Positions 1-64,000 of a DNA stretch of 64,000 nt are shown here, in pieces. How positions within the stretch are numbered: the first letter of the stretch is position 1; each line of letters opens with the position of its first letter. The position numbers were made by a program, and so were the translations under genes. Origin of the DNA: Sorangium aterium (lineage in GTDB: Bacteria > Myxococcota_A > Polyangia > Polyangiales > Polyangiaceae); contig NZ_JAQNDK010000001.1 of the NCBI RefSeq assembly GCF_028368935.1, positions 2,976,001 through 3,040,000 of the forward strand. Reading direction: 5' to 3'. The notes under the pieces were generated by a model. That model saw only the letters and a list, made by a program, of their open reading frames with translations, did not search any database and had not been told where the DNA came from.

Positions 1-798
1 AAGCACTATGCCCGCGCCGGCCGCCGCTACGTGAACGCGCAGGACCTGCCGATCGACGCCTCGCCGCTGCCCGCGCACCTCCGCCACGAGCTCGGCTTCC
101 CGGACGTCTGGCACATCGACCTCGTCGAGTGGGAGCAGGCCGGCAGCGCCGCCCAGGCGTGCGGCGACATCGTGCTCGACCCGGCGCAGTGGTCCGAGGT
201 CACCCGCCGCCGCGCCATGCTCGCCCGGCTGACCGCGCTCGCCGTCGAGGGCGCGACGCCCGAGGCCGCCCCCGCGCAGCAGCTCATCAGCCTCGCGGAG
301 CAGCTCGCGACGGTCGAGCTCTACACGATCCTCTCGCCGCTCGAGCGCCTGTTCCGCCGCGCCGAGCCGAAGATCCGGGTGGCCGTCGTCCGCGCGCTCT
401 CCCACTTCCTCTACAAGCGCACGTTCATCACGATCCGCGACGCGCTCGTGGATCCCGATCCCACCGTGGTCCACGAGGCCGCCCGCGCGCTGGAAGAGCT
501 GCGCTTCGCCCACGCCTTCGATCCGCTCGCCCGCATCTACCGCGAGTCGCAGGCCGCCGCCGTGCGCGCCAGCGCCGTGCGGGCGATCGCGAAGATCGAC
601 ACCCTCGAGGCCGGCGAGATGCTCCTCGGCATCCTCCAGCACGAGGGCGCCGAGGAGCGCGCCGTGGCCGTCGAGGCGCTCAAGCGCGTGCGCGGCATGA
701 AGTTCGTGGAGCTCGCCCGCGGCTCGCTCGCCGAGCTGACAGGCTCCGCGCAGGCGGTGGTGCGAGAGATCCTCCAGAGTCGTGGCCTCAGCCCCTGA
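1..798 (+). CDS. HEAT-repeat protein, 5' end outside window
   Basis: The reading frame is open from the first base, so the gene starts upstream of the window. A GTG at 31 is a possible internal start, but the preceding codons look coding. The visible 265 residues end in a series of paired amphipathic helices (roughly residues 90-250) with alternating Ala/Leu/Arg-rich segments and the pattern DPDPTVVHEAARALEEL, typical of HEAT/PBS-lyase-type repeats. Such repeats form a curved protein-binding scaffold; no enzymatic motif is visible. It most resembles the HEAT-repeat proteins common in myxobacteria. The partner cannot be inferred because the neighbours are unrelated metabolic genes. Confidence 0.82.
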   Translation, partial: KHYARAGRRYVNAQDLPIDASPLPAHLRHELGFPDVWHIDLVEWEQAGSAAQACGDIVLDPAQWSEVTRRRAMLARLTALAVEGATPEAAPAQQLISLAEQLATVELYTILSPLERLFRRAEPKIRVAVVRALSHFLYKRTFITIRDALVDPDPTVVHEAARALEELRFAHAFDPLARIYRESQAAAVRASAVRAIAKIDTLEAGEMLLGILQHEGAEERAVAVEALKRVRGMKFVELARGSLAELTGSAQAVVREILQSRGLSP

Positions 799-1409
799 GC
801 GCGCCTGCACGACCACGCGCCAGCACGACCGCGCGCCCGCCGGCCGCGCCGGGGCTCCACAACGAACCACGACGGAGCCGCGCGGGGGTGATCCGCTGTC
901 CGGGCAGCGAGCGCAGACTGCGCCTGGCTCCTCCCCTCTCTCACGCACCGGAGACCGCGCCTCGGACGAGCCTCAGGCGAGTCAGACGAGCAACCCCGCG
1001 ATTGTGCGCTGCGGCAAGGGGATTCCCCTAACGAGTTTGGTTCTCGCAGCGCTTCTGGAGGGTGCACGTCGACATCCAGTCGGGATACCCTGCACGCGCC
1101 AATCCAACTCATCCCGAGAGCGTCTCGGAGCGCGATGGCGTAAGCATGGAAGCGGACGGAGCGCTTGGGGGAGCGCTGGGAAACCGCCGTCCGGGCTCCC
1201 GATGGTGCGCTGCTCGACACAGGTCGACTTCTCAGCGCGCCACCGGCGGCTCTTGTCTCGTGTGGGCAGCAGCTGGGCGCCGTACCGCGGCGCCCAGCTG
1301 CCCGCCGCCAGCGCGCGCCGATGCCGATCCAACGGCGGCCGGAGCTTGGCCGCGCCCTGGCGCAGGGCGGCCGCGCAGGGCGGCCGGAGCTCGACCCGCG
1401 CCCGGGCGC
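799..1409. other. Convergent intergenic region
   Basis: This gap of about 610 bp lies between a plus-strand gene and a minus-strand gene pointing at each other. Open frames cross it, but none has a protein-like composition. The only structure I see is the strong hairpin at 1269-1301, listed separately. Confidence 0.6.
1269..1301. terminator. Perfect 14-bp stem hairpin
   Basis: The arm GCAGCTGGGCGCCG (1269-1282) is followed by a 5-base loop (TACCG) and its exact reverse complement (1288-1301). It sits about 110 bp past the stop of the minus-strand SDR gene and in the convergent gap. No T-run follows, so it is terminator-like or a transcript-stabilising stem rather than a canonical intrinsic terminator. 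Confidence 0.45.
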
Positions 1410-2327
1410 TCAGCTGCGGAGGATCGACTCGAGCGCGGGCACGATGCGGGCGTAGCGGAACTTGTATCCGAGCTCTTCCGCCCGCCTGGGATAGACGCGC
1501 TGCCCGGTGGTGATGATCTCCGCCGCGTCGCCCATCCCCAGCTTCACCACGGCCTCGGGCACGCGGAGCCACGACGGCCGGTGGAGCACCGCGCCGATCG
1601 CCTGCGCGACCTCGTCGCCGGTCTGCGCGTACGGCGCGGTCATGTTGAAGGGGCCGCGCACCGCCTCGTTGTCCAGGGCGAGCAGGGTCATCCCCACGAC
1701 GTCGTCGCGGTGGATCCACGAGATGACCTGCTTGCCGTCGCCGACGGGCCCGCCCAGGAAGAACCGGAAGGGGGCGATCATCTTGTCGAGCGCGCCGCCG
1801 CCCTCGCCGATCACGACGCCGATGCGCAGCTGCACCGAGCGGACGCCGTGCTGCTCCTCGACGGCGCGGGCCGCCTCTTCCCAGCGGACGACGACGTCGG
1901 CGAGGAAGCCCTCGCCGGGCGCCGCGTCCTCGTCGAGCACCTTCTCGCCCGGCTGCGGGCCGTAGTAGCCCACGGCGGACGCGCAGAGGAACGTGCTGGG
2001 CTTGCGCTTGGCCTTGCCGATCGCCTCGCCCATGAGGCGGGTCGTGTCGATGCGGCTCCTCACGATCTCGCGCCGCGCCTCCTCGGTCCACCGCTTGACG
2101 ATGGTCTCGCCCGCGAGGTGGACGACCGCGTCCACGCCGTCGACCTCCTCGAACCACGCCCCCGGGGCGTCCGAGCTCCACGACACGACGCGCGCCCCGG
2201 GCAGCGCCGCCTGCGTCCGCCCCACGTCGCGCGTCAGCACCGTCACCCGATCACCCCGCGCAAGCAGATCCTTCACGAGACCGCGCCCGATAAACCCGCT
2301 GCCGCCAGTGACAAGAACCGTCTTCAC
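1410..2327 (-). CDS. TIGR01777-type (YfcH-like) SDR epimerase
   Basis: This 305-residue protein begins with a Rossmann NAD(P)-binding motif, GGSGFIG, at residues 8-14. It continues with the pattern of the TIGR01777/YfcH family: DAVVHLAGE near residue 65, the active-site region SAVGYYGP near 117-124, and a C-terminal DUF1731-like segment (RVPEAVVKLGMGDAAEI, then the Arg/Tyr-rich tail). Family members are extended short-chain dehydrogenases of unknown substrate; in plants the homologue is linked to cell division and in bacteria the role is unclear. The length is normal for the family. The gene is monocistronic on the minus strand and diverges from the FabV-like gene, with about 130 bp between their starts. 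Confidence 0.9.
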   Translation of the reverse strand: MKTVLVTGGSGFIGRGLVKDLLARGDRVTVLTRDVGRTQAALPGARVVSWSSDAPGAWFEEVDGVDAVVHLAGETIVKRWTEEARREIVRSRIDTTRLMGEAIGKAKRKPSTFLCASAVGYYGPQPGEKVLDEDAAPGEGFLADVVVRWEEAARAVEEQHGVRSVQLRIGVVIGEGGGALDKMIAPFRFFLGGPVGDGKQVISWIHRDDVVGMTLLALDNEAVRGPFNMTAPYAQTGDEVAQAIGAVLHRPSWLRVPEAVVKLGMGDAAEIITTGQRVYPRRAEELGYKFRYARIVPALESILRS

Positions 2328-2456
2328 GCGATCTATCTATCACGGCTCGGACGGAGGCGGGGCTTCCCTGTCGAGCGCCATCCTGGGCGCGCTCGGACGG
2401 CCGGCAGCTGTCCAGTCGTGACGCCGAGCGCTGGAGACGGTAAGACGCCGGACGTG

Positions 2457-3551
2457 ATGGATGACCTAGAGACCTTCAAGAAGCTTCCTCTCGGCGGCCT
2501 CGATCGCCGCTCGCTCGTGGGCTCGCTGGCCGAGCACGGCGCGCGCGTGGCGACCGAGCAGCTCGCGGCGCACCGCGCCCGTATCAGCCCGGCGGGCGCG
2601 CGCATCGCCCCGGACACAGCGGTGCTGATCCTGGGCGGCTCGAACGGCATGACCCGGGCGCTCGCCCTGCAGCTGCTCTTCGGGGAGCGGGCCGCGGTCT
2701 TCGCCGTGCACTTCGACAGCGAGAAGATGCAGATCGGCCCGCACCACGTGAAGGCGATCTCGGACGCGGCGGAGGCCGAGGGGCTCACCGCGCGCTTCTG
2801 GAACAACGACGCCACGAGGCCGCAGGTGATCGACGAGGTCGTCGCCGCGCTGAAGGAGCGGTATCGGGCGGTGCACCTCGTGAACGGCATCGCGGCGGGC
2901 GCGATGAAGCGGTACGCGGAGCACGGGCCGACCAAGGTGAAGGACCTCGACGTCGCGTTCGATCCGGTGCTCCAGGTCCCTGATTTCTCGCGCGCGGAGA
3001 ACATCCGCAAGCTCGGGCTCGTCGAGGTGGACGTCGCGAACGAGGCGGACATCGAGCGGACCAACAAGTTCATGGGCACGTCGTCGCTCTTGTGGGCCGA
3101 GCCGCTCGCCGCGGCGGGGCTCATCGCGAAGGGCGAGAGCGTCGTGTCCTTCTGCGACTACGACTACCCGAGCGACGATCCGGTCTACGCGATGGGCCCG
3201 CTCGCCGGCGCGAAGATCCTGCAGCGCAAGACGATGGCGGAGATCCAGGAGCGGTTCGGGGCGAAGACGGCGCGCATCTGCTATCCGGCCCTGGCCACGA
3301 CGGCGCTCGGGGCGATCCCCGGCGGGCTGCTGATGTACGGGCTCAGCACGCAGATCTTGAAGGAGCGCGGGCAGTTCAAGGACGTCATCGATCTCGCGCG
3401 CGAGACGATGGAGATCTGGCGCCCGAGCTGGGATGGGAGCGATCTGCGGGTGGACGCGGCCTACCAGGCGTGTCTGCCGGAGTTCAACAAGCGCAAGGAG
3501 CAGATCGGTCCGAAGGACGTCCCCGGCGCGTTCCGGCAGCTGTTCGGGTGA
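2457..3551 (+). CDS. FabV-like trans-2-enoyl-CoA/ACP reductase family protein
   Basis: A 364-residue protein. Near the N-terminus is a glycine-rich nucleotide motif, LILGGSNGMTRALALQL (about residues 60-76). At residues 244-253 is Tyr-(8 residues)-Lys (Y244 to K253), the catalytic spacing that separates FabV/trans-2-enoyl-CoA reductases from ordinary SDRs, which have Tyr-(3)-Lys or Tyr-(6)-Lys. The protein is slightly shorter than classic FabV (about 400 residues) and the flanking sequence is divergent, so the substrate may differ. I chose the ATG at 2457. Upstream codons stay open but are antisense to the SDR gene. A fatty acid desaturase lies convergently next door, which fits lipid metabolism but does not prove it. 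Confidence 0.75.
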   Translation: MDDLETFKKLPLGGLDRRSLVGSLAEHGARVATEQLAAHRARISPAGARIAPDTAVLILGGSNGMTRALALQLLFGERAAVFAVHFDSEKMQIGPHHVKAISDAAEAEGLTARFWNNDATRPQVIDEVVAALKERYRAVHLVNGIAAGAMKRYAEHGPTKVKDLDVAFDPVLQVPDFSRAENIRKLGLVEVDVANEADIERTNKFMGTSSLLWAEPLAAAGLIAKGESVVSFCDYDYPSDDPVYAMGPLAGAKILQRKTMAEIQERFGAKTARICYPALATTALGAIPGGLLMYGLSTQILKERGQFKDVIDLARETMEIWRPSWDGSDLRVDAAYQACLPEFNKRKEQIGPKDVPGAFRQLFG

Positions 3552-3595
3552 GCCCTTGCGCGCGGGGCCTCGGCTCCGCGCGCAGCGCTTCACGG

Positions 3596-3620
3596 CCGGC
3601 CGCGCTGCTCGCGCGGCCGG
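3596..3620. terminator. GC-rich hairpin between convergent genes
   Basis: CCGGCCGCGC (3596-3605) and its exact reverse complement (3611-3620) flank a 5-base loop. The hairpin sits between the stop of the FabV-like gene and the stop of the convergent desaturase gene, so it could serve both strands. No T-run is present. Confidence 0.5.
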
Positions 3621-3636
3621 TACCCCGCTCTACCCT

Positions 3637-4410
3637 TCAGCCTCCGGCCTGCGCGACCTCGGGCTCGAGCCGGGCGACCTGGCATTTGTCGGACAGGCGG
3701 ATGATCCCCACCCAGGCAAGCACGCGGATGACCTGATACGCCGGGTCGATCTCGAACCACCGCACCGCGAAGTTCGGGCTCATCGAGTACTTGTGGTGGT
3801 TGTTCTGGAAGAGCTCGCCGAGCGTCACGAAATCGAGGACCAGCGTGTTGCGGGAGTCGTCGTCGCTGTTGAAGTTGCGGTAGCCGTAGCGGTGGCCGCA
3901 CCAGTTCACGATCGCTCCGTGCAGCGGGCCCATGGTCCAGTGGAGCGGGAGGAAAAGGAACTGCCACCAGTGCGAGGCGAAGGCCACGTAGAAGAGCACG
4001 TAGCCGGTGCCCCACGCGAGCCGGCCGATCCACGCGTTGCCGATGCGGTCGAGCGTGGGCCACTCGGGGTAGCCGCCGAGGAAGCGCGGCTCCACGTCGG
4101 CTGTGCGGTCGTAGATCGCGTCGTAGCGGTGCGCGGTGTCCAGCATCATCCGGACGACATTCGAGTAGTACCGCGGCGAGTGCGGATCCTTCGGCGTGTC
4201 GCTGTACGCGTGGTGCATGCGATGCAAGATCGCGTAAACCCAGGGCACGAGGTACGACGAGCCCTGCGTGAGGTACGTGAGGAAGTGGAAAATCCGCTCC
4301 CATGGCTTCGACATCGTGAACATCCGATGCGAGGCGTACCGGTGCAGGAAGAAGGTCTGGAAAAAGACCGAGAGCGTAGAGTGGGCGATGAGGACGATCG
4401 CGATCTCCAT
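3637..4410 (-). CDS. Membrane fatty acid (acyl-CoA) desaturase
   Basis: A 257-residue membrane protein with the histidine boxes of the acyl-CoA/acyl-lipid desaturase family: HRYASH (residues 23-28), HRMHH (about 63-67) followed by SDTPKDPHS, CGHRYG (about 170-175), and NNHHKYS near residue 205. These residues bind the non-haem diiron centre that inserts a cis double bond into a fatty acyl chain. Hydrophobic segments lie at the N-terminus and around residues 130-165, as expected for an inner-membrane enzyme. It is at the short end of the family. The regiospecificity (probably delta-9) is inferred only. It starts at the ATG at 4410; the ribosome binding site is weak. Confidence 0.88.
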   Translation of the reverse strand: MEIAIVLIAHSTLSVFFQTFFLHRYASHRMFTMSKPWERIFHFLTYLTQGSSYLVPWVYAILHRMHHAYSDTPKDPHSPRYYSNVVRMMLDTAHRYDAIYDRTADVEPRFLGGYPEWPTLDRIGNAWIGRLAWGTGYVLFYVAFASHWWQFLFLPLHWTMGPLHGAIVNWCGHRYGYRNFNSDDDSRNTLVLDFVTLGELFQNNHHKYSMSPNFAVRWFEIDPAYQVIRVLAWVGIIRLSDKCQVARLEPEVAQAGG

Positions 4411-4580
4411 GTTCGCGTCCTAACCCGGTGACGCGCGGCAGGGGGTCAGCTCACGGTCACGATTCCGTAACGGGCCCCGGGTCCGCGCGGCCTCGGGTCA
4501 CCTCTATGTCCGCGGGATTCCGCGGGAATCCCCGTGATTGTCCGTGATAAACCGAGTCCGTTCATGGTAACAGCGGTGTC

Positions 4581-5357
4581 GTGAAGGCCGTGATCATCGG
4601 TGCGGGCCGGGGCAGCCGGCTGCGTCACCTGACCGAAGAGCTGCCGAAGACGCTGGTCCCGATCCTTGGCCGCCCGATGCTCGACGGCATCCTCGAGGCG
4701 CTCGCCGCGGGCGGCTTCCGGCGGTCGGATATCGTGTTCGTCTGCGGCTACAAGGCCGACGTCATCCGGGCCGCCTACCCGGATCTGACGTACGTCGAGA
4801 ACCGCGACTGGGAGCAGAACAACATCCTTCTCTCGCTCCTCTGCGCGCGCGAGCACCTCCAGGGCGGCTTCGTCTCGACGTACGCCGACATCGTCTACCG
4901 GCCCGAGATCGTGGCGGGGCTGGTCCGCTCTCCGCACGACATCGCGCTCGCCTGCGACACGGACTGGCGGCGCCGCTACGTGGGCCGCTCGCAGCACCCC
5001 GAGACCGACGCCGAGAAGCTCCGCGCCGGCGGCGCCGAGGGGGATCGCGTCCTCCAGATCTCGCGCCGCATCCCTTCGGAGTCCGCGACCGGCGAGTTCA
5101 TCGGGGTGATGAAGCTCTCGGCGCGGGGCGCCGGGCAGTTCCTGGCCGCCTTCGACGCCGCGCGCGACGCCTTCTCGAATCGGCCGGAGTTCCGCGAGGG
5201 CCGCACGTTCCAGCGGGCCTACCTCATCGATCTGCTCCAGCACATGATCGAGTCCGGCGCCGACCTCCGCAAGCTCGACACCCACGGCGGCTACATGGAG
5301 ATCGACACCCTGGAAGACGCGTCGATGGCCGACGCGTGGTGGCGCGGCGCGCCCTGA
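4581..5357 (+). CDS. NTP_transferase nucleotidyltransferase (LicC-like)
   Basis: A 258-residue protein with the sugar-nucleotidyltransferase signature at its start: GAGRGSRL (residues 7-14) and, nine residues on, ELPKTL, giving the G-x-G-x-R...PK nucleotide-binding motif. A catalytic acidic pair is suggested by STYADIVY near residue 95. The NNILLSL segment and overall length resemble phosphocholine cytidylyltransferase (LicC) and related enzymes that activate sugar or aminoalcohol phosphates for lipid or surface glycan synthesis. It starts at the GTG at 4581. The actual substrate is unknown. The stop is only 14 bp from the stop of the convergent PLP-enzyme gene. Confidence 0.82.
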   Translation: MKAVIIGAGRGSRLRHLTEELPKTLVPILGRPMLDGILEALAAGGFRRSDIVFVCGYKADVIRAAYPDLTYVENRDWEQNNILLSLLCAREHLQGGFVSTYADIVYRPEIVAGLVRSPHDIALACDTDWRRRYVGRSQHPETDAEKLRAGGAEGDRVLQISRRIPSESATGEFIGVMKLSARGAGQFLAAFDAARDAFSNRPEFREGRTFQRAYLIDLLQHMIESGADLRKLDTHGGYMEIDTLEDASMADAWWRGAP

Positions 5358-5371
5358 GGTTCTGACCTGTT

Positions 5372-6361
5372 CTAGAGGGCGTCGGCGAAGGTCGCGCCCT
5401 GGGCGAGGAGGCCGGGGAGGCCGCCGGTGTGCAGGAACAGCACCCGCTTGCCCGAGAGCTCGCCTCGCTCGGCCAGGTCCCAGAGCCCGGAGAACGCCTT
5501 GCCCGTGTACACGGGGTCGAGGACGAGGCCCGACAGCCGCGCCACCTGGAGGATCCGCGCTCGCTGCTCCGGCGTGGACACCCCGTAGGCAGGGCCCTTC
5601 GCCGAGTCGTCGATGACGAGGTGGGCGGGCGAGCCGAGGCGCGGCTCGAGCGCGCGCGCGTCGTCCATGATCCCGACCACGATCCGCGCGAACGTCGCCC
5701 TGTCGTCGCAGACCGCCATCGAGCGCACCTCGCCGGCGACCTCGTAGCGGGCCGCGCCGAGCGCCGTGCCCGCCGCCGTCCCGCCCGAGCCGCACGCGTG
5801 CACGATGACGTCGAACGGCTTGCCCCCCGCGAGGCCGAGGTCGAGCTGCTTCCGGATCTCCTCCATCGCGCGCACGTAGCCGAGCGCGCCGAGGCCGTTC
5901 GAGCCGCCCTCGGGGATCACGTACGGCCGGCCGCCCGCCGCGCGGATCTCGGCGGCCGCCTCGGCCATCAGGGCGCTGCGGTCCCTGTACGCCTCGGGCG
6001 AGATCAGCCGGATCTCTGCGCCGGCGAGCCGGTCGAGCAGCACGTTGCCCTCGAGCGGCGCGTGGGCCGACGGGTCGCTCGTGCGCAGGAACAGCACCGA
6101 GCGCAGGCCGAGCGAGGCGCTCACCAGCGCGGTCGCGCGCGCGTGGTTCGACTGGAGGCCGCCGCAGGTGATGACGCGGTCGGCGCCCTCCTCCCGCGCG
6201 GCGGCGAGCAGGTACTCGAGCTTGCGGATCTTGTTGCCGGCCTCCGCGCCCGCGGTCATGTCGTCGCGCTTCACGTAGAGGTCGACGCCGAGCGCCTCGG
6301 CGAGCCGCTGCGGGCGCTGGATCGGTGTCGGAAGGTGGCTCAGCGCGAGTCGTTTGCGCAT
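5372..6361 (-). CDS. D-cysteine desulfhydrase / ACC deaminase family PLP enzyme
   Basis: This 329-residue fold-type II PLP enzyme has [11 protein letters not shown] near the N-terminus and the cofactor-lysine region [13 protein letters not shown] near residue 45. It then shows [12 protein letters not shown], the family substrate-binding loop containing the Ser-Asn-His motif, and a glycine-rich phosphate-binding loop [15 protein letters not shown] near residue 195. Members open the cyclopropane ring of ACC or release H2S from D-cysteine; the two activities cannot be separated by eye. I chose the ATG at 6361, preceded by GGAGA at suitable spacing, rather than the longer frame from 6433. Confidence 0.87.
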
Positions 6362-6500
6362 CGTTTCTCTCCGCTGTCTGCCAGGGGCGCCCGCTGCTGC
6401 GCGCGGGCGGCCCTCGCAACCGCCCTCTAGCATCCTGGGCGGCCCTCGTCTGCTGTGTCGCGCGCGAGCTCGACCGAGGGCCCGGCGAGCCCTGGCGGGC

Positions 6501-8237
6501 TCAGTGGATCACGCCCAGCTTGAGCGTGAGCAGGTACTGATCGGGGAGCTCGGCGCCCGCGGCGTCGTCGAAGGCGCCGCCCGGGAACAGGACCCCGGCC
6601 TCGGTGCCGAACTGGAGGGTGACGAGCCTGCCCATCGCGATGCGCGCGTCGACGCCGAGGTCCAGCTCGACGCCCAGATCGCGGCGGCGGCTGTCGCCGC
6701 CGTCGTAGTTGGCCAGGCTGCCGCCCGCCCGCGGGGCGCCGTAGGGATCGACCAGATCCGAGGTCGCCTCGGCGATGACCGCGCCCGCCTTGAGGTCGAG
6801 CCAGCGCGCCGGCCGCACGATGATGCGCGGGTTCACGTAGGCGGCGCCGGGCACGCCTCCCTTGGACGGCATCGACCTGATGCCTGGCTCGGGGGACGCG
6901 GCGAAGAGCTCCCGCTCGGCGATCGTGGCCGCGCGCGCGGTCTTCCAGGCGAGCACCTCGTCGAACAGGAGGAGCCCGACGTTGTGGCTCGGGTCGAAGG
7001 TGAAGCGCCGCGACACGCCGTCCGTCGGGTCGTCGTCGCCCGAGGCGTAGCCGGCCTCGATCTCCGTGACGACGCGCCCCCACCGCGCGGCTGGCCGCGC
7101 CCCGCGGCCCGCGACGTGCACCGCGCCGAGCGTCGCCGCGCCGCCGACCGAGCGCACCGTCACGGGCGAGCGCCCGAACGCGTGGCCGGAGGGCGGCGGG
7201 GGCCCGCTCGGGGCGAACGACGCCGCCCCGAGGATCACCGCGGCCTCGAGCTCGCCGTAGACGTGGGCGCGGCCCCCCGGCACCGGCGCGTTGAATCTGC
7301 CTGCCACGTCGAGGATGCCGGACGTGAGCACCTCGCTGAACCGGGCCGGGCTCGTCTTCGCGCGGCGCTCGCGCGCCTGCCGCCGCATGGCGCCGTAGAT
7401 CCCGATCTCGCCGCGCCGCTCTCGCCAGAGCGCGGACACGACCGCCTGGAAGGCGCGATCGCCCTCGCCTTCGTCCTGCCCTTCGACGTCGTTGCCGAGC
7501 AGGTCGGCCGCGTTGTCCTCGAACACGAGGTCGCCCGCCACGGTCACGTGGAGCGGCCCGCCCTTCCCCATCGGCGTGGCCGCGAAGAGGACGCGTTCCA
7601 TGAGCGATCCGCGCTCGTAATCGCCGAAGACGCTCGCGTGCTCGCCGTCGTTGACGACGAGCCCCATCCCCCAGTGCGCGCTCTGCTGGCCCACCCGGAC
7701 GACGCCGAGCGCCCACGGCACCTCCAGGTAGAGGGCGCGCGGGTGCACCTCGTACCACGCCAGGGCGGCGCGCGCGTCGCGCACTTGCTCGACGTCACGC
7801 GTGGTGTCCCCGGCGATGAGGCCCCGGGCGACGTCGATCTGCGCCACGATCGAGGCCTTGTCCTTGAAGTGGAAGCGGGGCGAGAGGCGCAGCCAGTGGG
7901 CGATGTACTGGCTCTGCCCGAGCGTCGTCGCGCCCGGAGCCGACAGGGGCGGCGCCCGGAGCGGCAGATCGCTCATGGCGCGGTAGCGGAGCTGGTACTC
8001 GCCCTGAAAAGAGAACGTCGATCGGGTGGGATCCGGCGGGGGCGGCGGCTTGCGGCCGGTGTCGAGCACGAGCCGCTCCTCGAAGTCATCGACGGCCGGC
8101 GCGGCCGGCGCGGCGGGCTGAGCCGCACTCGGAGAGCTTCGCCCAGCGCTCGCTTCCTCGACGGGCTGAGCCGCGCTCGGCGAGGCGAGCGCGACAGCAA
8201 ACGCAAGGGGGGCGAGGGTGACGAAGGCGAAGCGCAT
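6501..8237 (-). CDS. Outer-membrane beta-barrel protein, probable porin-like
   Basis: The protein starts [18 protein letters not shown] with cleavage likely after SAAQ, a clear Sec signal peptide, followed by an Ala/Pro-rich stretch. From about residue 60 the sequence alternates polar and hydrophobic residues in short strands ([40 protein letters not shown]), and the C-terminus ends [12 protein letters not shown], typical of an outer-membrane barrel. It resembles alginate-export-like or uncharacterised myxobacterial barrels; no substrate is assignable. The ATG at 8237 is preferred over the upstream codon at 8258 because the signal peptide begins there. It diverges from hutH across about 150 bp. 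Confidence 0.75.
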
Positions 8238-8384
8238 CGGAAGCAAGCAGCCGCTCACCAGCGCCCGGCCGGGAACGCGCGCCCGAAGGATAGGCGGATC
8301 GATCCCCGCGGGGCACTGGATTCTTCTGCCAACGGCGCGCAGCTGGCTTTTCGCGGGGCATCCGCCGCTCTAGCGTGCGCCTTC

Positions 8385-10010
8385 GTGACCCTTTCCACGC
8401 CGAGCGCCGCCGCTGGTTCTCCTTCTTCGCCGCCTCCGTCGGATCCGTCGGATCCGTCGCGTCCGTTGCTCCTCGGCCGCCCGCTCTCGCTCGCGGATCT
8501 CGAGCAGGTCGCGCGGCGCGGTCGTCCGGCGGCGATCTGCGCCGAGGCGCGCGAGCGGGCGGCGGCCTCGCGCCGCGCGATCGACGCGATCGCGGCGGCG
8601 GGCGACGCTGCGCCGGCGGTGTACGGGATCAACACCGGCTTCGGCGCGCTCGCGGAGACGCGCATCGCGGATCACGACATCCGGGCGCTCCAGCGCAACC
8701 TCGTGCGGAGCCACGCCTGCGGGGTCGGGCCGGAGCTCGGCGAGGCCGAGGTGCGCGCCATGATCGTCCTGCGCGCGCAGGTGATCGCGCTGGGGCACTC
8801 GGGGGTGCGCACGGAGGTGCTCGATCTGCTCGCCGCCCTGCTCGAGCGCCGCGTGAGCCCGCGCATCCCTGCGCAGGGGTCGGTCGGCGCGTCGGGCGAT
8901 CTGGCCCCGCTAGCGCACCTCGCGCTTGTGCTCATCGGCGAGGGGGAGGCGCGCTTCGAGGGGCAGCTCATGCCGAGCGCGGTGGCGCTCGCGAAGGCCG
9001 GCCTCGCGCCGATCGAGCTCGCGGCGAAGGAGGGGCTCGCGCTGATCAACGGGACCCAGTACATGACCGCGCTCGGCGCGCTGGCGCTGCGGGACGCGGC
9101 CGCGCTCTGCACGGTCGCGGACATCGCCGGCGCGGTGAGCCTCGAGGCGCTGATGGGCTCGAAGCGCCCGTTCGACGAGCGGCTGATGCGCGTCCGCCCG
9201 CACCCGGGCCAGGCCTGCACGGCCGGCAACCTGCGCGCGCTGCTCGGGGGCAGCGAGATCATGCAGAGCCACGCGGACTGCCCGAGGGTGCAGGACGCCT
9301 ACTCGCTCCGCTGCATGCCCCAGGTCCACGGCGCGACGCGCGACGCCGTCGCCTGGGCCGCGGAGGTGCTGACCCGCGAGGTCAACAGCGTCACGGACAA
9401 CCCCACGGTGTTCCTCGGGGATGGACCGGATGGCGGCGCCGAGCTGATCTCGGGCGGCAACTTCCACGGGCAGCCGGTCGCGCTCGCCCTGGATCTTGCC
9501 GCGATGGCGGCGGCGGAGCTCGCGAACATCAGCGAGCGGCGGGTCGAGCAGCTGGTCAACCCCGCGCTCTCGACCGGGCTCACGCCGTTCCTGGCGCCGC
9601 ACAGCGGGCTGCACTCGGGGTTCATGATCGCCCAGGTGGCGAGCGCCTCGCTGGTGAGCGAGAACAAGGTGCTCTGCCACCCTGCGAGCGTCGACTCGAT
9701 CCCCTCGAGCGCCGGCCGCGAGGACCACGTGAGCATGGGCAGCATCAGCGCGCGAAAGCTCGCGCAGGTGATCGAGAACGTCCGGAGCTCGCTGGCGATC
9801 GAGCTCATCACGGCGGCCCAGGGCGTGGACCAGCGGCTCCCGCTGCGCCCCAGCGCGGGCGTCGCGGCCGCCCACGCCGCCATCCGCCGCGTGGTGCCCG
9901 GGCTCACCGAGGACCGCCCCCTCTACCGCGACATCGCGGCGGCCGCGGAGCTCATCCAGAGCGGGGCGCTCATCGCCGCGGTGGAGGAGGCAGTGGGCCC
10001 GCTCAACTGA
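8385..10010 (+). CDS. hutH: Histidine ammonia-lyase
   Basis: This aromatic amino acid lyase of about 541 residues has the Ala-Ser-Gly triad that cyclises into the MIO cofactor ([12 protein letters not shown], triad at residues 169-171), the substrate-binding [10 protein letters not shown], and the conserved [20 protein letters not shown] and QDAYSLRC blocks. It deaminates L-histidine to urocanate, the first step of histidine use. The QDAYSLRC and NPxxF context fits HAL rather than tyrosine aminomutases, but MIO aminomutases are close relatives. It starts at the GTG at 8385; the first 30 residues are low-complexity Ser/Pro-rich and the true start might be later. No other hut genes are in the window. 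Confidence 0.92.
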
Positions 10011-10087
10011 TTATTTCTGTTACTGAAGTTACATCTGATACGATTTAGAGGAAATCTTACGCGAGATAAGGGAATGCGATCGGTCCA

Positions 10088-10465
10088 TTGCGGGGCGAGT
10101 TGCTGTACATTGGCTCAGTGCCCATTCCGGTCAGCGCCCCGCCGTTTCCCTTCGATGCCGTGCGGGATCTGCTCGGGGTGGTGCGGACGATCTACGCGGC
10201 GGCGAAGGAGGGGGGGTCGTCGCGGGAGGAGCTCGCTCGCATCGCGCAGGTGGGCAAGGAGCTGAGCCGGGCGCTGGATCTGGCCGGCTCGCCCCAGCAG
10301 GGGGCGTCGGGGCTGTCGGCGGCGTGGAAGGTGGCAGACAGGGCGATGCTCCAGGTGAACGACCTGGTGGATCCGCTCACGCCGGCGGCGCCGCTCCTGA
10401 TGGCGGCCCGGAGCCGGGTGACCGGGAGCCGGCTGACGCTGCGGAGCAAGCCGCAGGGGCGGTAG
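10088..10465 (+). CDS. Small hypothetical protein
   Basis: A 125-residue protein I do not recognise. It is mostly helical: FPFDAVRDLLGVVRTIYAAAKE, REELARIAQVGKELSRALDLA, and a C-terminal LLMAARSRVTGSR segment. There is no signal peptide or Cys. The start could be the TTG at 10088 (AAGGGA upstream) or the GTG at 10118. It is preceded by an unusually AT-rich stretch of about 75 bp after hutH (10011-10087), a plausible promoter region. The composition and codon third-position GC look coding. Confidence 0.55.
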   Translation: MRGELLYIGSVPIPVSAPPFPFDAVRDLLGVVRTIYAAAKEGGSSREELARIAQVGKELSRALDLAGSPQQGASGLSAAWKVADRAMLQVNDLVDPLTPAAPLLMAARSRVTGSRLTLRSKPQGR

Positions 10466-10717
10466 GCGGCTGGGGAGTGGGGAGGCCGCTGGGGGCGGCA
10501 GGCCGCGGGGGGCGGAAGGCCACCTGGGCGGGCGCGGGAGAGCGCTCGGACGGGAGGCCGCCGGGGCGGCTTTCCTGGATGAATCAGCCCCCGAAGCGCG
10601 ATTCTCCGAGCGATGCGGAGAACTGCCGTCTTGCCAGGAGCGGGAGAGGGAGAGGGAGAGGGAGTAGGGACAGTGTCGGCCAGCGTCCTTCGGTGGCCTA
10701 CTGTAGGGCTGGAATCG
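10466..10717. other. Short intergenic region with GGGAGA repeat
   Basis: This non-coding stretch between two small genes contains the purine tract (GGGAGA)n at about 10642-10663. Nothing else is recognisable. Confidence 0.4.
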
Positions 10718-10918
10718 TCAGCTGCGACCGAAGAACCTGCGGCCACGCGACCGCTCGGCGTCGCGCCGGATGCCCTGCATCACCACGCGGATGAGCTCAC
10801 GGTTGTAGGCGCGCCTGTCGTGGCGCTTGTGCTCGGGCAGCTTGACGCCCAGAGCGTGTGCGAGACGTTCTACGTTCTCTACCTTCGCCTCGCGCAGACA
10901 GTCGATGTCCAGATCCAT
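10718..10918 (-). CDS. Small conserved-looking hypothetical protein
   Basis: A 66-residue basic protein: an N-terminal acidic helix (DLDIDCLREAKVENVERLAHALGV) is followed by KLPEHKRHDRRAYNRELIRVV and an Arg-rich tail. The NVERLAHALGV...LPEHK pattern looks like a small helical DNA- or protein-binding module of the SAP/HeH kind, but I cannot assign a family. It lies in the chromosome just outside the island boundary. Confidence 0.45.
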   Translation of the reverse strand: MDLDIDCLREAKVENVERLAHALGVKLPEHKRHDRRAYNRELIRVVMQGIRRDAERSRGRRFFGRS

Positions 10919-11274
10919 GGAGTGGCGCTCCCATTACTCGAATCCACTCGGCTTGTCGAGCCCAGAGGACACGAGCGTGGCTGCGCGCCGTTTCCCATCG
11001 GGTTCCCGCCGGACCATGGCAGGCTCCCATCAGACCGTGACGGGCATGCGGCGTCCCGGGCACGTCGGCGCCACGAAGCGCGAGGCGCGCCCTGCGCGAC
11101 CTGGTCCCGTTCGAGGCGGCGAGCAGCTCAGGTGAGCCGCTGGGTGCGGGGTCGAGGTCGACCCCGCCGCTTCCCGCGCGGTTCCCCCACACCACGAAGC
11201 GCGCTGCGCAACCTCGGGCAACCTCGGAGGGTGTGAGGTTCCGGGGAGCCGGGGTGCTCTGGGCAGGGTGAGGA
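10919..11274. other. Chromosomal flank left of the tRNA-Leu gene
   Basis: About 355 bp lie between the small minus-strand gene and the end of the integrase frame. No convincing gene or structure is visible. If the island hypothesis is right, this is ancestral sequence downstream of tRNA-Leu. Confidence 0.45.
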
Positions 11275-12789
11275 TCAATCGAGCTGGCGGCTCCTGGGCG
11301 ATGGGGGTGCCGCGGCTCCAGAGCGCGTCACCGCCCGCCTGCTCGGTGCGCCGCACTTACGAGGTAGCCCCGCCCGGACTCGAACCGGGACGCCCGCGAG
11401 GGCCGCGGATTTTAAATCCACCGCGTCTGCCATTTCGCCACGGGGCCATGTTGTTGATATTACTTTGATTTTTACTTTTGGGAGCCCACGCTCGCCTTCG
11501 TCTGTGCCGTTTCCTGTGCCGTTTCCGGCGAGCTCGGGGATCGCCTGGGCGAGGGAAGCTAGCTCGCCAAGGCCCAGCTCTGCAAACGTCCTGGCGGCTC
11601 GGCGGTATCTCTGGATCATCACGCTCGATCGATGGCCAGTTCTGTCGGCCACCCAGGTCTCGCTGCGGCCGTTCGCCAGGGCAACAGTGATGAAGGTTGA
11701 GCGCGTGTCGTGGGCGCGGACTTGCTGGCGCTCGTCAGAGTCCTCGAAGAGCTCTGGACGGTCGATACCGGCGAGTTGGAGGTGGGAGCGAAGTCGCTCG
11801 GCGGCGTGCTCGACGCTGAAGCGTTCGCCATCCTCGTTGACGAAAAGCGGGGCGGATGGTGATGGGTTGCCGCGGAGCGCGAGCCAGGCGCGCAGCGCCT
11901 GTGGCACGCCGGGCGAGAGTGCCCAGGCGCGGGGGTCGTTCGTCTTGTTCTTCTCGAGGCGCAACGCACCGCGATCGAGGTCGACGTCCTGCACCTGGAG
12001 GCGCGCCGCCTCGCTGATGCGCGGGCCTTCGCGGTTCAGGAAGCCCCAGAGGACGCGCCAGCACAGCGGGATCGCGGTGCTGGCCAGCAGGCGCGCGTCC
12101 TCGTCGGGGTAGAGACAGGCTTTCGCCTTCGCGGGGCCGAGCTTCGGGAGGAAGCCGCGGGGGAGCGGGTTGGTCGCGAGGAGACGGCACGGGAAGACGG
12201 CCATCGCCATGAGCCGGTGCAAGAGCTGCGCGATGTGACGGCGCGACGCGGGGGACATCGGCGGGAGCGCACACATGACACGCTCGGCGTCGTCAAGCGT
12301 GAAGGCCGCGACGGGGACGTGGCCGGCAATCGGGTAGATGTGGCGGTCGAAGCGGTAGACGTCCTGCTCCACGCTGCGCTTTGGCTTGACGTGGTCGGGG
12401 TACATGCGAGCGAGCTCGCCCGAGGTCCAGAGCTGGCCGAACTGCTGGATGCTGACCTGCTTCGGTACCGAGCTGCCGCCGGGGACGACCTTCGCTTGTG
12501 CGCCGCCCTTACAGATGACGTCGACCGCCGCGATGACGTCGCGGAGCGCCCTGCCCTCGTGTACCGCCGCACGCTCCAGCAGCGCAACGATCGCGTCGCG
12601 TGTGACGTTGGGCGAGGCGCGCAGCCGCACGGCCAGGTCGGCGACGAGCTCCTTGCGCTGCTCGGCCTGCTTCTCGGTCAGCTTAGGGTCGAGCGGGAAG
12701 CTCTCCCGGTCGTTGTCGCCGACGAGGACGCGGACGTAGAGCCGCCCAGCGTCGTTGCGGAAGAGCGATCCGGTGGGCTTGCGGGGCAT
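11275..12789 (-). CDS. Tyrosine recombinase (integrase) whose 3' end crosses tRNA-Leu
   Basis: A 504-residue phage-type integrase. The N-terminal region holds an arm-type segment (SLFRNDAGRLYVRVLVGDN) and a SAM-like core-binding domain. The catalytic domain shows the Arg I region GPRISEAARLQVQDVD, a beta-strand Lys (EKNKTN), the HxxR box HDTR, the second His in TGHRSSVMIQRY, and the nucleophile Tyr. I chose the ATG at 12789 over the longer frame to 12873. The last 57 or so codons are odd: codons about 448-475 are the tRNA-Leu sequence itself (reading RGEMADAVDL), and the stop lies beyond it. The attachment core is therefore inside the coding frame and the present tail is chromosomal. Myxophage Mx8 shows the same arrangement, with attP inside intP. 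Confidence 0.9.
   Translation of the reverse strand: MPRKPTGSLFRNDAGRLYVRVLVGDNDRESFPLDPKLTEKQAEQRKELVADLAVRLRASPNVTRDAIVALLERAAVHEGRALRDVIAAVDVICKGGAQAKVVPGGSSVPKQVSIQQFGQLWTSGELARMYPDHVKPKRSVEQDVYRFDRHIYPIAGHVPVAAFTLDDAERVMCALPPMSPASRRHIAQLLHRLMAMAVFPCRLLATNPLPRGFLPKLGPAKAKACLYPDEDARLLASTAIPLCWRVLWGFLNREGPRISEAARLQVQDVDLDRGALRLEKNKTNDPRAWALSPGVPQALRAWLALRGNPSPSAPLFVNEDGERFSVEHAAERLRSHLQLAGIDRPELFEDSDERQQVRAHDTRSTFITVALANGRSETWVADRTGHRSSVMIQRYRRAARTFAELGLGELASLAQAIPELAGNGTGNGTDEGERGLPKVKIKVISTTWPRGEMADAVDLKSAALAGVPVRVRAGLPRKCGAPSRRAVTRSGAAAPPSPRSRQLD
11365..11447 (-). tRNA. tRNA-Leu (anticodon UAA)
   Basis: Read on the minus strand, the 83-nt sequence folds as a class II tRNA. The acceptor stem is GGCCCCG with CGGGGCT (G1-U72 as in other leucine tRNAs), the D-arm is around GAAATGGCAGAC, the anticodon loop is ATTTAAAATC with UAA, there is a long variable arm GGCCCTCGCGGGC, and the T-arm is CCCGG-TTCGAGT-CCGGG. 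The discriminator is A, and CCA is not fully encoded. It is the integration target of the island; its 5' half is probably supplied by the element. Confidence 0.95.
11413..11447. repeat. Left attachment-site repeat, inside tRNA-Leu 5' half
   Basis: This segment matches 63295-63329 in the same orientation: 15 identical bases (TAAATCCACCGCGTC), one mismatch, 16 identical bases (GCCATTTCGCCACGGG), then a one-base gap. It covers the tRNA from anticodon loop to acceptor 5' strand and is the likely attL core. Confidence 0.82.
11448..11486 (-). promoter_or_regulatory. Candidate element-borne promoter for tRNA-Leu
   Basis: A strikingly AT-rich stretch lies directly 5' of the tRNA, inside the integrase frame. 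On the minus strand a -10-like TAATAT (11462-11457) ends 9 bases before the mature tRNA 5' end, with an A-rich spacer upstream and no good -35. Because integration replaces the 5' half of the tRNA, the element must bring or create a promoter; this is the best candidate. Confidence 0.45.
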
Positions 12790-13181
12790 GGTGCCCACTG
12801 TTCTACCGCGATTCGCGGCCGCGCTCACGCCTGGGGCGGCCCGCCGGCGTAAGGCGAGCGGGAGGCCGACCACATGGCGTCGACGATCGTCGGAAGCCGC
12901 GTGAATGTGGACCGGTCAACCCCCGGGTCCCGGGCTGCCGGTGGCGCGAGCCAGCGGGATCTCGCCTGTCGCGGGGGCGCAAGTCAGCGCCGCAGCCGCC
13001 GAGGAGTAGTTTCAGATGCCGGTCGCATCGACTGCGCCCACTGGCAACCCGTCCGTAGAACGAAGAAGATGGCGTCCATGGCCAAGCAATCGACCACGCG
13101 CGGGTTGTGCCAGCTGAGTGGGTGCGCTTTGCGCGGCGGCTGGATGGTTACCATCTCTACCCAGATGGTATCGGGGATACT
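12790..13181. other. Intergenic region upstream of integrase
   Basis: About 390 bp lie between the integrase start and the end of the next minus-strand gene. It should hold the integrase promoter. A short open frame on the plus strand has no convincing composition. The hairpin at 13149-13170 lies at its right edge. Confidence 0.4.
13149..13170 (-). terminator. Short hairpin after lipoprotein gene
   Basis: TACCATCT and AGATGGTA (8-bp arms, 6-base loop) lie 11 bp beyond the stop of the minus-strand lipoprotein gene. There is no T-run, so this is a weak terminator call. Confidence 0.35.
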
Positions 13182-15245
13182 TTAAGGCAAGAACTTCGCC
13201 ACGAATATATCGTAACCACCGGTACTTGCAAGTGATCCCAGGCCGAAGTCGATGGTACTGCGAAAGCCGCCGATCAGCAGTACGTTGCCGTGGCTATCGG
13301 TTGCGACGCTCATGGCGTACTGCTCACTTGAATCACCGAGCGTCGCACTCCACGTGTGGGCACCGTCGGAAGAGAACTTTGCGATGTACACGTCGTTAGA
13401 CCCCTGGGTAGGCAAGGAGCCGTGTCCGAAGTCGATGGGGGCATCGGTGAATGCACTGATGATTATGTTCCCCGAAGAGTCCACCGCGAGACCTCGTGCC
13501 GCCTGAAAACCGGACGCGCCAAACTTTTTCGCCCATACAAAGTTTCCGAACTCATCAAACTGCGCGAGAAGGGTATCCCAAGGAGCATCGCTGACAAGCG
13601 GGCCGCCGCCGAGGTCCACCCTGCCGTCGAACTCGCCAACAACGCTGATACGGCCCTTAGCGTCTACGACGACTCGCGTGGCATTCTGGTCCTTAACATC
13701 ACCAAACCGTTTACTCCAGACATGATTTCCAGCAGCATCAAATTTGGCAATAAACATATCTGCCGCACCAGCACTGGTGAGAAGCCCGCCGCCGAAGTCC
13801 ACGCTTCCTTGAAAGTAGCCCGAAACAAACACATTGCCTACCTGATCGGCTGCGACGCCCATCACACCGACCGCAAAGGCCTTGCTCCATAGGCTCGTGC
13901 CGTTGGAATCAAACTTCGCGATGAAGCTCGATGAGTCTGCGCTGTTGAAAGACCCATTTCCAAGATCGATCGTCCCCGTGAACCTGCCGACGGCGACGAT
14001 GTTGTTACTGCCATCGACGGCGAGACGTGTGGTCGATTGGGCGGACGCATCTCCGAACCGCTTGCTCCAGACGTGACCACCTTCGGCATTCAGCTTGACT
14101 ACGAACGCATCCGCACTCCCGGCGCTAGTTAAGAGATCTCCCCCAAAGTCTACCTGCCCGAGGAAGTCTCCTGCGATCACAACATTGCCAAGAGAGTCAT
14201 TGATAACGTCGTACGCTCCTTGAAATTCCGCGTCACCAAAACGCTTGCTCCATAGGTGGGAGCCGAGAGGATCGAGCTTTGCCACGAAGACATCCGTACC
14301 CCCCGCGAACGAAATCGGACCTCCGCCGAAGTCAAGGACTCCTTGAAACCAACCACCAAGCACGATGTTGTTGCTCTGATCAATAGCCACTACGCTTGAT
14401 GTCTGATCAGATCCATCGCCGAAGCGCTTGGCCCACAATGCCGTCGGGGCGCAGGATGGGATCGTGCCATCGCAGTCGTGGTCTCCTGGAGAGGCACAGG
14501 TCTCAGCGAAGGGCACGATCTCGCCAAGGCATGGCCCATAAGCCGTTCCGGACCTGTTACACGTGTGAGTGCCGGGCACGCACATGCCAACACCGCTCGT
14601 ACCGGGTGGACCGGAGTAGCACTGCCCAGACGAATCCGGAATGCAAACGCAACCTGCGCCCTCCTCGTTCGTCTGGCCGTCACAATCGTCATCTACCGCG
14701 GTGTTGCAGGTCTCCGTGGAAGGAATCACTTCCCCCGTACAAGGGCCATACGCCGTTCCCTGAACGTTGCAGATCTGAACGCCTCCTTGGCAGACGCCAA
14801 GGCCCTGCGTTCCAGGCGGCCCGGAATAACAAGCGAGTAGAGAGTTGGGAATACAAAAACCCCCGCTTCCACCCACGCCCGGACCACCACCACTATTCCC
14901 GCCGCTAGCTCCTCCGGCGCTGTCCTGTCCGCCGCCCCCCTGCATTCCGGCGCCTCCGGGCCCCTCGTCGTCGCCGCCCGCTGCGCCTCCCGCGGAACCA
15001 CCGACAATGCAGCCGCATGGCAGGTAGCCGGTACCATCTGCCATGCAGGCCTGCGCGCCTTCTGATCCACCGGGGCAAGCGCACGCGATCTGCTGCCCAG
15101 GAATACAGAGGTGGCCCGTACCGCTCGTCCCAGAGGCGGTCGTCGAGCCCGTCGAAGCAGTGGTCCCGCTTGTGTCATCTGCGCCGCACGCCGCGTAGCC
15201 AGCACCAAGAATCGTCAGAGAAGCGGCCAAAACAGATCTGCGCAC
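13182..15245 (-). CDS. Cys-rich lipoprotein with SBBP-like beta-propeller repeats
   Basis: A 687-residue surface lipoprotein. It starts at the GTG at 15245 with GGAGG upstream. The signal peptide ends in GYAAC (lipobox, lipid on Cys20). A Thr/Ser/Gly-rich linker and three cysteine modules follow (CIPGQQIACACPGG, CIPNSLLACYSGPPGTQG, CIPDSSGQCYSGPPGTSG), each ending in a C-DGxTxNE-type segment similar to the MopE/EGF-like cysteine motifs of myxobacterial lipoproteins. From about residue 265 come at least eight repeats of about 50 residues of the form LWAKRFGD...VAIDQSNNIVLGGWFQGVLDFGGG, matching the beta-propeller repeat (SBBP) family. It is probably displayed on the outer membrane for adhesion or binding. 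GC is lower than in the flanks. Confidence 0.8.
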   Translation of the reverse strand: MRRSVLAASLTILGAGYAACGADDTSGTTASTGSTTASGTSGTGHLCIPGQQIACACPGGSEGAQACMADGTGYLPCGCIVGGSAGGAAGGDDEGPGGAGMQGGGGQDSAGGASGGNSGGGPGVGGSGGFCIPNSLLACYSGPPGTQGLGVCQGGVQICNVQGTAYGPCTGEVIPSTETCNTAVDDDCDGQTNEEGAGCVCIPDSSGQCYSGPPGTSGVGMCVPGTHTCNRSGTAYGPCLGEIVPFAETCASPGDHDCDGTIPSCAPTALWAKRFGDGSDQTSSVVAIDQSNNIVLGGWFQGVLDFGGGPISFAGGTDVFVAKLDPLGSHLWSKRFGDAEFQGAYDVINDSLGNVVIAGDFLGQVDFGGDLLTSAGSADAFVVKLNAEGGHVWSKRFGDASAQSTTRLAVDGSNNIVAVGRFTGTIDLGNGSFNSADSSSFIAKFDSNGTSLWSKAFAVGVMGVAADQVGNVFVSGYFQGSVDFGGGLLTSAGAADMFIAKFDAAGNHVWSKRFGDVKDQNATRVVVDAKGRISVVGEFDGRVDLGGGPLVSDAPWDTLLAQFDEFGNFVWAKKFGASGFQAARGLAVDSSGNIIISAFTDAPIDFGHGSLPTQGSNDVYIAKFSSDGAHTWSATLGDSSEQYAMSVATDSHGNVLLIGGFRSTIDFGLGSLASTGGYDIFVAKFLP

Positions 15246-15544
15246 GAAATGCCTCCTTGTACCAGGTTACCAGCTCACCGACGAGCGTGTCACCCAGCAG
15301 CAGCGCGTGCGCGCCCTCTTCGATTTTCGAGGCAGAACCGGTGGTAGCCGCGAACTCGATCGAACGCGACGACACATGACGCCACGCATCATCACCCCCG
15401 GTCCTACCCCGCCATCGTGCCGTGCGCGAGATGGGTGAGGCGAGCACTTCGGGCGCTCTGGGGCACGTCGGCCCTGGCTCGATCCGAATTAGCCGTTGTC
15501 GATGGAGGGCCCGTCCGGCGTTGGTAAAGCCGAGCGAGCCATCT
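15246..15544. other. Intergenic region
   Basis: About 300 bp upstream of the lipoprotein gene, presumably with its promoter. No repeat or gene recognised. Confidence 0.35.
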
Positions 15545-15925
15545 CTACTTCGACGGCAGCATGCCACGCCTCGCGCCTTCGGAAGGAGCGGTCCCTCGGG
15601 CGGCCCGCGGCTGCCGGACCGGTTCGAGACCGACAGCGGCCAGCACCGCGGCAACCCCCGTCCGCTCGTCCTCCGCCGCGGCTTGGCGCGGTCCCGGGTC
15701 CCGAGCCAGTGCCTGGAGGTAGGCGACGAACGCCTCCCGCCGGACCAGGCGCATCTTGCCGAGCTTCGTAACCGGCAAGGGAAAGCCCGGCGCGCGGATC
15801 GTGTCGAGGAAGACGCGCGCCGGGATCCCGGTGACCGACTCGACGTTCTTCTGCGAGAGCAACTCCGGCTGCGGCGCTGTGAGCGTGAGCCCGTCCAGCG
15901 GGATCGCGAGCGTCGCCGTTGCCAT
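15545..15925 (-). CDS. Excisionase-like winged-helix DNA-binding protein
   Basis: A 126-residue protein (ATG at 15925). Residues about 20-70, LLSQKNVESVTGIPARVFLDTI...KLGKMRLVRREAFVAYLQAL, follow the MerR/Xis-type wHTH plan: a helix-turn-helix, a short wing with a basic KMRLVRR strand, and a closing helix (compare AlpA/excisionase helix_turn_helix_17 proteins). The C-terminal tail is disordered and Arg/Pro-rich. In an island with a tyrosine recombinase this is a natural candidate for the recombination directionality factor or a small regulator. A longer frame to 16195 exists but its extra N-terminus looks non-coding. Confidence 0.6.
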   Translation of the reverse strand: MATATLAIPLDGLTLTAPQPELLSQKNVESVTGIPARVFLDTIRAPGFPLPVTKLGKMRLVRREAFVAYLQALARDPGPRQAAAEDERTGVAAVLAAVGLEPVRQPRAARGTAPSEGARRGMLPSK

Positions 15926-16594
15926 AGCGGGCTGGGCAAGCCCTCTCGGTGGGCACGCTCCTCTGGCGGGCACATCCGGGAATGTCCGCTCGACCACGCG
16001 CGCGCCGTTACCAGGCTGACGAAGAGCAAGGGGTGCCGATACACGCGCGAGAGCCGCTCGTGTCATGCTGTACCTCCATCTGAGTTGGGTTCGCGAGCAA
16101 CCGTGACTGACGCTGCCGGAAGGAGCACGAAACGGTAATTCTGCGTCGCCGGTAACTCGCCGCGACTTACCCGGAGACCCGCCTGGGAAAAACACCCTGT
16201 GGAATCGCGGGGTTGGGTCTTCTGGAAAGCGCCGCTGAGGGGCCGAAACCGGGGGTTGCGAAGGGCTCGATTTGGTAATTTCGCGCGCGCCGTCGGCGCC
16301 GCGCCCGGAGGCGACACAGACGGGGCGCCAAGGTAGGCACGTCGCGCAGAACGCGACCAGCGCCCGCGCGCGTCGAGCCGCGCCGCCAGCAGCAGGAGTT
16401 CACCGTGACGCGTTCGTGGCGCTCGCCGCTCGCATAGGACGCGTGGCACCCCCAGTACGGAAGCTCCTTAGCCGGTCGCCCCGCCGCACGCGCTCGGAGG
16501 TCGTCGTCTCGCCCTCATCGCCGGTCGGGGTAGCCGCGCTAATGATCGACGTCCCGATCGCGTCCGGTCGCGCATCTTCCGTACCTGTCCGGTG

Positions 16595-16775
16595 ACCTGC
16601 ATGCTGCCTTGGAGCCTCTGCGCTGCGTAGAAACCCTCGCCGGGGCGGTCGTGCGCGTGCCACCGACGTTCGATGAGGATACGCTGGCGCGCGTCGTTCG
16701 CGCACTCGGAGGTGTGCGATGATCCCGGGCCGCGTCTCGATCTACGTCGCCACCGAGCCGCTCGACTTGCGCCGC
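16595..16775 (+). pseudogene. IS66-family tnpA/tnpB junction remnant
   Basis: On the plus strand one frame reads RCVETLAGAVVRVPPTFDED followed by TLARVVRALGGVR-stop, the usual C-terminus of an IS66 TnpA. Its TGA overlaps an ATG (16719) in an ATGA arrangement that opens MIPGRVSIYVATEPLDLRR, the typical N-terminus of IS66 TnpB. The match stops after about 19 codons of tnpB and no tnpC follows, so only the tnpA/tnpB junction survives. It records an old IS66 insertion in the island. Confidence 0.72.
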
Positions 16776-16819
16776 CCGCCTCGGGATCTCTCCGCTGCCT
16801 GCCTCCGCGGCGCGCTTTT

Positions 16820-16929
16820 TACTGCGTGGTGGAGACGTATGGAGTCCTCCGCAACGAGGAGTTGATAGACGCGCTTGCGACGATTCGCGTGCTCCTTGAG
16901 CCGCCGATGACTCCATGGGGCATCGCTGC
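16820..16929 (+). pseudogene. Fragment of the 31664-32764 gene family
   Basis: These 110 bp are nearly identical to 32504-32613 within the 31.7-kb gene, at both DNA and protein level (YCVVETYGVLRNEELIDAL and IRVLLEPPMTPWGIAA versus YCVVETDGVLRKDELTDKL and IRVLLEPPKTSWGIAA). Neither side of the gene is present. It is a degraded relic directly abutting the IS66 remnant. Confidence 0.75.
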
Positions 16930-16933
16930 TCAT

Positions 16934-17614
16934 TCAGCAGGGGATCATGCGGCATTGCCACAAGGCGGTTCCCGTCTCCGGATTCAGCGCGCACGTGCAG
17001 CGCACGGGGTTGCAGCCGGGCTCCTTGGGGCACTCGATGCCGACGTGCTCCGGACACGCCGTGCCGTCCAGCATGAGCAGCTCCTCGCTGTCCGTAGGGC
17101 ACACGAGGGGCTGACACGCGGCCGGCGTCGTGCAGGACCACGCGCCGCCCTGGCAATGACAGACCGGCCCGCAGTCCGAGTACCCGCCGCAGGTCATCCC
17201 CTCCGTGTCGCAGCACGCGCCGTCCGGCGGCGGCACCGTAGGCCCACGGAGCTCGAGCGGCTGGAAGGTCACGGCGTCGAGGCAACCCACGGCGCTGCCA
17301 CTGCACGTACAGGTGGCCCCGGGCGCCACACAGTGAGCCGTCGTCGCGCACATATCGCCGGAATCGCTCCATGGCGTACACGCGCCGCCCGCGCTGCCGG
17401 AACCACCCGCCGCGCCCGCGCCGCCCGACCCGCCGGCGCCGCTGGAGCTAGCCGTCATGCCCGCGCCGCTGGAACCGCCCGCCGCGCCCGCGCCGTCGGA
17501 GCCGCCCGCCGCGTCAGCGCCGCTGGAGGCGCCGCTTGTCATTTCATCGCTGAGATTCGAGGATCCGCAGGCCGCTGAAACACTCAACGCAAGGAGGAGG
17601 AGCCAGGAGCGCAT
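16934..17614 (-). CDS. Cys-rich lipoprotein
   Basis: A 226-residue protein with a signal peptide ending VSAAC (lipobox, Cys16), then a Ser/Gly/Ala low-complexity spacer (residues 20-80) and a cysteine-rich C-terminal domain with about 20 Cys in pairs and triplets (CTCSGSAVGC, CGGYSDCGPVCHC, CPKEPGCNPVRCTC). The design of lipid anchor, flexible stalk and disulfide-rich head is common among uncharacterised myxobacterial outer-surface lipoproteins. No function is assignable. It starts at the ATG at 17614, upstream of a purine-rich ribosome site (AAGGAGG on the coding strand is inside the signal region, so spacing is not decisive). Confidence 0.7.
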   Translation of the reverse strand: MRSWLLLLALSVSAACGSSNLSDEMTSGASSGADAAGGSDGAGAAGGSSGAGMTASSSGAGGSGGAGAAGGSGSAGGACTPWSDSGDMCATTAHCVAPGATCTCSGSAVGCLDAVTFQPLELRGPTVPPPDGACCDTEGMTCGGYSDCGPVCHCQGGAWSCTTPAACQPLVCPTDSEELLMLDGTACPEHVGIECPKEPGCNPVRCTCALNPETGTALWQCRMIPC

Positions 17615-17622
17615 CCCCCTAG

Positions 17623-17973
17623 CATAGCAAGCGCGGGCTCGTCGGGTGGGGGACCAAGGTGACCAACCGGTCTATCTACGACATCCATGTTCCGCTCGAC
17701 CGCGAGGCGCTGGCCGAGGCGCACCGCCAGGCGGGCTTCAACGTGCTGTGGAGCGACTACATGCTCCCGGTCGACGCGAGCCTCTTTGGCGTCGGCTGCA
17801 TCGAGCCGCCTTGGCTCCGGTTGCCGGTGCTTGGCGCGGCCTCCGCGGTCACCGGGCTCGTCTGGGCGCTCGACGCGCGCGGGCTGGCTCCGCGCCCTAA
17901 TCTCGCCACGTCTCCGTACCTCTTCTGTGTCGCGAGAGGCCCTGAGCCGCCATGCTGGCCAGTTCGACGCTGA
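17623..17973 (+). pseudogene. Probable 5'-truncated gene, C-terminal fragment
   Basis: The frame is open from just after a TAG at 17620 to 17973, with the only plausible start a GTG at 17659. The protein (SIYDIHVPLDREALAEAHRQ, then AGFNVLWSDYMLPVDASLFG, then WLRLPVLGAASAVTGLVWAL) looks like the C-terminal part of a larger enzyme, perhaps a class I methyltransferase, rather than a complete protein. No upstream domain is present. The family assignment is a guess. Confidence 0.4.
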
Positions 17974-18077
17974 AGAGCCCGTCGGGCCGTTGACACGACG
18001 GAAGGAGTCGTGGGAGCCTCGGGGCTCGCCGCGCGTTGCGGCGAGCAGTCCAGATGGCCCCTCCTCTAGGAGGCTTC

Positions 18078-20585
18078 ATGAACAGGCGTTCGTTCGTTGT
18101 GCGCCGCGAACCGGCCAGTAGCCTACATTGCGCGCGATCTGGCTCCGTGTCCTCGCTGTTTGCGTCGGGTAACCACCGTGCGTCGATTGCCCTGCTCTGC
18201 GGCACGGCAGCGCTGCTCGCGGCCTGCGCCGGGACAGACCCCGGGGGCGATGCGGCCGGCGGCGACAGCGCGGCCAGCGGCAGCGGGGCAGTCGGAGGAG
18301 GCGATGCTGTCGGCGGGGGCGGTGCTGTCGGCGGGGGCGGTGCTGTCGGCGGGGGCGGTGCGGCCGGCGGGGGCGACGCAGCCGACCCGTGCCATGACCC
18401 GAGCGCTCACACCGTGTCCTCCGAGCTCGATCTCAGCCTACCCGCCTATGGACCGCGGCCGGACGACGAGCTCACGCCCGCGCTGGGCTCGGACGGGACC
18501 AACTACCTGCTCGTCTGGGTCGACAGCCCCTCCGGGGACGACGGCGTGCGCGACCTCCTCGCCGCGCGCGTCGCGCCCGACGGCGCCGTGATCGACACCG
18601 AGCCCCTGGTCGTCGGCGCCGGCCCCGGCGACGAGGGCGTGCCGGCCGTCACCTTCGACGGGACCAACTACGTCGTCGTCTGGGCCGACGACACCGGGTT
18701 CTACGGGCCTCCGAACGCGCTGAGCGACATCCGCGCCGCCCGGATCAGCCCCGACGGCGTGGTGCTCGATCCGGGCGGGGTCGTCGTCAGCAGCGCCGAG
18801 CAGCCGGACTCCTGGCCGATCGCGGTCTCGATCGGCGCGACCACCGTGGTCGCCTGGGCCGCGGAGGGCGACGGCATCCGCTTCGCCCGCCTCTCGCTCT
18901 CCGGCGAGGTCCTCGACCCGGGCGGCGTTCCGGTCGGCTCCGGGCCGGTGAACGGCCGCCCGGCGCTCGCGACCGACGGCGAGGGCGCGCTCATCGCTTG
19001 GGAAGACGGCGACGTCCGCGCCGCGCGGGTGACCACCGGCGGCGCGGTGCTCGACCCCGGCGGCGTCCCGGTCGCGACCGGCGGCGGATGGCAGCCCGTC
19101 GCGGCCTTCGACGGCGAGCGGTACTGGATCGTTTGGAACGGCGACGCCGTGCGCGCCGCGCGCGTGACCACCGACGGCGCGGTGCTCGACCCCGAGGGCA
19201 TCTCCGTCCACGAGGGCCCGACCGCGGAGCTCGACAACGTGGTGGCTGCCTTCGACGGCGAGGACCTCCTCGTCCTCTGGACGACGCCGCACCCGATCGA
19301 GCGCGCCAACGCCGTCGACGTCCGCGCCACCCGGGTGAGCCGCGCGGGGGACGTGCTGGATCCCGACGGCGCGCTCGTGGCGTCCGGCTCGCCCACGTAC
19401 CATGAGGTCGCGCTCGCGGCCGGCCCCGGGGGCGCCTTCGCGGCCTGGATGCAGGGCGGCCTCTCGGCGCCCTGGGACGTCTTCGGGGTGGCGCTGCACG
19501 GCGCCACGCCGGGCGCGCTCCCGGCGCCGGTCGCCGTGGCTCCGGCCGATCAGAGCGCGCCGACCGTGGCCTTCGATGGGCGGAGCTACGTCGCCGCCTG
19601 GTCGGACAGCCGCACGGTCACGCGCAGCATCCGCGCGAGCCGCGTCAGCCCTTCGGGGGCTCTGCTCGATCCCGCGGGCATCCTCATCGCCGACACGCCC
19701 TGGAGCGACGTGCAGCCGCTCGCCGCCTTCGACGGCCAGAACACGGTCATCGTGTGGGAGGCCTTCGACTGCTGCGGCGCCACCGCGCTCCACGCGGCCA
19801 GGCTGAGCCCGGAGGGCGTCCTCCTCGACGCCGCCCCGATCGCGCTGCCGCTCCGCACGAACCTCGACTTCGAGGTCGACATGGCCCTCGCGTCGGACGG
19901 GCACGGCGTGCTCGTCGCGGTGGTCGACGAGCTCGGCGAGATCGAGCTCGTGCGCGTGGATCAGGCGGGGGACGCGGAGCTCTTGCCCGCGTCCCCCGCG
20001 GGGATCACCGGGAGGCGGGTCGCGCTCGGCTGGAGCGGCGCGAGCTATCTCGTCACCTGGGCGGCCCTGGACGAGGAGGGCGCGCTGCGCGGGGCGCGGG
20101 TGAGCCAGTCCGGAGAGTGGCTCGACGCGGCGGGATTCCGCATCTCAGGCGAGGGCGCGGTCGTGGCCCCTGCGGCCCTCGCGCCGCGCGGCGCGGGGAG
20201 CCTGGTCGTCTGGGAGGCGATGGACGCCGACGGCGTGGGCCTGTACCGCGCCGAGGTCGGCGCGGACGGGACCGTGAGCCCGCCCGGCGGGGCGCTGCTC
20301 GCGGCGGTCGCCGGGGCGGCGGCAGGGGAGCCGTCCGTGGCCTCGAGCGGCGCGCGCGCCGTGGCGGTGTGGCAGGACGACGGCGGGGCGGATCTGGACG
20401 TGCGCGGCGCGGAGCTTCCGAGCGGGGGCGCGGCGTCGGAGGTGTTTGCGGTCTCGGCCGAGCCGGGCCGGGAGGCGTCGCCGCGCGTGAGCACGTGCGG
20501 CCCGTCGAGCGCGTTCGTGACCTACACCCGGTCCACGTCGGCACGCACCTCCGACGTGCGCGGGCGGCTTTTCGGCCAGCGCTGA
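18078..20585 (+). CDS. Large surface lipoprotein with tandem beta-repeats
   Basis: An 835-residue protein starting at the ATG at 18078 behind a strong AGGAGG (18068-18073). It has a long N-region and a signal segment ending LLAACAG (lipobox Cys about 53), then a Gly-rich stalk built from an 18-bp DNA repeat. From about residue 125 to the end run about 13 repeats of 50-60 residues of the form AFDGxxYxVVWxD..VRAARVTxDGAVLDPxGxxV, predicting a beta-propeller or stacked beta-sandwich. It is likely an exposed binding or adhesion protein on the outer membrane. I know no function for this repeat type. It is transcribed alone. Confidence 0.75.
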   Translation: MNRRSFVVRREPASSLHCARSGSVSSLFASGNHRASIALLCGTAALLAACAGTDPGGDAAGGDSAASGSGAVGGGDAVGGGGAVGGGGAVGGGGAAGGGDAADPCHDPSAHTVSSELDLSLPAYGPRPDDELTPALGSDGTNYLLVWVDSPSGDDGVRDLLAARVAPDGAVIDTEPLVVGAGPGDEGVPAVTFDGTNYVVVWADDTGFYGPPNALSDIRAARISPDGVVLDPGGVVVSSAEQPDSWPIAVSIGATTVVAWAAEGDGIRFARLSLSGEVLDPGGVPVGSGPVNGRPALATDGEGALIAWEDGDVRAARVTTGGAVLDPGGVPVATGGGWQPVAAFDGERYWIVWNGDAVRAARVTTDGAVLDPEGISVHEGPTAELDNVVAAFDGEDLLVLWTTPHPIERANAVDVRATRVSRAGDVLDPDGALVASGSPTYHEVALAAGPGGAFAAWMQGGLSAPWDVFGVALHGATPGALPAPVAVAPADQSAPTVAFDGRSYVAAWSDSRTVTRSIRASRVSPSGALLDPAGILIADTPWSDVQPLAAFDGQNTVIVWEAFDCCGATALHAARLSPEGVLLDAAPIALPLRTNLDFEVDMALASDGHGVLVAVVDELGEIELVRVDQAGDAELLPASPAGITGRRVALGWSGASYLVTWAALDEEGALRGARVSQSGEWLDAAGFRISGEGAVVAPAALAPRGAGSLVVWEAMDADGVGLYRAEVGADGTVSPPGGALLAAVAGAAAGEPSVASSGARAVAVWQDDGGADLDVRGAELPSGGAASEVFAVSAEPGREASPRVSTCGPSSAFVTYTRSTSARTSDVRGRLFGQR
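18303..18374 (+). repeat. 18-bp in-frame tandem repeat, four copies
   Basis: Four consecutive copies of GGTGCTGTCGGCGGGGGC with few changes, encoding the Gly-Ala-Val stalk of the lipoprotein. The unit is a multiple of three, so copy number can change without frameshift. Confidence 0.85.
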
Positions 20586-21466
20586 GCGGCTCGCCGCCGA
20601 AGTTGGTGCGCCGGAGCTGCGGACAATCCTGAAGATCGGCCCGCCCATCGCCGCCGCAGACCACGTTCTCTCTATGCCCGCACTCCAGCGGGACCCTGGC
20701 GCAGACGCCCATCGCCTCGCCGAGCCCACACCCGTGGTCGCGTGTGGGGGGCGAGGCGACGTTCGCCGTGAGCAAGGGGCCGGGGTGGCGGCCGTCGGCA
20801 AGCCCGCGTCGGCCTGACCGCCGGCGGTAGCCGAGATGGGCAGCGCGATCGAGGTGCTCGCCGCCGACCCCGATATGCCCGCCGCCTGCTCGGTCAGGCA
20901 CCAGCCCATGTCCCGATATGCCCGCCGCCTGCTCGGCCAGGCACCGGCCCATGTCCCGATATGCCCGCCGCCTGCTCGGCCAGGCACCGGCCCATGTCCC
21001 GATATGCCCGCCGCCTGCTCGGCCAGGCACCGGCCCATGTCCCGATATGCCCGCCGCCTGCTCGGCCGGGTGGTGTCCTCGTTTGAGGATTCTTGTCCTA
21101 GTTTGACCCCGGGCTTCGCATTGCGGGCGACTCGTGATGGGGTCCTGACGGCGATCCACTGCACCGAGCAGAAGGCGCGCCTCGAGGAGGCGATCGTCCT
21201 GCGGTACGCCGGGGAGATCGGCGGCAGCTCGCGGAGCGGGGGTTATGTAGCCTGATTTTTGCCGTCTGGACGGTCGTGTCTGAGCCCAGGTCGCGGTGAT
21301 GCGACGACGGCATTGCAATTGCGAACGGATTCGCATATCGGTGCACTATGGGAGACCATGTGCGCCTAGCGCTCTGGCGCTGCCGAGGTATTGGGCGATC
21401 GCGGGGGGTATCCAGACGACCGTGGGCTCTCAAGGGACCAAGTCTTCTTGGGAAGGGACAAGAATC
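20586..21466. other. Non-coding 0.9 kb with minisatellite
   Basis: There is no convincing gene. The 43-bp minisatellite (20872-21067) occupies the centre. The stretch 21070-21245 includes a short open segment (VLTAIHCTEQKARLEEAIVL) that could be gene debris. The last 100 bp must hold the promoter of the following surface protein gene. Confidence 0.5.
20872..21067. repeat. 43-bp minisatellite, 4.6 copies
   Basis: Units begin at 20872, 20915, 20958, 21001 and 21044, each starting GATATGCCCGCCGCCTGCTC. The first unit has two substitutions; units 2-4 are identical and the fifth is cut after 24 bases. The 43-bp length is not a multiple of three and there are no unique spacers, so it is neither coding nor CRISPR. 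Confidence 0.92.
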
Positions 21467-22957
21467 ATGAACCACCGAGCTCGATATACCCTCTCGGCGC
21501 TGATCGCGGCTGCCTCGATGAGCGTCGGAGGCCCAGCCTCTGCCGACGTGACCATCTGGGGAAATGTATCGCCTCAGAATCCAACGGACCCATGGGACCT
21601 CGGACTGGACCCGCTCCGCGTGGCATCCGGCGTGGTCGAGGTGACCGATGGCGGGACGTTGATCAGCCCCGGCGCAACCGTGCGGGGTAACCACGATCCC
21701 GGCATCGTCCTGGTCGACGGGTATGGCTCGACCTGGATCAACAACGGATCCATCGAGGTCGGCGACGATCTCGAGAGCCGGATCGTCATCCGTCACGGCG
21801 CCGAGGCGATCACCGATGATCTCGTGGTGGGCATCGGAGGCGACACGAAATCTGGCCGCGCGCTCGTCGAGGGGTATGACGCCACCTTGACGAGCAGGAC
21901 GACGACCTACATCGGCACGCAGGGGCATGGAACCCTAGAGCTCAGGCAAGGAGCGAGCTTCTTCTCACACGACGTCTACTTCGGCGGCATCATCGGCCGC
22001 AGCTGCGGGACCTGCACCGGCGAAGCCATCATTACGGGCACCGCGACGAGGTGGGTGAGCACGGGAGCGTTCGTCCTGGGCATGAGGAGCCGCGGCCTGC
22101 TGGACATTCGGAGCGGCCAGCTCTCCACCGTGAACGCGCGCATCGGCGGCGATGGCTTCATGAACAGCCGCGCGAGCGTCAGCGGCTGGGGCGGCACCTG
22201 GACCAACCAGGGGCTCCTTCAGGTGGGATCGAACTACGGATATGGCACGCTCACCGTCGGCGCTTATGGGACCCTGACCACAGAAGATACCGAGATCCGC
22301 TCGGAGCTCGGAGGTGGCTTCGTCAAGGTGAACGACGTCTATGCGTCATGGCTGAACAGCGGCGGTGTTTCAATCTTCGCCTCTCTGTCGCAGTCTCCGT
22401 CGCTCCTGATCGACAAGGGCGCCTCCGTGACGATCGGCGGCCTCCTCCGGACAGCGCTGTTGTTCGGCGGCTATCCCTATCTGGGGCCCTCCGTGCGGCT
22501 CGCGAAGGGCGACCTCGTCGCAGGCGCGATCGACGTCGATGCGGGCGACTTCGACTTCGCCGGCGGGCGCCTCGAGACCGGCAGCTTCCTGGGCGATCTC
22601 TCCAACACGCAGGCCGGCGAGCTCTCCGTCGGAGAGGTCTACCCTTCGACCGGCATCGCCGGCACCTACAGCCAGGGGCCGGGCGCCGCCCTCCGCCTCA
22701 CGGTCGCAGGCTCGAGCTCCTCGCCGCTCCTCCAGGTGGATGGGGACGTCAACCTCGACGGGGCGCTGGAGGTCCTGCCGGCCGCCGGGTCTGTGTCGTT
22801 CCAGGCCGGGGACACCATCGTTCTGCTCGGCTGGAGCGGTGACCTCACCGGGACGTTCACCTCCGTGAACATCGCCTTGCCGCTCGCCCCAGGGCTCGCC
22901 TGGGACACTTCCGCGCTGTACACGACCGGCGAGATCACCGTCGTAACCGCAACCTGA
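21467..22957 (+). CDS. Secreted T5SS/PEP-CTERM-associated repeat protein
   Basis: A 496-residue protein (ATG at 21467). The signal peptide is about residues 1-26 (LSALIAAASMSVGGPASA). It is followed by stacked beta-helix repeats of the kind LVDGYGSTWINNGSIEVGDD, GTATRWVSTGAFVLG and VSGWGGTWTNQGLLQVG. This GSxWxNxGxLxVG pattern is the T5SS/PEP-CTERM-associated repeat (TIGR04393-like) found in autotransporter passengers. Here it is unusual: there is no C-terminal beta-barrel, no PEP-CTERM and no LPxTG; the protein simply ends after LYTTGEITVVTAT. It may be secreted or surface-retained by another route, or be the passenger half of a split system. No partner barrel is adjacent. Confidence 0.75.
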   Translation: MNHRARYTLSALIAAASMSVGGPASADVTIWGNVSPQNPTDPWDLGLDPLRVASGVVEVTDGGTLISPGATVRGNHDPGIVLVDGYGSTWINNGSIEVGDDLESRIVIRHGAEAITDDLVVGIGGDTKSGRALVEGYDATLTSRTTTYIGTQGHGTLELRQGASFFSHDVYFGGIIGRSCGTCTGEAIITGTATRWVSTGAFVLGMRSRGLLDIRSGQLSTVNARIGGDGFMNSRASVSGWGGTWTNQGLLQVGSNYGYGTLTVGAYGTLTTEDTEIRSELGGGFVKVNDVYASWLNSGGVSIFASLSQSPSLLIDKGASVTIGGLLRTALLFGGYPYLGPSVRLAKGDLVAGAIDVDAGDFDFAGGRLETGSFLGDLSNTQAGELSVGEVYPSTGIAGTYSQGPGAALRLTVAGSSSSPLLQVDGDVNLDGALEVLPAAGSVSFQAGDTIVLLGWSGDLTGTFTSVNIALPLAPGLAWDTSALYTTGEITVVTAT

Positions 22958-23117
22958 GCGCCGCTGGCTTTCGAAGCAGAGGCGCCTCTCCGCGATGTAC
23001 CTCCCCGACGGGGAGACCTGGATCTCGGCGCAGGTGTTCTCCCGGCTGCTCACGCCCTCCGGCAGCGTCGAGACGGTCGCCACGGCGGAGAGAGACCGAG
23101 GTTGGTGACGAAGGCGT

Positions 23118-24062
23118 TCACCAGGGCAGCGGATCGTCCTTCAGCTCGCGCTGCCAGAGCGCGCGAATGGCATCGACGGTCTCGGGGGCAAGCCGCGCGT
23201 TTGCAGCGGCGAAGTTGTCGAGGGCCTGCTCGACGGACTTCGCGCCGGGGATGACGGTGGATACCTGCGGCTGGGCCAGGATGTACTGGAGCGCGGCGTG
23301 CGTCATCGAGGTGCCCGGGGGCAACAGGGCCGCGAGCCGCTCGACGAGCGCGGTGCGGCGGGCGAGGACCTCGGGTGACCAGCGGCGGCGCACGTCGGTG
23401 AACTCGGCGTCGCGGCGATACCTTCCGGACAGCCAGCCCGAGTCGAGCGGCACCTTCGCGATCAGCCCGACTCCCCTCTCTTTCGCCGCCGGGAACGCGC
23501 CGCCGGGCTCTTGGTGAAAAACGTTGTACAGGACTTCGAGCGCCTTGCTTCGGGTGGTCTCGACGACCGTCTCCGCGTCGACTCGCCAGTCCAGGGATAC
23601 GCCATAGACCCTGAGCTTTCCTTCCGTCTTGAGCTTCTCCAGCTCCGCGTACTGGGACGAGCACCGGCCATCCATGAGCTCCCGGGGTGGGCTGTGGAGC
23701 AACAGGATGTCGACGTAGTCGGTCTGCAGGCGGCGCAGGCTCCCTTCGAGCGAAGGCCGGATGGCGCTGGTATCGAAGTTGGTGCTCCCTTCGGGGCTGC
23801 GACCGAACTTGGTGCAGATGACCACCTTCTGGCGGACGTGCTTCAGCGCCTGCCCCAGCAGCTCCTCGCTGAGCCCACGGCCGTGGGCGGCGTACGCGGG
23901 AGCGGTGTCGAAGAAGGTGCACCCGGCATCGAGCGATCGGTCGATGATGCGTAAGGCAGCCGCGCGATCATGGATGCCCCAGTCCGGGTTGGCGAGCTGC
24001 CAAGCGCCGAGGCCGATTTCACTTACCGATATGCCCGTATCGCCGAGGGGACGGCTGTTCAT
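23118..24062 (-). CDS. Aldo/keto reductase
   Basis: A 314-residue (beta/alpha)8 oxidoreductase. It starts MNSRPLGDTGISVSEIGLGAW, and the catalytic Asp/Tyr are in FFDTAPAY (Asp52, Tyr56 region), with Lys in CTKFG and His in LLLHSPP. The NADPH-binding C-terminal SxxIPGAKSxEQ motif is present (STVIPGAKSVEQ). It reduces aldehydes or ketones of unknown identity. It lies 46 bp downstream of a tiny ORF and a LysR gene on the same strand, so the three may form one transcript in which LysR controls the reductase. The length is normal for the family. Confidence 0.9.
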   Translation of the reverse strand: MNSRPLGDTGISVSEIGLGAWQLANPDWGIHDRAAALRIIDRSLDAGCTFFDTAPAYAAHGRGLSEELLGQALKHVRQKVVICTKFGRSPEGSTNFDTSAIRPSLEGSLRRLQTDYVDILLLHSPPRELMDGRCSSQYAELEKLKTEGKLRVYGVSLDWRVDAETVVETTRSKALEVLYNVFHQEPGGAFPAAKERGVGLIAKVPLDSGWLSGRYRRDAEFTDVRRRWSPEVLARRTALVERLAALLPPGTSMTHAALQYILAQPQVSTVIPGAKSVEQALDNFAAANARLAPETVDAIRALWQRELKDDPLPW

Positions 24063-24108
24063 GGTCGGTCCTTTCTCGACAAGAGGCTAGCCGGCTTGTT
24101 GAATCGAT

Positions 24109-24246
24109 TCAATATCCGACATCGAGGAACCGAAGCAACCGTCTGATATCGTTCAGTAACGACGGGATGCCTGGGGCCACCTCGATGAGCCGGCCGGAAT
24201 GGTCGGTGTCGCGGTAGATGACGCGCGGCTCGCTCTGCTCGATCAT
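24109..24246 (-). CDS. Tiny ORF coupled to LysR gene
   Basis: A 45-residue ORF whose ATG (24246) overlaps the LysR stop in the ATGA configuration typical of translational coupling. The sequence is MIEQSEPRVIYRDTDHSG followed by RLIEVAPGIPSLLNDIRRLL and a short tail, charged with an amphipathic C-terminal helix. I do not recognise it. It lies between the LysR and aldo/keto reductase genes on the same strand. Confidence 0.4.
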   Translation of the reverse strand: MIEQSEPRVIYRDTDHSGRLIEVAPGIPSLLNDIRRLLRFLDVGY

Positions 24247-25157
24247 CGCGTAGAGCGCCGCTTCGCCGCGCCGTCGGGCGCGAGGGCGCGCCGGAGGTGC
24301 TCGGTGAAAGCGCGCACCTTCGGCAGGACGTGGCGGGTCGGGAGCGATACGACCGAGATCGCGACCGCATCGCACGCGGTGTCCGGAAGCACTTCGACGA
24401 GCTTCCGCGCCTTGCCCGCGCGCGCCAGCATGAAGTCGCAGAGCCACGCGAGGCCGGCGCCCTCGATCGCCAGCTCGATCAGCGCCTCGCCGTCGTCGAC
24501 GACGATGCGCCGCGTGGGCGCGATCTCGCGCACCTTCACGCCGTCGCGGAGGCGCCACGGGATGAGCCGGCCGTGCGCCGCGTACCCGAGGCGCACGTGG
24601 CGCTCGAGGTCGTCGACCGTGCGAGGCCGGCCGTGCTTGCGCAGGTAGCCGGGCGCGCCGCAGACGAGCATCCGAGAGCGGCCGACCGGGCGTGCGATCA
24701 GACCCGAGTCCGGCAGCGTGCCCAGCCGGACCGCGACGTCGATCCGCTCCGACGCGAGATCGGCCGGGTCGTCGCGCAGCACGAGCTCGACGTCGACGTC
24801 CGGGTAGCGCTCGGCGAAGCGCGCGAGCACCGGCACGAGCACGTGACGGCCGACCACCGTCGGCGCCTCCACGCGGAGGAGCCCGGCCGGTCGATCGCGC
24901 AGACCCGAGGTGGCGCGCTGCGCGTCGTCGAGCTCGCGCAGCGCGGCGCGGGCGCGCTCGAAGAACGCGCGCCCTTCGTCGGAGAGCGTCACCGCGCGCG
25001 TGGTGCGGTGGAAGAGCCGCACGCCGACCTCGCCCTCGAGCTGCGTGATGCGGCGGCTGACCGCGGACGGCGTGACGCGCAGCCGGCGCGCGGCGAGCGT
25101 GAAGCTCCCGAGCTCCGCGGCCTCGACGAACGCTTCGATCGCTGCGAGCCGGTCCAT
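24243..25157 (-). CDS. LysR-family transcriptional regulator
   Basis: This 304-residue protein has the LysR N-terminal winged helix-turn-helix (MDRLAAIEAFVEAAELGSFT, then AARRLRVTPSAVSRRITQLE) at residues 1-60, the linker helix, and a LysR substrate-binding domain (from LLRVEAPTVVGRHVLVPVL through to the C-terminus). It is close to the group that represses or activates adjacent oxidoreductase genes. ATG at 25157. It is divergent from the peroxiredoxin-like membrane protein gene across 88 bp, which probably contains the LysR operator, and upstream of an aldo/keto reductase on its own strand. Confidence 0.92.
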   Translation of the reverse strand: MDRLAAIEAFVEAAELGSFTLAARRLRVTPSAVSRRITQLEGEVGVRLFHRTTRAVTLSDEGRAFFERARAALRELDDAQRATSGLRDRPAGLLRVEAPTVVGRHVLVPVLARFAERYPDVDVELVLRDDPADLASERIDVAVRLGTLPDSGLIARPVGRSRMLVCGAPGYLRKHGRPRTVDDLERHVRLGYAAHGRLIPWRLRDGVKVREIAPTRRIVVDDGEALIELAIEGAGLAWLCDFMLARAGKARKLVEVLPDTACDAVAISVVSLPTRHVLPKVRAFTEHLRRALAPDGAAKRRSTR

Positions 25158-25245
25158 GTCGCACCTCGATTGATGCGTATCATGCACGAAAGTTGTTCGC
25201 CTTCGGCGATGGTTTGCGCTGCGCGCACGAGCCACGGTGCTCTGC

Positions 25246-26337
25246 ATGAGCACCGTGAACGTCGGCGCCACCTCTCCCAGCCCGCGCGCCCGGGCGGTCA
25301 TCCTCGGAGCGATCACGACGCTCGTCGCGACCGCGATCCACCACGTCTACGGCGGCGTTCGGTACGCGACGCCGTGGCGCCTCCACGGCGCCGCCGTCGC
25401 GCTCGCGCTCTGCGTCCCCATCGCGCTGGCGTACGCGGGGTACCGGCGGAGCCCGGGCACGCGCGCCGGCCGCATCTCCGGGGGCTCGCTCGCGGCGCTC
25501 GCCCTCGCGTTCCCGGTGACGTCGATCGGGCTCTTCGAGGGCGCATACAACCACCTCGCGAAGAACGTCCTCTTCTTCGCGGGCGCGCCTCGCGACCTGC
25601 TCCTCCGGATGTTCCCGCCGCCCACCTACGAGCTCCCCAGCGATGCCTTCTTCGAGATCACCGGCGTCGGGCAGATCGTCCCCGCGGCGATCACCGCAAT
25701 CGCGGCCCTCGGCCTGATCGGCGACCTGCGCCGCCGTGTCACGAGGCTCGCGACCGGAGCCGTGCTCGGCGCGCGCGAGCTCGTGGGCGTCCACGGCGAG
25801 CGGATCCGCATCCCCGATCCCACGCGGATCGTGCACCTCCAGCTTCGTCGCTTCGCGGGCTGTCCGGTGTGCAACCTCCACCTCCGCTCGATCACCGTCC
25901 GTCACGACGAGATCGAAGCGGCCGGGATCCGCGAGGTGGTCGTGTTCCACTCGAGCGCCGACGAGCTCCGGCTCCACGCCGACGGGCTCCCCTTCGCTGT
26001 GGTGCCCGATCCCGAGAAGCGGTTGTACGCGGAGCTCGGCGCCGAGCCGTCGCTCCTGTCGGTGTTCGATCCGCGCGTGTGGCCCACCATCGTCCACTCG
26101 GTGGCGCGGAGCGCGATCGCGATCCTGCGCGGGCGCGAGCGGCCGCCCGCGCTGATCCCGACCGGCGGTCGCTTCGGGCTCCCAGCCGACTTCCTCGTCG
26201 CGCCCGACGGCCGCGTGCTCGCGAGCAAGTACGGCGAGCACGCGGGCGATCAGTGGTCGGTCGACGAGATCCTCGCGCTGACGCGTGCGCCTGCGGTGTC
26301 GAGCGTGCGCGCGGCCGCCGAGGTGTGCGCGCGGTGA
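25246..26337 (+). CDS. Membrane-anchored AhpC/TSA-like peroxiredoxin-family protein
   Basis: A 363-residue protein. The first 150 residues contain about four hydrophobic segments (AVILGAITTLVATAIHHV, VALALCVPIALAYAG, GGSLAALALAFPVTSIGLF, QIVPAAITAIAALGLIG). After about residue 180 a thioredoxin-fold domain follows, with CPVC (in RRFAGCPVCNLHL) and an AhpC/TSA-like DGLPFAVVPDPEKRLYAELG block. The CPxC is where the peroxidatic or disulfide-exchange cysteine of the peroxiredoxin-like family sits. Fusing it to a multi-pass membrane region is uncommon. A redox role is inferred from fold and from the divergent LysR and nearby aldo/keto reductase. Start at the ATG at 25246 (GTG at 25237 also possible). 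Confidence 0.72.
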   Translation: MSTVNVGATSPSPRARAVILGAITTLVATAIHHVYGGVRYATPWRLHGAAVALALCVPIALAYAGYRRSPGTRAGRISGGSLAALALAFPVTSIGLFEGAYNHLAKNVLFFAGAPRDLLLRMFPPPTYELPSDAFFEITGVGQIVPAAITAIAALGLIGDLRRRVTRLATGAVLGARELVGVHGERIRIPDPTRIVHLQLRRFAGCPVCNLHLRSITVRHDEIEAAGIREVVVFHSSADELRLHADGLPFAVVPDPEKRLYAELGAEPSLLSVFDPRVWPTIVHSVARSAIAILRGRERPPALIPTGGRFGLPADFLVAPDGRVLASKYGEHAGDQWSVDEILALTRAPAVSSVRAAAEVCAR

Positions 26338-26373
26338 TGGAGCACCTCCCGGTGGCTCCGGTGACGAGGACAC

Positions 26374-26715
26374 TCACGGCGGCGGCGGCCGAGGCGCGGT
26401 CGGCCTGACGGGACGCACCTCGATCTCCGAGCCGAAGGCCAGGTTCGGGTAACTCTTCGCTATCGCGACGGCGCGGTCGAGGTCGGCCGCGTCGACCACG
26501 AGCACCGCGGCGATCGCGCGGTCGGGCGGGATTGGGCTGACGCCGGCGTCCGAGACGACCGTTCCGGCGCCCGCGTCCTCGAGCGGGCACGCCAGGCGGA
26601 GCGTGCCCTCCTCGTGGCGCGCGAGCACCCAATCGCGCGCGGTTGCGTTGCGCTTCGGCAGCTCGGCCGCGCTCGTGGAGCGTGTGGGACGAAAGATCAA
26701 GACGAACTCGGGCAT
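26374..26715 (-). CDS. YCII-domain protein
   Basis: A 113-residue protein (ATG at 26715). MPEFVLIFRP at the start, the central SDAGVSPI and the C-terminal AIAKSYPNLAFGSEIEVRPV fit the YCII/DGPF superfamily of small ferredoxin-like proteins. In many genomes DGPF proteins sit beside ECF sigma factors; here the divergent neighbour is an AraC regulator instead. The biochemical role is unknown. Divergent start spacing is 141 bp. Confidence 0.75.
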   Translation of the reverse strand: MPEFVLIFRPTRSTSAAELPKRNATARDWVLARHEEGTLRLACPLEDAGAGTVVSDAGVSPIPPDRAIAAVLVVDAADLDRAVAIAKSYPNLAFGSEIEVRPVRPTAPRPPPP

Positions 26716-26856
26716 GGTGCCTTCCTTGGTAGAGTGAGGTTCGCGAGGCGCTCGGGTCTCGACGCGCTCACATTGGCAAGCCCGGTCCTGCCCGAATTGT
26801 ACGAATTCATCGATCTGCTCGGCGGGCGCTCCCCCATCCGGTACGATCCATGGGTA

Positions 26857-27624
26857 ATGAAGCTCGTCGCACCCAGCGCCGCGCTCGCGCCGTTCGTGCG
26901 CGCGTTCATGCTCGTGGAGGTCGACGAGGAGACGACGCACCTGCGTCTGCCCGAGCTGGGGCTCGTGCTCGGCGTGCGCGATCGCGGCGCCGCGAGCGTG
27001 CTTGACGGCGAAAGCGCCTCGCGCTTGCCGGACGCGATGCTCTCCGGGATGACGAGCACGGCGCGGCTCATGCGCACCAGCGCGCGCGGCCGAATCACGC
27101 TCGCGCTGTTTCGGCCTGGCGGGGCCGCGGCGTTCTTCCCGCAGCCGCTCCACGAGCTCTTCGGACAGACGTCGACGCTCCTCGACCTCGTCCCGCGCGC
27201 AGACGTCGAGCGCCTGAGCACGCGCATCGCGGAGGCGAGCGACGACGCCACGAGGGTCGCAGCCCTGGAATCGATGCTGCTCGAACGGTGCCAGACCGCG
27301 GTCCTCGATCCCGTCGTCGCTGCGGCCGTGCGCGCGCTCGAGGAGGCGCGGGGCGCGGTGCGCATCGGCGCCCTCGCGCGGCACCTCGGCATCAGCCAGG
27401 ACCCCCTGGAGAAGCGGTTCAGGCGCGCCGTGGGCGCGACGCCGAAGCAGCTCGCGTCGCTGCTGCGCCTGCGCCACGCCCTGGAGGCTTGGAGGCCCGG
27501 CTCGAGCCTCGCCGAGCTCGCGCAGCAGGCCGGCTACTTCGATCAATCGCACTTCACTCGCGAGCTGCGCGCCGTCACCGGCCAGCCCCCCGGGCGCTTC
27601 CTGCGTTCCAGTGCGCGACGCTGA
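26857..27624 (+). CDS. AraC-family transcriptional regulator
   Basis: A 255-residue protein. The N-terminal ligand-like domain begins MKLVAPSAALAPFVRAFMLV, as in the AraC subgroup with DUF6597. The C-terminal half has two helix-turn-helices: VRIGALARHLGISQDPLEKRF and SSLAELAQQAGYFDQSHFTR, the latter the hallmark AraC signature (GYxDQSHFxRxFR). It probably regulates the divergent YCII gene. ATG at 26857. Confidence 0.9.
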   Translation: MKLVAPSAALAPFVRAFMLVEVDEETTHLRLPELGLVLGVRDRGAASVLDGESASRLPDAMLSGMTSTARLMRTSARGRITLALFRPGGAAAFFPQPLHELFGQTSTLLDLVPRADVERLSTRIAEASDDATRVAALESMLLERCQTAVLDPVVAAAVRALEEARGAVRIGALARHLGISQDPLEKRFRRAVGATPKQLASLLRLRHALEAWRPGSSLAELAQQAGYFDQSHFTRELRAVTGQPPGRFLRSSARR

Positions 27625-27701
27625 GCGCTCGCCAAGCCCGTCTCCGCTTCGATCCCGCGAGGAAGCCCGACAAGCGCACGGTCGAGGCGCGGGGGCGGAC
27701 G

Positions 27702-28790
27702 TCATTCATTCTCCGCCGCGCCGTGCGCCAGCACCGTCTCTCCACCATCCTTGTCGAGCTCGATGAGCCGGCAGGGGGTCGCCTTCCGGATCCGCTCTGC
27801 CAGCGGGCGGGAGTGCGTCGTGATCCACAGCTGACTCCGGGATGCCGCGTGCACAAGGAGATCCCCGAGCGGCCCGAGCAGATCCGGATGCAGGCTCGTC
27901 TCCGGCTCGTTCAGCGCCAGCAGCAGCGGAGGCCTCGGGCTCAGCAGCGCGGCCAAGAGGCAGAGATAGCGCGCCGTGCCGTCCGAGAACTCGCGGGCGT
28001 CGAGCGGCCGCGACATCCCTGGCAACCCGAGCTCGACGCGGAACCGCCCCTGCGTCGAGGAGACATCGAGCGACGCACCAGGGAACGCGCTGGAGACGGC
28101 ATCCTTCAAGGCGCCCCTGTCGCCGATATCGAGGATCGTCGCCAGCGCCGCGGCCAGATCGTGGCCATCGGTGCTGAGCACCGGCGTCCGCACCCCGACC
28201 TGCTCCACCCGCAACGGCGCGCCGGAGTCGGTGCGGAAGTGGTGATAGAACCGGAAGTTCATCAGCTGTTGCCGCACCACCGAGAGCAACGGAAAGCGGT
28301 GCGGCTCCACCACCTGCGCCAGCACCGACTCCGAACCCCAGAGCGAGAAAGGAAAGGTCACGCGGTGACCGTCCGCGTCGCGCACGAAGGCCGAGCCCGC
28401 GGCCCGCTCCAGCATCGGCAGGCGGCGGCGCTTGTCGAGCAACCAGAGGCTCTCTTCCTTGATGTCCGGGTCCAACTGGAACGGCCCTCCAGGCGGCGGC
28501 GTGAGCCCGCACTGAAGCTCGTAGACAAGCTGATCCAGCCGCACCCGCAGCGTCATCCGCACCGGGCCCTTGCTGCGCCCGCCAGCCCAGAGCACCGAGG
28601 GCATCCCGCCCTCCTCGGCCAGGGTGCGCGCGAAGCTCCCGCTCGCCGCGGCGCCGAGCAGCACCATGGTGCGATAGAGATTGGTCTTGCCGACACCGTT
28701 CGGTCCGACGATGACATTGACCTGCGCGAGGGGGAGGGTCAGCTCGCGGATCGAGCGATATCCCGCGACGTGGAGCTCCTGGACCGTCAT
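27702..28790 (-). CDS. RecF/OLD-like AAA ATPase
   Basis: A 362-residue ATPase. Walker A is VGPNGVGKTNLYR near residues 29-41, directly after a short ABC-type N-terminal strand pair (LHVAGYRSIRELTLPLAQVN). The ABC-like signature region is EFSDGTARYLCLLAALL near 276-292, Walker B is LLLALNEPETSLHPDL (Glu in NEPE), and the H-loop is ITTHSRPLAERI. This is the AAA_21/OLD-type family without a TOPRIM nuclease. Related stand-alone ATPases appear in defence islands, but no partner nuclease is adjacent here. The unusual start (GGGCGGG then ATG at 28790) looks good. It is transcribed alone. Confidence 0.85.
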   Translation of the reverse strand: MTVQELHVAGYRSIRELTLPLAQVNVIVGPNGVGKTNLYRTMVLLGAAASGSFARTLAEEGGMPSVLWAGGRSKGPVRMTLRVRLDQLVYELQCGLTPPPGGPFQLDPDIKEESLWLLDKRRRLPMLERAAGSAFVRDADGHRVTFPFSLWGSESVLAQVVEPHRFPLLSVVRQQLMNFRFYHHFRTDSGAPLRVEQVGVRTPVLSTDGHDLAAALATILDIGDRGALKDAVSSAFPGASLDVSSTQGRFRVELGLPGMSRPLDAREFSDGTARYLCLLAALLSPRPPLLLALNEPETSLHPDLLGPLGDLLVHAASRSQLWITTHSRPLAERIRKATPCRLIELDKDGGETVLAHGAAENE

Positions 28791-29219
28791 CCCGCCCAGG
28801 ATAGCCCAGACGGGTTCGTTTCGGCATCGACCGACGGATTCCTTCCCCCGTGCGTAATAGGGCGGGCTGACCGTCAGGTTCCGGGAGATGCAGAACAGCG
28901 TGCCTCCCTCGGCCCCCTCTCGCCCCTGCCTGTTCACGTCTCTGCGCGACGGGCTGCGCTCGCACGCGACGTCGTGCAGCCCAAATCGCGCGGCGGCCAG
29001 CGCGCTCTCGCAGCGACCTGGACCGGCGGCCGGCGCCAGCAGGTGGACGAGCACTCGAGCCGCGCAGGCAGCTGCGGACGCTGCACGCTCTGGACGGAAC
29101 GATCCGCGTCCATTGTGGCCCTCTCGTCTGGATTCCGTTTGACGCCGGATCCCTATTATCAGAAGAATCGTCCGCGTCGCCACGTTGCTCGTCCGTTGTG
29201 GAGAGGGAAGAAGGGGACG
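28791..29219. other. Divergent intergenic region
   Basis: About 430 bp lie between the ATPase gene and the next plus-strand gene, with promoters for both presumably inside. The last 70 bp are AT-richer. I see no gene or repeat. Confidence 0.35.
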
Positions 29220-29675
29220 ATGGGCACAAGAAGCCGGCGGATCCCATGGGTGGTCCTGGTCGTCCCCCCGCTCGTCGTCGTACCGGCGCAGGGAGAGGCG
29301 TCCGAGTTGAGCGCCGGTGTGAGCCTCGGGTGGCTCCAGGCCGGTACCATTCCGCGCCTCGCGGTGGGACCGCATGCCGGCATGTCGTGGCCCATCCAGC
29401 GAGACATCCTGTTCACGGTGCACGACCTGTGCACGATCCTACCCCCGACCCAGGAGGACGGGCTCGGGGTCTACAACCAGACCTCGGTTGACATCGGGTA
29501 CGCGTGGAAGGACGGCAACGTCAGCGCGGGGCCGTCTGTCGCGCTCTACATCATGCCAGCGTGTGGCGTCACCTTGTGCGGCCGCGTCGGTGGCTTGGCC
29601 GTAGGCGCCCACGCGCTGACCAACGCGTACATCGCCGGACCACTGGGGGTGTCGGTGAGCGTCAACGTGGATTGA
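29220..29675 (+). CDS. Small exported hypothetical protein
   Basis: A 151-residue protein with a probable signal peptide (RRIPWVVLVVPPLVVVPAQGEA), then alternating strands (LSAGVSLGWLQAGTIPRLAV, NVSAGPSVALYIMP) that suggest a small outer-membrane beta structure. Two Cys pairs are present (DLCTI; ACGVTLCGR). No family is recognised. ATG at 29220 after a purine-rich AAGGGGACG. Confidence 0.55.
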   Translation: MGTRSRRIPWVVLVVPPLVVVPAQGEASELSAGVSLGWLQAGTIPRLAVGPHAGMSWPIQRDILFTVHDLCTILPPTQEDGLGVYNQTSVDIGYAWKDGNVSAGPSVALYIMPACGVTLCGRVGGLAVGAHALTNAYIAGPLGVSVSVNVD

Positions 29676-29755
29676 GTCGGTCGGGGCAGTCTGGTGCTCC
29701 CGGGCTATGTGTCCGCCGTCGTTGTTGCTGGTCCTGTGCTTCGATGGAGTGAGAA

Positions 29756-30469
29756 GTGAACGTGAGAAAAATTCTACTCTTGATCTTGACCATCGCGGTT
29801 TGGGCGCTGGCGGCGTGCAACTGGACGATAGGAGACTGCTACCCTGTCGGGGAAAGAACTTCGGGTGCAGGTGCCGGTCCAGGCTCAGAGCCCCGCCCCA
29901 TCTTCACCTCCTCCGCATCCGGTGACTTCGGGGCCGACCCGCAGGGGGGCGGCGAGCGCAAGATCGCGTGCAACGAGTCGGACCTCGAAGAGGAAGAGGA
30001 GAGGTCGAGCGACAGCGACAGCGCGGAGCGACCGACAGCTAGCCCGACGAGCCCGCCAGACCCCTGCCAGCAGAGCGGCGCTCCGACCATGGGGTGCACA
30101 GGCAAAAAACTGATCGACCCGCGGGCTTTCGATTTTGTTACCATCGTTGCCTACGATGGGGCAGTCGCGGGTGGTTGGCAGGAGGCAAAGGCATACCTGC
30201 TCTTCGGCCACAATCAAGAGGGCGACGATGCGTGCATGGTTCACATTGGGATGCCATTGCAAAGCGTGGTTTGGGGAAAGATCTCAGCGGAGAGGGCGGC
30301 CAATATCAGCGCTGATGTGGCGAATTGGTCAGCGGATGAAGCGTACAAAAAGGATGACGGCGAGAATCTCCCTCCTGGCATATTCTGCAGGACGTTCAAG
30401 GCTAGAATAACAGAGCAATTTGAGAGCGATTTTTACAAGCCCCTCGGCGCCAGACTCCAGAATCCATGA
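29756..30469 (+). CDS. Lipoprotein with unknown C-terminal domain
   Basis: A 237-residue protein (GTG at 29756). The signal peptide ends WALAAC (lipobox Cys21). A disordered acidic linker (ESDLEEEEERSSDSDS) follows, then a C-terminal domain from about residue 115 (DPRAFDFVTIVAYDGAVAGG, AKAYLLFGHNQEGDDACMVH, ISAERAANISADVANWSADE). I do not recognise the domain. Its stop overlaps the start of the next gene (ATGA at 30466-30469), so the two are translationally coupled and probably work together. Confidence 0.65.
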   Translation: MNVRKILLLILTIAVWALAACNWTIGDCYPVGERTSGAGAGPGSEPRPIFTSSASGDFGADPQGGGERKIACNESDLEEEEERSSDSDSAERPTASPTSPPDPCQQSGAPTMGCTGKKLIDPRAFDFVTIVAYDGAVAGGWQEAKAYLLFGHNQEGDDACMVHIGMPLQSVVWGKISAERAANISADVANWSADEAYKKDDGENLPPGIFCRTFKARITEQFESDFYKPLGARLQNP

Positions 30470-31572
30470 AGCACAGCGTTACCGAACTACTGGACATTGT
30501 CTACCGATACTACCCCCGTGGGGTTGGAATCACCGACGATGTCGACGAACAGCTCCGCAACAAGACCGAAGAGCACGCCCGGCTAGTGGCCGCGCGGATC
30601 CAGGCTTCAAAGGACGAGCGCTGGCACGCCATGCGGCGTCGGATCGGAGAACGCTTCCCCGGCATGCTCACGGATCAGTCGCTACATCTCCACAGCGGCG
30701 GCTGCGATGGCTGCTATTCCTTCACGATCAATCTGCCACAGTCTGCCGGCCGAGCGCTCTCGTTTGAAGTGAGCTTTTTGGCTCCTTACTACATCATCCA
30801 CAGTCCGCGCACGATCGAAATAGTGAAGGAGCTAAGGGACTCTTTCACGGTCTCCTTTCGGGGCATGCTATTCATTGTGTCTCGAAGCCCGCTCGATCCC
30901 TGGCTCATCTCGAACCCGGACCATGAAAGCCCAAGGACCGTCACTATAACCCGGCGATACGTCACCTTCGATCTATCGCCTGACGAGCAGCCGTACGCGG
31001 ACTGGATCGCCCACGAGATCGAAGCAACGTTTGGTTGCGAGCGCATGCCGCCAGAGGTCGGAACCGTACTCGTGCCGGAGGTGGCGACGAACCTGCGGAT
31101 TCCGGGGGAAGTCAGGCTATACGACTGCCTGTTTTCGGATCGCTATACATGGGTGAAGCCATCACCGTCCGAAGTGCCGGCACCTCGCGCAAAGGTCGAT
31201 GAGAGCAGCCTTACAGATCGGTTTGTTGCGGTGCTTACTGTGCTCCGGGCGCATCACCAGATTGGATTGACTCTCAGGTGGCCTGCGATGGTTAGAAGAT
31301 TGCCGGAGTCAGATCGACAGTCGGCAGCGGTTTTTTTGTCAGCATCGACGGATGGCTTTCTGCACAAGGACAAGATGCTGGAGGAGCTTGCGCGCATGCG
31401 CTCGCACGACGAATCGCCGGAGACTCTCCGGGCCATGGCTGCCAAGCGCGAGCTCGAAGCGCTGGTCACTTCGTGGGACGGAGACGGCGAGCCGGCGGCC
31501 GCCATGGTTGCTTGGGCTTCCAGGTTCCTGGCGAGCTGGCCGTTCGACCCGAGACCCGGAGCTTCCTCGTAG
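30466..31572 (+). CDS. Unknown cytoplasmic protein, paralogue 1
   Basis: A 368-residue protein without signal peptide. The N-terminal motif is SVTELLDIVYRYYPRGVGI, followed by a central LHLHSGGCDGCYSFTINLP and a long mixed domain containing RYVTFDLSPDEQPYADWIAH and EATFGCERMPPEVGTVLVPE. It is about half identical to the next gene. Architecture and context (behind a lipoprotein, tandem paralogues, fragments elsewhere in the island) resemble immunity-type protein families of polymorphic toxin loci, but no toxin domain is identified, so this stays a hypothesis. Starts by ATGA overlap with the lipoprotein gene. Confidence 0.7.
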   Translation: MKHSVTELLDIVYRYYPRGVGITDDVDEQLRNKTEEHARLVAARIQASKDERWHAMRRRIGERFPGMLTDQSLHLHSGGCDGCYSFTINLPQSAGRALSFEVSFLAPYYIIHSPRTIEIVKELRDSFTVSFRGMLFIVSRSPLDPWLISNPDHESPRTVTITRRYVTFDLSPDEQPYADWIAHEIEATFGCERMPPEVGTVLVPEVATNLRIPGEVRLYDCLFSDRYTWVKPSPSEVPAPRAKVDESSLTDRFVAVLTVLRAHHQIGLTLRWPAMVRRLPESDRQSAAVFLSASTDGFLHKDKMLEELARMRSHDESPETLRAMAAKRELEALVTSWDGDGEPAAAMVAWASRFLASWPFDPRPGASS

Positions 31573-31663
31573 CCGTCGTGGAGATTCGCGCCGCCGTCCG
31601 CATGTTGCCGAGCCCACCACTGAATGTATAGTACAGACACGTCGGTCCGAGGATTGTGCATCT

Positions 31664-32764
31664 ATGAACCACAGCATTGATGAGCTGATCGATATCGTCT
31701 ATCGATACTATCCCCGTGGAGTCGGGATTTTGGATGACGGCGATATCGACGTCCAGCAATACGCGGAGACCGAGGAGCACGACCGGCTCGTGCGCGCGCG
31801 GATCCAGGCATCGAAGGTCGACCGATGGCACGACCTGCTGCGTCGCATCCAAGACGGATTCCCTGGTAGGTTCATGAACCATTCGCTGCATCTCCCCGCC
31901 GGAGGCTGCGACGCCTGTTACTCTTTTTCGATCGACATGCCGGAGTCCACGGGTCGAACGCTGTGGTTCCATGTGAGCTTTCTGGTTCCTTACTACATCG
32001 TCCATAGCGAACGCACGATCGATATCGTGAAGCGAACGAGGGACTCGTTCTCGGTCAAGTTTTTAGGACTACATTTCATAGTTCCGCGCAGCCCTTTCGA
32101 TCCGAGGTTCGTCGCTCGCCCGGACGATGGGCAAAAGTTTGCCATCATCGGGAGGGAATATGCCGCCTTCGATCTGTTGCCCGATGAGCAGCGATGCGCG
32201 GAGTGGATTTCCGGCGACATCGAAGCGACCTTCGGTTGCGAACGCATGCCGCCGGAGATCGGGACCGTGCTCGTGCCGGAGGTGATGACGAGCGTGCGTC
32301 TGCCCGGGGAGGTTAGACTCTACGACTGCCTGTTCACGGACTATCACAGGTGGGTGGAACCATCGCCGTCTGATGAGCCGGCACCGGGCGTCCAGGTCGA
32401 AGCGAGCAACCTGACACAGCCGTTCATCGCGGTGCTCACGGTGCTCACGGCGCTCTACGGCATCTTGTGGCCCCTGATGCCAGAGTTGCAGAGCGGTTCT
32501 TGCTACTGCGTGGTGGAGACGGATGGAGTCCTTCGCAAGGACGAGTTAACAGATAAGCTCGCGAAGATTCGCGTGCTCCTTGAGCCGCCGAAGACTTCAT
32601 GGGGCATCGCTGCCAAGCGCGAGTTCGAAGCTGCTACGCGCGAGCTCGAAGCGCTGGTCGCCTCGTGGGACGGTGAAGGCGAGCCGCCGGCCGCCATGGT
32701 CGCCTGGGCGTGGAGCTTCCTGGCGAGTTGGCCCGTGAACTCGGAGCCCATAGCTTCGTCGTAG
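31664..32764 (+). CDS. Unknown cytoplasmic protein, paralogue 2
   Basis: A 366-residue paralogue of the preceding gene, with the same blocks in the same order (SIDELIDIVYRYYPRGVGI, LHLPAGGCDACYSFSIDMP, RCAEWISGDIEATFGCERMP). It diverges in the last 110 residues, where it carries YCVVETDGVLRKDELTDKLA and the same Trp-rich C-terminus (MVAWAWSFLASWP). That C-terminal part is the source of the fragment at 16820-16929. ATG at 31664. Tandem duplication is evident; the function is unknown. Confidence 0.7.
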   Translation: MNHSIDELIDIVYRYYPRGVGILDDGDIDVQQYAETEEHDRLVRARIQASKVDRWHDLLRRIQDGFPGRFMNHSLHLPAGGCDACYSFSIDMPESTGRTLWFHVSFLVPYYIVHSERTIDIVKRTRDSFSVKFLGLHFIVPRSPFDPRFVARPDDGQKFAIIGREYAAFDLLPDEQRCAEWISGDIEATFGCERMPPEIGTVLVPEVMTSVRLPGEVRLYDCLFTDYHRWVEPSPSDEPAPGVQVEASNLTQPFIAVLTVLTALYGILWPLMPELQSGSCYCVVETDGVLRKDELTDKLAKIRVLLEPPKTSWGIAAKREFEAATRELEALVASWDGEGEPPAAMVAWAWSFLASWPVNSEPIASS

Positions 32765-32959
32765 CACGACTGCTGGAAGGCGCCCCGATCAGCAGAAAAG
32801 CCGCCGAGATCGCCAAGAGGTGAGCGGGAGGGCCGTCCGGGCATGTCCCCTCCTACTATGGTTTCTTGGCGTCACGGCCGTTCGCTTCGCTGCCTGCCTT
32901 CCTGCAACCGTGGTAGCCATCGTGGAGGTCCGTGCCGTTCTCCCGTGACGTGACTTCGG

Positions 32960-34519
32960 CTATTCAGGAAACCGAAGCGTTTGGTGGGCCTCGCCGCTCG
33001 GCCCCATCGTCGTGGTGCCATCGTGGTTCCAGCTGGTGCCGCCCACGCCCGGCAGTCCCAGCTCGAAGGTGACCCCCTCCAGGGTGAGCTGGTCCTCGTC
33101 GAGGTAGGCGATGCCGATTGAGTCGCCGCCGCGCCCGGGGCCGCCGTAGCCGCCCTCGCCTCCGAGGCCGCCGCTGCCCCCCTCGCAGGACCACGTGCCG
33201 TCCCCCACGGCGCCTCCTGGTGCGCCTCGGCCGCCATAGCCGCCTTCCTCCGGCTCCCCGCCGTCGCCGCCTTTGCCCCCGTCGCGGGCGGTGATGATGC
33301 TATCGCGCACCGTCACCTTGGCGTGGAGCGCCACCATCGCGATGCTCGGTTGGCCGTTCTCGCCCCCTCGGCCGCCCCGCCCCCCGCAGCCGCCCGCGCC
33401 TCCGGAGCCGCCGCCGGCGCCCCCCTTGGAGGCCGCGTCGCACACAGCGAGCCCGCCCCTGCGGCCGCCGCCCCCGCCGCCGCCTTGGCCCGGCATCCCC
33501 CGGGCGCCGTCGCCGGCCCTGTCGGGGTGCCATCCGGTCTCATCGATTCGCCCGCGGCCCGTGCCGGGTGCACCGGCGACACCCCACATACCGCTCTTCC
33601 CGGCGACGCCGTTGCTACAACCACCGTCTGCCCGATTGCCACGTCCTCCTTCCCCATCGTAGTTGGGGTTCGGCTGGGGTACGGGCTCGCCGTCCGCCCC
33701 ATCTCTAGCGCCGTCCGAGAGCCCGTCGCCTCCCTTGCCACCGGCGCTCGGGAGCCCTCCCTCGCAGGAGTTCACCGGCGGAGCCCCACCCGGAACCGTC
33801 GCTGCGGAGCACGCGTCTTCCCCATACTGCCCGTCCGGCCCCGTCGCTGCACGGCCCGGCCATTTCTCCCCATGGTAGCCCCTCAGTCCCTGCTCGGTTT
33901 CGATCGAGCTTCCGATGATCTCCACCGCGGCGCCCGACCGAACGATCACCCCGATATGCCTTGGACTGCGGATGAACATGTGATCGATGATCGAGACCCC
34001 GTCCGCAGCCCCCGTGTCGCCGGCCCGCGCCGGCTCGATGGTCAGCGGGGTGTGCCCAACGGGCCCAACGAGCTTGGCCGTGCCGTACACCGGATCTGAA
34101 ATCTCGGGCGGCCGTTCCCATTCCAAGAAGTCGAAGCCTCCATAGAGATCCATCCCGGAGGGCAGCGTGATGGACTCCACGAAAGCATTGCGGGTGAGGA
34201 ACACCCGACCGCGCCCGGTGCGCGCTAGCTCGATGGCGCGCGGCAGGGTAGTCACCGGCCTGTCCTTCGTGCCGGGATTCGCGTCGTCACCGCCGAGAAC
34301 CGGATCGTTGACGAACACGCCGCAGCCGTCGATCGCCCGCCCCGCCGCGAGATGCTCCAGGCAGACCGAATCGGGGATCGGATCACCCGCACACGTCGAC
34401 GGACCGCCGCACGGCGGCGCGCCGTCAGGGTCGTTCACCCCCGGCGCCGTGCCGCAGCCGGCCGCGGCGAGCGGCAGAAGAGGGACCAAGAGGATCGCGG
34501 AATTCAGGCGCATCGGCAT
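32960..34519 (-). CDS. Gly-rich collagen-like surface lipoprotein 1
   Basis: A 519-residue protein (ATG at 34519, with a second ATG two codons on). The signal peptide ends LAAAGC (lipobox). Residues 70-250 contain right-handed beta-helix-like blocks (DANPGTKDRPVTTLPRAIEL, SITLPSGMDLYGGFDF, IIDHMFIRSPRHIGVIVRSG) resembling DUF1565/parallel beta-helix proteins. From about residue 300 the sequence is extremely Gly-rich (GGxGGxGG) with embedded Cys. A second copy of this design follows upstream in the same operon. Probably an exposed surface protein; no enzyme motif is seen. Confidence 0.72.
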   Translation of the reverse strand: MPMRLNSAILLVPLLPLAAAGCGTAPGVNDPDGAPPCGGPSTCAGDPIPDSVCLEHLAAGRAIDGCGVFVNDPVLGGDDANPGTKDRPVTTLPRAIELARTGRGRVFLTRNAFVESITLPSGMDLYGGFDFLEWERPPEISDPVYGTAKLVGPVGHTPLTIEPARAGDTGAADGVSIIDHMFIRSPRHIGVIVRSGAAVEIIGSSIETEQGLRGYHGEKWPGRAATGPDGQYGEDACSAATVPGGAPPVNSCEGGLPSAGGKGGDGLSDGARDGADGEPVPQPNPNYDGEGGRGNRADGGCSNGVAGKSGMWGVAGAPGTGRGRIDETGWHPDRAGDGARGMPGQGGGGGGGRRGGLAVCDAASKGGAGGGSGGAGGCGGRGGRGGENGQPSIAMVALHAKVTVRDSIITARDGGKGGDGGEPEEGGYGGRGAPGGAVGDGTWSCEGGSGGLGGEGGYGGPGRGGDSIGIAYLDEDQLTLEGVTFELGLPGVGGTSWNHDGTTTMGPSGEAHQTLRFPE

Positions 34520-34550
34520 CCCTCGCTGGCAGCGTCTCGCGAAGCGCGAG

Positions 34551-36209
34551 TCAATGGGGCGGCTCGCTTGCCGCACCGAAATGATAGAGCTCCCCCCACG
34601 GGCCGTCCTCCCCTTTGCCCACCTGGTCCCCCGGGCCGGCGTTCCCCGCGATGCCACCATTACCGGCGGGTCCGGCAACAATGTTGGTTCCGGGTCGAAT
34701 GGCGAAGTTGGGCACGACGTAGGCAATACCGACGGATGCGCCTCCGAGCCCGCCGCCGGCATCACCTCCACGACCGCCGTTGCCTCCCCAACCGCCAGGG
34801 CACCCCGTCCACATGCGAGCGTCAGAAGTCCCGCCCCCATGACCACCAGACCAACCGAACCCCCCCGGTTGGCCCGTCCCGCCCACCCCGCCCTCGCCGC
34901 CTTTGCCCGTGATCACGTCGCTGGCCCCAATCGTCAGCTCCGCGCCGTCCAGCACGACAATGCCGATGGCCGCCCCGCCATAGCCGCCGCCATAGCCGCC
35001 CCGACCGCCACAGCCGCCGCTCCCTCCCGAGCCGCCGGCGGCGCCCCCCTGGGGCAGCCCAGCTCGGCACGCGACCATCTCCCCACGCGACTTGCTGCCG
35101 CCACCGCCGCCGCCCCCCTGGCCGGTGCCGCCCGGCTTCCCGTGCTCGCCCCGGACGCCGATCCATCCGTCCTTGCCAAGGTGGCCCACGCCTACCGCGC
35201 CGTCCGCGCGACCGGCGTCGGGACCGTCTGCGCCATCGCCCCCTTCGCTGCATCGCATGAGGTCCGCGCCGAGCCCCGCGTGGCCATCGCGCTCAGAAAT
35301 CTGCGCGGGTGTCGGCATTCCCGAGGCCCCGTCGCTCCCCGATTCGAGCCCGCCGTCGCCACCATATCCACCGATGGACTCGGTGCCATCGTCGCACACG
35401 GTGACCACCGGAAGGGCGCCAGTCGGGGAGTCCGCAGTGCAGGCAGACACCCCGTCGTTGCCCTCAAGGCCGTCGTTGGCCCGCTCGGTGTCTGCGTCCC
35501 CGCCCGGCTCCCCATCCTTGCCGTTGCCCGCGACGATCACGCTGTCCTGCACGATCGCCGTGGCCCCCGTGCTCAATATTACCGCGATCGACGACTTTCC
35601 ATCCGGCGCCGATGCGTCCGCCGCCACGACGCGCACGCCGGCAATCACCGACGTCGTGTCGTCCCCCGCAGGCTCCGCATCCTCCACCCCGAGGACCCTC
35701 AGCGGGATCCCCCCCGGCGGCGCGATGATCGTCGGGTGATCCGGCCCGCCGAACGACCCCTCGTACGACCAATCCCCGCCGTCACACCGACGCCCGCCCC
35801 AGAGGTCGACCCCCGAGGGCAGCGTGATCGTCTCCGCGAACTCCCCGCCGCACGCGTACACGCGCCGGGTCGCTTCCTCGCCGTCGCCTCGCCCATGCGC
35901 GGCGAGCCCGATCGCATGTTGCAACGTCCTCACCGGCGCGCCCTTCGTTCCGGGGCTGTTGTCGTCGCCTTGCTCGCTGACGAACACCCCGCATTCATCC
36001 AGCGCGGGCGCTGTACCAGGCGCTCCCTCGCACGGACCGGGCGGAGGCACCGGATCGGGTTCGCACGCCTCGACCTCCCAGCAAGGGTCGGAGTACGGGC
36101 ACCCCGTCAGCATGCTCGCGCCGCACATGAAGATCGCGACAGCGACGACCGACCTCGCCACGCGCCGGCCTTCCTTCGAACGCATCTGCTCGGCCCCCGA
36201 TGTCCTCAC
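34551..36209 (-). CDS. Gly-rich surface lipoprotein 2
   Basis: Same design as the downstream gene: signal peptide ending SMLTGC (lipobox), PEG-like CEGAPGTAPALDECGVFVSE, DUF1565-type block (NSPGTKGAPVRTLQHAIGLA, TITLPSGVDLWGGRRC), then long Gly-rich repeats (GGYGGDGG, GGAAGGSGGSGGCGGRGGYG). Length about 552. The start is best set by a GTGA overlap with the upstream PEGA gene stop (GTG at 36209); the ATG at 36185 is an alternative. The two lipoproteins are paralogues and were probably duplicated in place. Confidence 0.72.
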   Translation of the reverse strand: MRTSGAEQMRSKEGRRVARSVVAVAIFMCGASMLTGCPYSDPCWEVEACEPDPVPPPGPCEGAPGTAPALDECGVFVSEQGDDNSPGTKGAPVRTLQHAIGLAAHGRGDGEEATRRVYACGGEFAETITLPSGVDLWGGRRCDGGDWSYEGSFGGPDHPTIIAPPGGIPLRVLGVEDAEPAGDDTTSVIAGVRVVAADASAPDGKSSIAVILSTGATAIVQDSVIVAGNGKDGEPGGDADTERANDGLEGNDGVSACTADSPTGALPVVTVCDDGTESIGGYGGDGGLESGSDGASGMPTPAQISERDGHAGLGADLMRCSEGGDGADGPDAGRADGAVGVGHLGKDGWIGVRGEHGKPGGTGQGGGGGGGSKSRGEMVACRAGLPQGGAAGGSGGSGGCGGRGGYGGGYGGAAIGIVVLDGAELTIGASDVITGKGGEGGVGGTGQPGGFGWSGGHGGGTSDARMWTGCPGGWGGNGGRGGDAGGGLGGASVGIAYVVPNFAIRPGTNIVAGPAGNGGIAGNAGPGDQVGKGEDGPWGELYHFGAASEPPH

Positions 36210-37309
36210 CACAGCCCCTCGATCATCACGCCGATCTCTCGCCCGGTCGCCACGGGCGAGGCGTGGATCCGATCCTGCGCCGGCGTGAGGCCCAGGAAGG
36301 AGAAGTCCGTGAAGAAGGACGCGGCGGTCGCTGCCCCGATCACACCGCCGGCGATGAGCATGGCCGTGCCCACGCCCGCAGACAGGTTGCGCTCGTCTCG
36401 GAGGCGGAGCAGGTCAGCGCACGCCGGGCGGTCCGCCGCTTGCCAGCACCTGGACCCGCTCGCCGTCGCACCGCCGTTGAGCCCGTCGCGCCGTTCGCTC
36501 AGATCGCCGTCGAGATTCGTGGCCCTGATCATGAGCAGGCTGCCCGCGGACAGGGTGGCCGTCGTGACGGCGATCCCCGCGATGCGCAGTGTCGTCGGCC
36601 ACGACGCTGGCTGCCCGGGAGCCTGCGGGCGCGCAGGGGGCGATGCGCTCAGCGCCTTGGGCACCGCGGGCACGTTGTCCTTGGCGCTGCTCTCGGCCGC
36701 GCGTGGCAACTGGATCGTCATGATCGGCTCGGTCGCTGGCTGCGCGTCCAGCGTCTGGGAGCCTTCCTCGCGGCCCGGTGCTCGGGCCCGCACCATGTGC
36801 TTGCCAGGCTCGAAGAACAGTCTGTAGGTCCGCCTGGGTAAGCCGATGGGCTTGCCGTCGATGAGCACCTCGGCATCCGGCGGATCCACCGACAGATAGA
36901 GCGTCGCGACGAACGGAACGGCCTTGGCCAGCCCGTCCGCGAATCCCTTTTGCTGCTCAGGAGAAAGCGCCTTGCGCCGCTCAAGGCTCCAAGCCAGGTG
37001 CTCCGCTGCGTCACGAAACTTGCGTAACTTGAGCTCGCAAAGGCCCAGCTCTCCAGCGACCTCAGCGGATTCTCGCACTGTCACAGATGTCGAGTCGATC
37101 GCCTCGAAGGCCGCCTTGTAGGCGGCGTGTGCCTCGGTCCACTTTCCCGATGCCCGAGCTCGCCGGGCGCGGCGAAGATGGTCCTTTACGATCGAATCGT
37201 CGCTTCGTGCGGGGGCCGAATTCCGGTCCTCCGCATGGACCGGATGCGTAGTGCCGACCACGACGCCAAGCATCAAGGATACCCAGAGCGATTGCGCGAC
37301 AAAACGCAT
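36206..37309 (-). CDS. PEGA-domain protein with two membrane helices
   Basis: A 367-residue protein (ATG at 37309) with a signal peptide (LWVSLMLGVVVGTTHPVHA) and a TPR-like helical region (residues 30-125, LRRARRARASGKWTEAHAAY). A PEGA domain follows (LYLSVDPPDAEVLIDGKPIG and the PGKHMVRARAPG block), then two hydrophobic segments (GIAVTTATLSAGSLLMI; AGVGTAMLIAGGVIGAATAA). PEGA domains are beta-sandwich modules of cell-surface proteins. This architecture recurs in myxobacterial operons with Gly-rich lipoproteins. It is first in a three-gene operon. Confidence 0.75.
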   Translation of the reverse strand: MRFVAQSLWVSLMLGVVVGTTHPVHAEDRNSAPARSDDSIVKDHLRRARRARASGKWTEAHAAYKAAFEAIDSTSVTVRESAEVAGELGLCELKLRKFRDAAEHLAWSLERRKALSPEQQKGFADGLAKAVPFVATLYLSVDPPDAEVLIDGKPIGLPRRTYRLFFEPGKHMVRARAPGREEGSQTLDAQPATEPIMTIQLPRAAESSAKDNVPAVPKALSASPPARPQAPGQPASWPTTLRIAGIAVTTATLSAGSLLMIRATNLDGDLSERRDGLNGGATASGSRCWQAADRPACADLLRLRDERNLSAGVGTAMLIAGGVIGAATAASFFTDFSFLGLTPAQDRIHASPVATGREIGVMIEGLW

Positions 37310-37529
37310 GCACGGACGGTACTTACGCCAGCCGTGGCGCGTCAACGGCGCTGAAAGTGGCATGACCTGAACGTTCCGATGAGAAAATCCCGCCCGTTCG
37401 GGGAATGCGGCTATCCCCGCCTATGCTGTCTCAGGACCCGCGCCCACATGTCGCACTCCATCCGACCAATGCTGGAGCCGCCCTGCATTTTCTTGAAGCC
37501 CTCCAGACGGCTCAGGTGTTTTACCGGTT
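37310..37529. promoter_or_regulatory. Divergent promoter region, PEGA operon and sigma factor
   Basis: A 220-bp divergent gap between the PEGA operon and the sigma-factor gene. It should hold promoters for both; a sigma factor acting on its own divergent region is common. No clear -35/-10 could be picked by eye. Confidence 0.4.
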
Positions 37530-38597
37530 ATGGGCGAGCCAGGCAGCACCCCTACCGGCTTCGAGTTCTTCCGGCGCCTCGCGCGGCGTTTCGGTGTCCC
37601 TGCGCGAGACGCGGAGGACCTCGCGCAGGACGCCTTGCTGCGGGAGCTGGAAGCGAATCAGCGAATCGAGCTCGGGGAGGCTCGGGCGGCCTACGGTGCC
37701 GCCATCGTCCGGAACCAGGCGCGGAACCACGTCCGGAACGCACGCCGTCGGGGGGAGGTCCTGACCTCGTTCGACGATCACGAGCCTCAGGCGGAGTGCC
37801 CGACCCCGGAAGAGATGCTCCGCAGGCAGCAGCGGGAGGCGCTCCTGCGCGACCTGATCAACCAGGTCGACCCCAAGTACCGCGACGTCTTGATCAAACA
37901 CAGGCTCGACGAGGTGCCGCTCATCGAGATCGCCTCCGAGCTGGGGCTCAACCCGAAGACGGTGAGTACACACTACCTCCGAGCGCTCGAGGACCTCGAG
38001 GCGGCGGTGAAACGCCGGAGGGCGCGGCAACGCTCGCGCGGATGGGACGACGCTGCATGCGTCCCGTTCGCCTTCGATCTGCGGGACCGCGAGGGGTGGC
38101 TGAGCAAGCTAGGCCGCCTGAGCATCAAGATCCTGGTGCAGGGAACGGTCGTCGTGCTGACCGGCGCCGTCGTCGCGACGTTGCCGGACTCGCTCAGCCC
38201 GGAGTCGTGGTTGCGAGCGGCGGTGGTGCGCACTCCTGCGCCCGCACTTGCGGTGGAGGAGATCGCGCAGCCGCCCCTCCAACTTCCCACGCGCGCGGCC
38301 GCCGCGCCGACCGCGCCGACCGTCCAGGAGATCACGCAGCCGGTGCAGGACCGAGATGCACGGGGGCCCGCTCCGTCAGGTGCGCCGGTTCGTCGTACCT
38401 CGCTCCCCGTCCGCGCCGTGGTCCCAGCCGTCAGCGAGCGCGAGCAGAGCCTCATCGACGAGGCCCGAAGGGCCGTCGAGGAGCATAACGCGGTCGCAGA
38501 GGCAGAGGCGCGCCGCTTGCTTGAGACACATGCACGGGAATTCCCGCAAGGGCAGCTCGCCGCGGAGCGTGAAGCGCTCCTAACGCAAGTTCGCTGA
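37530..38597 (+). CDS. ECF-type sigma factor fused to membrane anchor and helical domain
   Basis: A 355-residue protein. Residues 10-75 match sigma-70 region 2 (FGVPARDAEDLAQDALLREL, RNQARNHVRNARRR) and residues 100-165 match region 4 (YRDVLIKHRLDEVPLIEIAS followed by the helix-turn-helix NPKTVSTHYLRALEDLEAAV). After residue 170 comes a non-sigma extension: a predicted transmembrane helix (SIKILVQGTVVVLTGAVVATL, about 199-219), a Pro/Ala-rich periplasmic linker and a helical C-terminus (SEREQSLIDEARRAVEE, RRLLETHAREFPQGQLAAE). The sigma domain would thus be tethered to the membrane, with a built-in sensor or anti-sigma-like part. ATG at 37530. Confidence 0.83.
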   Translation: MGEPGSTPTGFEFFRRLARRFGVPARDAEDLAQDALLRELEANQRIELGEARAAYGAAIVRNQARNHVRNARRRGEVLTSFDDHEPQAECPTPEEMLRRQQREALLRDLINQVDPKYRDVLIKHRLDEVPLIEIASELGLNPKTVSTHYLRALEDLEAAVKRRRARQRSRGWDDAACVPFAFDLRDREGWLSKLGRLSIKILVQGTVVVLTGAVVATLPDSLSPESWLRAAVVRTPAPALAVEEIAQPPLQLPTRAAAAPTAPTVQEITQPVQDRDARGPAPSGAPVRRTSLPVRAVVPAVSEREQSLIDEARRAVEEHNAVAEAEARRLLETHAREFPQGQLAAEREALLTQVR

Positions 38598-38919
38598 GTC
38601 GTCGGCGTCCCTCCGACAGCCAGCGGGCAGTGATGCAGGTGGATTGGGAGGAGGCAGAGCGCTCTCCGCTGAACACGACACTCCCGGGAGTAGGAAGCCA
38701 TGGGTGAGCGAAGCCGTGCATCGCATTTGGAGGACGTGGGTGTGCGACACGAGGTGCGCGTTTTATTCGAGCCATCGTGCAACACAGTTCCGTGCTCAGG
38801 GACAGGCTGCGCCGGCTCAAGGTTCCAGAGTGCGACCGGATGGCGAGCCGGTGCCGCATGTGTGCGGAGACGCGGCATCATCAGATTACGGGCGATTGCC
38901 CGCGGGAGGGGGTGAAGCC
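38598..38919. other. Intergenic region between sigma genes
   Basis: About 320 bp. A plus-strand frame crosses it in the same frame as the second sigma factor but without protein-like composition. A good ribosome site (GGGAGGGGGTG) precedes the next gene. Confidence 0.35.
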
Positions 38920-39489
38920 ATGGGTCACCTGTCGAATGAAGACGAGCGCGCCGCCGCGTGCGCGCGCCTGTTTTGCCCGGCTGTCGTACGCGCCGTGCTG
39001 CGCTGGCTGCGGAGGCTGGGGGTCCCACTGTGCCATCGTACCGACGTCGCAGGCCAAGTCTGGCTCGACGCCTGGGAGAGCTGGCCCAGGTTCGATCCGA
39101 AGCGCGGCAGGCCTGAACGCTGGTTGAACGCGATCACGGTACACGTTGCCTCGCACTATCGCGAGCGTATGCAGTACCGCAGGGAGGAGCTCGTCGATTT
39201 GATCGATCTGCCCGATCCAGCGCCGGATGCCTTTGCTGCGATGGAAGCGGACAGCATCAGAACGGGAGCCGTCGACGCGGTGAACGAGCTTGACCCGCAG
39301 CTGCGCTTTGTTCTCAGGGCACACGATCTGGATGGGATCCCGATGGCCCAGGTGGCAGAAGACGCGGGGCTACCTCTCTCTACGCTCTACAAGCGACGAA
39401 CAAACGCCCTCGGTGCGCTGCGCGACTGCCGATCGCCTTCTGCACGACATGAGCCGCAACGTGATCCCCGAGGACGACGGCGCGGCTGA
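38920..39489 (+). CDS. RNA polymerase sigma factor, ECF-like
   Basis: A 189-residue protein (ATG at 38920). Region 2 residues: VPLCHRTDVAGQVWLDAWES and RPERWLNAITVHVASHYRER. Region 4: AVNELDPQLRFVLRAHDLDG followed by IPMAQVAEDAGLPLSTLYKR. This is a standard-size ECF sigma factor without a C-terminal extension. It lies 320 bp downstream of the membrane-tethered sigma factor on the same strand and could be its target or partner. The last 25 residues are Arg-rich and less conserved. Confidence 0.78.
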   Translation: MGHLSNEDERAAACARLFCPAVVRAVLRWLRRLGVPLCHRTDVAGQVWLDAWESWPRFDPKRGRPERWLNAITVHVASHYRERMQYRREELVDLIDLPDPAPDAFAAMEADSIRTGAVDAVNELDPQLRFVLRAHDLDGIPMAQVAEDAGLPLSTLYKRRTNALGALRDCRSPSARHEPQRDPRGRRRG

Positions 39490-39516
39490 GGGCGCTGGCG
39501 ATCGTGATGCGCGAGC

Positions 39517-40476
39517 TCAGGGCGATTGCCCATCATCGCCCGGCTCGTCGTCTCCCGACTCGCCCGCCTCCGACTCGCCGTCTTCCGGCTCGGCCTCCTC
39601 CGGCTCGCCGCCGTCCTCTCCCTCCTCTTCTCCTCCGCCGTAGGCGCCGCGGGAGACGGGGAACGGCGCATAGTCCTTCATCTTGTCGGTGCCCGCGTAC
39701 CAGTACTCCGCGGCGGCGCGCAGCCTCCGCTCGGCGTTCACGACGAGGGTGTACGCGGCGTCGCGGAGCTTGCGCGAGCGCACCGCCTCGAGAGAGAGCG
39801 TCTTGTCGGCGAGCATGCGCGCGAGCACCGGCGAGAGCTCGCGGAGGCGATCCGCCGCGGCAGCCTCGCCGCGAGGCGCCTTTTGAACGGCCTCCGCGTG
39901 CTCGGAGCAGAGCAAGAGGAGATCGGAGGCGTCCTGGACCAGGTCCGCGTCGCCGCTGCCCGCCCGGATCGCCATGAGCCGCTTTTGACCTTCGGGGCTC
40001 TTCTTGAAGCGGAGATCGAAGAAGCGGAGGAGCGATTGCTTGATCTGGGCGGCCTCGGCGGCCGGCTTCTGAAAGGCCGTGACGGCCCGCTCCTGGCGCT
40101 GCTGCGCCGCTTGCCAGCGCGATTGCACGACGCGCAGGAGCTCGATCTTTTCACGAAGCCCGCGGATCTCCTCTCGCGTAAGCTGGGGCTCGTCCTCGGC
40201 GAACGGAGTGCGCACGAGATCCGCCGCGTCGCGCTCGGCGGCGAGCTGAATGCGGCTCGCCCAGATGACGCGTCGAGCGAGCTTGCCTGGAAAGAGTGAG
40301 GCGTTATCGCCGAGCGACTCGGCTTCTCGGAGCAGCTCGGCCTCTCGCTCGGCGCTCAGCGTGAACTCGGGCGCACCGCCCGACGAGCGGTGCGCGCCTC
40401 CGGCGTCGCTCGAAGCGCGCGTGTTCTGGGCGTTCTTGGTCCTGGATGAAGCTGCGGTGGTTGCCTTCGGTGCCAT
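39517..40476 (-). CDS. Hypothetical helical protein with acidic tail
   Basis: A 319-residue mostly helical protein: N-terminal basic region, several long charged helices (LTREEIRGLREKIELLRVVQ, SRWQAAQQRQERAVTAFQKP, AEAVQKAPRGEAAAADRLRE), the conserved-looking LVVNAERRLRAAAEYWYAGT, then an extremely acidic Glu/Gly/Asp tail. I do not recognise it. It converges on the second sigma factor. Confidence 0.6.
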   Translation of the reverse strand: MAPKATTAASSRTKNAQNTRASSDAGGAHRSSGGAPEFTLSAEREAELLREAESLGDNASLFPGKLARRVIWASRIQLAAERDAADLVRTPFAEDEPQLTREEIRGLREKIELLRVVQSRWQAAQQRQERAVTAFQKPAAEAAQIKQSLLRFFDLRFKKSPEGQKRLMAIRAGSGDADLVQDASDLLLLCSEHAEAVQKAPRGEAAAADRLRELSPVLARMLADKTLSLEAVRSRKLRDAAYTLVVNAERRLRAAAEYWYAGTDKMKDYAPFPVSRGAYGGGEEEGEDGGEPEEAEPEDGESEAGESGDDEPGDDGQSP

Positions 40477-40750
40477 GGCGATGAGATGTCTCCTTGTCGA
40501 GGTCAGCGCCCCTCCGAGCAGAGGCGCGGTCGCTCAATGAGGAAATCGGCGCCGCCGAGGCTTCGGGTCACCGGAGAGCACGATACCGACGCTTTCGTCG
40601 CAAGCTCGCAAGCGTAAGATCGCAAGGAGACAGAGGCGCCGCGCAAGCGGACGCCGAGGCTGCGCAGCAGCGCCGACGGCCACGCGCAGGCGTCGAGCCA
40701 TGGTAACGCAGGGCACCAACTGGGCGCGCAGGAGGGCGCCGGGGCTACGC

Positions 40751-40845
40751 AGGAGCCACGTGATCGTACGATAGGACACCAAAGTGGCCGCGCAGGAGGG
40801 TTGCCGGGGCCGCGCAGGAGCCACACGATTGTACGATAGGACACT
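40751..40845 (+). repeat. Two direct copies of a 29-bp segment
   Basis: AGGAGCCAC followed by variable bases and GTACGATAGGACAC occurs at 40751-40779 and 40817-40845 (66 bp apart), differing at three positions. It is embedded in degenerate CGCGCAGGAGGACGCCGAGG-type repeats that run from about 40660 to 40975. The origin is unknown. Confidence 0.7.
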
Positions 40846-41191
40846 CGAATGGGTGCGCTGGAGGATCACGGGGGCTGCGCAGGAGGACGCCGAGGCCGCG
40901 CAGGAGGGCCGCCGGGACCGCGCAGCAGGAGCGCCGGGGCTGCGCAGGAGGACGCCGAGGCCGCCCAGGTGTACGAGCGGAGCCCTGGTACACTTCTGAC
41001 CGGGAGCTGCGGTGACACTTCGTTGAGCCACGGGCCCCTGCTCCGGGAGGACTGGAAACAGGGACCGGATCCTCGTCGACGCGGCACCCTCGCCGCGCTT
41101 TCGAGCCTCCAGGCGGTCGAACAGGAAGGAAACAGCGCCGTCTCGTTCGCGGGGCTCCCCGCCGCTGCCCCCGGGCTGCTACTTTCCCCCC

Positions 41192-41407
41192 ATGTCCTCC
41201 GTGCGCCGCTCTGCCGCCGAGATCCTCCGCATGGTGCCACCACGCGACCGAGCGGTGCTGCTCCGGCTCGGCCTCGACCTGAACCATCCAGCGGACGCGG
41301 CGCTCTTCGTCGACGGCGTCCGAGCCGCCGACGACGCCATCGCAGCGCAGGAGCGTTGGGAGCGCGCAGCGGTCCGCCGCTCGATCCACACGCGATCGCG
41401 TCCCTGA
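41192..41407 (+). CDS. Possible small ORF
   Basis: A 71-residue open frame (MSSVRRSAAEILRMVPPRDR, LLRLGLDLNHPADAALFVDG) with helical, balanced composition but no recognised family and no good ribosome site. It is kept because the surrounding 1.8 kb has few alternatives. Confidence 0.3.
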   Translation: MSSVRRSAAEILRMVPPRDRAVLLRLGLDLNHPADAALFVDGVRAADDAIAAQERWERAAVRRSIHTRSRP

Positions 41408-41625
41408 TCAGGGAGCGAGCGTTCAGTCGTCGCCTGGCGCCGGAACGCGCGCTGCATGTCGCCGAGCCTCGCGGTGACATCAAGACCGAACCCCCGGAGT
41501 GCCCCGTTCCGCACTGCGTGCTGGTCGCGCTCGGCCCAGAGAACGCGCCGCTCGCGATCGAGCGGCCGTCGAACTCAGGAGGACGGAGCGAGGAGATGCG
41601 GAAGCAGAGCGCCGGACATCATCGT

Positions 41626-41703
41626 GCCCCCCGATCACGTTCGCGGGCAAGGTCGACCAGATCGGTCGCGGCCTCGCCCTGGGGAGCTGTCAAGCGACAG
41701 AAC
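41626..41703 (-). pseudogene. Relic of the 62916-63212 small protein family
   Basis: The minus strand reads RLTAPQGEAATDLVDLARER followed by DRGAR, closely matching GLTQSQREAAAEVLDLARER followed by ERRGR at the C-terminus of the gene at 62916-63212. Only the last 25 codons remain. Confidence 0.6.
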
Positions 41704-42282
41704 TTTGGCTCTACGGCGTACTGCAGTGCTCCAGCGGGCATGTAACGTTAGCACTGCTGGAGCTCGCTCGTTCGGTTCTGGACGAAGCGACTCTTGGACG
41801 CCAGAACGATCCTGCAACCGCTGAAATTCGTGCACCGCTCTGGCGCATCTCATCGCTCGAGGAAACGCTTACGAGTTGGGCTGAGATCGACGAAGAGGGT
41901 CACAAGCGAGTAGTTACAGTCCTGGACGCGATGGGCTCCAAGGACCCAGCCGCCCGCGTTCCTCACGCTGTTCTGGCCTGGGCCGCGCAAGTTTATAACC
42001 TCGCGAAGCGAGCTGGTGTGCACAGCTGGCATCGTGCCTCTGCTGTCGCGTTTTGTTCCGCCCGGCCCGTCAAGGTCAGCTGTGTGCTCGCACGTCACTT
42101 ACTCGAATTATCGAGCTTCTGCGCATGAGCCACCTGAACTAATTACCTTAGCCCCCCTAAATAGGCGAACACGATTCGACAATGAACGAGCGGACTCAGG
42201 ATTTTATGGAGTCCGGCCCTGGACCCTCCAGCTGCAGTTCTCGCGGCCACCAAGGTTCTACCCGCTGCCGAATCAGGATCGG

Positions 42283-45200
42283 CTATTTAGACCCACGCTC
42301 CGCCTGGCCTCTAAGCACCAGCGTTGTGGCGTCAACACCTCGCTTTATCCTCAGAACGGGCGTTTGTTCCTCCGGGATTTGCTGGAGCTTCAGCTCGGTG
42401 CACGCGAGCCGGAACGCTCTCGTAACGGGTTCGTGGAACGCGAGCGCCTGGTAGAAGGAGACGGCGAACGCGATCGCCGCATCGTCGCCAATAGGCTGCC
42501 GCATGCCAACGGCGCACTCGACGTGCTGCACCAGCGCCCTGGCGAGCGGCTCGGTGTCGCAGGCATTGAGCACCACGAGCCGTAGGCGGTGCTTGAGAAT
42601 TCCGATCAGGTCGGCCAGTGCTTTCTTCGAGACAGGGGCGGCGTTCCCTTCGTCATCTTCGAGAAAGATCTGCCCGCGCGTGGAACCGTGGCTGGAAATG
42701 TGGAGCACGTGAGGCTTCTCTTCGAGGAGAAATCGCTGCAGCTCACTGCGCCGGACCGCCCATCGCGTCACGAGTTCAAAGGCGTCCCGGTGCTTGCCGA
42801 CCCCGAGTCGCTCCTCGATCCGCCGCACCTCGCGGGCGAGATGGAGTTGGGTCGTCGAAGTCGGATTGGAGGCGAGGACAAGGATCTTGATGCGGTCGTC
42901 GGCCGGCGGTCTGACCGGCTCCGTGGCGGTGGCGGCCGGGGCCGTAGGAGCTCCGGTGCCGCCGGCGGCCGTACCACGTAAGGCGCCGGTGACCGATGCG
43001 CTGAGGACGTGCGCCGTCCCGGGCGCGTCGCTCTTGGCGGGGCCCGGAGTGAGCACGCGGCGCTGCCTGCTCACCTCCTTCGCATCGCGTACCGCGGCGG
43101 AAGGCAAGTCGAACGGGCCGCGCGCTTCCGCCGAAGGGAAGATCCAGTCGATGACATGGAGACTGCCGGCTCCGTCGCCAACAACGAAGGTATAGCCGTC
43201 GGGAGCGACGGCGCAGCTCAGGAGAGGTGCGTGCGCTTCAAGCGTGGCGATGCAGCTACCGTCTGCGAGATCCCAGACTCGGAGAGTCGTGTCCTCCGAC
43301 ACGGAGACCACTGAGCGTCCGTCCGGTGTGACCGCCACCCCGGTCACGGTGCTGATGTGGCCCGTGAGAGTGTACGTTTCCCGCCCCGTCGCGAGGTCCC
43401 ATACCTTGAGCGTCTTGTCTTCTGACGCTGAGATGGCCAAACGACCATCCCGCGTCACCGCCACCCCGGTCACTCCCAACGTGTGGCCGGCAAGCGTGCG
43501 GACCTCACGGGTGCTCGACAGGTCCCACACTTTGAGCGTAGCGTCCTCGGAAGCGGACACGGCCAGACGACCATCCGACGTCACCGCCACTCCAGTCACT
43601 CCCAACGTGTGGCCGGCAAGGGTGCGAATCTCGCGGCCGCTCGACAGGTCCCAGATCTTGAGCGTGTTGTCCGACGAGGCGGAGACGATCCAGCGCCCGT
43701 CCGATATCACCGCCACCCCGGTCACGCTCCACGTATGACCGGCGAGCGTGCGGACCTCACGGCCGCTCGATAGCTTCCAAACCCTGAGCGTTTTGTCCTC
43801 CGACGCCGAAACCGCGAAGCGCCCGTCCGGTGTCACCGCGACCCGCATGACCAGGGAGGTATGTCCCGCCAGCGCGCGGACCTGAGCGCGGGTTGACAGC
43901 TCCCATACTTTAAGCGTTTTGTCCCAGGATGCCGAGACGGCGAGGCGACCGTCCGACGTCACCGCAACCCCGGGTACGGCGCCCGTGTGTCCTTCGTGCG
44001 CGCAGACCTCGCGCCCGCTCGACAGTTCCCACACCTTGAGCGTCTTGTCATGAGACGCCGAAATGGCGAGACGACCGTCCGGCGTCACCGCTACTTCCTT
44101 CACGGGCTCGGAATGCCCAGCGAGCGTATGGACTTCACGGCCGGTCGACAGTTCCCAGATCTTGAGCGTGTGGTCCGATGCTGAAATGGCGAGGCAACCG
44201 TCCGGCGTCACCGCAACCCCGGCCACCCAGCCGTCGCGACCGGCAAGCGTGCGGAGTTCACGGCCGCTCGACAGCTCCCATACTTTGAGCGTGCCGTCCG
44301 CCGATGCGGAGACCACGAGGCGCCCGTCGGGCGTCACCGCAACCTCCATTACCGAATCGGTATGGCCGGCGAGCGTGCGAACCTCGCGCCCGTTTGCGAG
44401 CTCCCACACCTTGAGTGTGCTGTCCTCCGAAGCTGAGATGACCAGGCGTCCCCCCGGCACCACGACCACCCCGTTCACAGGGAGAGCATGACCGGCGAGG
44501 GTGCGGACCTCACGCCCGTTTACGATCTCCCACACCTTGAGCGTGCTATCCGCCGACGCGGAGATGGCGAAGCGCCCGTCCGGCGTCACTGCCACTCCGT
44601 ACACCGAAGAAGCGTGGCCGACGAGCGTGTGGCGCTCACGCCCGTTTGCGAGCTCCCACACCTTAAGCGTGCCGTCCTCCGACGCGGAGACGGCGAGGCG
44701 CCCATCCGGCGTTACCGCTACGCCATTTACCTCGGAAGCGTGACCGGCCAGCGTGCGGAGCTCGCAGCCGGTCGATATCTCCCACACCTTGAGCGTGCCG
44801 TCGTGAGAAGCGGAAATTGCCGAGCGCCCGTCCGGCATCACCGCGACGCCCCACACCGAGGAGGTGTGGCCCGCCAGCGTCCGCATCAGCGCGTCGGATT
44901 CCCGACTGGTGCGGAGCCGCTCGCGAAGCCACGTCCACCTCCGAGCCTTCAGCGTTATCTCGGCCTGCTCCTGCACTTCTTCGAGCCCCAGCTCGAAGCT
45001 GACGTTGCGGACCTGCTGTAAGAAGAAGCCGGGTTCCCGCGTCGGATCCCAGCGGCGCAAGCAGTGCGCCTCCCGATCCAGCGGGCGCAGCAACCGCTGG
45101 AACCTCTCCCGCCCTTCCGCTCCCGCGAGTTCTTCTCCGAGCCTCAGATCTGCGAGCACGGCGTCCAGCCCCCGGGCCCGGACCTCAGCGTCGAGCCGCC

Positions 45201-46584
45201 CCGCCTCGCCGAGCGCCTCGCCGAGCTGCCTCGCGCACACCGCGGCAAACGCCTCGCGCTGCTCGATCCGCGCCGCGGCGAACTCCCGCACAAGCGGGTG
45301 CAGCCGAATCGCCTTCTGCGTCAGCTCTTCCACAAGCGACCACTCTGAGAGTTCGTTCAGCGCCAGCTCGAGCGGCGCCGGATAGCCATCCTTCGCCTCG
45401 TCCGAGAGTCCGGTGAGGTGCGCGAGCGTCGCCCGCGACACGTGCGCCGCGTTGCGAAGCAACGCCGCCACCTTCAGCGCGTGCCGTGCCTCAGATGTCG
45501 CAAGCGCATCCCACTGAGCTCGCAGCGTCGCCTCTACCACGGCGGCGTGCTGTGTCGCCAGTCGGAGTGAATCCACCTTGGCGGTGTCGGTCGTTGTCAG
45601 CCCACCTTCCCGGCGCAGCCGCTGGAGGTAATCGGAGAGCGCGAGACCCGGTGACTTGCCGAGGTACGCGGCCGCCAGGACGATCGCCAGCGGAAGGTGG
45701 CCCAACGCGCCGCAAATCGCTCGCGCCGCCTGAATCTCATCCGCGCGACCGCCTTCGAGGAGCGACCGTCGCGCCTTGCTTGAGAGGAGCAGACGGAGGG
45801 CAGCGTCCTCGCTGAGCACGCCGACGGAGGCGGTCTCGAAAGGGGCATCAAAATCGCGCCGACGGGTGGTGAAGAGCAGGTCGCAAGGCAGCTCCCATGG
45901 GATGATGCCGGCCGTAGGCTCACGTAGCGAGAGCGGCTCTGCGACGTTATCGAGGATCACAAGCGCGCCCGGATGCTCCTGAAGGTATCGCTCGAACGCA
46001 CGCAAGCGCTGCACCGGGCGCTCCGCCTCCGAGGGGGTGTCCTCGCGAAGCCCCAGCCTCTCGGCGAGGGCTCCGAGTTCGGCCACGAGGGGTGCTGCCG
46101 CATTCACCCAGTAAACGCCGCCTGGGTAGTCGCTCCGGCGGCGGTGGGCATACTCGACGGCGAGCTGGGTCTTGCCAACGCCGCCCATCCCGACGAGCGC
46201 CACGCGCCGGACGCCGGTGGTGCCGTTTTTCAGGAGCCGGTTGAGACGCTCGAGATCGGCATCGCGACCGACGAATTCCGGATCCATTGCAAAGGGCACC
46301 AGGAAGGGCGCCCTTTGCTCCGCGAAATCGCGGAGCACGGGGTTGTCGCGATTCCTCCGGCGAGCCTCTTCGAGCAGCCGCTCGAGCTTGCCTCGCGCCT
46401 TCGCCCACTTGAGAACCTCAAAGACCGCCGCCTGCAAGTTGGTCTCGGACGCGATCGCATCGAGGTCCTCATTGAGGCCGAACAAGATCAACCGTTCGAA
46501 CTCGACGCGAGACGGGAACGCGTCGAGTAGCGCCTCCTGGAAGCTCTCCAACCGCGCACCGTCCCACTTCCCCGTCGTCCCCAT
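42283..46584 (-). CDS. NLR-like STAND protein: EAD1, NB-ARC, 14 WD40 repeats, CHAT protease
   Basis: A 1433-residue protein. Domains in order: EAD1-type effector-associated domain (residues about 8-95; FQEALLDAFPSRVEFERLIL, VFEVLKWAKARGKLERLLEE); NB-ARC ATPase with Walker A GMGGVGKTQ (132-140), Walker B ALVILDN (207-213) and LPLA motif (297-300); a winged-helix/helical region to about 560; 14 WD40 repeats (about 570-1165) in near-identical 126-bp DNA units; and a CHAT caspase-like protease (1231-1433) with catalytic His1299 (HISSHG) and Cys1342 (NACDT). Such proteins sense an invader or damage signal, oligomerise and switch on a protease. ATG at 46584 preferred; a GTG at 46668 overlapping the upstream stop (GTGA) would add 28 Arg-rich residues. 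Last gene of the operon. Confidence 0.9.
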   Translation of the reverse strand: MGTTGKWDGARLESFQEALLDAFPSRVEFERLILFGLNEDLDAIASETNLQAAVFEVLKWAKARGKLERLLEEARRRNRDNPVLRDFAEQRAPFLVPFAMDPEFVGRDADLERLNRLLKNGTTGVRRVALVGMGGVGKTQLAVEYAHRRRSDYPGGVYWVNAAAPLVAELGALAERLGLREDTPSEAERPVQRLRAFERYLQEHPGALVILDNVAEPLSLREPTAGIIPWELPCDLLFTTRRRDFDAPFETASVGVLSEDAALRLLLSSKARRSLLEGGRADEIQAARAICGALGHLPLAIVLAAAYLGKSPGLALSDYLQRLRREGGLTTTDTAKVDSLRLATQHAAVVEATLRAQWDALATSEARHALKVAALLRNAAHVSRATLAHLTGLSDEAKDGYPAPLELALNELSEWSLVEELTQKAIRLHPLVREFAAARIEQREAFAAVCARQLGEALGEAGRLDAEVRARGLDAVLADLRLGEELAGAEGRERFQRLLRPLDREAHCLRRWDPTREPGFFLQQVRNVSFELGLEEVQEQAEITLKARRWTWLRERLRTSRESDALMRTLAGHTSSVWGVAVMPDGRSAISASHDGTLKVWEISTGCELRTLAGHASEVNGVAVTPDGRLAVSASEDGTLKVWELANGRERHTLVGHASSVYGVAVTPDGRFAISASADSTLKVWEIVNGREVRTLAGHALPVNGVVVVPGGRLVISASEDSTLKVWELANGREVRTLAGHTDSVMEVAVTPDGRLVVSASADGTLKVWELSSGRELRTLAGRDGWVAGVAVTPDGCLAISASDHTLKIWELSTGREVHTLAGHSEPVKEVAVTPDGRLAISASHDKTLKVWELSSGREVCAHEGHTGAVPGVAVTSDGRLAVSASWDKTLKVWELSTRAQVRALAGHTSLVMRVAVTPDGRFAVSASEDKTLRVWKLSSGREVRTLAGHTWSVTGVAVISDGRWIVSASSDNTLKIWDLSSGREIRTLAGHTLGVTGVAVTSDGRLAVSASEDATLKVWDLSSTREVRTLAGHTLGVTGVAVTRDGRLAISASEDKTLKVWDLATGRETYTLTGHISTVTGVAVTPDGRSVVSVSEDTTLRVWDLADGSCIATLEAHAPLLSCAVAPDGYTFVVGDGAGSLHVIDWIFPSAEARGPFDLPSAAVRDAKEVSRQRRVLTPGPAKSDAPGTAHVLSASVTGALRGTAAGGTGAPTAPAATATEPVRPPADDRIKILVLASNPTSTTQLHLAREVRRIEERLGVGKHRDAFELVTRWAVRRSELQRFLLEEKPHVLHISSHGSTRGQIFLEDDEGNAAPVSKKALADLIGILKHRLRLVVLNACDTEPLARALVQHVECAVGMRQPIGDDAAIAFAVSFYQALAFHEPVTRAFRLACTELKLQQIPEEQTPVLRIKRGVDATTLVLRGQAERGSK

Positions 46585-46664
46585 GAGCACCTTCGCCAGA
46601 TCGTTCCGCCGAGGCTCGCCGCGCCGTCGCCGGCAGAGCCCACCTTCCCTCACCGCGGCCGCCC

Positions 46665-49600
46665 TCACTCGAGACGAGCGCGCGAGGCCGCGGCGCGCCG
46701 GAGGACTTCCGCCTCATCGGGAGGCGACGCGGGGTGGTGCGAGAGACAGAGCGGCACTGCGATTTTGGTCGGCGCTGGCATCCCCTTGCCGGCCAGGTAG
46801 AAGCGTCCGGAGGCTAGCCGTGCCACATCGACCTTGGTGGCGCCACGCACACGGAGCTGCTCCTCCACCGTGTCGATCGCCGCCGGCGAACTCGCCTTCC
46901 CATAGAACTGGGTGCTCGCGTTGGCGATCACGTTGTGATCGATGCTCTTCGGCGCCTGGGTGGCGAACACCACGCCGAGCCCGTACTTGCGCCCCTGCGC
47001 GACCAGGCGGATCAGGCTCTCCTTGCAGGGGGTCGAGCCCTGAGAGGGCACGAAGTCCTTCGCCTCGTCGATGACCAGCAGACCGCGGAGCGGCCGGTCG
47101 CTGGGACAAGGGTTCTTCTTCACCCACGTGAAGAGAGCCATGGCGAGCTGGTTGACGAACTGGAGCGGCGCATCGAGGCCCGGCAGGCCCACCAGGCTGA
47201 GAACGGAGACACGAGCGCGTGCAGAACCCAAGCCGAAGAGGATGCCGGGATCGAGCGGCTCGCCCTCCTGATGGAGGAGGGGATTCGTCTGCACGGCAGC
47301 GCGCAGCGAATCGCAGAGGGCTGTCGCGACCTTCCTGGCGGTGGAGATCTTGAGGCTGGCCTCCTCGGGCAAGTCTCCGAGCAGGTCGAGGAAGGAGGTG
47401 AGGTCGCCGCCACCTTGCTGCGCGAAGACGCGGAGCGCGGAATCGAGGATAGCGCGCGCCTTATCGTCGGTCCTCTTGCCAGCCATCGCCGCCAGCGTGG
47501 ACGCCGTCATCGCGACCGTCTGCGTGAACTCGTCAGGCTCGTGCGCGACGGCGGCGAAGTCAGGGAGCAATCCCAGGTACAAGGGGTTGCCGTTCGACCG
47601 CCCGGGCGTCCACACGATCACGTCCGTCTGTGCGTGGTAGCGGGCGGCCTTCTCGGTGTCCTCGTCCGTGAACGACGTGGGGCGCACGGGCCATGGCTCG
47701 CCTAGTCGGGCGAGATCGTTGGCACCGTCGACGACGATGGACGGGATGCGGAGCAGCGCGGCCTCCTCAATGAGCCGCCGGAGCAGCACTGTCTTGCCCG
47801 AGCCGGCGCCGGCGAGCACGACCACATGCTGTCTGAGATCCTCGGCGAAGAGCATCTGCGATGCGGCTAACCGCTCGCCAATGACCTGATGGCCGACAGC
47901 GATCACGGGCCTTGCCGCCGGGGTCGGCGCGGGTGCGGGCGATGCGGACGCCGGGTGGGGAGCGTGCGCGGTCGCCTGACGCACCGTCGAGGTCGGCGTG
48001 GGTGCGGGCACGGGCGACGCGGGGATCGGGTTGGGAGCCTGCACGGGCGACGGCGAGGGCTCCGCCTGCGGCGGAGAGGCAACGGGCGCCGTGGTCTGCG
48101 GAGAGCGCCCGAGCCAGTCGACCACGGGCTTCATCAGGGCGAGCTGCGAGGCGGGACGGCGCGCACGCAGCCACTGGTCGAAGGTCTCGCGCTTATCCCC
48201 CTGTGCTTCGCGCAGCCTGGCGAGCGCGACCAGAGCGCGGAGGTCGTCGTCGCTCGCCGGGATCAGCTCGGCTCCTGCTGTTCGCGCCTTGGTCATGAGC
48301 GCGGTCGTCTTGGCGCCGCCCGGCACCGGCGCGTTGCGCACGAGGAGCAGCTTGCGGAACTCGAGCTGGCGATCGATTCCCGACGCGGTCACGGCCGCGG
48401 TGAGCCGCGCCTGAAAAGCGATGGCATTGTCCTTCCATAGGGCGCGCAGGCAGAGGTGCCGCTCGCGGTCGTGCTGGGCGGTGAAGATCTGGCGCACGCG
48501 CGCGTGGAGGGCCGGGTAGCCGCGTCCCCCGCCGCTCTCGGCGTCAATCGAGAGGTGCACGGAGGGATCGTGCGCCTGCTCGGTGACCACGAGCTCGCAG
48601 CCAGTGAGCAGGAGCTTCCCCAGCTCGTCCTCACCATCCGTGGCGGGCGTGTCCTTGGGGACCTTGACCGACGTGCGGAGGCGCTCGAGCTGCGTGTCGA
48701 GCGCTTCGAACTCGGGGCGATGAGGTACGGCCGTCGGGTTCCGCGGTGGCTCCGTGCCCGAGAACGTGGCGAGCACGCTCACCCATCCGTCGTCGACGCA
48801 CTTGCGACGGTGCTGCTCGCAGCGGAGGAGGAGTTCGCGGGGCGACTTCCCGGTCGCCGTGACGAACGCCGAAGGCGCAAACGGCCACCGAGGATACGGC
48901 GGCGTGAAGCCGATGCGTGAATAGCTCGGGTCCAGACGCGCGCTCACGATCTGCTCTGCCGTGACTGCGTCGCGCAAGTTATGGAGCGGGCGCTGATCTT
49001 CGTAGCGATGCGTCGACGACTTGAGCGCGGTGTCCTTGAGCTTGCTCCACGTCTCCTGCAGGCAGGAGACCACCGCCAGCGCGCGGCGCGTCACGTCGCG
49101 CAGCTCCATCAGCCCGCGGCCCACGCTGTCGATGATGCTGCGCGAGACGAGCTGTCGAGCGGTGTACTCTCCAGGCAGGTCGCTCGCCGTGGCGAGCACG
49201 TGGTGCTCGGTCACGATCGCGTCGAGCTGATCGAGGGCCACGACCATCGGGCATCGCAGGCTAATCAGCCACGAGAGGCCCTCGACGACGGCGCTTGGCC
49301 TCTTCTCGCGGATGTTGAAGCCGAACACCTCCATGGCGCTCTCGTCGACGCCGTAGCCCTGAAGCCAGGCGTATCCGAGGTTCGACAGCTCCATGTCGTT
49401 GGAGTTGAGCAGCACCAATGCGCGGAGCGTGTCGGCGTGCTTCAGCGTCTGGGCCCTGTGCGTGCGTCCGAGACGCTGCACCAGCTCATCCATCTCCCGG
49501 GCGAGCCTAGGCGGGCGAAGCGACGCGAGCTCGTGGGTCAGGGCGGCACCGTCGTCGCCTCGCGCCTGCGCGGCGATGTGCTGGACGACGAGCTGCGCTT

Positions 49601-49961
49601 GGGTGCGGTCCGTCGCGTCGGCAGGTCTCTGGAGAGAGTCGATGAAGCCTAGGAGCGCCGTCTCCCAGAAATCGCGGACGTCGCTCATGTCGACCAGGAT
49701 GAAGCTCGCCGGCACGCCTAGGACCTCGCGCCGGATCGCGGACAGCAAGTGCGTCTTGCCGATGCCCGCGGGGCCGACGAACACCCAGCCGAGCGGCGAG
49801 CCCGTCTCCGTGCTCGCGGTCATCGACCGGACCTTGGCAAGCACCGCCTGCCGCTCCTTCTGGTGGAGCGAGGGGACGTCGTAGCGCGGGTCGTGCCAGA
49901 CGCTGTCCATGCTCTGCGTCCACTGGAAATCGACCGCTTCGAACGCACTTAACGCATCCAT
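46665..49961 (-). CDS. Fused ORC-like AAA and HerA-type ATPase
   Basis: A 1098-residue protein with two ATPase modules. Module 1 (residues about 30-400): Walker A GPAGIGKTH (63-71), Walker B VVALDQLD (240-247), with an ORC/Cdc6/STAND-like layout. A helical middle (400-610) follows, then a Pro/Ala linker (about 615-690). Module 2 (about 700-1080): HerA/FtsK-type, Walker A GAGSGKTV (718-725), Walker B LLVIDEAKD (961-969), and VVFATQAPKSID as a sensor-like block. HerA proteins are hexameric DNA-translocating ATPases that partner with nucleases. The start at 49961 has GAGGGG upstream and lies 4 bp after the preceding stop. The 3' end overlaps or nearly touches the NLR-like gene, so all are co-transcribed. 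Confidence 0.85.
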   Translation of the reverse strand: MDALSAFEAVDFQWTQSMDSVWHDPRYDVPSLHQKERQAVLAKVRSMTASTETGSPLGWVFVGPAGIGKTHLLSAIRREVLGVPASFILVDMSDVRDFWETALLGFIDSLQRPADATDRTQAQLVVQHIAAQARGDDGAALTHELASLRPPRLAREMDELVQRLGRTHRAQTLKHADTLRALVLLNSNDMELSNLGYAWLQGYGVDESAMEVFGFNIREKRPSAVVEGLSWLISLRCPMVVALDQLDAIVTEHHVLATASDLPGEYTARQLVSRSIIDSVGRGLMELRDVTRRALAVVSCLQETWSKLKDTALKSSTHRYEDQRPLHNLRDAVTAEQIVSARLDPSYSRIGFTPPYPRWPFAPSAFVTATGKSPRELLLRCEQHRRKCVDDGWVSVLATFSGTEPPRNPTAVPHRPEFEALDTQLERLRTSVKVPKDTPATDGEDELGKLLLTGCELVVTEQAHDPSVHLSIDAESGGGRGYPALHARVRQIFTAQHDRERHLCLRALWKDNAIAFQARLTAAVTASGIDRQLEFRKLLLVRNAPVPGGAKTTALMTKARTAGAELIPASDDDLRALVALARLREAQGDKRETFDQWLRARRPASQLALMKPVVDWLGRSPQTTAPVASPPQAEPSPSPVQAPNPIPASPVPAPTPTSTVRQATAHAPHPASASPAPAPTPAARPVIAVGHQVIGERLAASQMLFAEDLRQHVVVLAGAGSGKTVLLRRLIEEAALLRIPSIVVDGANDLARLGEPWPVRPTSFTDEDTEKAARYHAQTDVIVWTPGRSNGNPLYLGLLPDFAAVAHEPDEFTQTVAMTASTLAAMAGKRTDDKARAILDSALRVFAQQGGGDLTSFLDLLGDLPEEASLKISTARKVATALCDSLRAAVQTNPLLHQEGEPLDPGILFGLGSARARVSVLSLVGLPGLDAPLQFVNQLAMALFTWVKKNPCPSDRPLRGLLVIDEAKDFVPSQGSTPCKESLIRLVAQGRKYGLGVVFATQAPKSIDHNVIANASTQFYGKASSPAAIDTVEEQLRVRGATKVDVARLASGRFYLAGKGMPAPTKIAVPLCLSHHPASPPDEAEVLRRAAASRARLE

Positions 49962-49965
49962 CGGG

Positions 49966-50781
49966 TCACCCCTCGATACAAAGCAGATCACGTCGTTCGC
50001 CGGAGACCCGGAGCGCCGCGGCATCGTCCTCCGGGCGGATCCGCTGCGGGTCGTCGATCGGGTAGAGCACCGCGCCGCCCTTCTCCTGCATTCCGCGGAG
50101 CACCGCATCGACGGCCTCGACCTGCTCGTCTCGGAGCTGCGCGCGGAGGAGGGCGAGCCTGACGTACTGGTTGAGGGCCCCTCCCGTCACGTGCAAGTAC
50201 GCGGCCCGGATCCGATCCTCGAGAGCGGCAGGAGCGGCTTCGCCGGGCGCGGTCGGAGCGCCTTCGCCCGGTGCCGGTCCGGTCTGAGGCGCGACCGCTG
50301 TCGAGGCTACCCCGTCTTGTTCCTTGTCGGCCGGCCGCGGTCGCATCAGGTGGGCGAGTGCGAGGTTGTGGTACTCTAGGTAAGCGCCAACCTTCGCAAG
50401 GAGCGCCGCGAGCACGGGCGCCGCGGCTTTGGTCTGCGAGAGGCGCGCCCCGAGTCCCTGGTGGTTCGCCCACTCCCACCCCGCGTCCGTAACGTGGAGC
50501 TTCGACCCCCACGTTGGGTCCTTCTTCCGTGGGCCCTTCTCGACCGTGATCAGGCGGGCGCTCTCCAGTCCCTTCACCTCGGACCTATCGAGCTCGACGG
50601 AGCGTTGGCTGGCGGTCTTCCCGTCGCCCATGATGACGAGCTCCCACAACGCGAGCGCCTGCTTCCCCGTCAGCCCTCCGTTCGCTTCCCGCGCGTCGAC
50701 GCTTTTTTTTCGCTTCTTGGGCGCGCGACTTGTTCGTTTCCTGGTCGAGAGGTGCTTCTGCCCGTTGTCCTTTGTCGTCAT
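49966..50781 (-). CDS. Operon protein with winged-helix-like middle, unknown function
   Basis: A 271-residue protein with a Lys/Arg-rich N-terminus (RKRTSRAPKKRKK), then a probable winged-helix segment (residues about 35-105; GLTGKQALALWELVIMGDGK, ESARLITVEKGPRKKDPTWG, LHVTDAGWEWANHQG). A Pro/Ala linker follows, then a C-terminal helical domain (LEDRIRAAYLHVTGGALNQY, VRLALLRAQLRDEQVEAVDA). It could bind DNA and bridge the nuclease-ATPase pair to the HerA-type motor, but the family is not recognised. ATG at 50781, tightly coupled to the next gene. Confidence 0.65.
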   Translation of the reverse strand: MTTKDNGQKHLSTRKRTSRAPKKRKKSVDAREANGGLTGKQALALWELVIMGDGKTASQRSVELDRSEVKGLESARLITVEKGPRKKDPTWGSKLHVTDAGWEWANHQGLGARLSQTKAAAPVLAALLAKVGAYLEYHNLALAHLMRPRPADKEQDGVASTAVAPQTGPAPGEGAPTAPGEAAPAALEDRIRAAYLHVTGGALNQYVRLALLRAQLRDEQVEAVDAVLRGMQEKGGAVLYPIDDPQRIRPEDDAAALRVSGERRDLLCIEG

Positions 50782-51015
50782 GGCCCCTCGTGGTTCACGG
50801 TCTGCGGAAGGTCGAGCGCTCCGGTTGATCTTGGCCGGAGGACGCCATCGCCCAGATGGCGAACGAGCTCAATCCCCTCCGCAGCATCGCTCGGATGGCA
50901 TGGAGACGACCAGAACAATGAGACCTCGTCGCGGGGGTGCGCGGCGGCGCGGCTCGCCGTCTAGGTGGGGGAGGCGCGCCGATCTCGACAGGAGCCCACG
51001 CGTCTTCCGCGGCGG

Positions 51016-54000
51016 TCAGAGCGCGCGGTGCTCGGCCAGCGCCTCAGGCGCTGGCGGCGGCCTCTCTCGTAGCCGGTCGAGGTCCACCGAGTACTCCGCC
51101 TGGAACCGCGCGAACCGATCGGGATGGCACGTGAGCAGGATGATCTGCAGCTCGCTGGCAGCGTCCCGGAGGATCTGCACCATCGACAGGAACCTTCCGT
51201 CGTCGGTCCATCCCATCGTATCATCCAGGATGAGCGGGAGCGGCCGCTTGTCCTTCGCCATCACGCGAGCGAGGCTCAGGCGGACGATCACCGAGAGCTG
51301 CTCGCGCGTGCCACCGGAGAGCTGGCCGAAGTCCTCCTCCGTGCCGCGGCGCAAGACTTTATCAAGCTTGAGATCCCGTGTCATCCGGATCTCAGTCCCC
51401 GGGCGCAGTTTGGAGAGGTACGGCGACGCCTCCTTCAGCACGGGCGCGAGGAAGAGGCGCTGCGACTCGGCATAGGCGTCTTCCACGACCGTGGACAGGA
51501 GGCGGGCGGCGCGGGCCTCGCGCTCGATCCGCGCGAGCGCTTCGGCGGCGTCAAGCTGCTCCACCTGCGCTGCCCCGAGCTCCTCGAAGTGCCCCTCCAC
51601 GGCGGCCTGGTCGAGCAGCGTCTTCCGTTGCAGCATCTTGTCGTGCAGGTCGGCGATACGCTGGCGGTGCGAATCGATGGCTCCCTTGGCGCGCAGCACC
51701 TCACCGCGGAGCAGAACAGGGGCCGCCTCCTCGAGCTCGGCTGCAGCGCTCCGAGCGCTCACCAGCGCCTGTTCGAGCTCCCACTGTGCCGTCGTGTTCC
51801 GCTGCCAGAGGTTCGTGTCCGGCACGATCTCCCGCAGGGCGGCGAGCTTGTCGGTCACAACGTGAAGCCGGGCGACCTTCTCATGACGAACGGCCGCGGC
51901 CTCACCAAGAGAGCTCTCCAGCACGCGAAGCTCTCGTTCTGATCGATCCGCGGCCTCCGCCGCGCGCTCCGCGTTGGCCTCCCGCGTGCGCACCTCCTCA
52001 CGCCCCTCGTCTATCGCGGTCTGCAGCGCGGCGAGGTCTGCTGGCACCTCCTCGCCAGCGGTCGCGGAGTGTGCCGCCTCGGCATTCCCGAACGCTGCGG
52101 CACGCGAGCGCAATGCGTCCAGCCCGTCCGGCGCCAAGCTCCTGAGCTGCTTGCGGAGCTCGGCGATCTGCACATCCAACGCCAATCGGGCGCGGAACCG
52201 CGCCTTCGCGGCATCGAGGTCGGCCACGTCCGCCCGCTCCAGCGCCTCGCGGAAGCGCCGCTCGAGCCCGTCGACGTCGAGCCCGCTACCAAGCTCTCCG
52301 GGGATGATCTCCCAGGTGAGGTTCTGCACCGTCTCGGGTCGCACGGCTCGCGTCACCGCCCACTCGCGCCGGGGACCCGCGGCGACCGGGCCGGTGATGG
52401 CACGAACGCGAGCCTGTAGCCTCTCGATCGCCATCTCTGCGTCGCCCAGCTCACGCTCGAGCGTCGCGAGCCGTGCGAGCGCGTCTCCGGTGACGCGGTT
52501 CTGCGAGAGCTCGACCTCGATCTGCGCGTGACGCGCAAAAGCGCTCCTCGCGTCAGCGAGGGCCGTCTCGGCGGCTAGGCTCTGGGCGCGAACCTCCGCC
52601 ACCTCGGCACGGAGCGTCTGGACCCCCCGTGGGGCCACCTCGACGAGACGCTCCTCCGCCTGCTTCCGGGCCGCGTCGAGCCGGACCCAAGCGCGGGCCG
52701 CCTCCGTCGCGTCCGCCACGGTGCCGATCCCGAGACCCTGGAGGGTTGCCGCGAGGTCGCGCTCGGCGCGGTCGAGCCTGGCCCGCGATTCGGCGAGGTC
52801 CTCGCCGCGCGGTTCGAGCTTAATCTCCGCGACTTCGTCGAGGACCACGGTCGTGCCCCGCGTCAAGGTGAACGCCGTGCGCTGGCCCGTGATCAGCCGT
52901 TGCGATACCTCCTCACCCCCGGCGCGAATGCGCAGATCGGTGAGCGCGAGCATCTCCATGCGCGTGCCGATCGCGTCGCAGGCGGCGCGCAGGATGGCCA
53001 CGTCCTGTTCTCGTTGCCGGAGCCCGTCCATCGCCGCCTCATCGAGGCGGTTGGCCGCGAGGCCGCGCAGGCTCGCCTCGCGCTCCCGGTCCGCCCGCGT
53101 GGCCTCGTCGAGCGCGGACTCGAGCCGCGCGCGCTCAGCATGGTGCTCTCTCACCTCCTGTTCGAGCGCATCCAGTCCCTTCGGGGCCAGCCTCCTCATC
53201 TCAGTGCCGAGCGCCGCCTCCTCACGCTCGGCCTGGATCCGCACCGAATGACGCGCCCGCGCCGCCGGCACGTCCGCGACGCCGAGCGCGAGGAGCGCCT
53301 CCTCGAGCTTCGTCCGCCGCTTCTCCGCATCCGCAAGCGCCTGCGCGAGACCGGGGCGAGCCGGTTCGATCTCGAGCATGCCGAGCCCAGGTACGTCGAT
53401 CGTCGCCGGACATCCGGCCGAGCGGATGATCGCTTCTCCCTCGGCCGGGAACACGACGATGCGGGTTCCATCGGCATCGAGTCGAGCGCGGAGGGCGGCC
53501 GTCTTCGCAGCGAGGCATTCGAGCTGCTCGCACACGCGCTCGTCGATCGTCTCCGTCTCCAGGCGGCGCGTTGCCTCGGCGATGTCGTCGTCCACCTCTT
53601 CGGCCGCTCGCAGGTCCTTGGCTGCACGGGCGGCCTCGTCGCGCCGGCGTGCCCGGTCGAGGTCATCCGTCGCGGTGTGCAGTGCCGCCCGCGCCTCGAG
53701 GACCGCCGTCCTCGCTTGGCCGGCGACATCGCGGGCAGCGGCCGCCGCCTGCTTCGCGTCCTCCAATGTCTGCGACAGCTCGCCGGTGGCCTCATCGATC
53801 CTTTTGATCGCCGCATCGAGCTGCTCTGCCTCGCGCGCCAGCGATGCGCGGGCGTCGACCTCTTGCTGAACCGCCTGGACCACCGCCCTGGCCGCCGCAA
53901 CGCGCGACTCGGCCTGGCGCAAGAGGCCCTCGAGCTGGTTCAAGCGGTGCTCCGCGGCGACTGCGTCGGAGTGCTCCCGCTCGAGTCCCGGGAGCTTGTG

Positions 54001-54765
54001 CTCGGCCTCGCGCAGCTGCTGGCAGAGCGCCCGGTGCTCCGCCGCCAGGCTCTCCACCGCAGCCCTCGCCTCCTCGATCTTCTTCACGCGAGCGTTGGCC
54101 GCCTTCAGCTTCTCCTCGGCTGACCGGTATTCGCCCGTCGTCGTGCCGGTCCTGTGTGTGAAATAGCGCGCGGCATGCTCGAGCACCCGTGTGCGCACCC
54201 GCTCGCCATGCTTGCCGCCCAGCACCTGTCCGACCTGCCTGCCGATGGTTTCGGAGAGCGTACCCCGCACGGTCTCGTCGAGGACATCGCCGGGATCGGT
54301 GTAAGCCGTCTCGTCCTGTGCGACCCACAGGAGCCCCCACAGCCCCATGTCGCTCCGCGTGCTCCCAGTCCTGCCTGGGCGCCGCCCGTCGAGCCGCGCC
54401 AGCAGGAGATCTTCCGCGTCCGCGCCGTGCACGACCGTACCCTCGCGGTGCAGGCGCACCTCGGCGAAGCGATTTTCGATGAATCGCTTGTGCACGCTGA
54501 CGCGTTCGCCGCCGATATCCAGCTCGACCCAGATCTCGGGAGCGTTGCGCGTACCGTGCGTCTGGAGGGCTCTGATCTTCTGGTTCTTGGCGTCGTGCCG
54601 CTCGAAGAGCGCCGCCCGCAGGGCCTCGACGAGCGTAGACTTGCCTGCCTCGTTCCGGCCGCTGATCACGTTGATTCCGCCAGCGAAGGGCCCCACATCG
54701 AGGCGCTCGGTGAGAGCGCCGACATGCTGCACCGAGAGACGGACGAGCTTGATCCCGTGGTTCAT
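51016..54765 (-). CDS. Rad50/YhaN-like SMC-type ATPase
   Basis: A 1249-residue ATPase with Walker A GRNEAGKST (36-44, the YhaN/SbcC form), long heptad-rich coiled coils between, ABC signature LSGGTREQ (1149-1156), Walker B LPLILDD (about 1177-1183) and H-loop LLTCHPDR. No CxxC zinc hook is present: the only close Cys pair is Cys-(4)-Cys. Instead two beta-rich insertions interrupt the coils (DGTRIVVFPAEGEAIIRSAG near the middle and QRTAFTLTRGTTVVLDEVAE later). It resembles B. subtilis YhaN, which pairs with the Mre11-like YhaO. Its ATG overlaps the nuclease stop (ATGA at 54765-54762). Confidence 0.87.
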   Translation of the reverse strand: MNHGIKLVRLSVQHVGALTERLDVGPFAGGINVISGRNEAGKSTLVEALRAALFERHDAKNQKIRALQTHGTRNAPEIWVELDIGGERVSVHKRFIENRFAEVRLHREGTVVHGADAEDLLLARLDGRRPGRTGSTRSDMGLWGLLWVAQDETAYTDPGDVLDETVRGTLSETIGRQVGQVLGGKHGERVRTRVLEHAARYFTHRTGTTTGEYRSAEEKLKAANARVKKIEEARAAVESLAAEHRALCQQLREAEHKLPGLEREHSDAVAAEHRLNQLEGLLRQAESRVAAARAVVQAVQQEVDARASLAREAEQLDAAIKRIDEATGELSQTLEDAKQAAAAARDVAGQARTAVLEARAALHTATDDLDRARRRDEAARAAKDLRAAEEVDDDIAEATRRLETETIDERVCEQLECLAAKTAALRARLDADGTRIVVFPAEGEAIIRSAGCPATIDVPGLGMLEIEPARPGLAQALADAEKRRTKLEEALLALGVADVPAARARHSVRIQAEREEAALGTEMRRLAPKGLDALEQEVREHHAERARLESALDEATRADREREASLRGLAANRLDEAAMDGLRQREQDVAILRAACDAIGTRMEMLALTDLRIRAGGEEVSQRLITGQRTAFTLTRGTTVVLDEVAEIKLEPRGEDLAESRARLDRAERDLAATLQGLGIGTVADATEAARAWVRLDAARKQAEERLVEVAPRGVQTLRAEVAEVRAQSLAAETALADARSAFARHAQIEVELSQNRVTGDALARLATLERELGDAEMAIERLQARVRAITGPVAAGPRREWAVTRAVRPETVQNLTWEIIPGELGSGLDVDGLERRFREALERADVADLDAAKARFRARLALDVQIAELRKQLRSLAPDGLDALRSRAAAFGNAEAAHSATAGEEVPADLAALQTAIDEGREEVRTREANAERAAEAADRSERELRVLESSLGEAAAVRHEKVARLHVVTDKLAALREIVPDTNLWQRNTTAQWELEQALVSARSAAAELEEAAPVLLRGEVLRAKGAIDSHRQRIADLHDKMLQRKTLLDQAAVEGHFEELGAAQVEQLDAAEALARIEREARAARLLSTVVEDAYAESQRLFLAPVLKEASPYLSKLRPGTEIRMTRDLKLDKVLRRGTEEDFGQLSGGTREQLSVIVRLSLARVMAKDKRPLPLILDDTMGWTDDGRFLSMVQILRDAASELQIILLTCHPDRFARFQAEYSVDLDRLRERPPPAPEALAEHRAL

Positions 54766-55895
54766 GACACCGCCCCGTGAAAGTAGTGGAGCAGACGAAG
54801 CGCTCGGGAGCGCTCCACTTCCGATGTCCCTTCGATCTCGCCGCGGAGCCGTGCGACAGCCTGCCCGAGCCAACCTTCGGTGGGGAGGGTCGCCACATCG
54901 GCTTCGCCGAGGAAGGTCTGCAGCTGCTCGTCGCGCACCCGCAGGAAGCGGAAGCGGTCGCGCGCCTTGTCCAGGATTTCGGCGTCCAGACGGGCTCGCA
55001 CCGACGCGTCGATCCTCCCCGTCAGCGTGAGCTCGAGCAGGGTGGTGTCCTTGCGGGCGAACCCGTCGAGGAGGCGCTGGAGGCTGGCGAGATCGGCATC
55101 TCCGTCGAGGCGGAGCTCGGCCTTCTTCCATTCGAGGCCGGCCACCGGGTGCGGTGTCACACGCGGCACCGCGCCGGGGCCATCGATCTCCACCTCCAGG
55201 ACATTGCCTGGGTCCTTCTCCTTGAACCTCGTCGCCTCCGGCGTCCCTGGATACCACGTACGGTCGTCGATGCGCAGGAGCCCGTGCCAGTCGCCGAGCG
55301 CGAGATAGTCGAGGCGGGCGCGGGCGGCGCGGTCCGCAGGTATGGCGTTGTTGAGGGGCTCGCCGTCGCCCACCAGACGCTCGAGGACCTCCTTGATGCC
55401 GCCGTGCGCAACGCCGATGCGCACGTGGCCGCTGGGGCCGAGCTCGGGCGTGAGATGCTCGGTGGCGTCGCCGAGGCTTTGCCGTTCCAGGAGGGGACAA
55501 CCGAGGAGCGCGACCCCCTCGCGAACGATCACCGGCTCGCGCGAGCCGAGGACGTGGACGTGGCGCGGGCACTCCCGTCGCCAGACGTCGCCGCGGTAGA
55601 GGGCATCCGAGCTGAGCGGATCGTGGTTGCCAGGAAGGAGGTAGATCGGCACGGAGATCTGGGTCATCGCCTCGAAGGAGAGGCGCAGAGTATCCGGGCG
55701 CAGGCCGTGGTCCTCGAAGACGTCACCAGCGACGATGACGAACTCGGCCTTGGTTTCGCGGGCGACCGCACCGATGCGGTGGAGCGTCCGGAGCCGCTCG
55801 TTGCGCACTATGGCGCCTGCGTCCCCGGGGATGAAGCGGGCGCGCAGGCCGAGCTGCCAGTCCGCGGTGTGGAGGAAGCGGGTGGAGGGAGGCAT
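54762..55895 (-). CDS. YhaO/SbcD/Mre11-like nuclease
   Basis: A 377-residue calcineurin-type metallophosphoesterase. Motifs: I HTADWQLG (residues 9-16; note Gln14 in place of the His of classical SbcD, seen also in the YhaO-like group), II GDVFED (57-62), III GNHD (89-92), IV VAHGG, V GDWHG. These bind two Mn ions for dsDNA/ssDNA cleavage. A C-terminal capping/DNA-binding domain follows (residues about 250-377). Stop overlaps the start of the Rad50-like gene, so the pair is translated together. ATG at 55895. Confidence 0.87.
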   Translation of the reverse strand: MPPSTRFLHTADWQLGLRARFIPGDAGAIVRNERLRTLHRIGAVARETKAEFVIVAGDVFEDHGLRPDTLRLSFEAMTQISVPIYLLPGNHDPLSSDALYRGDVWRRECPRHVHVLGSREPVIVREGVALLGCPLLERQSLGDATEHLTPELGPSGHVRIGVAHGGIKEVLERLVGDGEPLNNAIPADRAARARLDYLALGDWHGLLRIDDRTWYPGTPEATRFKEKDPGNVLEVEIDGPGAVPRVTPHPVAGLEWKKAELRLDGDADLASLQRLLDGFARKDTTLLELTLTGRIDASVRARLDAEILDKARDRFRFLRVRDEQLQTFLGEADVATLPTEGWLGQAVARLRGEIEGTSEVERSRALRLLHYFHGAVS

Positions 55896-56067
55896 GGGAA
55901 AACGAGCAGGTGGTGATAGAGGCTGCTGGCAGTCCGAGGAGCCGGTGCCTCGCGCCTCGCTCAGTGCCCCCATGTTTGACCGCGATCGCTGGGCAGACGC
56001 CATCCGCAGAGTTGCGGACCCGCCCACGCGTTGCCTGGCGGGGCGCGATGGCGCCCTGCCGTTCGTG

Positions 56068-56856
56068 TCACGCGCCGCGTCTCGCCCGGTACCGGAGCAT
56101 CTGGCGGCTTTCCACGCCAAGCTTCTCGAAGATGTGCTGCACGTGCTTCTTCACCGTGTTCAGGCTGCAGCCTAGCTCTTCAGCGATCTCATGATTGCTC
56201 AGCCCACGGATTATCGCGGAAACCACCTGGCGTTCGCGAGGCGTGAGACGTGCGTCCAGCACGGTGGGCACCTGTGGGGCGGGATGGACCATCTCAATCT
56301 GCTTGGCAGGACGCGCTTCCTTTGCGAACAACCAGCAGTTGCGGACAGCGTTGGCGATCGCTGGGGTGAGCAACTGCAACATCCTCTGCTCGCGCTCGGT
56401 GAACGGGCGCCGCCGCTTCCGGTACAGTGAAAGCCCGCTCTGAAGACCACCGCTAGCGTGCAGCATGACGGCGATCACCTGCTCGATCGGCGAGCCCAAC
56501 TCGCGCGCCCGGTGGTACATCATGTTCCGCTCGAACGCCCGCCTGTCTATCATCTCGGAGTCGCACACGACGATTTGCATCTTCGCCTGCACCGAGCTGT
56601 GTACGAAGTCGTGCGGCGCCATGGCCTCGTAAGATCCGAAGAATGCCGGGGGCAGGTTCTCGGCGATCCACTCGTACTCGCCGGCGCGCTCCGACCAGGT
56701 CACAGCGAGCGCGCCATAGTCGGCCCCGACGAGCGGCAGGAGCAGGCGGTACGCATCTTTCAACACCGAGTGTAGGTCGAGCGACGCCCCGAGCGCGCCG
56801 TTCAGGTCCCACATCGTCTGCTGCTCGCGTTTTCCGAGCCCCATCCCCTTCCACAT
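56068..56856 (-). CDS. GAF-LuxR transcriptional regulator
   Basis: A 262-residue protein. The N-terminal part (residues 15-170) has a GAF-like sensor layout (LGASLDLHSVLKDAYRLLLP, LVGADYGALAVTW, HASGGLQSGLSLYRKRRRPF, TEREQRMLQLLTPAIANAVR). The C-terminal LuxR/FixJ helix-turn-helix (RLTPRERQVVSAIIRGLSNH, EIAEELGCSLNTVKKHVQHI) is at about 200-260. It sits 35 bp after the acyltransferase gene and 172 bp before the nuclease gene on the same strand, as expected for a regulator that reads the signal made by its neighbour and controls the following operon. ATG at 56856. Confidence 0.85.
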   Translation of the reverse strand: MWKGMGLGKREQQTMWDLNGALGASLDLHSVLKDAYRLLLPLVGADYGALAVTWSERAGEYEWIAENLPPAFFGSYEAMAPHDFVHSSVQAKMQIVVCDSEMIDRRAFERNMMYHRARELGSPIEQVIAVMLHASGGLQSGLSLYRKRRRPFTEREQRMLQLLTPAIANAVRNCWLFAKEARPAKQIEMVHPAPQVPTVLDARLTPRERQVVSAIIRGLSNHEIAEELGCSLNTVKKHVQHIFEKLGVESRQMLRYRARRGA

Positions 56857-56891
56857 GGCGCCAGTCTACCATGAGACCGGGCGGCGGCAGC

Positions 56892-57680
56892 TCAGGGGCA
56901 GCCGAGAGAGCGCAGAAACGCCCTGGTGTGCACGACGTCGGCGAGCTCCACGACGAGCGGCAGCGAGCAAACGGTGTAGCCCCGTTCCCGTATGGGCCCC
57001 CCCATGTAACGCGCCGCGAGATGGGCGAAGGTCTCCAGCGTGCGCGGAAACTTCAGCCCCTGGAGGTCGCCAGCGCGTGCCCGGGCGCGCTCCGCCGGGG
57101 TGTAGAGCGGCCGCGTCGACGGTCCGTCCGCGTTCGCGCCAGGTCTCGGCGCGATCCGCCAGCGAGGGCTGACGAGGCCGCGGCGCTCTGCGATCCGGTA
57201 CGCCACCTCCGCGTCCTCGAGAGCATCTGTCTCCGCGTTGCCCGCGCCAACCCAGTGCGTCAGACCAACGCGCAGGCTCTCGCGGTACATGGCGAGATAG
57301 AGCTCGCACAGCACGGCCGTTCCCCGGTGCTGCGGGACGATGCACATCCGCGACACCTCCGCGAGCGAGACGCCTGCCGCCACGAACGGACCGAGGTCGT
57401 AACGCGAGGCGAGATCGATGCCGAGCGGCTGCCCGATCGCTCGTGCCACGTCCAGGTTATGCCCGATGAGGCGTGCGGTCGCGACTGGGGCATCATCGAC
57501 ATAAGCGATGAAGTGAAGCGTCGTCTCAAGATCGTCGTAGATATCCATCTCCCAATCGATGGTGGCAGCCTCATAATTCAGGAGCCCCTTCTCTCTCACG
57601 AACACCTGATTTCGCACGCGCTGAGCTTCCGCGATCCTCGTCGGGGTATCAGCGACACTGACGCGAATTCTCTTCTTCAT
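56892..57680 (-). CDS. LuxI/FeeM-type N-acyltransferase (autoinducer-synthase-like)
   Basis: A 262-residue GNAT-fold acyltransferase of the autoinducer-synthase/N-acyl amino acid synthase type. Conserved LuxI-like positions are visible: Arg23 and Phe27 (RNQVFVREKG), Asp46 and Asp49/50 (DWEMDIYDD), Arg70 (VATARLIG) and Glu108/Arg111 in AEVSRMCI. The next block, VPQHRGTAVLCEL, is the GNAT acyl-CoA/ACP loop. The protein is longer than classical LuxI (about 200-220). It probably joins an acyl chain to homoserine lactone or an amino acid. It is flanked by LuxR-type genes on both sides. ATG at 57680. Confidence 0.8.
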   Translation of the reverse strand: MKKRIRVSVADTPTRIAEAQRVRNQVFVREKGLLNYEAATIDWEMDIYDDLETTLHFIAYVDDAPVATARLIGHNLDVARAIGQPLGIDLASRYDLGPFVAAGVSLAEVSRMCIVPQHRGTAVLCELYLAMYRESLRVGLTHWVGAGNAETDALEDAEVAYRIAERRGLVSPRWRIAPRPGANADGPSTRPLYTPAERARARAGDLQGLKFPRTLETFAHLAARYMGGPIRERGYTVCSLPLVVELADVVHTRAFLRSLGCP

Positions 57681-57807
57681 GGATCCTCCTCCAAAAAGGT
57701 CTGGTGAAGCGGGCAGACGGAGGCATAGGCGGCGCGCGCACCGCTCCTCGCAGCGTGCGCGCCGCTACCCCCGCTGCGGCCGCTCCTGGTGGTCGAGCGC
57801 TGCCGGT

Positions 57808-58458
57808 TCAGCGAGGTGACGAGAAGAATCCGGGGAAGTACAGCCGCGTACGGCGCGCCGAGCGGAGGATCGCTTCGCTGTCCTCCGGCGCAGTGAAGCC
57901 GCGCAGGATGGTGGCGAGCCGGGCGATGTGGCCATGGTCCGCCTCACCGTGTGCCCGCAGGAACGTCACGGCTCCCTCGATCCCCGGGATCCGGCTCCTC
58001 AGGAGGAGGTTGCGCACGGTGCTCGACGCCCTACGCGCAGAGAGCGCCTCGAGCACGTACGCGGTGCCGAGAAAGGCCGCACCGGAGCCCGTCTCCGCCT
58101 CAAAGCGGTGACCGAAGATGTACGCCTGGACGGCAACGTTAGGACCCGAGCTAGCTGCCCCGAATCCGAGCGCCGCGCGATCGTCGCGCGCCCAGGCGTC
58201 ATGACCGGCTTCCTCCTCGGACTTTTCGATCAGCAGGCGCGCCAGGAGGGGGTGCCGGTGCATCGTGAGCAAGCGCTCGCCCGACGCGCGGAGCAGCTCG
58301 TGGGCCACTCCGACGTAATGATGCGTCTGCTCGAGATACTCCGCGTAGTGATCGGCGGCGATGGTCCCGGCGAAGAGCGTCCGCGCAATCGGGTGTTTAT
58401 CGAGACTGTCGATCAGTTTGTCCGCCTCGCGGTCGAGCCTAAAAACGAGGTCTCTCAT
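57808..58458 (-). CDS. Haem-oxygenase-like diiron oxidase (HDO) family protein
   Basis: A 216-residue all-helical protein of the TenA/haem-oxygenase-like fold. Candidate metal ligands lie in the three HDO helices: EYLEQTHHYV (Glu43, His46), EEEAGHDAW (Glu82, His86) and LRAHGEADHGH (His170, Asp174, His177). HDO enzymes use O2 and two irons for C-C cleavage or hydroxylation (UndA, SznF and relatives). Positioned directly upstream of the acyltransferase, it may modify the acyl chain or the signal. First gene of the collinear minus-strand block. ATG at 58458. Confidence 0.75.
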   Translation of the reverse strand: MRDLVFRLDREADKLIDSLDKHPIARTLFAGTIAADHYAEYLEQTHHYVGVAHELLRASGERLLTMHRHPLLARLLIEKSEEEAGHDAWARDDRAALGFGAASSGPNVAVQAYIFGHRFEAETGSGAAFLGTAYVLEALSARRASSTVRNLLLRSRIPGIEGAVTFLRAHGEADHGHIARLATILRGFTAPEDSEAILRSARRTRLYFPGFFSSPR

Positions 58459-58762
58459 GGCCTGATGTCTCCTTGACGGCGGAGCGGGACGCCCCGGAGC
58501 GGGCCGTCGTCATCGCCGCCGCGGAGCCCCTCAGAGCAGCCGGCAGGCCAGCAACAAAATCCTGCAATATCGATATGTTACGCTTGCGGGCGGACGGGAC
58601 TCGGAGCCCGATTTGCTGCAAACTGCGGCAGCACGAGGCGGGTCCACCCGCCCGCGCCCGTACTCCCAAAAGTAGTATTCCGCTCCTAAGCGGGCAGGTG
58701 CACGATGGGTGGTGAGAGCGGCACCGGAGGGTCGAGCATCCGGTGTCGGGGAGCGACTAGCC
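58459..58762. promoter_or_regulatory. Divergent control region of the signalling block
   Basis: A 300-bp divergent gap between the diiron-oxidase gene and a LuxR-type gene. It contains an AT-rich island with a perfect 10-bp palindrome ATATCGATAT (58567-58576). It is a natural site for LuxR-type operators and promoters of both transcripts; no consensus lux box was found by eye. Confidence 0.45.
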
Positions 58763-59101
58763 ATGCGAGAGATGAAACCCCAGCAGATCTTCCACTCCGA
58801 ACGCCTTAGCGACCTCAGTGACCTCCGGGCGCGCAGCGTCGAGCTATGCGCCTCCCAGCACGCGCCCGCGGAACGACGGACGAGCCCGGTGCTCACCCCT
58901 CGCCAGCGCGACGTGGCCGCGTTGCTCGTCGGAACAGGCCTGTCGTACAAGCAGATCGCCGCCCGGCTCGAGCTGAGCGAGGGGACCGTCCGGACGCACA
59001 CGGAGCGAATCTATCGGGCTCTCGGCGTTCACTCGCGCCCTGAGCTTACCGTCGCCCTCCTGCCGCCGGGCCGGGGCTATCCGCTGGCACCGCTAGCCTG
59101 A
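58763..59101 (+). CDS. LuxR-type DNA-binding protein, short
   Basis: A 112-residue protein (ATG at 58763) with only a LuxR/NarL helix-turn-helix at residues about 45-105 (VLTPRQRDVAALLVGTGLSY, KQIAARLELSEGTVRTHTER). It lacks a receiver or ligand domain, so it may be a downstream regulator of the GerE type. It is divergent from the diiron-oxidase/acyltransferase block and 85 bp upstream of the sigma-54-type gene on its own strand. Confidence 0.75.
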   Translation: MREMKPQQIFHSERLSDLSDLRARSVELCASQHAPAERRTSPVLTPRQRDVAALLVGTGLSYKQIAARLELSEGTVRTHTERIYRALGVHSRPELTVALLPPGRGYPLAPLA

Positions 59102-59186
59102 TCGAAACCATCGTACAGTCGGCTCGGCAGGAGCAGTTCAGCTCCTCTCCGATTCGGTAGGCTCGCTCTCGATCCGCAGGAGGAAC

Positions 59187-60686
59187 ATGGCGTACACGAC
59201 CAGCCTCGACCTCGAGCCAGAGGTCGAGCAGCGAATCAAGCAGTTGGCCGATGTGGACGAAGACGTGCTCGTCACGGGCCCGAGCGGCTCAGGGAAGAGC
59301 GCCTTGGCCCGGCGAATTCACGATCTCAGCGTCCGCCGGCGCGGGCAGTTCATTCCCCAGAACTGCGGCGCGATCCCCGGGGAGCTGGCGGAGAGCACCC
59401 TCTTCGGCCACGAGCGCGGGGCGTTCACGACCGCGCACACGGCCGCGCCCGGCATCGTCGAGGCGGCGAACCAGGGAACGCTCTTCCTCGACGAAATCGG
59501 GGAGCTCCCGCTCGCCGTCCAGGCCAAGCTGCTCACCCTGCTCCAGGATCGCAGGTATCGCCCGCTGGGCAGCGTCAAGGATCGGCCCGCGAACTTCCGG
59601 CTCATCGCCGCGACGAACCGGGATCTGCTCGAGCGGTGCAATCAGGGGCTCTTCCGCGAGGATCTCTATCACCGGATCAACGTCCTCCCGCTCACGCTGC
59701 GCCCCTTGCGCGACGCTCCTGAGCGGGTGCAGCGGATCGCGGCCGAGGAGGTGAAGCGCTTGAACATGCCCGAGGAGCTCGGGAGCCAGGTGCTGTCCGT
59801 CGTGAAGCGCCTCACCCTTCACCCGGCGGCGTGGCCCGGCAACATCCGCGAGCTCCTCACCTTCGTGCGGCGCTGCGTCCTCGGCGTGGAGGCGGAGGAG
59901 CACCGGATCCTCGGTGAGTGGGCGCGCTGGCGGAGGTCCGAGAGCGCGGAGCGCCTCACGGCGCTCGCGCCGAGCGTCAGCCCGTCGCTGGCCGACCGAG
60001 AGCGCTACGCCGGGATGATTCATGAGCTCGCAGGGCGCGGGGCTCGCCCGAAGGCCGCGGTCTCCCGGAAAGGCTCCCTTGAGCTCGCGTCGCGCCTCCT
60101 CGACGTCTTCCCCGAGCCGCTCCCCATGGACGATGTCCAGGCCGTGCTGGGGGCGCGTGACCGACGCACGCTCACCGCCAACGTGGAACTGCTCGTGAAG
60201 CACGGGCTGGTTCAGGTCTCCGCCGGCGGTGTCGTGGCGTCGTGGCCGCCGGCGACGTCGGCGCTCATCGGGCTCCGTCAGAGCGAGAGGATCCCCGCCG
60301 GGCCCGGGGAGATCCTCTCGCTTGCCCGTGGCGATCGGATCCGCATCGAGATCACCTCGAAGCTCGCCGGGACGCTCGGCGTCATGCTCGTCACCCACGG
60401 GTCGGGAGGCACGTGGGCGCCGGAGGTGATCGTCGAAGGGAAGGAGCTGCGCGCGTCGAAGACGACGGCAATTGAGATCGAGCTCGACGGCGCCGGGGGA
60501 CTCGAGCAGATCCTTCTACACGTCGGGCCGCCCGGGCGCCGCGGCGGGCGCCTGGTCGAACCTACGCTCACCGCGGTCATCATGCCCGATTCCGCGGCGC
60601 TGGAGCGAGGCCGACGGATGGCGCTCGAACGGTGGCACGACGGGTGGCTGGCCGAGCACCTCGTGTTCCACACACAGGGCAACTGA
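59187..60686 (+). CDS. Sigma-54-type AAA+ protein with altered GAFTGA loop
   Basis: A 499-residue protein behind AGGAGG. The AAA+ domain starts at residue 25: Walker A GPSGSGKS (31-38), L1 loop GAFTTA (78-83; the classic is GAFTGA, so the Gly is replaced by Thr), Walker B GTLFLDEIG (97-105), FREDLYHRINVLPL, and WPGNIREL sensor II. There is no N-terminal receiver or other sensor domain and no Fis-type HTH. After residue 270 come a wHTH-like segment and a C-terminal beta-rich domain (LARGDRIRIEITSKLAGTLG) of unknown kind. It probably does not activate sigma-54 normally. Transcribed with the upstream LuxR gene and possibly the following gene. Confidence 0.78.
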   Translation: MAYTTSLDLEPEVEQRIKQLADVDEDVLVTGPSGSGKSALARRIHDLSVRRRGQFIPQNCGAIPGELAESTLFGHERGAFTTAHTAAPGIVEAANQGTLFLDEIGELPLAVQAKLLTLLQDRRYRPLGSVKDRPANFRLIAATNRDLLERCNQGLFREDLYHRINVLPLTLRPLRDAPERVQRIAAEEVKRLNMPEELGSQVLSVVKRLTLHPAAWPGNIRELLTFVRRCVLGVEAEEHRILGEWARWRRSESAERLTALAPSVSPSLADRERYAGMIHELAGRGARPKAAVSRKGSLELASRLLDVFPEPLPMDDVQAVLGARDRRTLTANVELLVKHGLVQVSAGGVVASWPPATSALIGLRQSERIPAGPGEILSLARGDRIRIEITSKLAGTLGVMLVTHGSGGTWAPEVIVEGKELRASKTTAIEIELDGAGGLEQILLHVGPPGRRGGRLVEPTLTAVIMPDSAALERGRRMALERWHDGWLAEHLVFHTQGN

Positions 60687-60803
60687 GCGAGGCGCGCAGC
60701 CAGGCTCACGGTGCTCCCCTGACGAGCGTACCCCGCCAGAACAGCGCGCGGCCGCACACACGCAGCAGAAAAACCGAGCTACCAACACTGAGCGAGAGTC
60801 AAC

Positions 60804-62423
60804 ATGGCAGCAAAAAAAACGGCGACGGCGGCTGCAAAGACGACCGGCGTCGGCGCCCACCGCCCCAAGGTCCAGCACCTCAGCGTGCTGCTCATGAAGA
60901 TGGGCATCTCCTCGAAAGGGAACGCGCTAAAAGAACCGCAGTCTGTAACGTCGCACGCGATCGACACGAAGCTGCTTCCAAACAGCTCATTCTACACCGA
61001 GACGCAGCGACCCAAAACCCCGAAGTGGGTAGACTTCGTAGAAGAAGGCCTAAAAGGCAAGCTGTCCATCCATGGGACTACCGTATCGGCGGTCCTGTTT
61101 GTAGAGACCGGCGGACGGTGCTTCGCGTTCACCTTCGGCTTCGGTCGCAACCTGTTGAGGCCAGAGTCAATCGAGCGTGACTTTGGCCTAAAAGTCGTCC
61201 TCAACAGAGTCGACCCAGAGAATCTCAGAAGCATCGACCTCAAGAATTTCGAGGCGCTCACCATTCATACAAGGCGCCAGACCAGCCGAGGCTCGACGCT
61301 CGATACATTCGGAATTAACACGGCGCAGGATCTCCTTCGCTCTGTCACTGGAAACCCTGAGGATCAGAGGTTCGCGAAGCGCGTCGCTGGTTCGGACGGC
61401 CTCGCGCTCGCGGCGACGTTGACGCTCCAAGATCTTCCCCAGAAGTGCGCGCAGCTTCTCAGCGCGTACAATGACACCAGGTACAAACAAAGGTTTGAAT
61501 TCGTCGATCAACTGAAGAGCATCCGCGATCCTAGCATGATCACAAAGCTCGATCAGGCGCTCGAGCAAAAGCTACATACCAAAGATTTCACAGGCATACA
61601 CCTGGCCCCGCCAGAGCCCCAAGACTGGGAAAACGTCGAAAGCTTCAACTACTCATTCGATCGAAAACAAACATTCACGGATCTCGACATCGATGACTAC
61701 ATCTCGGTCGTCGGCCGACCTCCAACGGCCGACGAGCTGAAGAAACACGTCATTGGGGTCACCTACAAGGGTTCGAGCCACAGCGTCAGAAAATGGACAG
61801 TGCGTGACTCTCTGGTCTGCGAAATCACCATCAATGGGCAGATATTCGTACTGTCCAGCGGCGACTGGTTTGAGGTTGCGAGGGACTTCGCGGACCGCAT
61901 CCTCAACAGGGTCAAGGAGCTCACAAGCTCGTTCTCGCTGCCCAAGGCGAAGCTCGGCGAGCGGGAGGCATCGTACAATAAGCGCGTGGCGAACCAAAAG
62001 AAGTACGCTCACATGGATTGCAAGCTGAACAATACCTACGGGACACCGATCGAAGTCTGCGACCTCTTTACGATTTCAAAAAAGTTCATCCACGTCAAGA
62101 GAAATCGAGTATCGGCCACACTCAGCCATTTATTCGCTCAAGGGGTCGTATCGGCGGAGGCATTCGCCTCAGACGAGCGTTTCAGACACGAACTGAGGCG
62201 CCAGCTCCGGTCCCTCGACGCGACCTTCCTCTCCTTCATTCCGGCAGCAGACGCTCGGCCTATCCCGTCCGAGTATGAGGTCGTGTACGCAATCATTACC
62301 AAACCAGACCCGAAGTGGCCTGCTTCTCTGCCGTTCTTTAGCCAGCTCAATCTGGTCAATTCGAGCGACCGCATCAGCAGGATGGGGTTCCGTGTTTCTC
62401 TGGTGAGAATTGACGCGACCTAG
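60804..62423 (+). CDS. DUF6119 / TIGR04141-type sporadically distributed protein
   Basis: A 539-residue protein whose N-terminus (VQHLSVLLMKMGISSKGNAL), central VDFVEEGLKGKLSIHGTT and further blocks (GSDGLALAATLTLQDLPQKC, YISVVGRPPTADELKK, KWTVRDSLVCEITINGQIFV) match the DUF6119 (TIGR04141) family, which is patchily distributed and often found in genomic islands. The function is unknown. Base composition is lower in GC than its neighbours, consistent with transfer. ATG at 60804, 118 bp downstream of the AAA+ gene. No sigma-54 promoter consensus is visible upstream. Confidence 0.7.
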   Translation: MAAKKTATAAAKTTGVGAHRPKVQHLSVLLMKMGISSKGNALKEPQSVTSHAIDTKLLPNSSFYTETQRPKTPKWVDFVEEGLKGKLSIHGTTVSAVLFVETGGRCFAFTFGFGRNLLRPESIERDFGLKVVLNRVDPENLRSIDLKNFEALTIHTRRQTSRGSTLDTFGINTAQDLLRSVTGNPEDQRFAKRVAGSDGLALAATLTLQDLPQKCAQLLSAYNDTRYKQRFEFVDQLKSIRDPSMITKLDQALEQKLHTKDFTGIHLAPPEPQDWENVESFNYSFDRKQTFTDLDIDDYISVVGRPPTADELKKHVIGVTYKGSSHSVRKWTVRDSLVCEITINGQIFVLSSGDWFEVARDFADRILNRVKELTSSFSLPKAKLGEREASYNKRVANQKKYAHMDCKLNNTYGTPIEVCDLFTISKKFIHVKRNRVSATLSHLFAQGVVSAEAFASDERFRHELRRQLRSLDATFLSFIPAADARPIPSEYEVVYAIITKPDPKWPASLPFFSQLNLVNSSDRISRMGFRVSLVRIDAT

Positions 62424-62915
62424 CTCCGCGGCTCAGAAATCTCGCCATAAAATCCGCAGCGCCACAAAGATTCACCTTGACTAACGCGAGAGCATCGCGC
62501 TTGCTCTAGATGCGATTCGACGATGCGGCCAAGGCGGAGGGAGGCAGGCCGAGATCGCGACGCCTGTACAGGGACCACGCTGCGAAGGGCAGCGTCCGAT
62601 CATCCTCGCGTACCGCCAGCTCGAGCATGCGCGACTTATGACCAGCGCAGTAGTTCCGGCAGGTGTCCACGTCTCCGCAAGCCGCGGCACCGTCGCGACG
62701 AGAGCGCTAAGGGCTGCGCGCGCCGACTCGGCGTTTCGATAGGTTGCGGGACGCCCGTGGCGGCGCGACGCGTGTTCATTTGGCGATGTACGAGCGCTCA
62801 CATGGGAACAAGGAGACCAAGGATGGAATCGTGGGGCTTCATCACGAACTCCTAGCAATCGCTTAGCGGCATGGCATCTGATGACAACGCCCCGGTGCTC
62901 AAGCCTGCGCGGATC
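62424..62915. other. Intergenic debris near right end of the island
   Basis: About 490 bp without an intact gene. On the minus strand a frame at 62506-62700 (ACGDVDTCRNYCAGHKSRML, LELAVREDDRTLPFAAWSLY) reads like the C-terminus of an unidentified protein and may be a relic; it has no start in frame. Confidence 0.35.
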
Positions 62916-63212
62916 TCACCGCCCCCTCCGCTCGCGCTCGCGAGCAAGGTCGAGCACTTCGGCCGCAGCCTCGCGCTGGGATTGCGTCAGCCCTCCGAGC
63001 AGCCGCCCGATCGCCTCATGCGCTACGCGCGCCGTCTCTACATCCCCCGCCACAATAGCCGCCGCCAGCCCCTCCCCGAGCTGCACAAGCAGCGTCGTCC
63101 TCACCGACGCCGCCCTCGCCCCCACCCCTTCCCCCCAACGCTCTTCCCCCGCCCCGCCTACCCCGATCGAATCGCCACGCGCCCCCTCCGAATCGCCACA
63201 CCCTCGCTCCAA
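62916..63212 (-). CDS. Small helical protein
   Basis: A 98-residue frame. The first 35 residues are Gly/Glu-rich and doubtful. The rest (VQLGEGLAAAIVAGDVETAR, VAHEAIGRLLGGLTQSQREA, AAEVLDLARERERRGR) is a helical, repeat-like domain of a small protein family; a relic of its C-terminus occurs at 41626-41703. Last island gene before the right repeat. Confidence 0.5.
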   Translation of the reverse strand: MERGCGDSEGARGDSIGVGGAGEERWGEGVGARAASVRTTLLVQLGEGLAAAIVAGDVETARVAHEAIGRLLGGLTQSQREAAAEVLDLARERERRGR

Positions 63213-63294
63213 CCGCGTCGATCCGTCGCCGCCCCCTCCGATTTCCCAAGCGATTTTGCCGGTTCGCCCCGTTCCCCCGCCCCAGAGCGCCTTC

Positions 63295-63329
63295 TAAATC
63301 CACCGCGTCCGCCATTTCGCCACGGGCCA
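63295..63329. repeat. Right attachment-site repeat (tRNA-Leu 5'-half copy)
   Basis: Second copy of the tRNA-derived repeat, same orientation as 11413-11447, with one mismatch and one deleted G in the acceptor stem, so it could not function as part of a tRNA. On the minus strand it reads RGEMADAVDL in a frame that stays open to 63016. Confidence 0.8.
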
Positions 63330-63330
63330 A

Positions 63331-63534
63331 GAGGAGGCGCTGCGCCACTTCCTCGCGAACACGACGCACGACGTGATGACCTCGCTGACCGTGCTGCGAC
63401 ACCTCGCGACGCTCCGGCAGCGCGCGGCCGACGGCGGGCCTGTCGAGCAGTCCGGCCCGCGCGACGCTCGAACGCTCGAACGCCCGAGCGCAGGCGTGCA
63501 GGAATGCTGCTGCTGCTCGACCCGCCGACGATGA
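63331..63534 (+). pseudogene. Histidine-kinase HisKA fragment at the island edge
   Basis: Plus-strand frame EEALRHFLANTTHDVMTSLT followed by VLRHLATLR, a recognisable HisKA dimerisation segment (phospho-His in the HDVM motif). No sensor domain precedes it and no ATPase domain follows; the frame ends in junk at 63534. The fragment begins within two bases of the right repeat. Confidence 0.6.
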
Positions 63535-63685
63535 GATGCGCCGCGCGCCGTGCGCCGGCGCCGCAGTCACACATAGATCGCGAAATTGCCGCGCGCTCTT
63601 CACACAAGAGAGCGTACTGAAATGTGAGGCGATTCATGGTGCCGAGGCGAGCCATGGCCGGGAGCGGTTGTCGGGGAGCACGATC
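63535..63685. other. Short gap before DUF2169 gene
   Basis: Spacer holding the promoter of the next gene; no other feature seen. Confidence 0.35.
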
Positions 63686-64000
63686 ATGAGCGCGCTCCCG
63701 CGCGGCGCCGTGACGCCGCTGAAAGGCGCCGCGGCCGCCGCCATCGCCTGGCGCACGCAGGGCCGGCACTACATCACCGTCATCGCCAAGGCGAGCTTCG
63801 CCTTTGCGATCGATGCGGTGATGTGGCGGACCGATCCGCAGGAGATCCTCCCCGTCGAGGTCCACCATGGCAAAAACCCGGCGCGGAGCGTCCGCTGGAG
63901 CGGGGACCTCGCGCCCTACCTCGGTCGGGCCGATGTGGTCTTCACCGGAGATGCGCACGCGCCGCGCGGCACCGAGGTCCAGTCCTTGCCGGTGCGGCTC
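63686..64000 (+). CDS. DUF2169-domain protein (3' end outside window)
   Basis: The first 105 residues from the ATG at 63686 (TCGGGGAGC ribosome site) read WRTQGRHYITVIAKASFAFA and EVHHGKNPARSVRWSGDLAP, followed by YLGRADVVFTGDAHAPRG, the N-terminal signature of DUF2169. DUF2169 proteins are frequently encoded with type VI secretion or contractile-machine loci in myxobacteria and proteobacteria. The gene runs off the window. It marks the return to chromosomal sequence. Confidence 0.78.
   Translation, partial: MSALPRGAVTPLKGAAAAAIAWRTQGRHYITVIAKASFAFAIDAVMWRTDPQEILPVEVHHGKNPARSVRWSGDLAPYLGRADVVFTGDAHAPRGTEVQSLPVRL

Follow-up and report, generated by a model that had tools for sequence, protein, structure and literature searches.

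An integrase gene of Sorangium with its attachment core inside the reading frame, and a conserved helical domain that integration would detach

The stretch of Sorangium aterium DNA analysed here (64,000 nucleotides; the window) contains a 51.9-kb segment bounded by two tRNA-derived core copies, and the integrase gene (int) at one end of this segment runs on the minus strand through the core and the adjoining tRNA gene without meeting a stop. The locus thus raises the question of whether the free and the integrated element encode integrases with different C-terminal ends, as a first-pass annotation of the window had proposed, and whether such an exchange could set the direction of recombination, which in tyrosine integrases is usually credited to separate factors. 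We have followed the int frame on both sides of the core, in the window and in related elements.

The integrated element and its integrase gene

The window lies in a host genome of 13.5 Mb (G000); the features on which the argument rests are collected in Table 1. The int reading frame as listed has 532 codons from a GTG start, and comparison with L298 makes the ATG at 12789 the likelier start. The PF00589 profile scores 67.1 bits against the product (cut-off 27.1), which identifies it as a tyrosine integrase, and by eye we spotted what we take to be the HxxR, GH and Y of this enzyme class. The catalytic domain ends at 11593 and the core starts at 11444, so that the domain is kept whole and the attachment core lies within the int frame. 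A complete tRNA-Leu(UAA) gene adjoins int on the same strand, and the coordinates of ORF, tRNA and core bear out that the frame is free of stops across both. The part beyond the core comes to 45 codons (11412 down to 11278, with the stop at 11275-11277), in agreement with the earlier statement that about 45 codons at the end of int are host-derived.

Table 1. Coordinates of the features discussed, in the window unless a genome is named
Feature	Position	Strand	Basis
int gene in integrated form: tyrosine integrase with host-encoded end	11275..12873	(-)	ORF and domain match
Phage_integrase catalytic domain, residues 269-427, entirely on the element side of the core	11593..12069	(-)	profile match
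tRNA-Leu(UAA), integration target; 5' half inside the core	11363..11447	(-)	tRNA match
att core, int side; int reads part of RGEMADAVDL here	11413..11444	(-)	repeat comparison
Host-side tail of the integrated form: tRNA 3' half and flank, 45 codons and stop	11275..11412	(-)	ORF
att core, far end of the element, one mismatch	63295..63326	(-)	repeat comparison
92 codons and stop read by the int frame in the predicted circle; frameshifted relative to sister elements	63016..63294	(-)	frame reading
Conserved C-terminal tail domain and stop; frame +1 to the int frame	62916..63125	(-)	frame reading
Linker stretch; compared with So ce26 and So0157-2, one base missing at either end	63236..63271	(-)	alignment
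Large ORFs scanned as cargo	27702-29423, 42283-46668, 46665-50108, 51016-55572, 60804-62423
tRNA-Leu(UAA) hotspot (L055-L060)	So0157-2 about 10.24-10.46 Mb; So ce26 about 10.14-10.24 Mb

We also looked in other Sorangium genomes for an empty attachment site, and none was found: relatives of the outermost right flank (63441-64000) sit elsewhere in other Sorangium genomes, away from tRNA-Leu(UAA); in So ce26 the match (93%) is near 1.96 Mb. Two members of the genus are without an int match at 1e-40 (G102 and G104): in G102 remnants of int adjoin its tRNA, and the stretch in G104 has no tRNA.

In the selection of large ORFs that was scanned, the cargo of the element resembles a defence island. 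It includes an AAA_21 ATPase whose best PADLOC match is HEC-01A (E 5e-46), a WD40 protein next to an ATPase that matches mad8 (E 1e-26), an SMC-like protein with a match to LmuB (E 3e-16) and a DUF6119 protein (Pfam E 1.5e-152). Elsewhere in the genome, G000:C1:2410981-2414946 (L217) holds fourteen tRNA matches in 4 kb, some of them low-scoring; this array is possibly of phage or plasmid origin.

The predicted circular frame and natural int-core-tail junctions

The two core copies of the window agree over 32 bases with one mismatch, and the G-run that follows the core differs between them; their offset of 51,882 is a multiple of 3. In the predicted circle the int frame reads RGEMADAVDL and continues with EGALGRGNGANRQNRLGNR to a stop at 63016, which gives 92 codons past the core and 579 in total. 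The proposal that the frame would stay open to this point is therefore borne out, as a bare open frame. Openness of this kind is common in the window, where a run of 45 codons without a stop occurs in 56.6% of random frames and one of 92 codons in 36.7%; the corresponding figures around the right core are 37% and 12%. In the window alone the open int frame is not above chance, and it becomes significant only when relatives are included.

Such relatives are found in So ce26 and So0157-2, where related int copies and core copies lie in series at the same tRNA-Leu(UAA) gene, and where at the internal junctions of the series int, core and element end are contiguous, as expected in the circle. In So ce26 (L059, L052), int residues 131-480, the core and a tail of 126 residues share a frame that is open for 684 codons; since int is frameshifted further upstream, this gene is itself not intact. 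The tail in So0157-2 (L057) has the same length and stop, and int is damaged there, as are the other internal int copies of this genome. At a third junction, G448:C20, a complete int enters the core and the tail is off by one frame. No intact full-length int-core-tail gene was seen. The tRNA-Leu(UAA) gene itself is a hotspot (L055-L060), with several int copies, many of them broken, and cores in series over 100-220 kb.

What So ce26 and So0157-2 encode after the core, in the int frame, is a conserved helical domain at the end of the tail (LLVQLGEGLAAAIVAGDVESARVAHEAIGRLLG...LDLARERERRGR), which is also present in the window. The core can be read in more than one way: int L010 of So0157-2 reads it as LAPWRNGRRGGFK, while the window and So ce26 (with one change) read RGEMADAVDL. 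Tail L056 is in the LAPWRNGRRGGFK frame and tails L057 and L059 are in the RGEMADAVDL frame; two sister elements hence use the same tRNA core in different frames, with each tail matching its own. Estimates of dN/dS, made from few changes (10 synonymous and 12 not, for the linker), are 0.40 in the int frame of the L059/L057 linker against 2.6 and 3.0 in the other frames, and 0.58 in the own frame of the L059/L057 tail domain against 2.6 and 1.1. For the window domain compared with L059 the value is 0.38 in the domain frame against 1.5 and 0.9, and for int it is 0.18.

In the window, the conserved domain stands outside the int frame because its linker is short of two single bases, one next to 63270 and one next to 63236, relative to So ce26 and So0157-2; the frame of the domain is closed upstream by a stop at the core end. 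The indels had at first given the impression that the tail was unconserved in the window, and the domain was found on reading the other frames. With two bases missing, the 92-residue tail of the first-pass annotation is therefore not the conserved one, and by comparison with the relatives it is probably not the free-form tail that evolved. In relatives the element-side tail is in frame and conserved, whereas in the window the domain is out of frame and a non-conserved frame of 92 codons is open. A frameshift across the core, which the annotation had named as speaking against its reading, is thus present for the conserved tail and absent for the bare open frame. The broader idea that free and integrated forms carry different tails, as in the myxophage Mx8, fares better: there is good support for a C-terminal exchange, both across the family and in this int gene, and it is the exact 92-codon free tail that does not hold. 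The window copy is intact in its integrated form, and it has probably decayed on the tail side, because its free form would bear a frameshifted tail.

Integrase and tail ends across the family

In the 108 genomes of the family, int has 116 matches in 49 genomes, of which 81 with a 3' flank, chosen by hand, were used. A tRNA lies within 300 nt of int in 44 of the 81 and is absent in 37. In the 44 it begins 2-239 nt past the end of the int homology, in both orientations, and the targets include tRNAs for Leu, Lys, Ser, Cys, Arg, Phe and Ala. Of the 44 int frames, 40 enter the adjacent tRNA and 30 cross it, with a stop before the tRNA in the other 4; at the same 44 places the two other frames enter in 25 and 19 cases and cross in 9 each (Fisher p = 1e-7 for crossing, relatedness ignored). 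Relatedness was handled solely by counting one int per genome or per genus, on the int side only, which gives 20, 8 and 5 crossings of 30 (int frame, then the other frames) and 14, 6 and 3 of 19, respectively. The host-side tails vary in length and sequence among homologous integrases. A search of a phage collection with int returned one match, Virus Rctr16k (54% over 63% of the query), and no relative was found among the viral contigs searched.

The tail domain, conserved, helical and about 65 residues long, occurs at the far end of elements. At E<=0.01 it was found in 26 of the 108 family genomes. Across the phylum, with only 16 candidates per genome scored, 16 of 377 genomes had it at E<=1e-4, and all 16 are labelled own, same family or same order. 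AlphaFold models of the tail alone (two sequences) have three helices, H3-26, H29-43 and H50-68 (pLDDT 85, pTM 0.55), while the model of the fused So ce26 frame, built from one sequence, is poor (pLDDT 38). When the tail model was compared with the PDB by Foldseek, no structure reached E<=0.001; the tail sequence is without a Pfam match at E<=1, and the 126-residue tail is unmatched in PHROG. A role in multimerisation or in DNA-arm contact would be a guess.

Among 104 distinct tail copies in the loci examined, a subset of the genomic matches, a tRNA fragment lies at most 500 nt upstream of the domain in 27, and downstream in 0 of 77; 77 of the 104 are without a recognisable fragment. In G000, one of 33 tails has a clear fragment, namely that of the window. 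For 37 of 135 tails (131 from the family-genome search and 4 others) an int lies within 100 kb. Tail and nearest int share a strand in 32 of the 37 and lie on opposite strands in 5; the 32 are made up of 23 at the far side, 5 directly downstream and 4 others. G000 also has about two dozen copies of a short tail form, ...TDRTPSEGVGPTRAQ...PSPRAAVVASLA...VHEAIGRLLGLPVAPEG (L200, L202, L205, L206 and L210 are examples), with no tRNA fragment upstream. An int at C7:106837 of this genome and the neighbouring fused copy agree up to SPER(S/P)SRN and then diverge, which suggests that the short form uses another core.

The many copies without a tRNA fragment would fit a tail domain that is encoded independently of the integrase, by a small gene with its own start at the end of the element. 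The window offers a GTG at 63125, after a GGAAGGG stretch, as a possible start codon; this GTG recurs in L059, and the window domain has persisted although it is out of frame with the core. In L057, however, the GTG is replaced by GAG, as judged by eye, the changes between L059 and L057 mark the stretch from core to domain as coding in the int frame, and the frame of the domain is open through the tRNA fragment in 20 of 27 copies, against 8 and 6 for the other frames. We regard a separate gene as quite unlikely.

If domain and integrase are instead read together, their frames should be in step across the core. Pairs were sought in genomes with both kinds of locus sampled, and the resulting rows are not independent. 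In 11 same-genome rows that share at least 45 bp, the frames agree in 9. Four of these rows are best set aside on inspection: the contiguous junctions of So ce26, which agrees, and G448:C20, which differs; G000:C7 L002/L200, which agrees through a shared stretch of int linker; and So0157-2 L010 vs L057, which differs and where the tail is further along the series. The other seven all agree (G088, G006, G109, G017, G046, G100 (L010/L056) and G119), and their targets are tRNA-His, tRNA-Leu(CAA) twice, tRNA-Leu(UAG), tRNA-Leu(UAA) and tRNA-Phe, with a core in G088 that has no tRNA match; in G006 and G046 the two ends are on different contigs and are presumed to belong to one element. With shared stretches of at least 18 bp, 21 of 28 rows agree (22 are listed as agreeing; the window row, which contains a gap, is scored as a mismatch). 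That int and tail keep step in this manner is the best single argument that the two would be read as one. The family element in G088:C150 (L257, L082) has a 74-bp shared stretch without a tRNA match; by eye, its antisense strand resembles what is presumably the end of a multicopper oxidase.

Two further explanations have to be weighed against these pairs. The junctions in the window and in G448:C20 are both one frame off, in the same direction, as would be the case if a +1 frameshift in translation joined int and tail in elements like that of the window. Only these two cases are seen, however, a stop at the core end closes the tail frame in the window, and the frames already agree in most pairs that share a long stretch; indels in a variable linker are a simpler account. 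A programmed frameshift was thus given little weight, and we find it highly improbable. It could also be that int reads into the tRNA simply because the GC content is high and tRNA genes are poor in stops, with an integrase complete before the core and a tail under no selection. Long open frames are indeed common in the window, the host-side tails differ in length and sequence, and the window's own tail is frameshifted; but at these positions the remaining frames are open much less often, and the tail domain is conserved and keeps to the int frame in the majority of pairs that share a long stretch. We consider a mere by-product unlikely. The element-side tail appears to be a real and detachable domain, because in relatives the frames are open through the tRNA, the domain is conserved, the frames agree and So ce26 has a single frame.

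Proposed exchange of the integrase end and known systems

The layout, the shared cores, the agreeing frames, the conserved domain and the int-core-tail junctions in tandem arrays are seen directly in the sequence. The best explanation, and in our view a likely one, is that the attachment core lies inside int and that integration swaps the end of int and detaches the helical domain. In the circle the gene would then consist of the catalytic part, a linker, the tRNA-derived core, a second linker and the small helical C-terminal domain. Integration at the core would cut the gene there, so that the catalytic part would acquire an end read from the rest of the tRNA gene and the host flank, and the helical domain would be stranded at the far end of the element without a catalytic part; excision would restore the long form. 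We infer that the two forms would both be translated, the long one in the service of integration; the tail-less one, which as reported for Mx8 may recombine less or with other sites, would steady the integrated state. By analogy with Mx8, tail exchange may thereby control the direction of recombination. A wider proposal is about as likely as not. In it, the integrases of a Polyangiales lineage have, beyond attP, a conserved helical domain that can be detached, and in the chromosome a peptide from the tRNA gene in its stead; the shape of the enzyme would report whether the element is free or integrated and act as a direction switch, over many tRNA targets and with the frame kept in step.

Several known systems share parts of this arrangement. 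In archaeal suicidal integrases of the SSV type the recombination site likewise lies within the integrase gene, and integration is described as splitting it into two inactive parts (PMC8371274); the catalytic domain is severed there, whereas it is whole in the window int. The same source states that self-gene-disrupting recombinases are exclusively archaeal. Streptococcal ICEs that integrate into rumA are reported to exchange 3' ends reciprocally between integrase and target gene (PMC4701971), as proposed here, but with a serine recombinase and a protein-gene target, and with an exchange that alters the frame. In a pleolipovirus, a reading frame across attP is described as complete only in the circle (PMC7911831); there it belongs to a separate gene downstream of int and not to the integrase itself. 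In the open-licence literature we found no prior description of the conserved tail domain or of its family-wide breadth.

The principle of an exchanged int end is already known from phage Mx8. Its attP lies inside the integrase gene and integration creates a new int 3' end (IntP/IntX; PMC6070905), a C-terminus of 112 residues being replaced by 13 residues in a product reported to be less active (PMC4701971); in the Islander work, the integrases of Mx8 and SSV are described as extending across attP (PMC4383910). Mx8 Int is a distant sequence relative (25% over 371 residues, E 3e-12); its gene has the best tRNA matches where the frame reads GLEPVL. With the one profile tried, its tail does not match the tail domain (best stretch -2.6 bits). 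Mx8 comes from another order and is a single phage, whereas here there are many elements and many tRNA targets. If our reading is true, it would explain the tRNA-encoded peptide ends on integrases of Polyangiales, make the tail domain a marker for the far ends of integrative elements, and extend the single-phage case of Mx8 to a comparative system over many tRNA targets.
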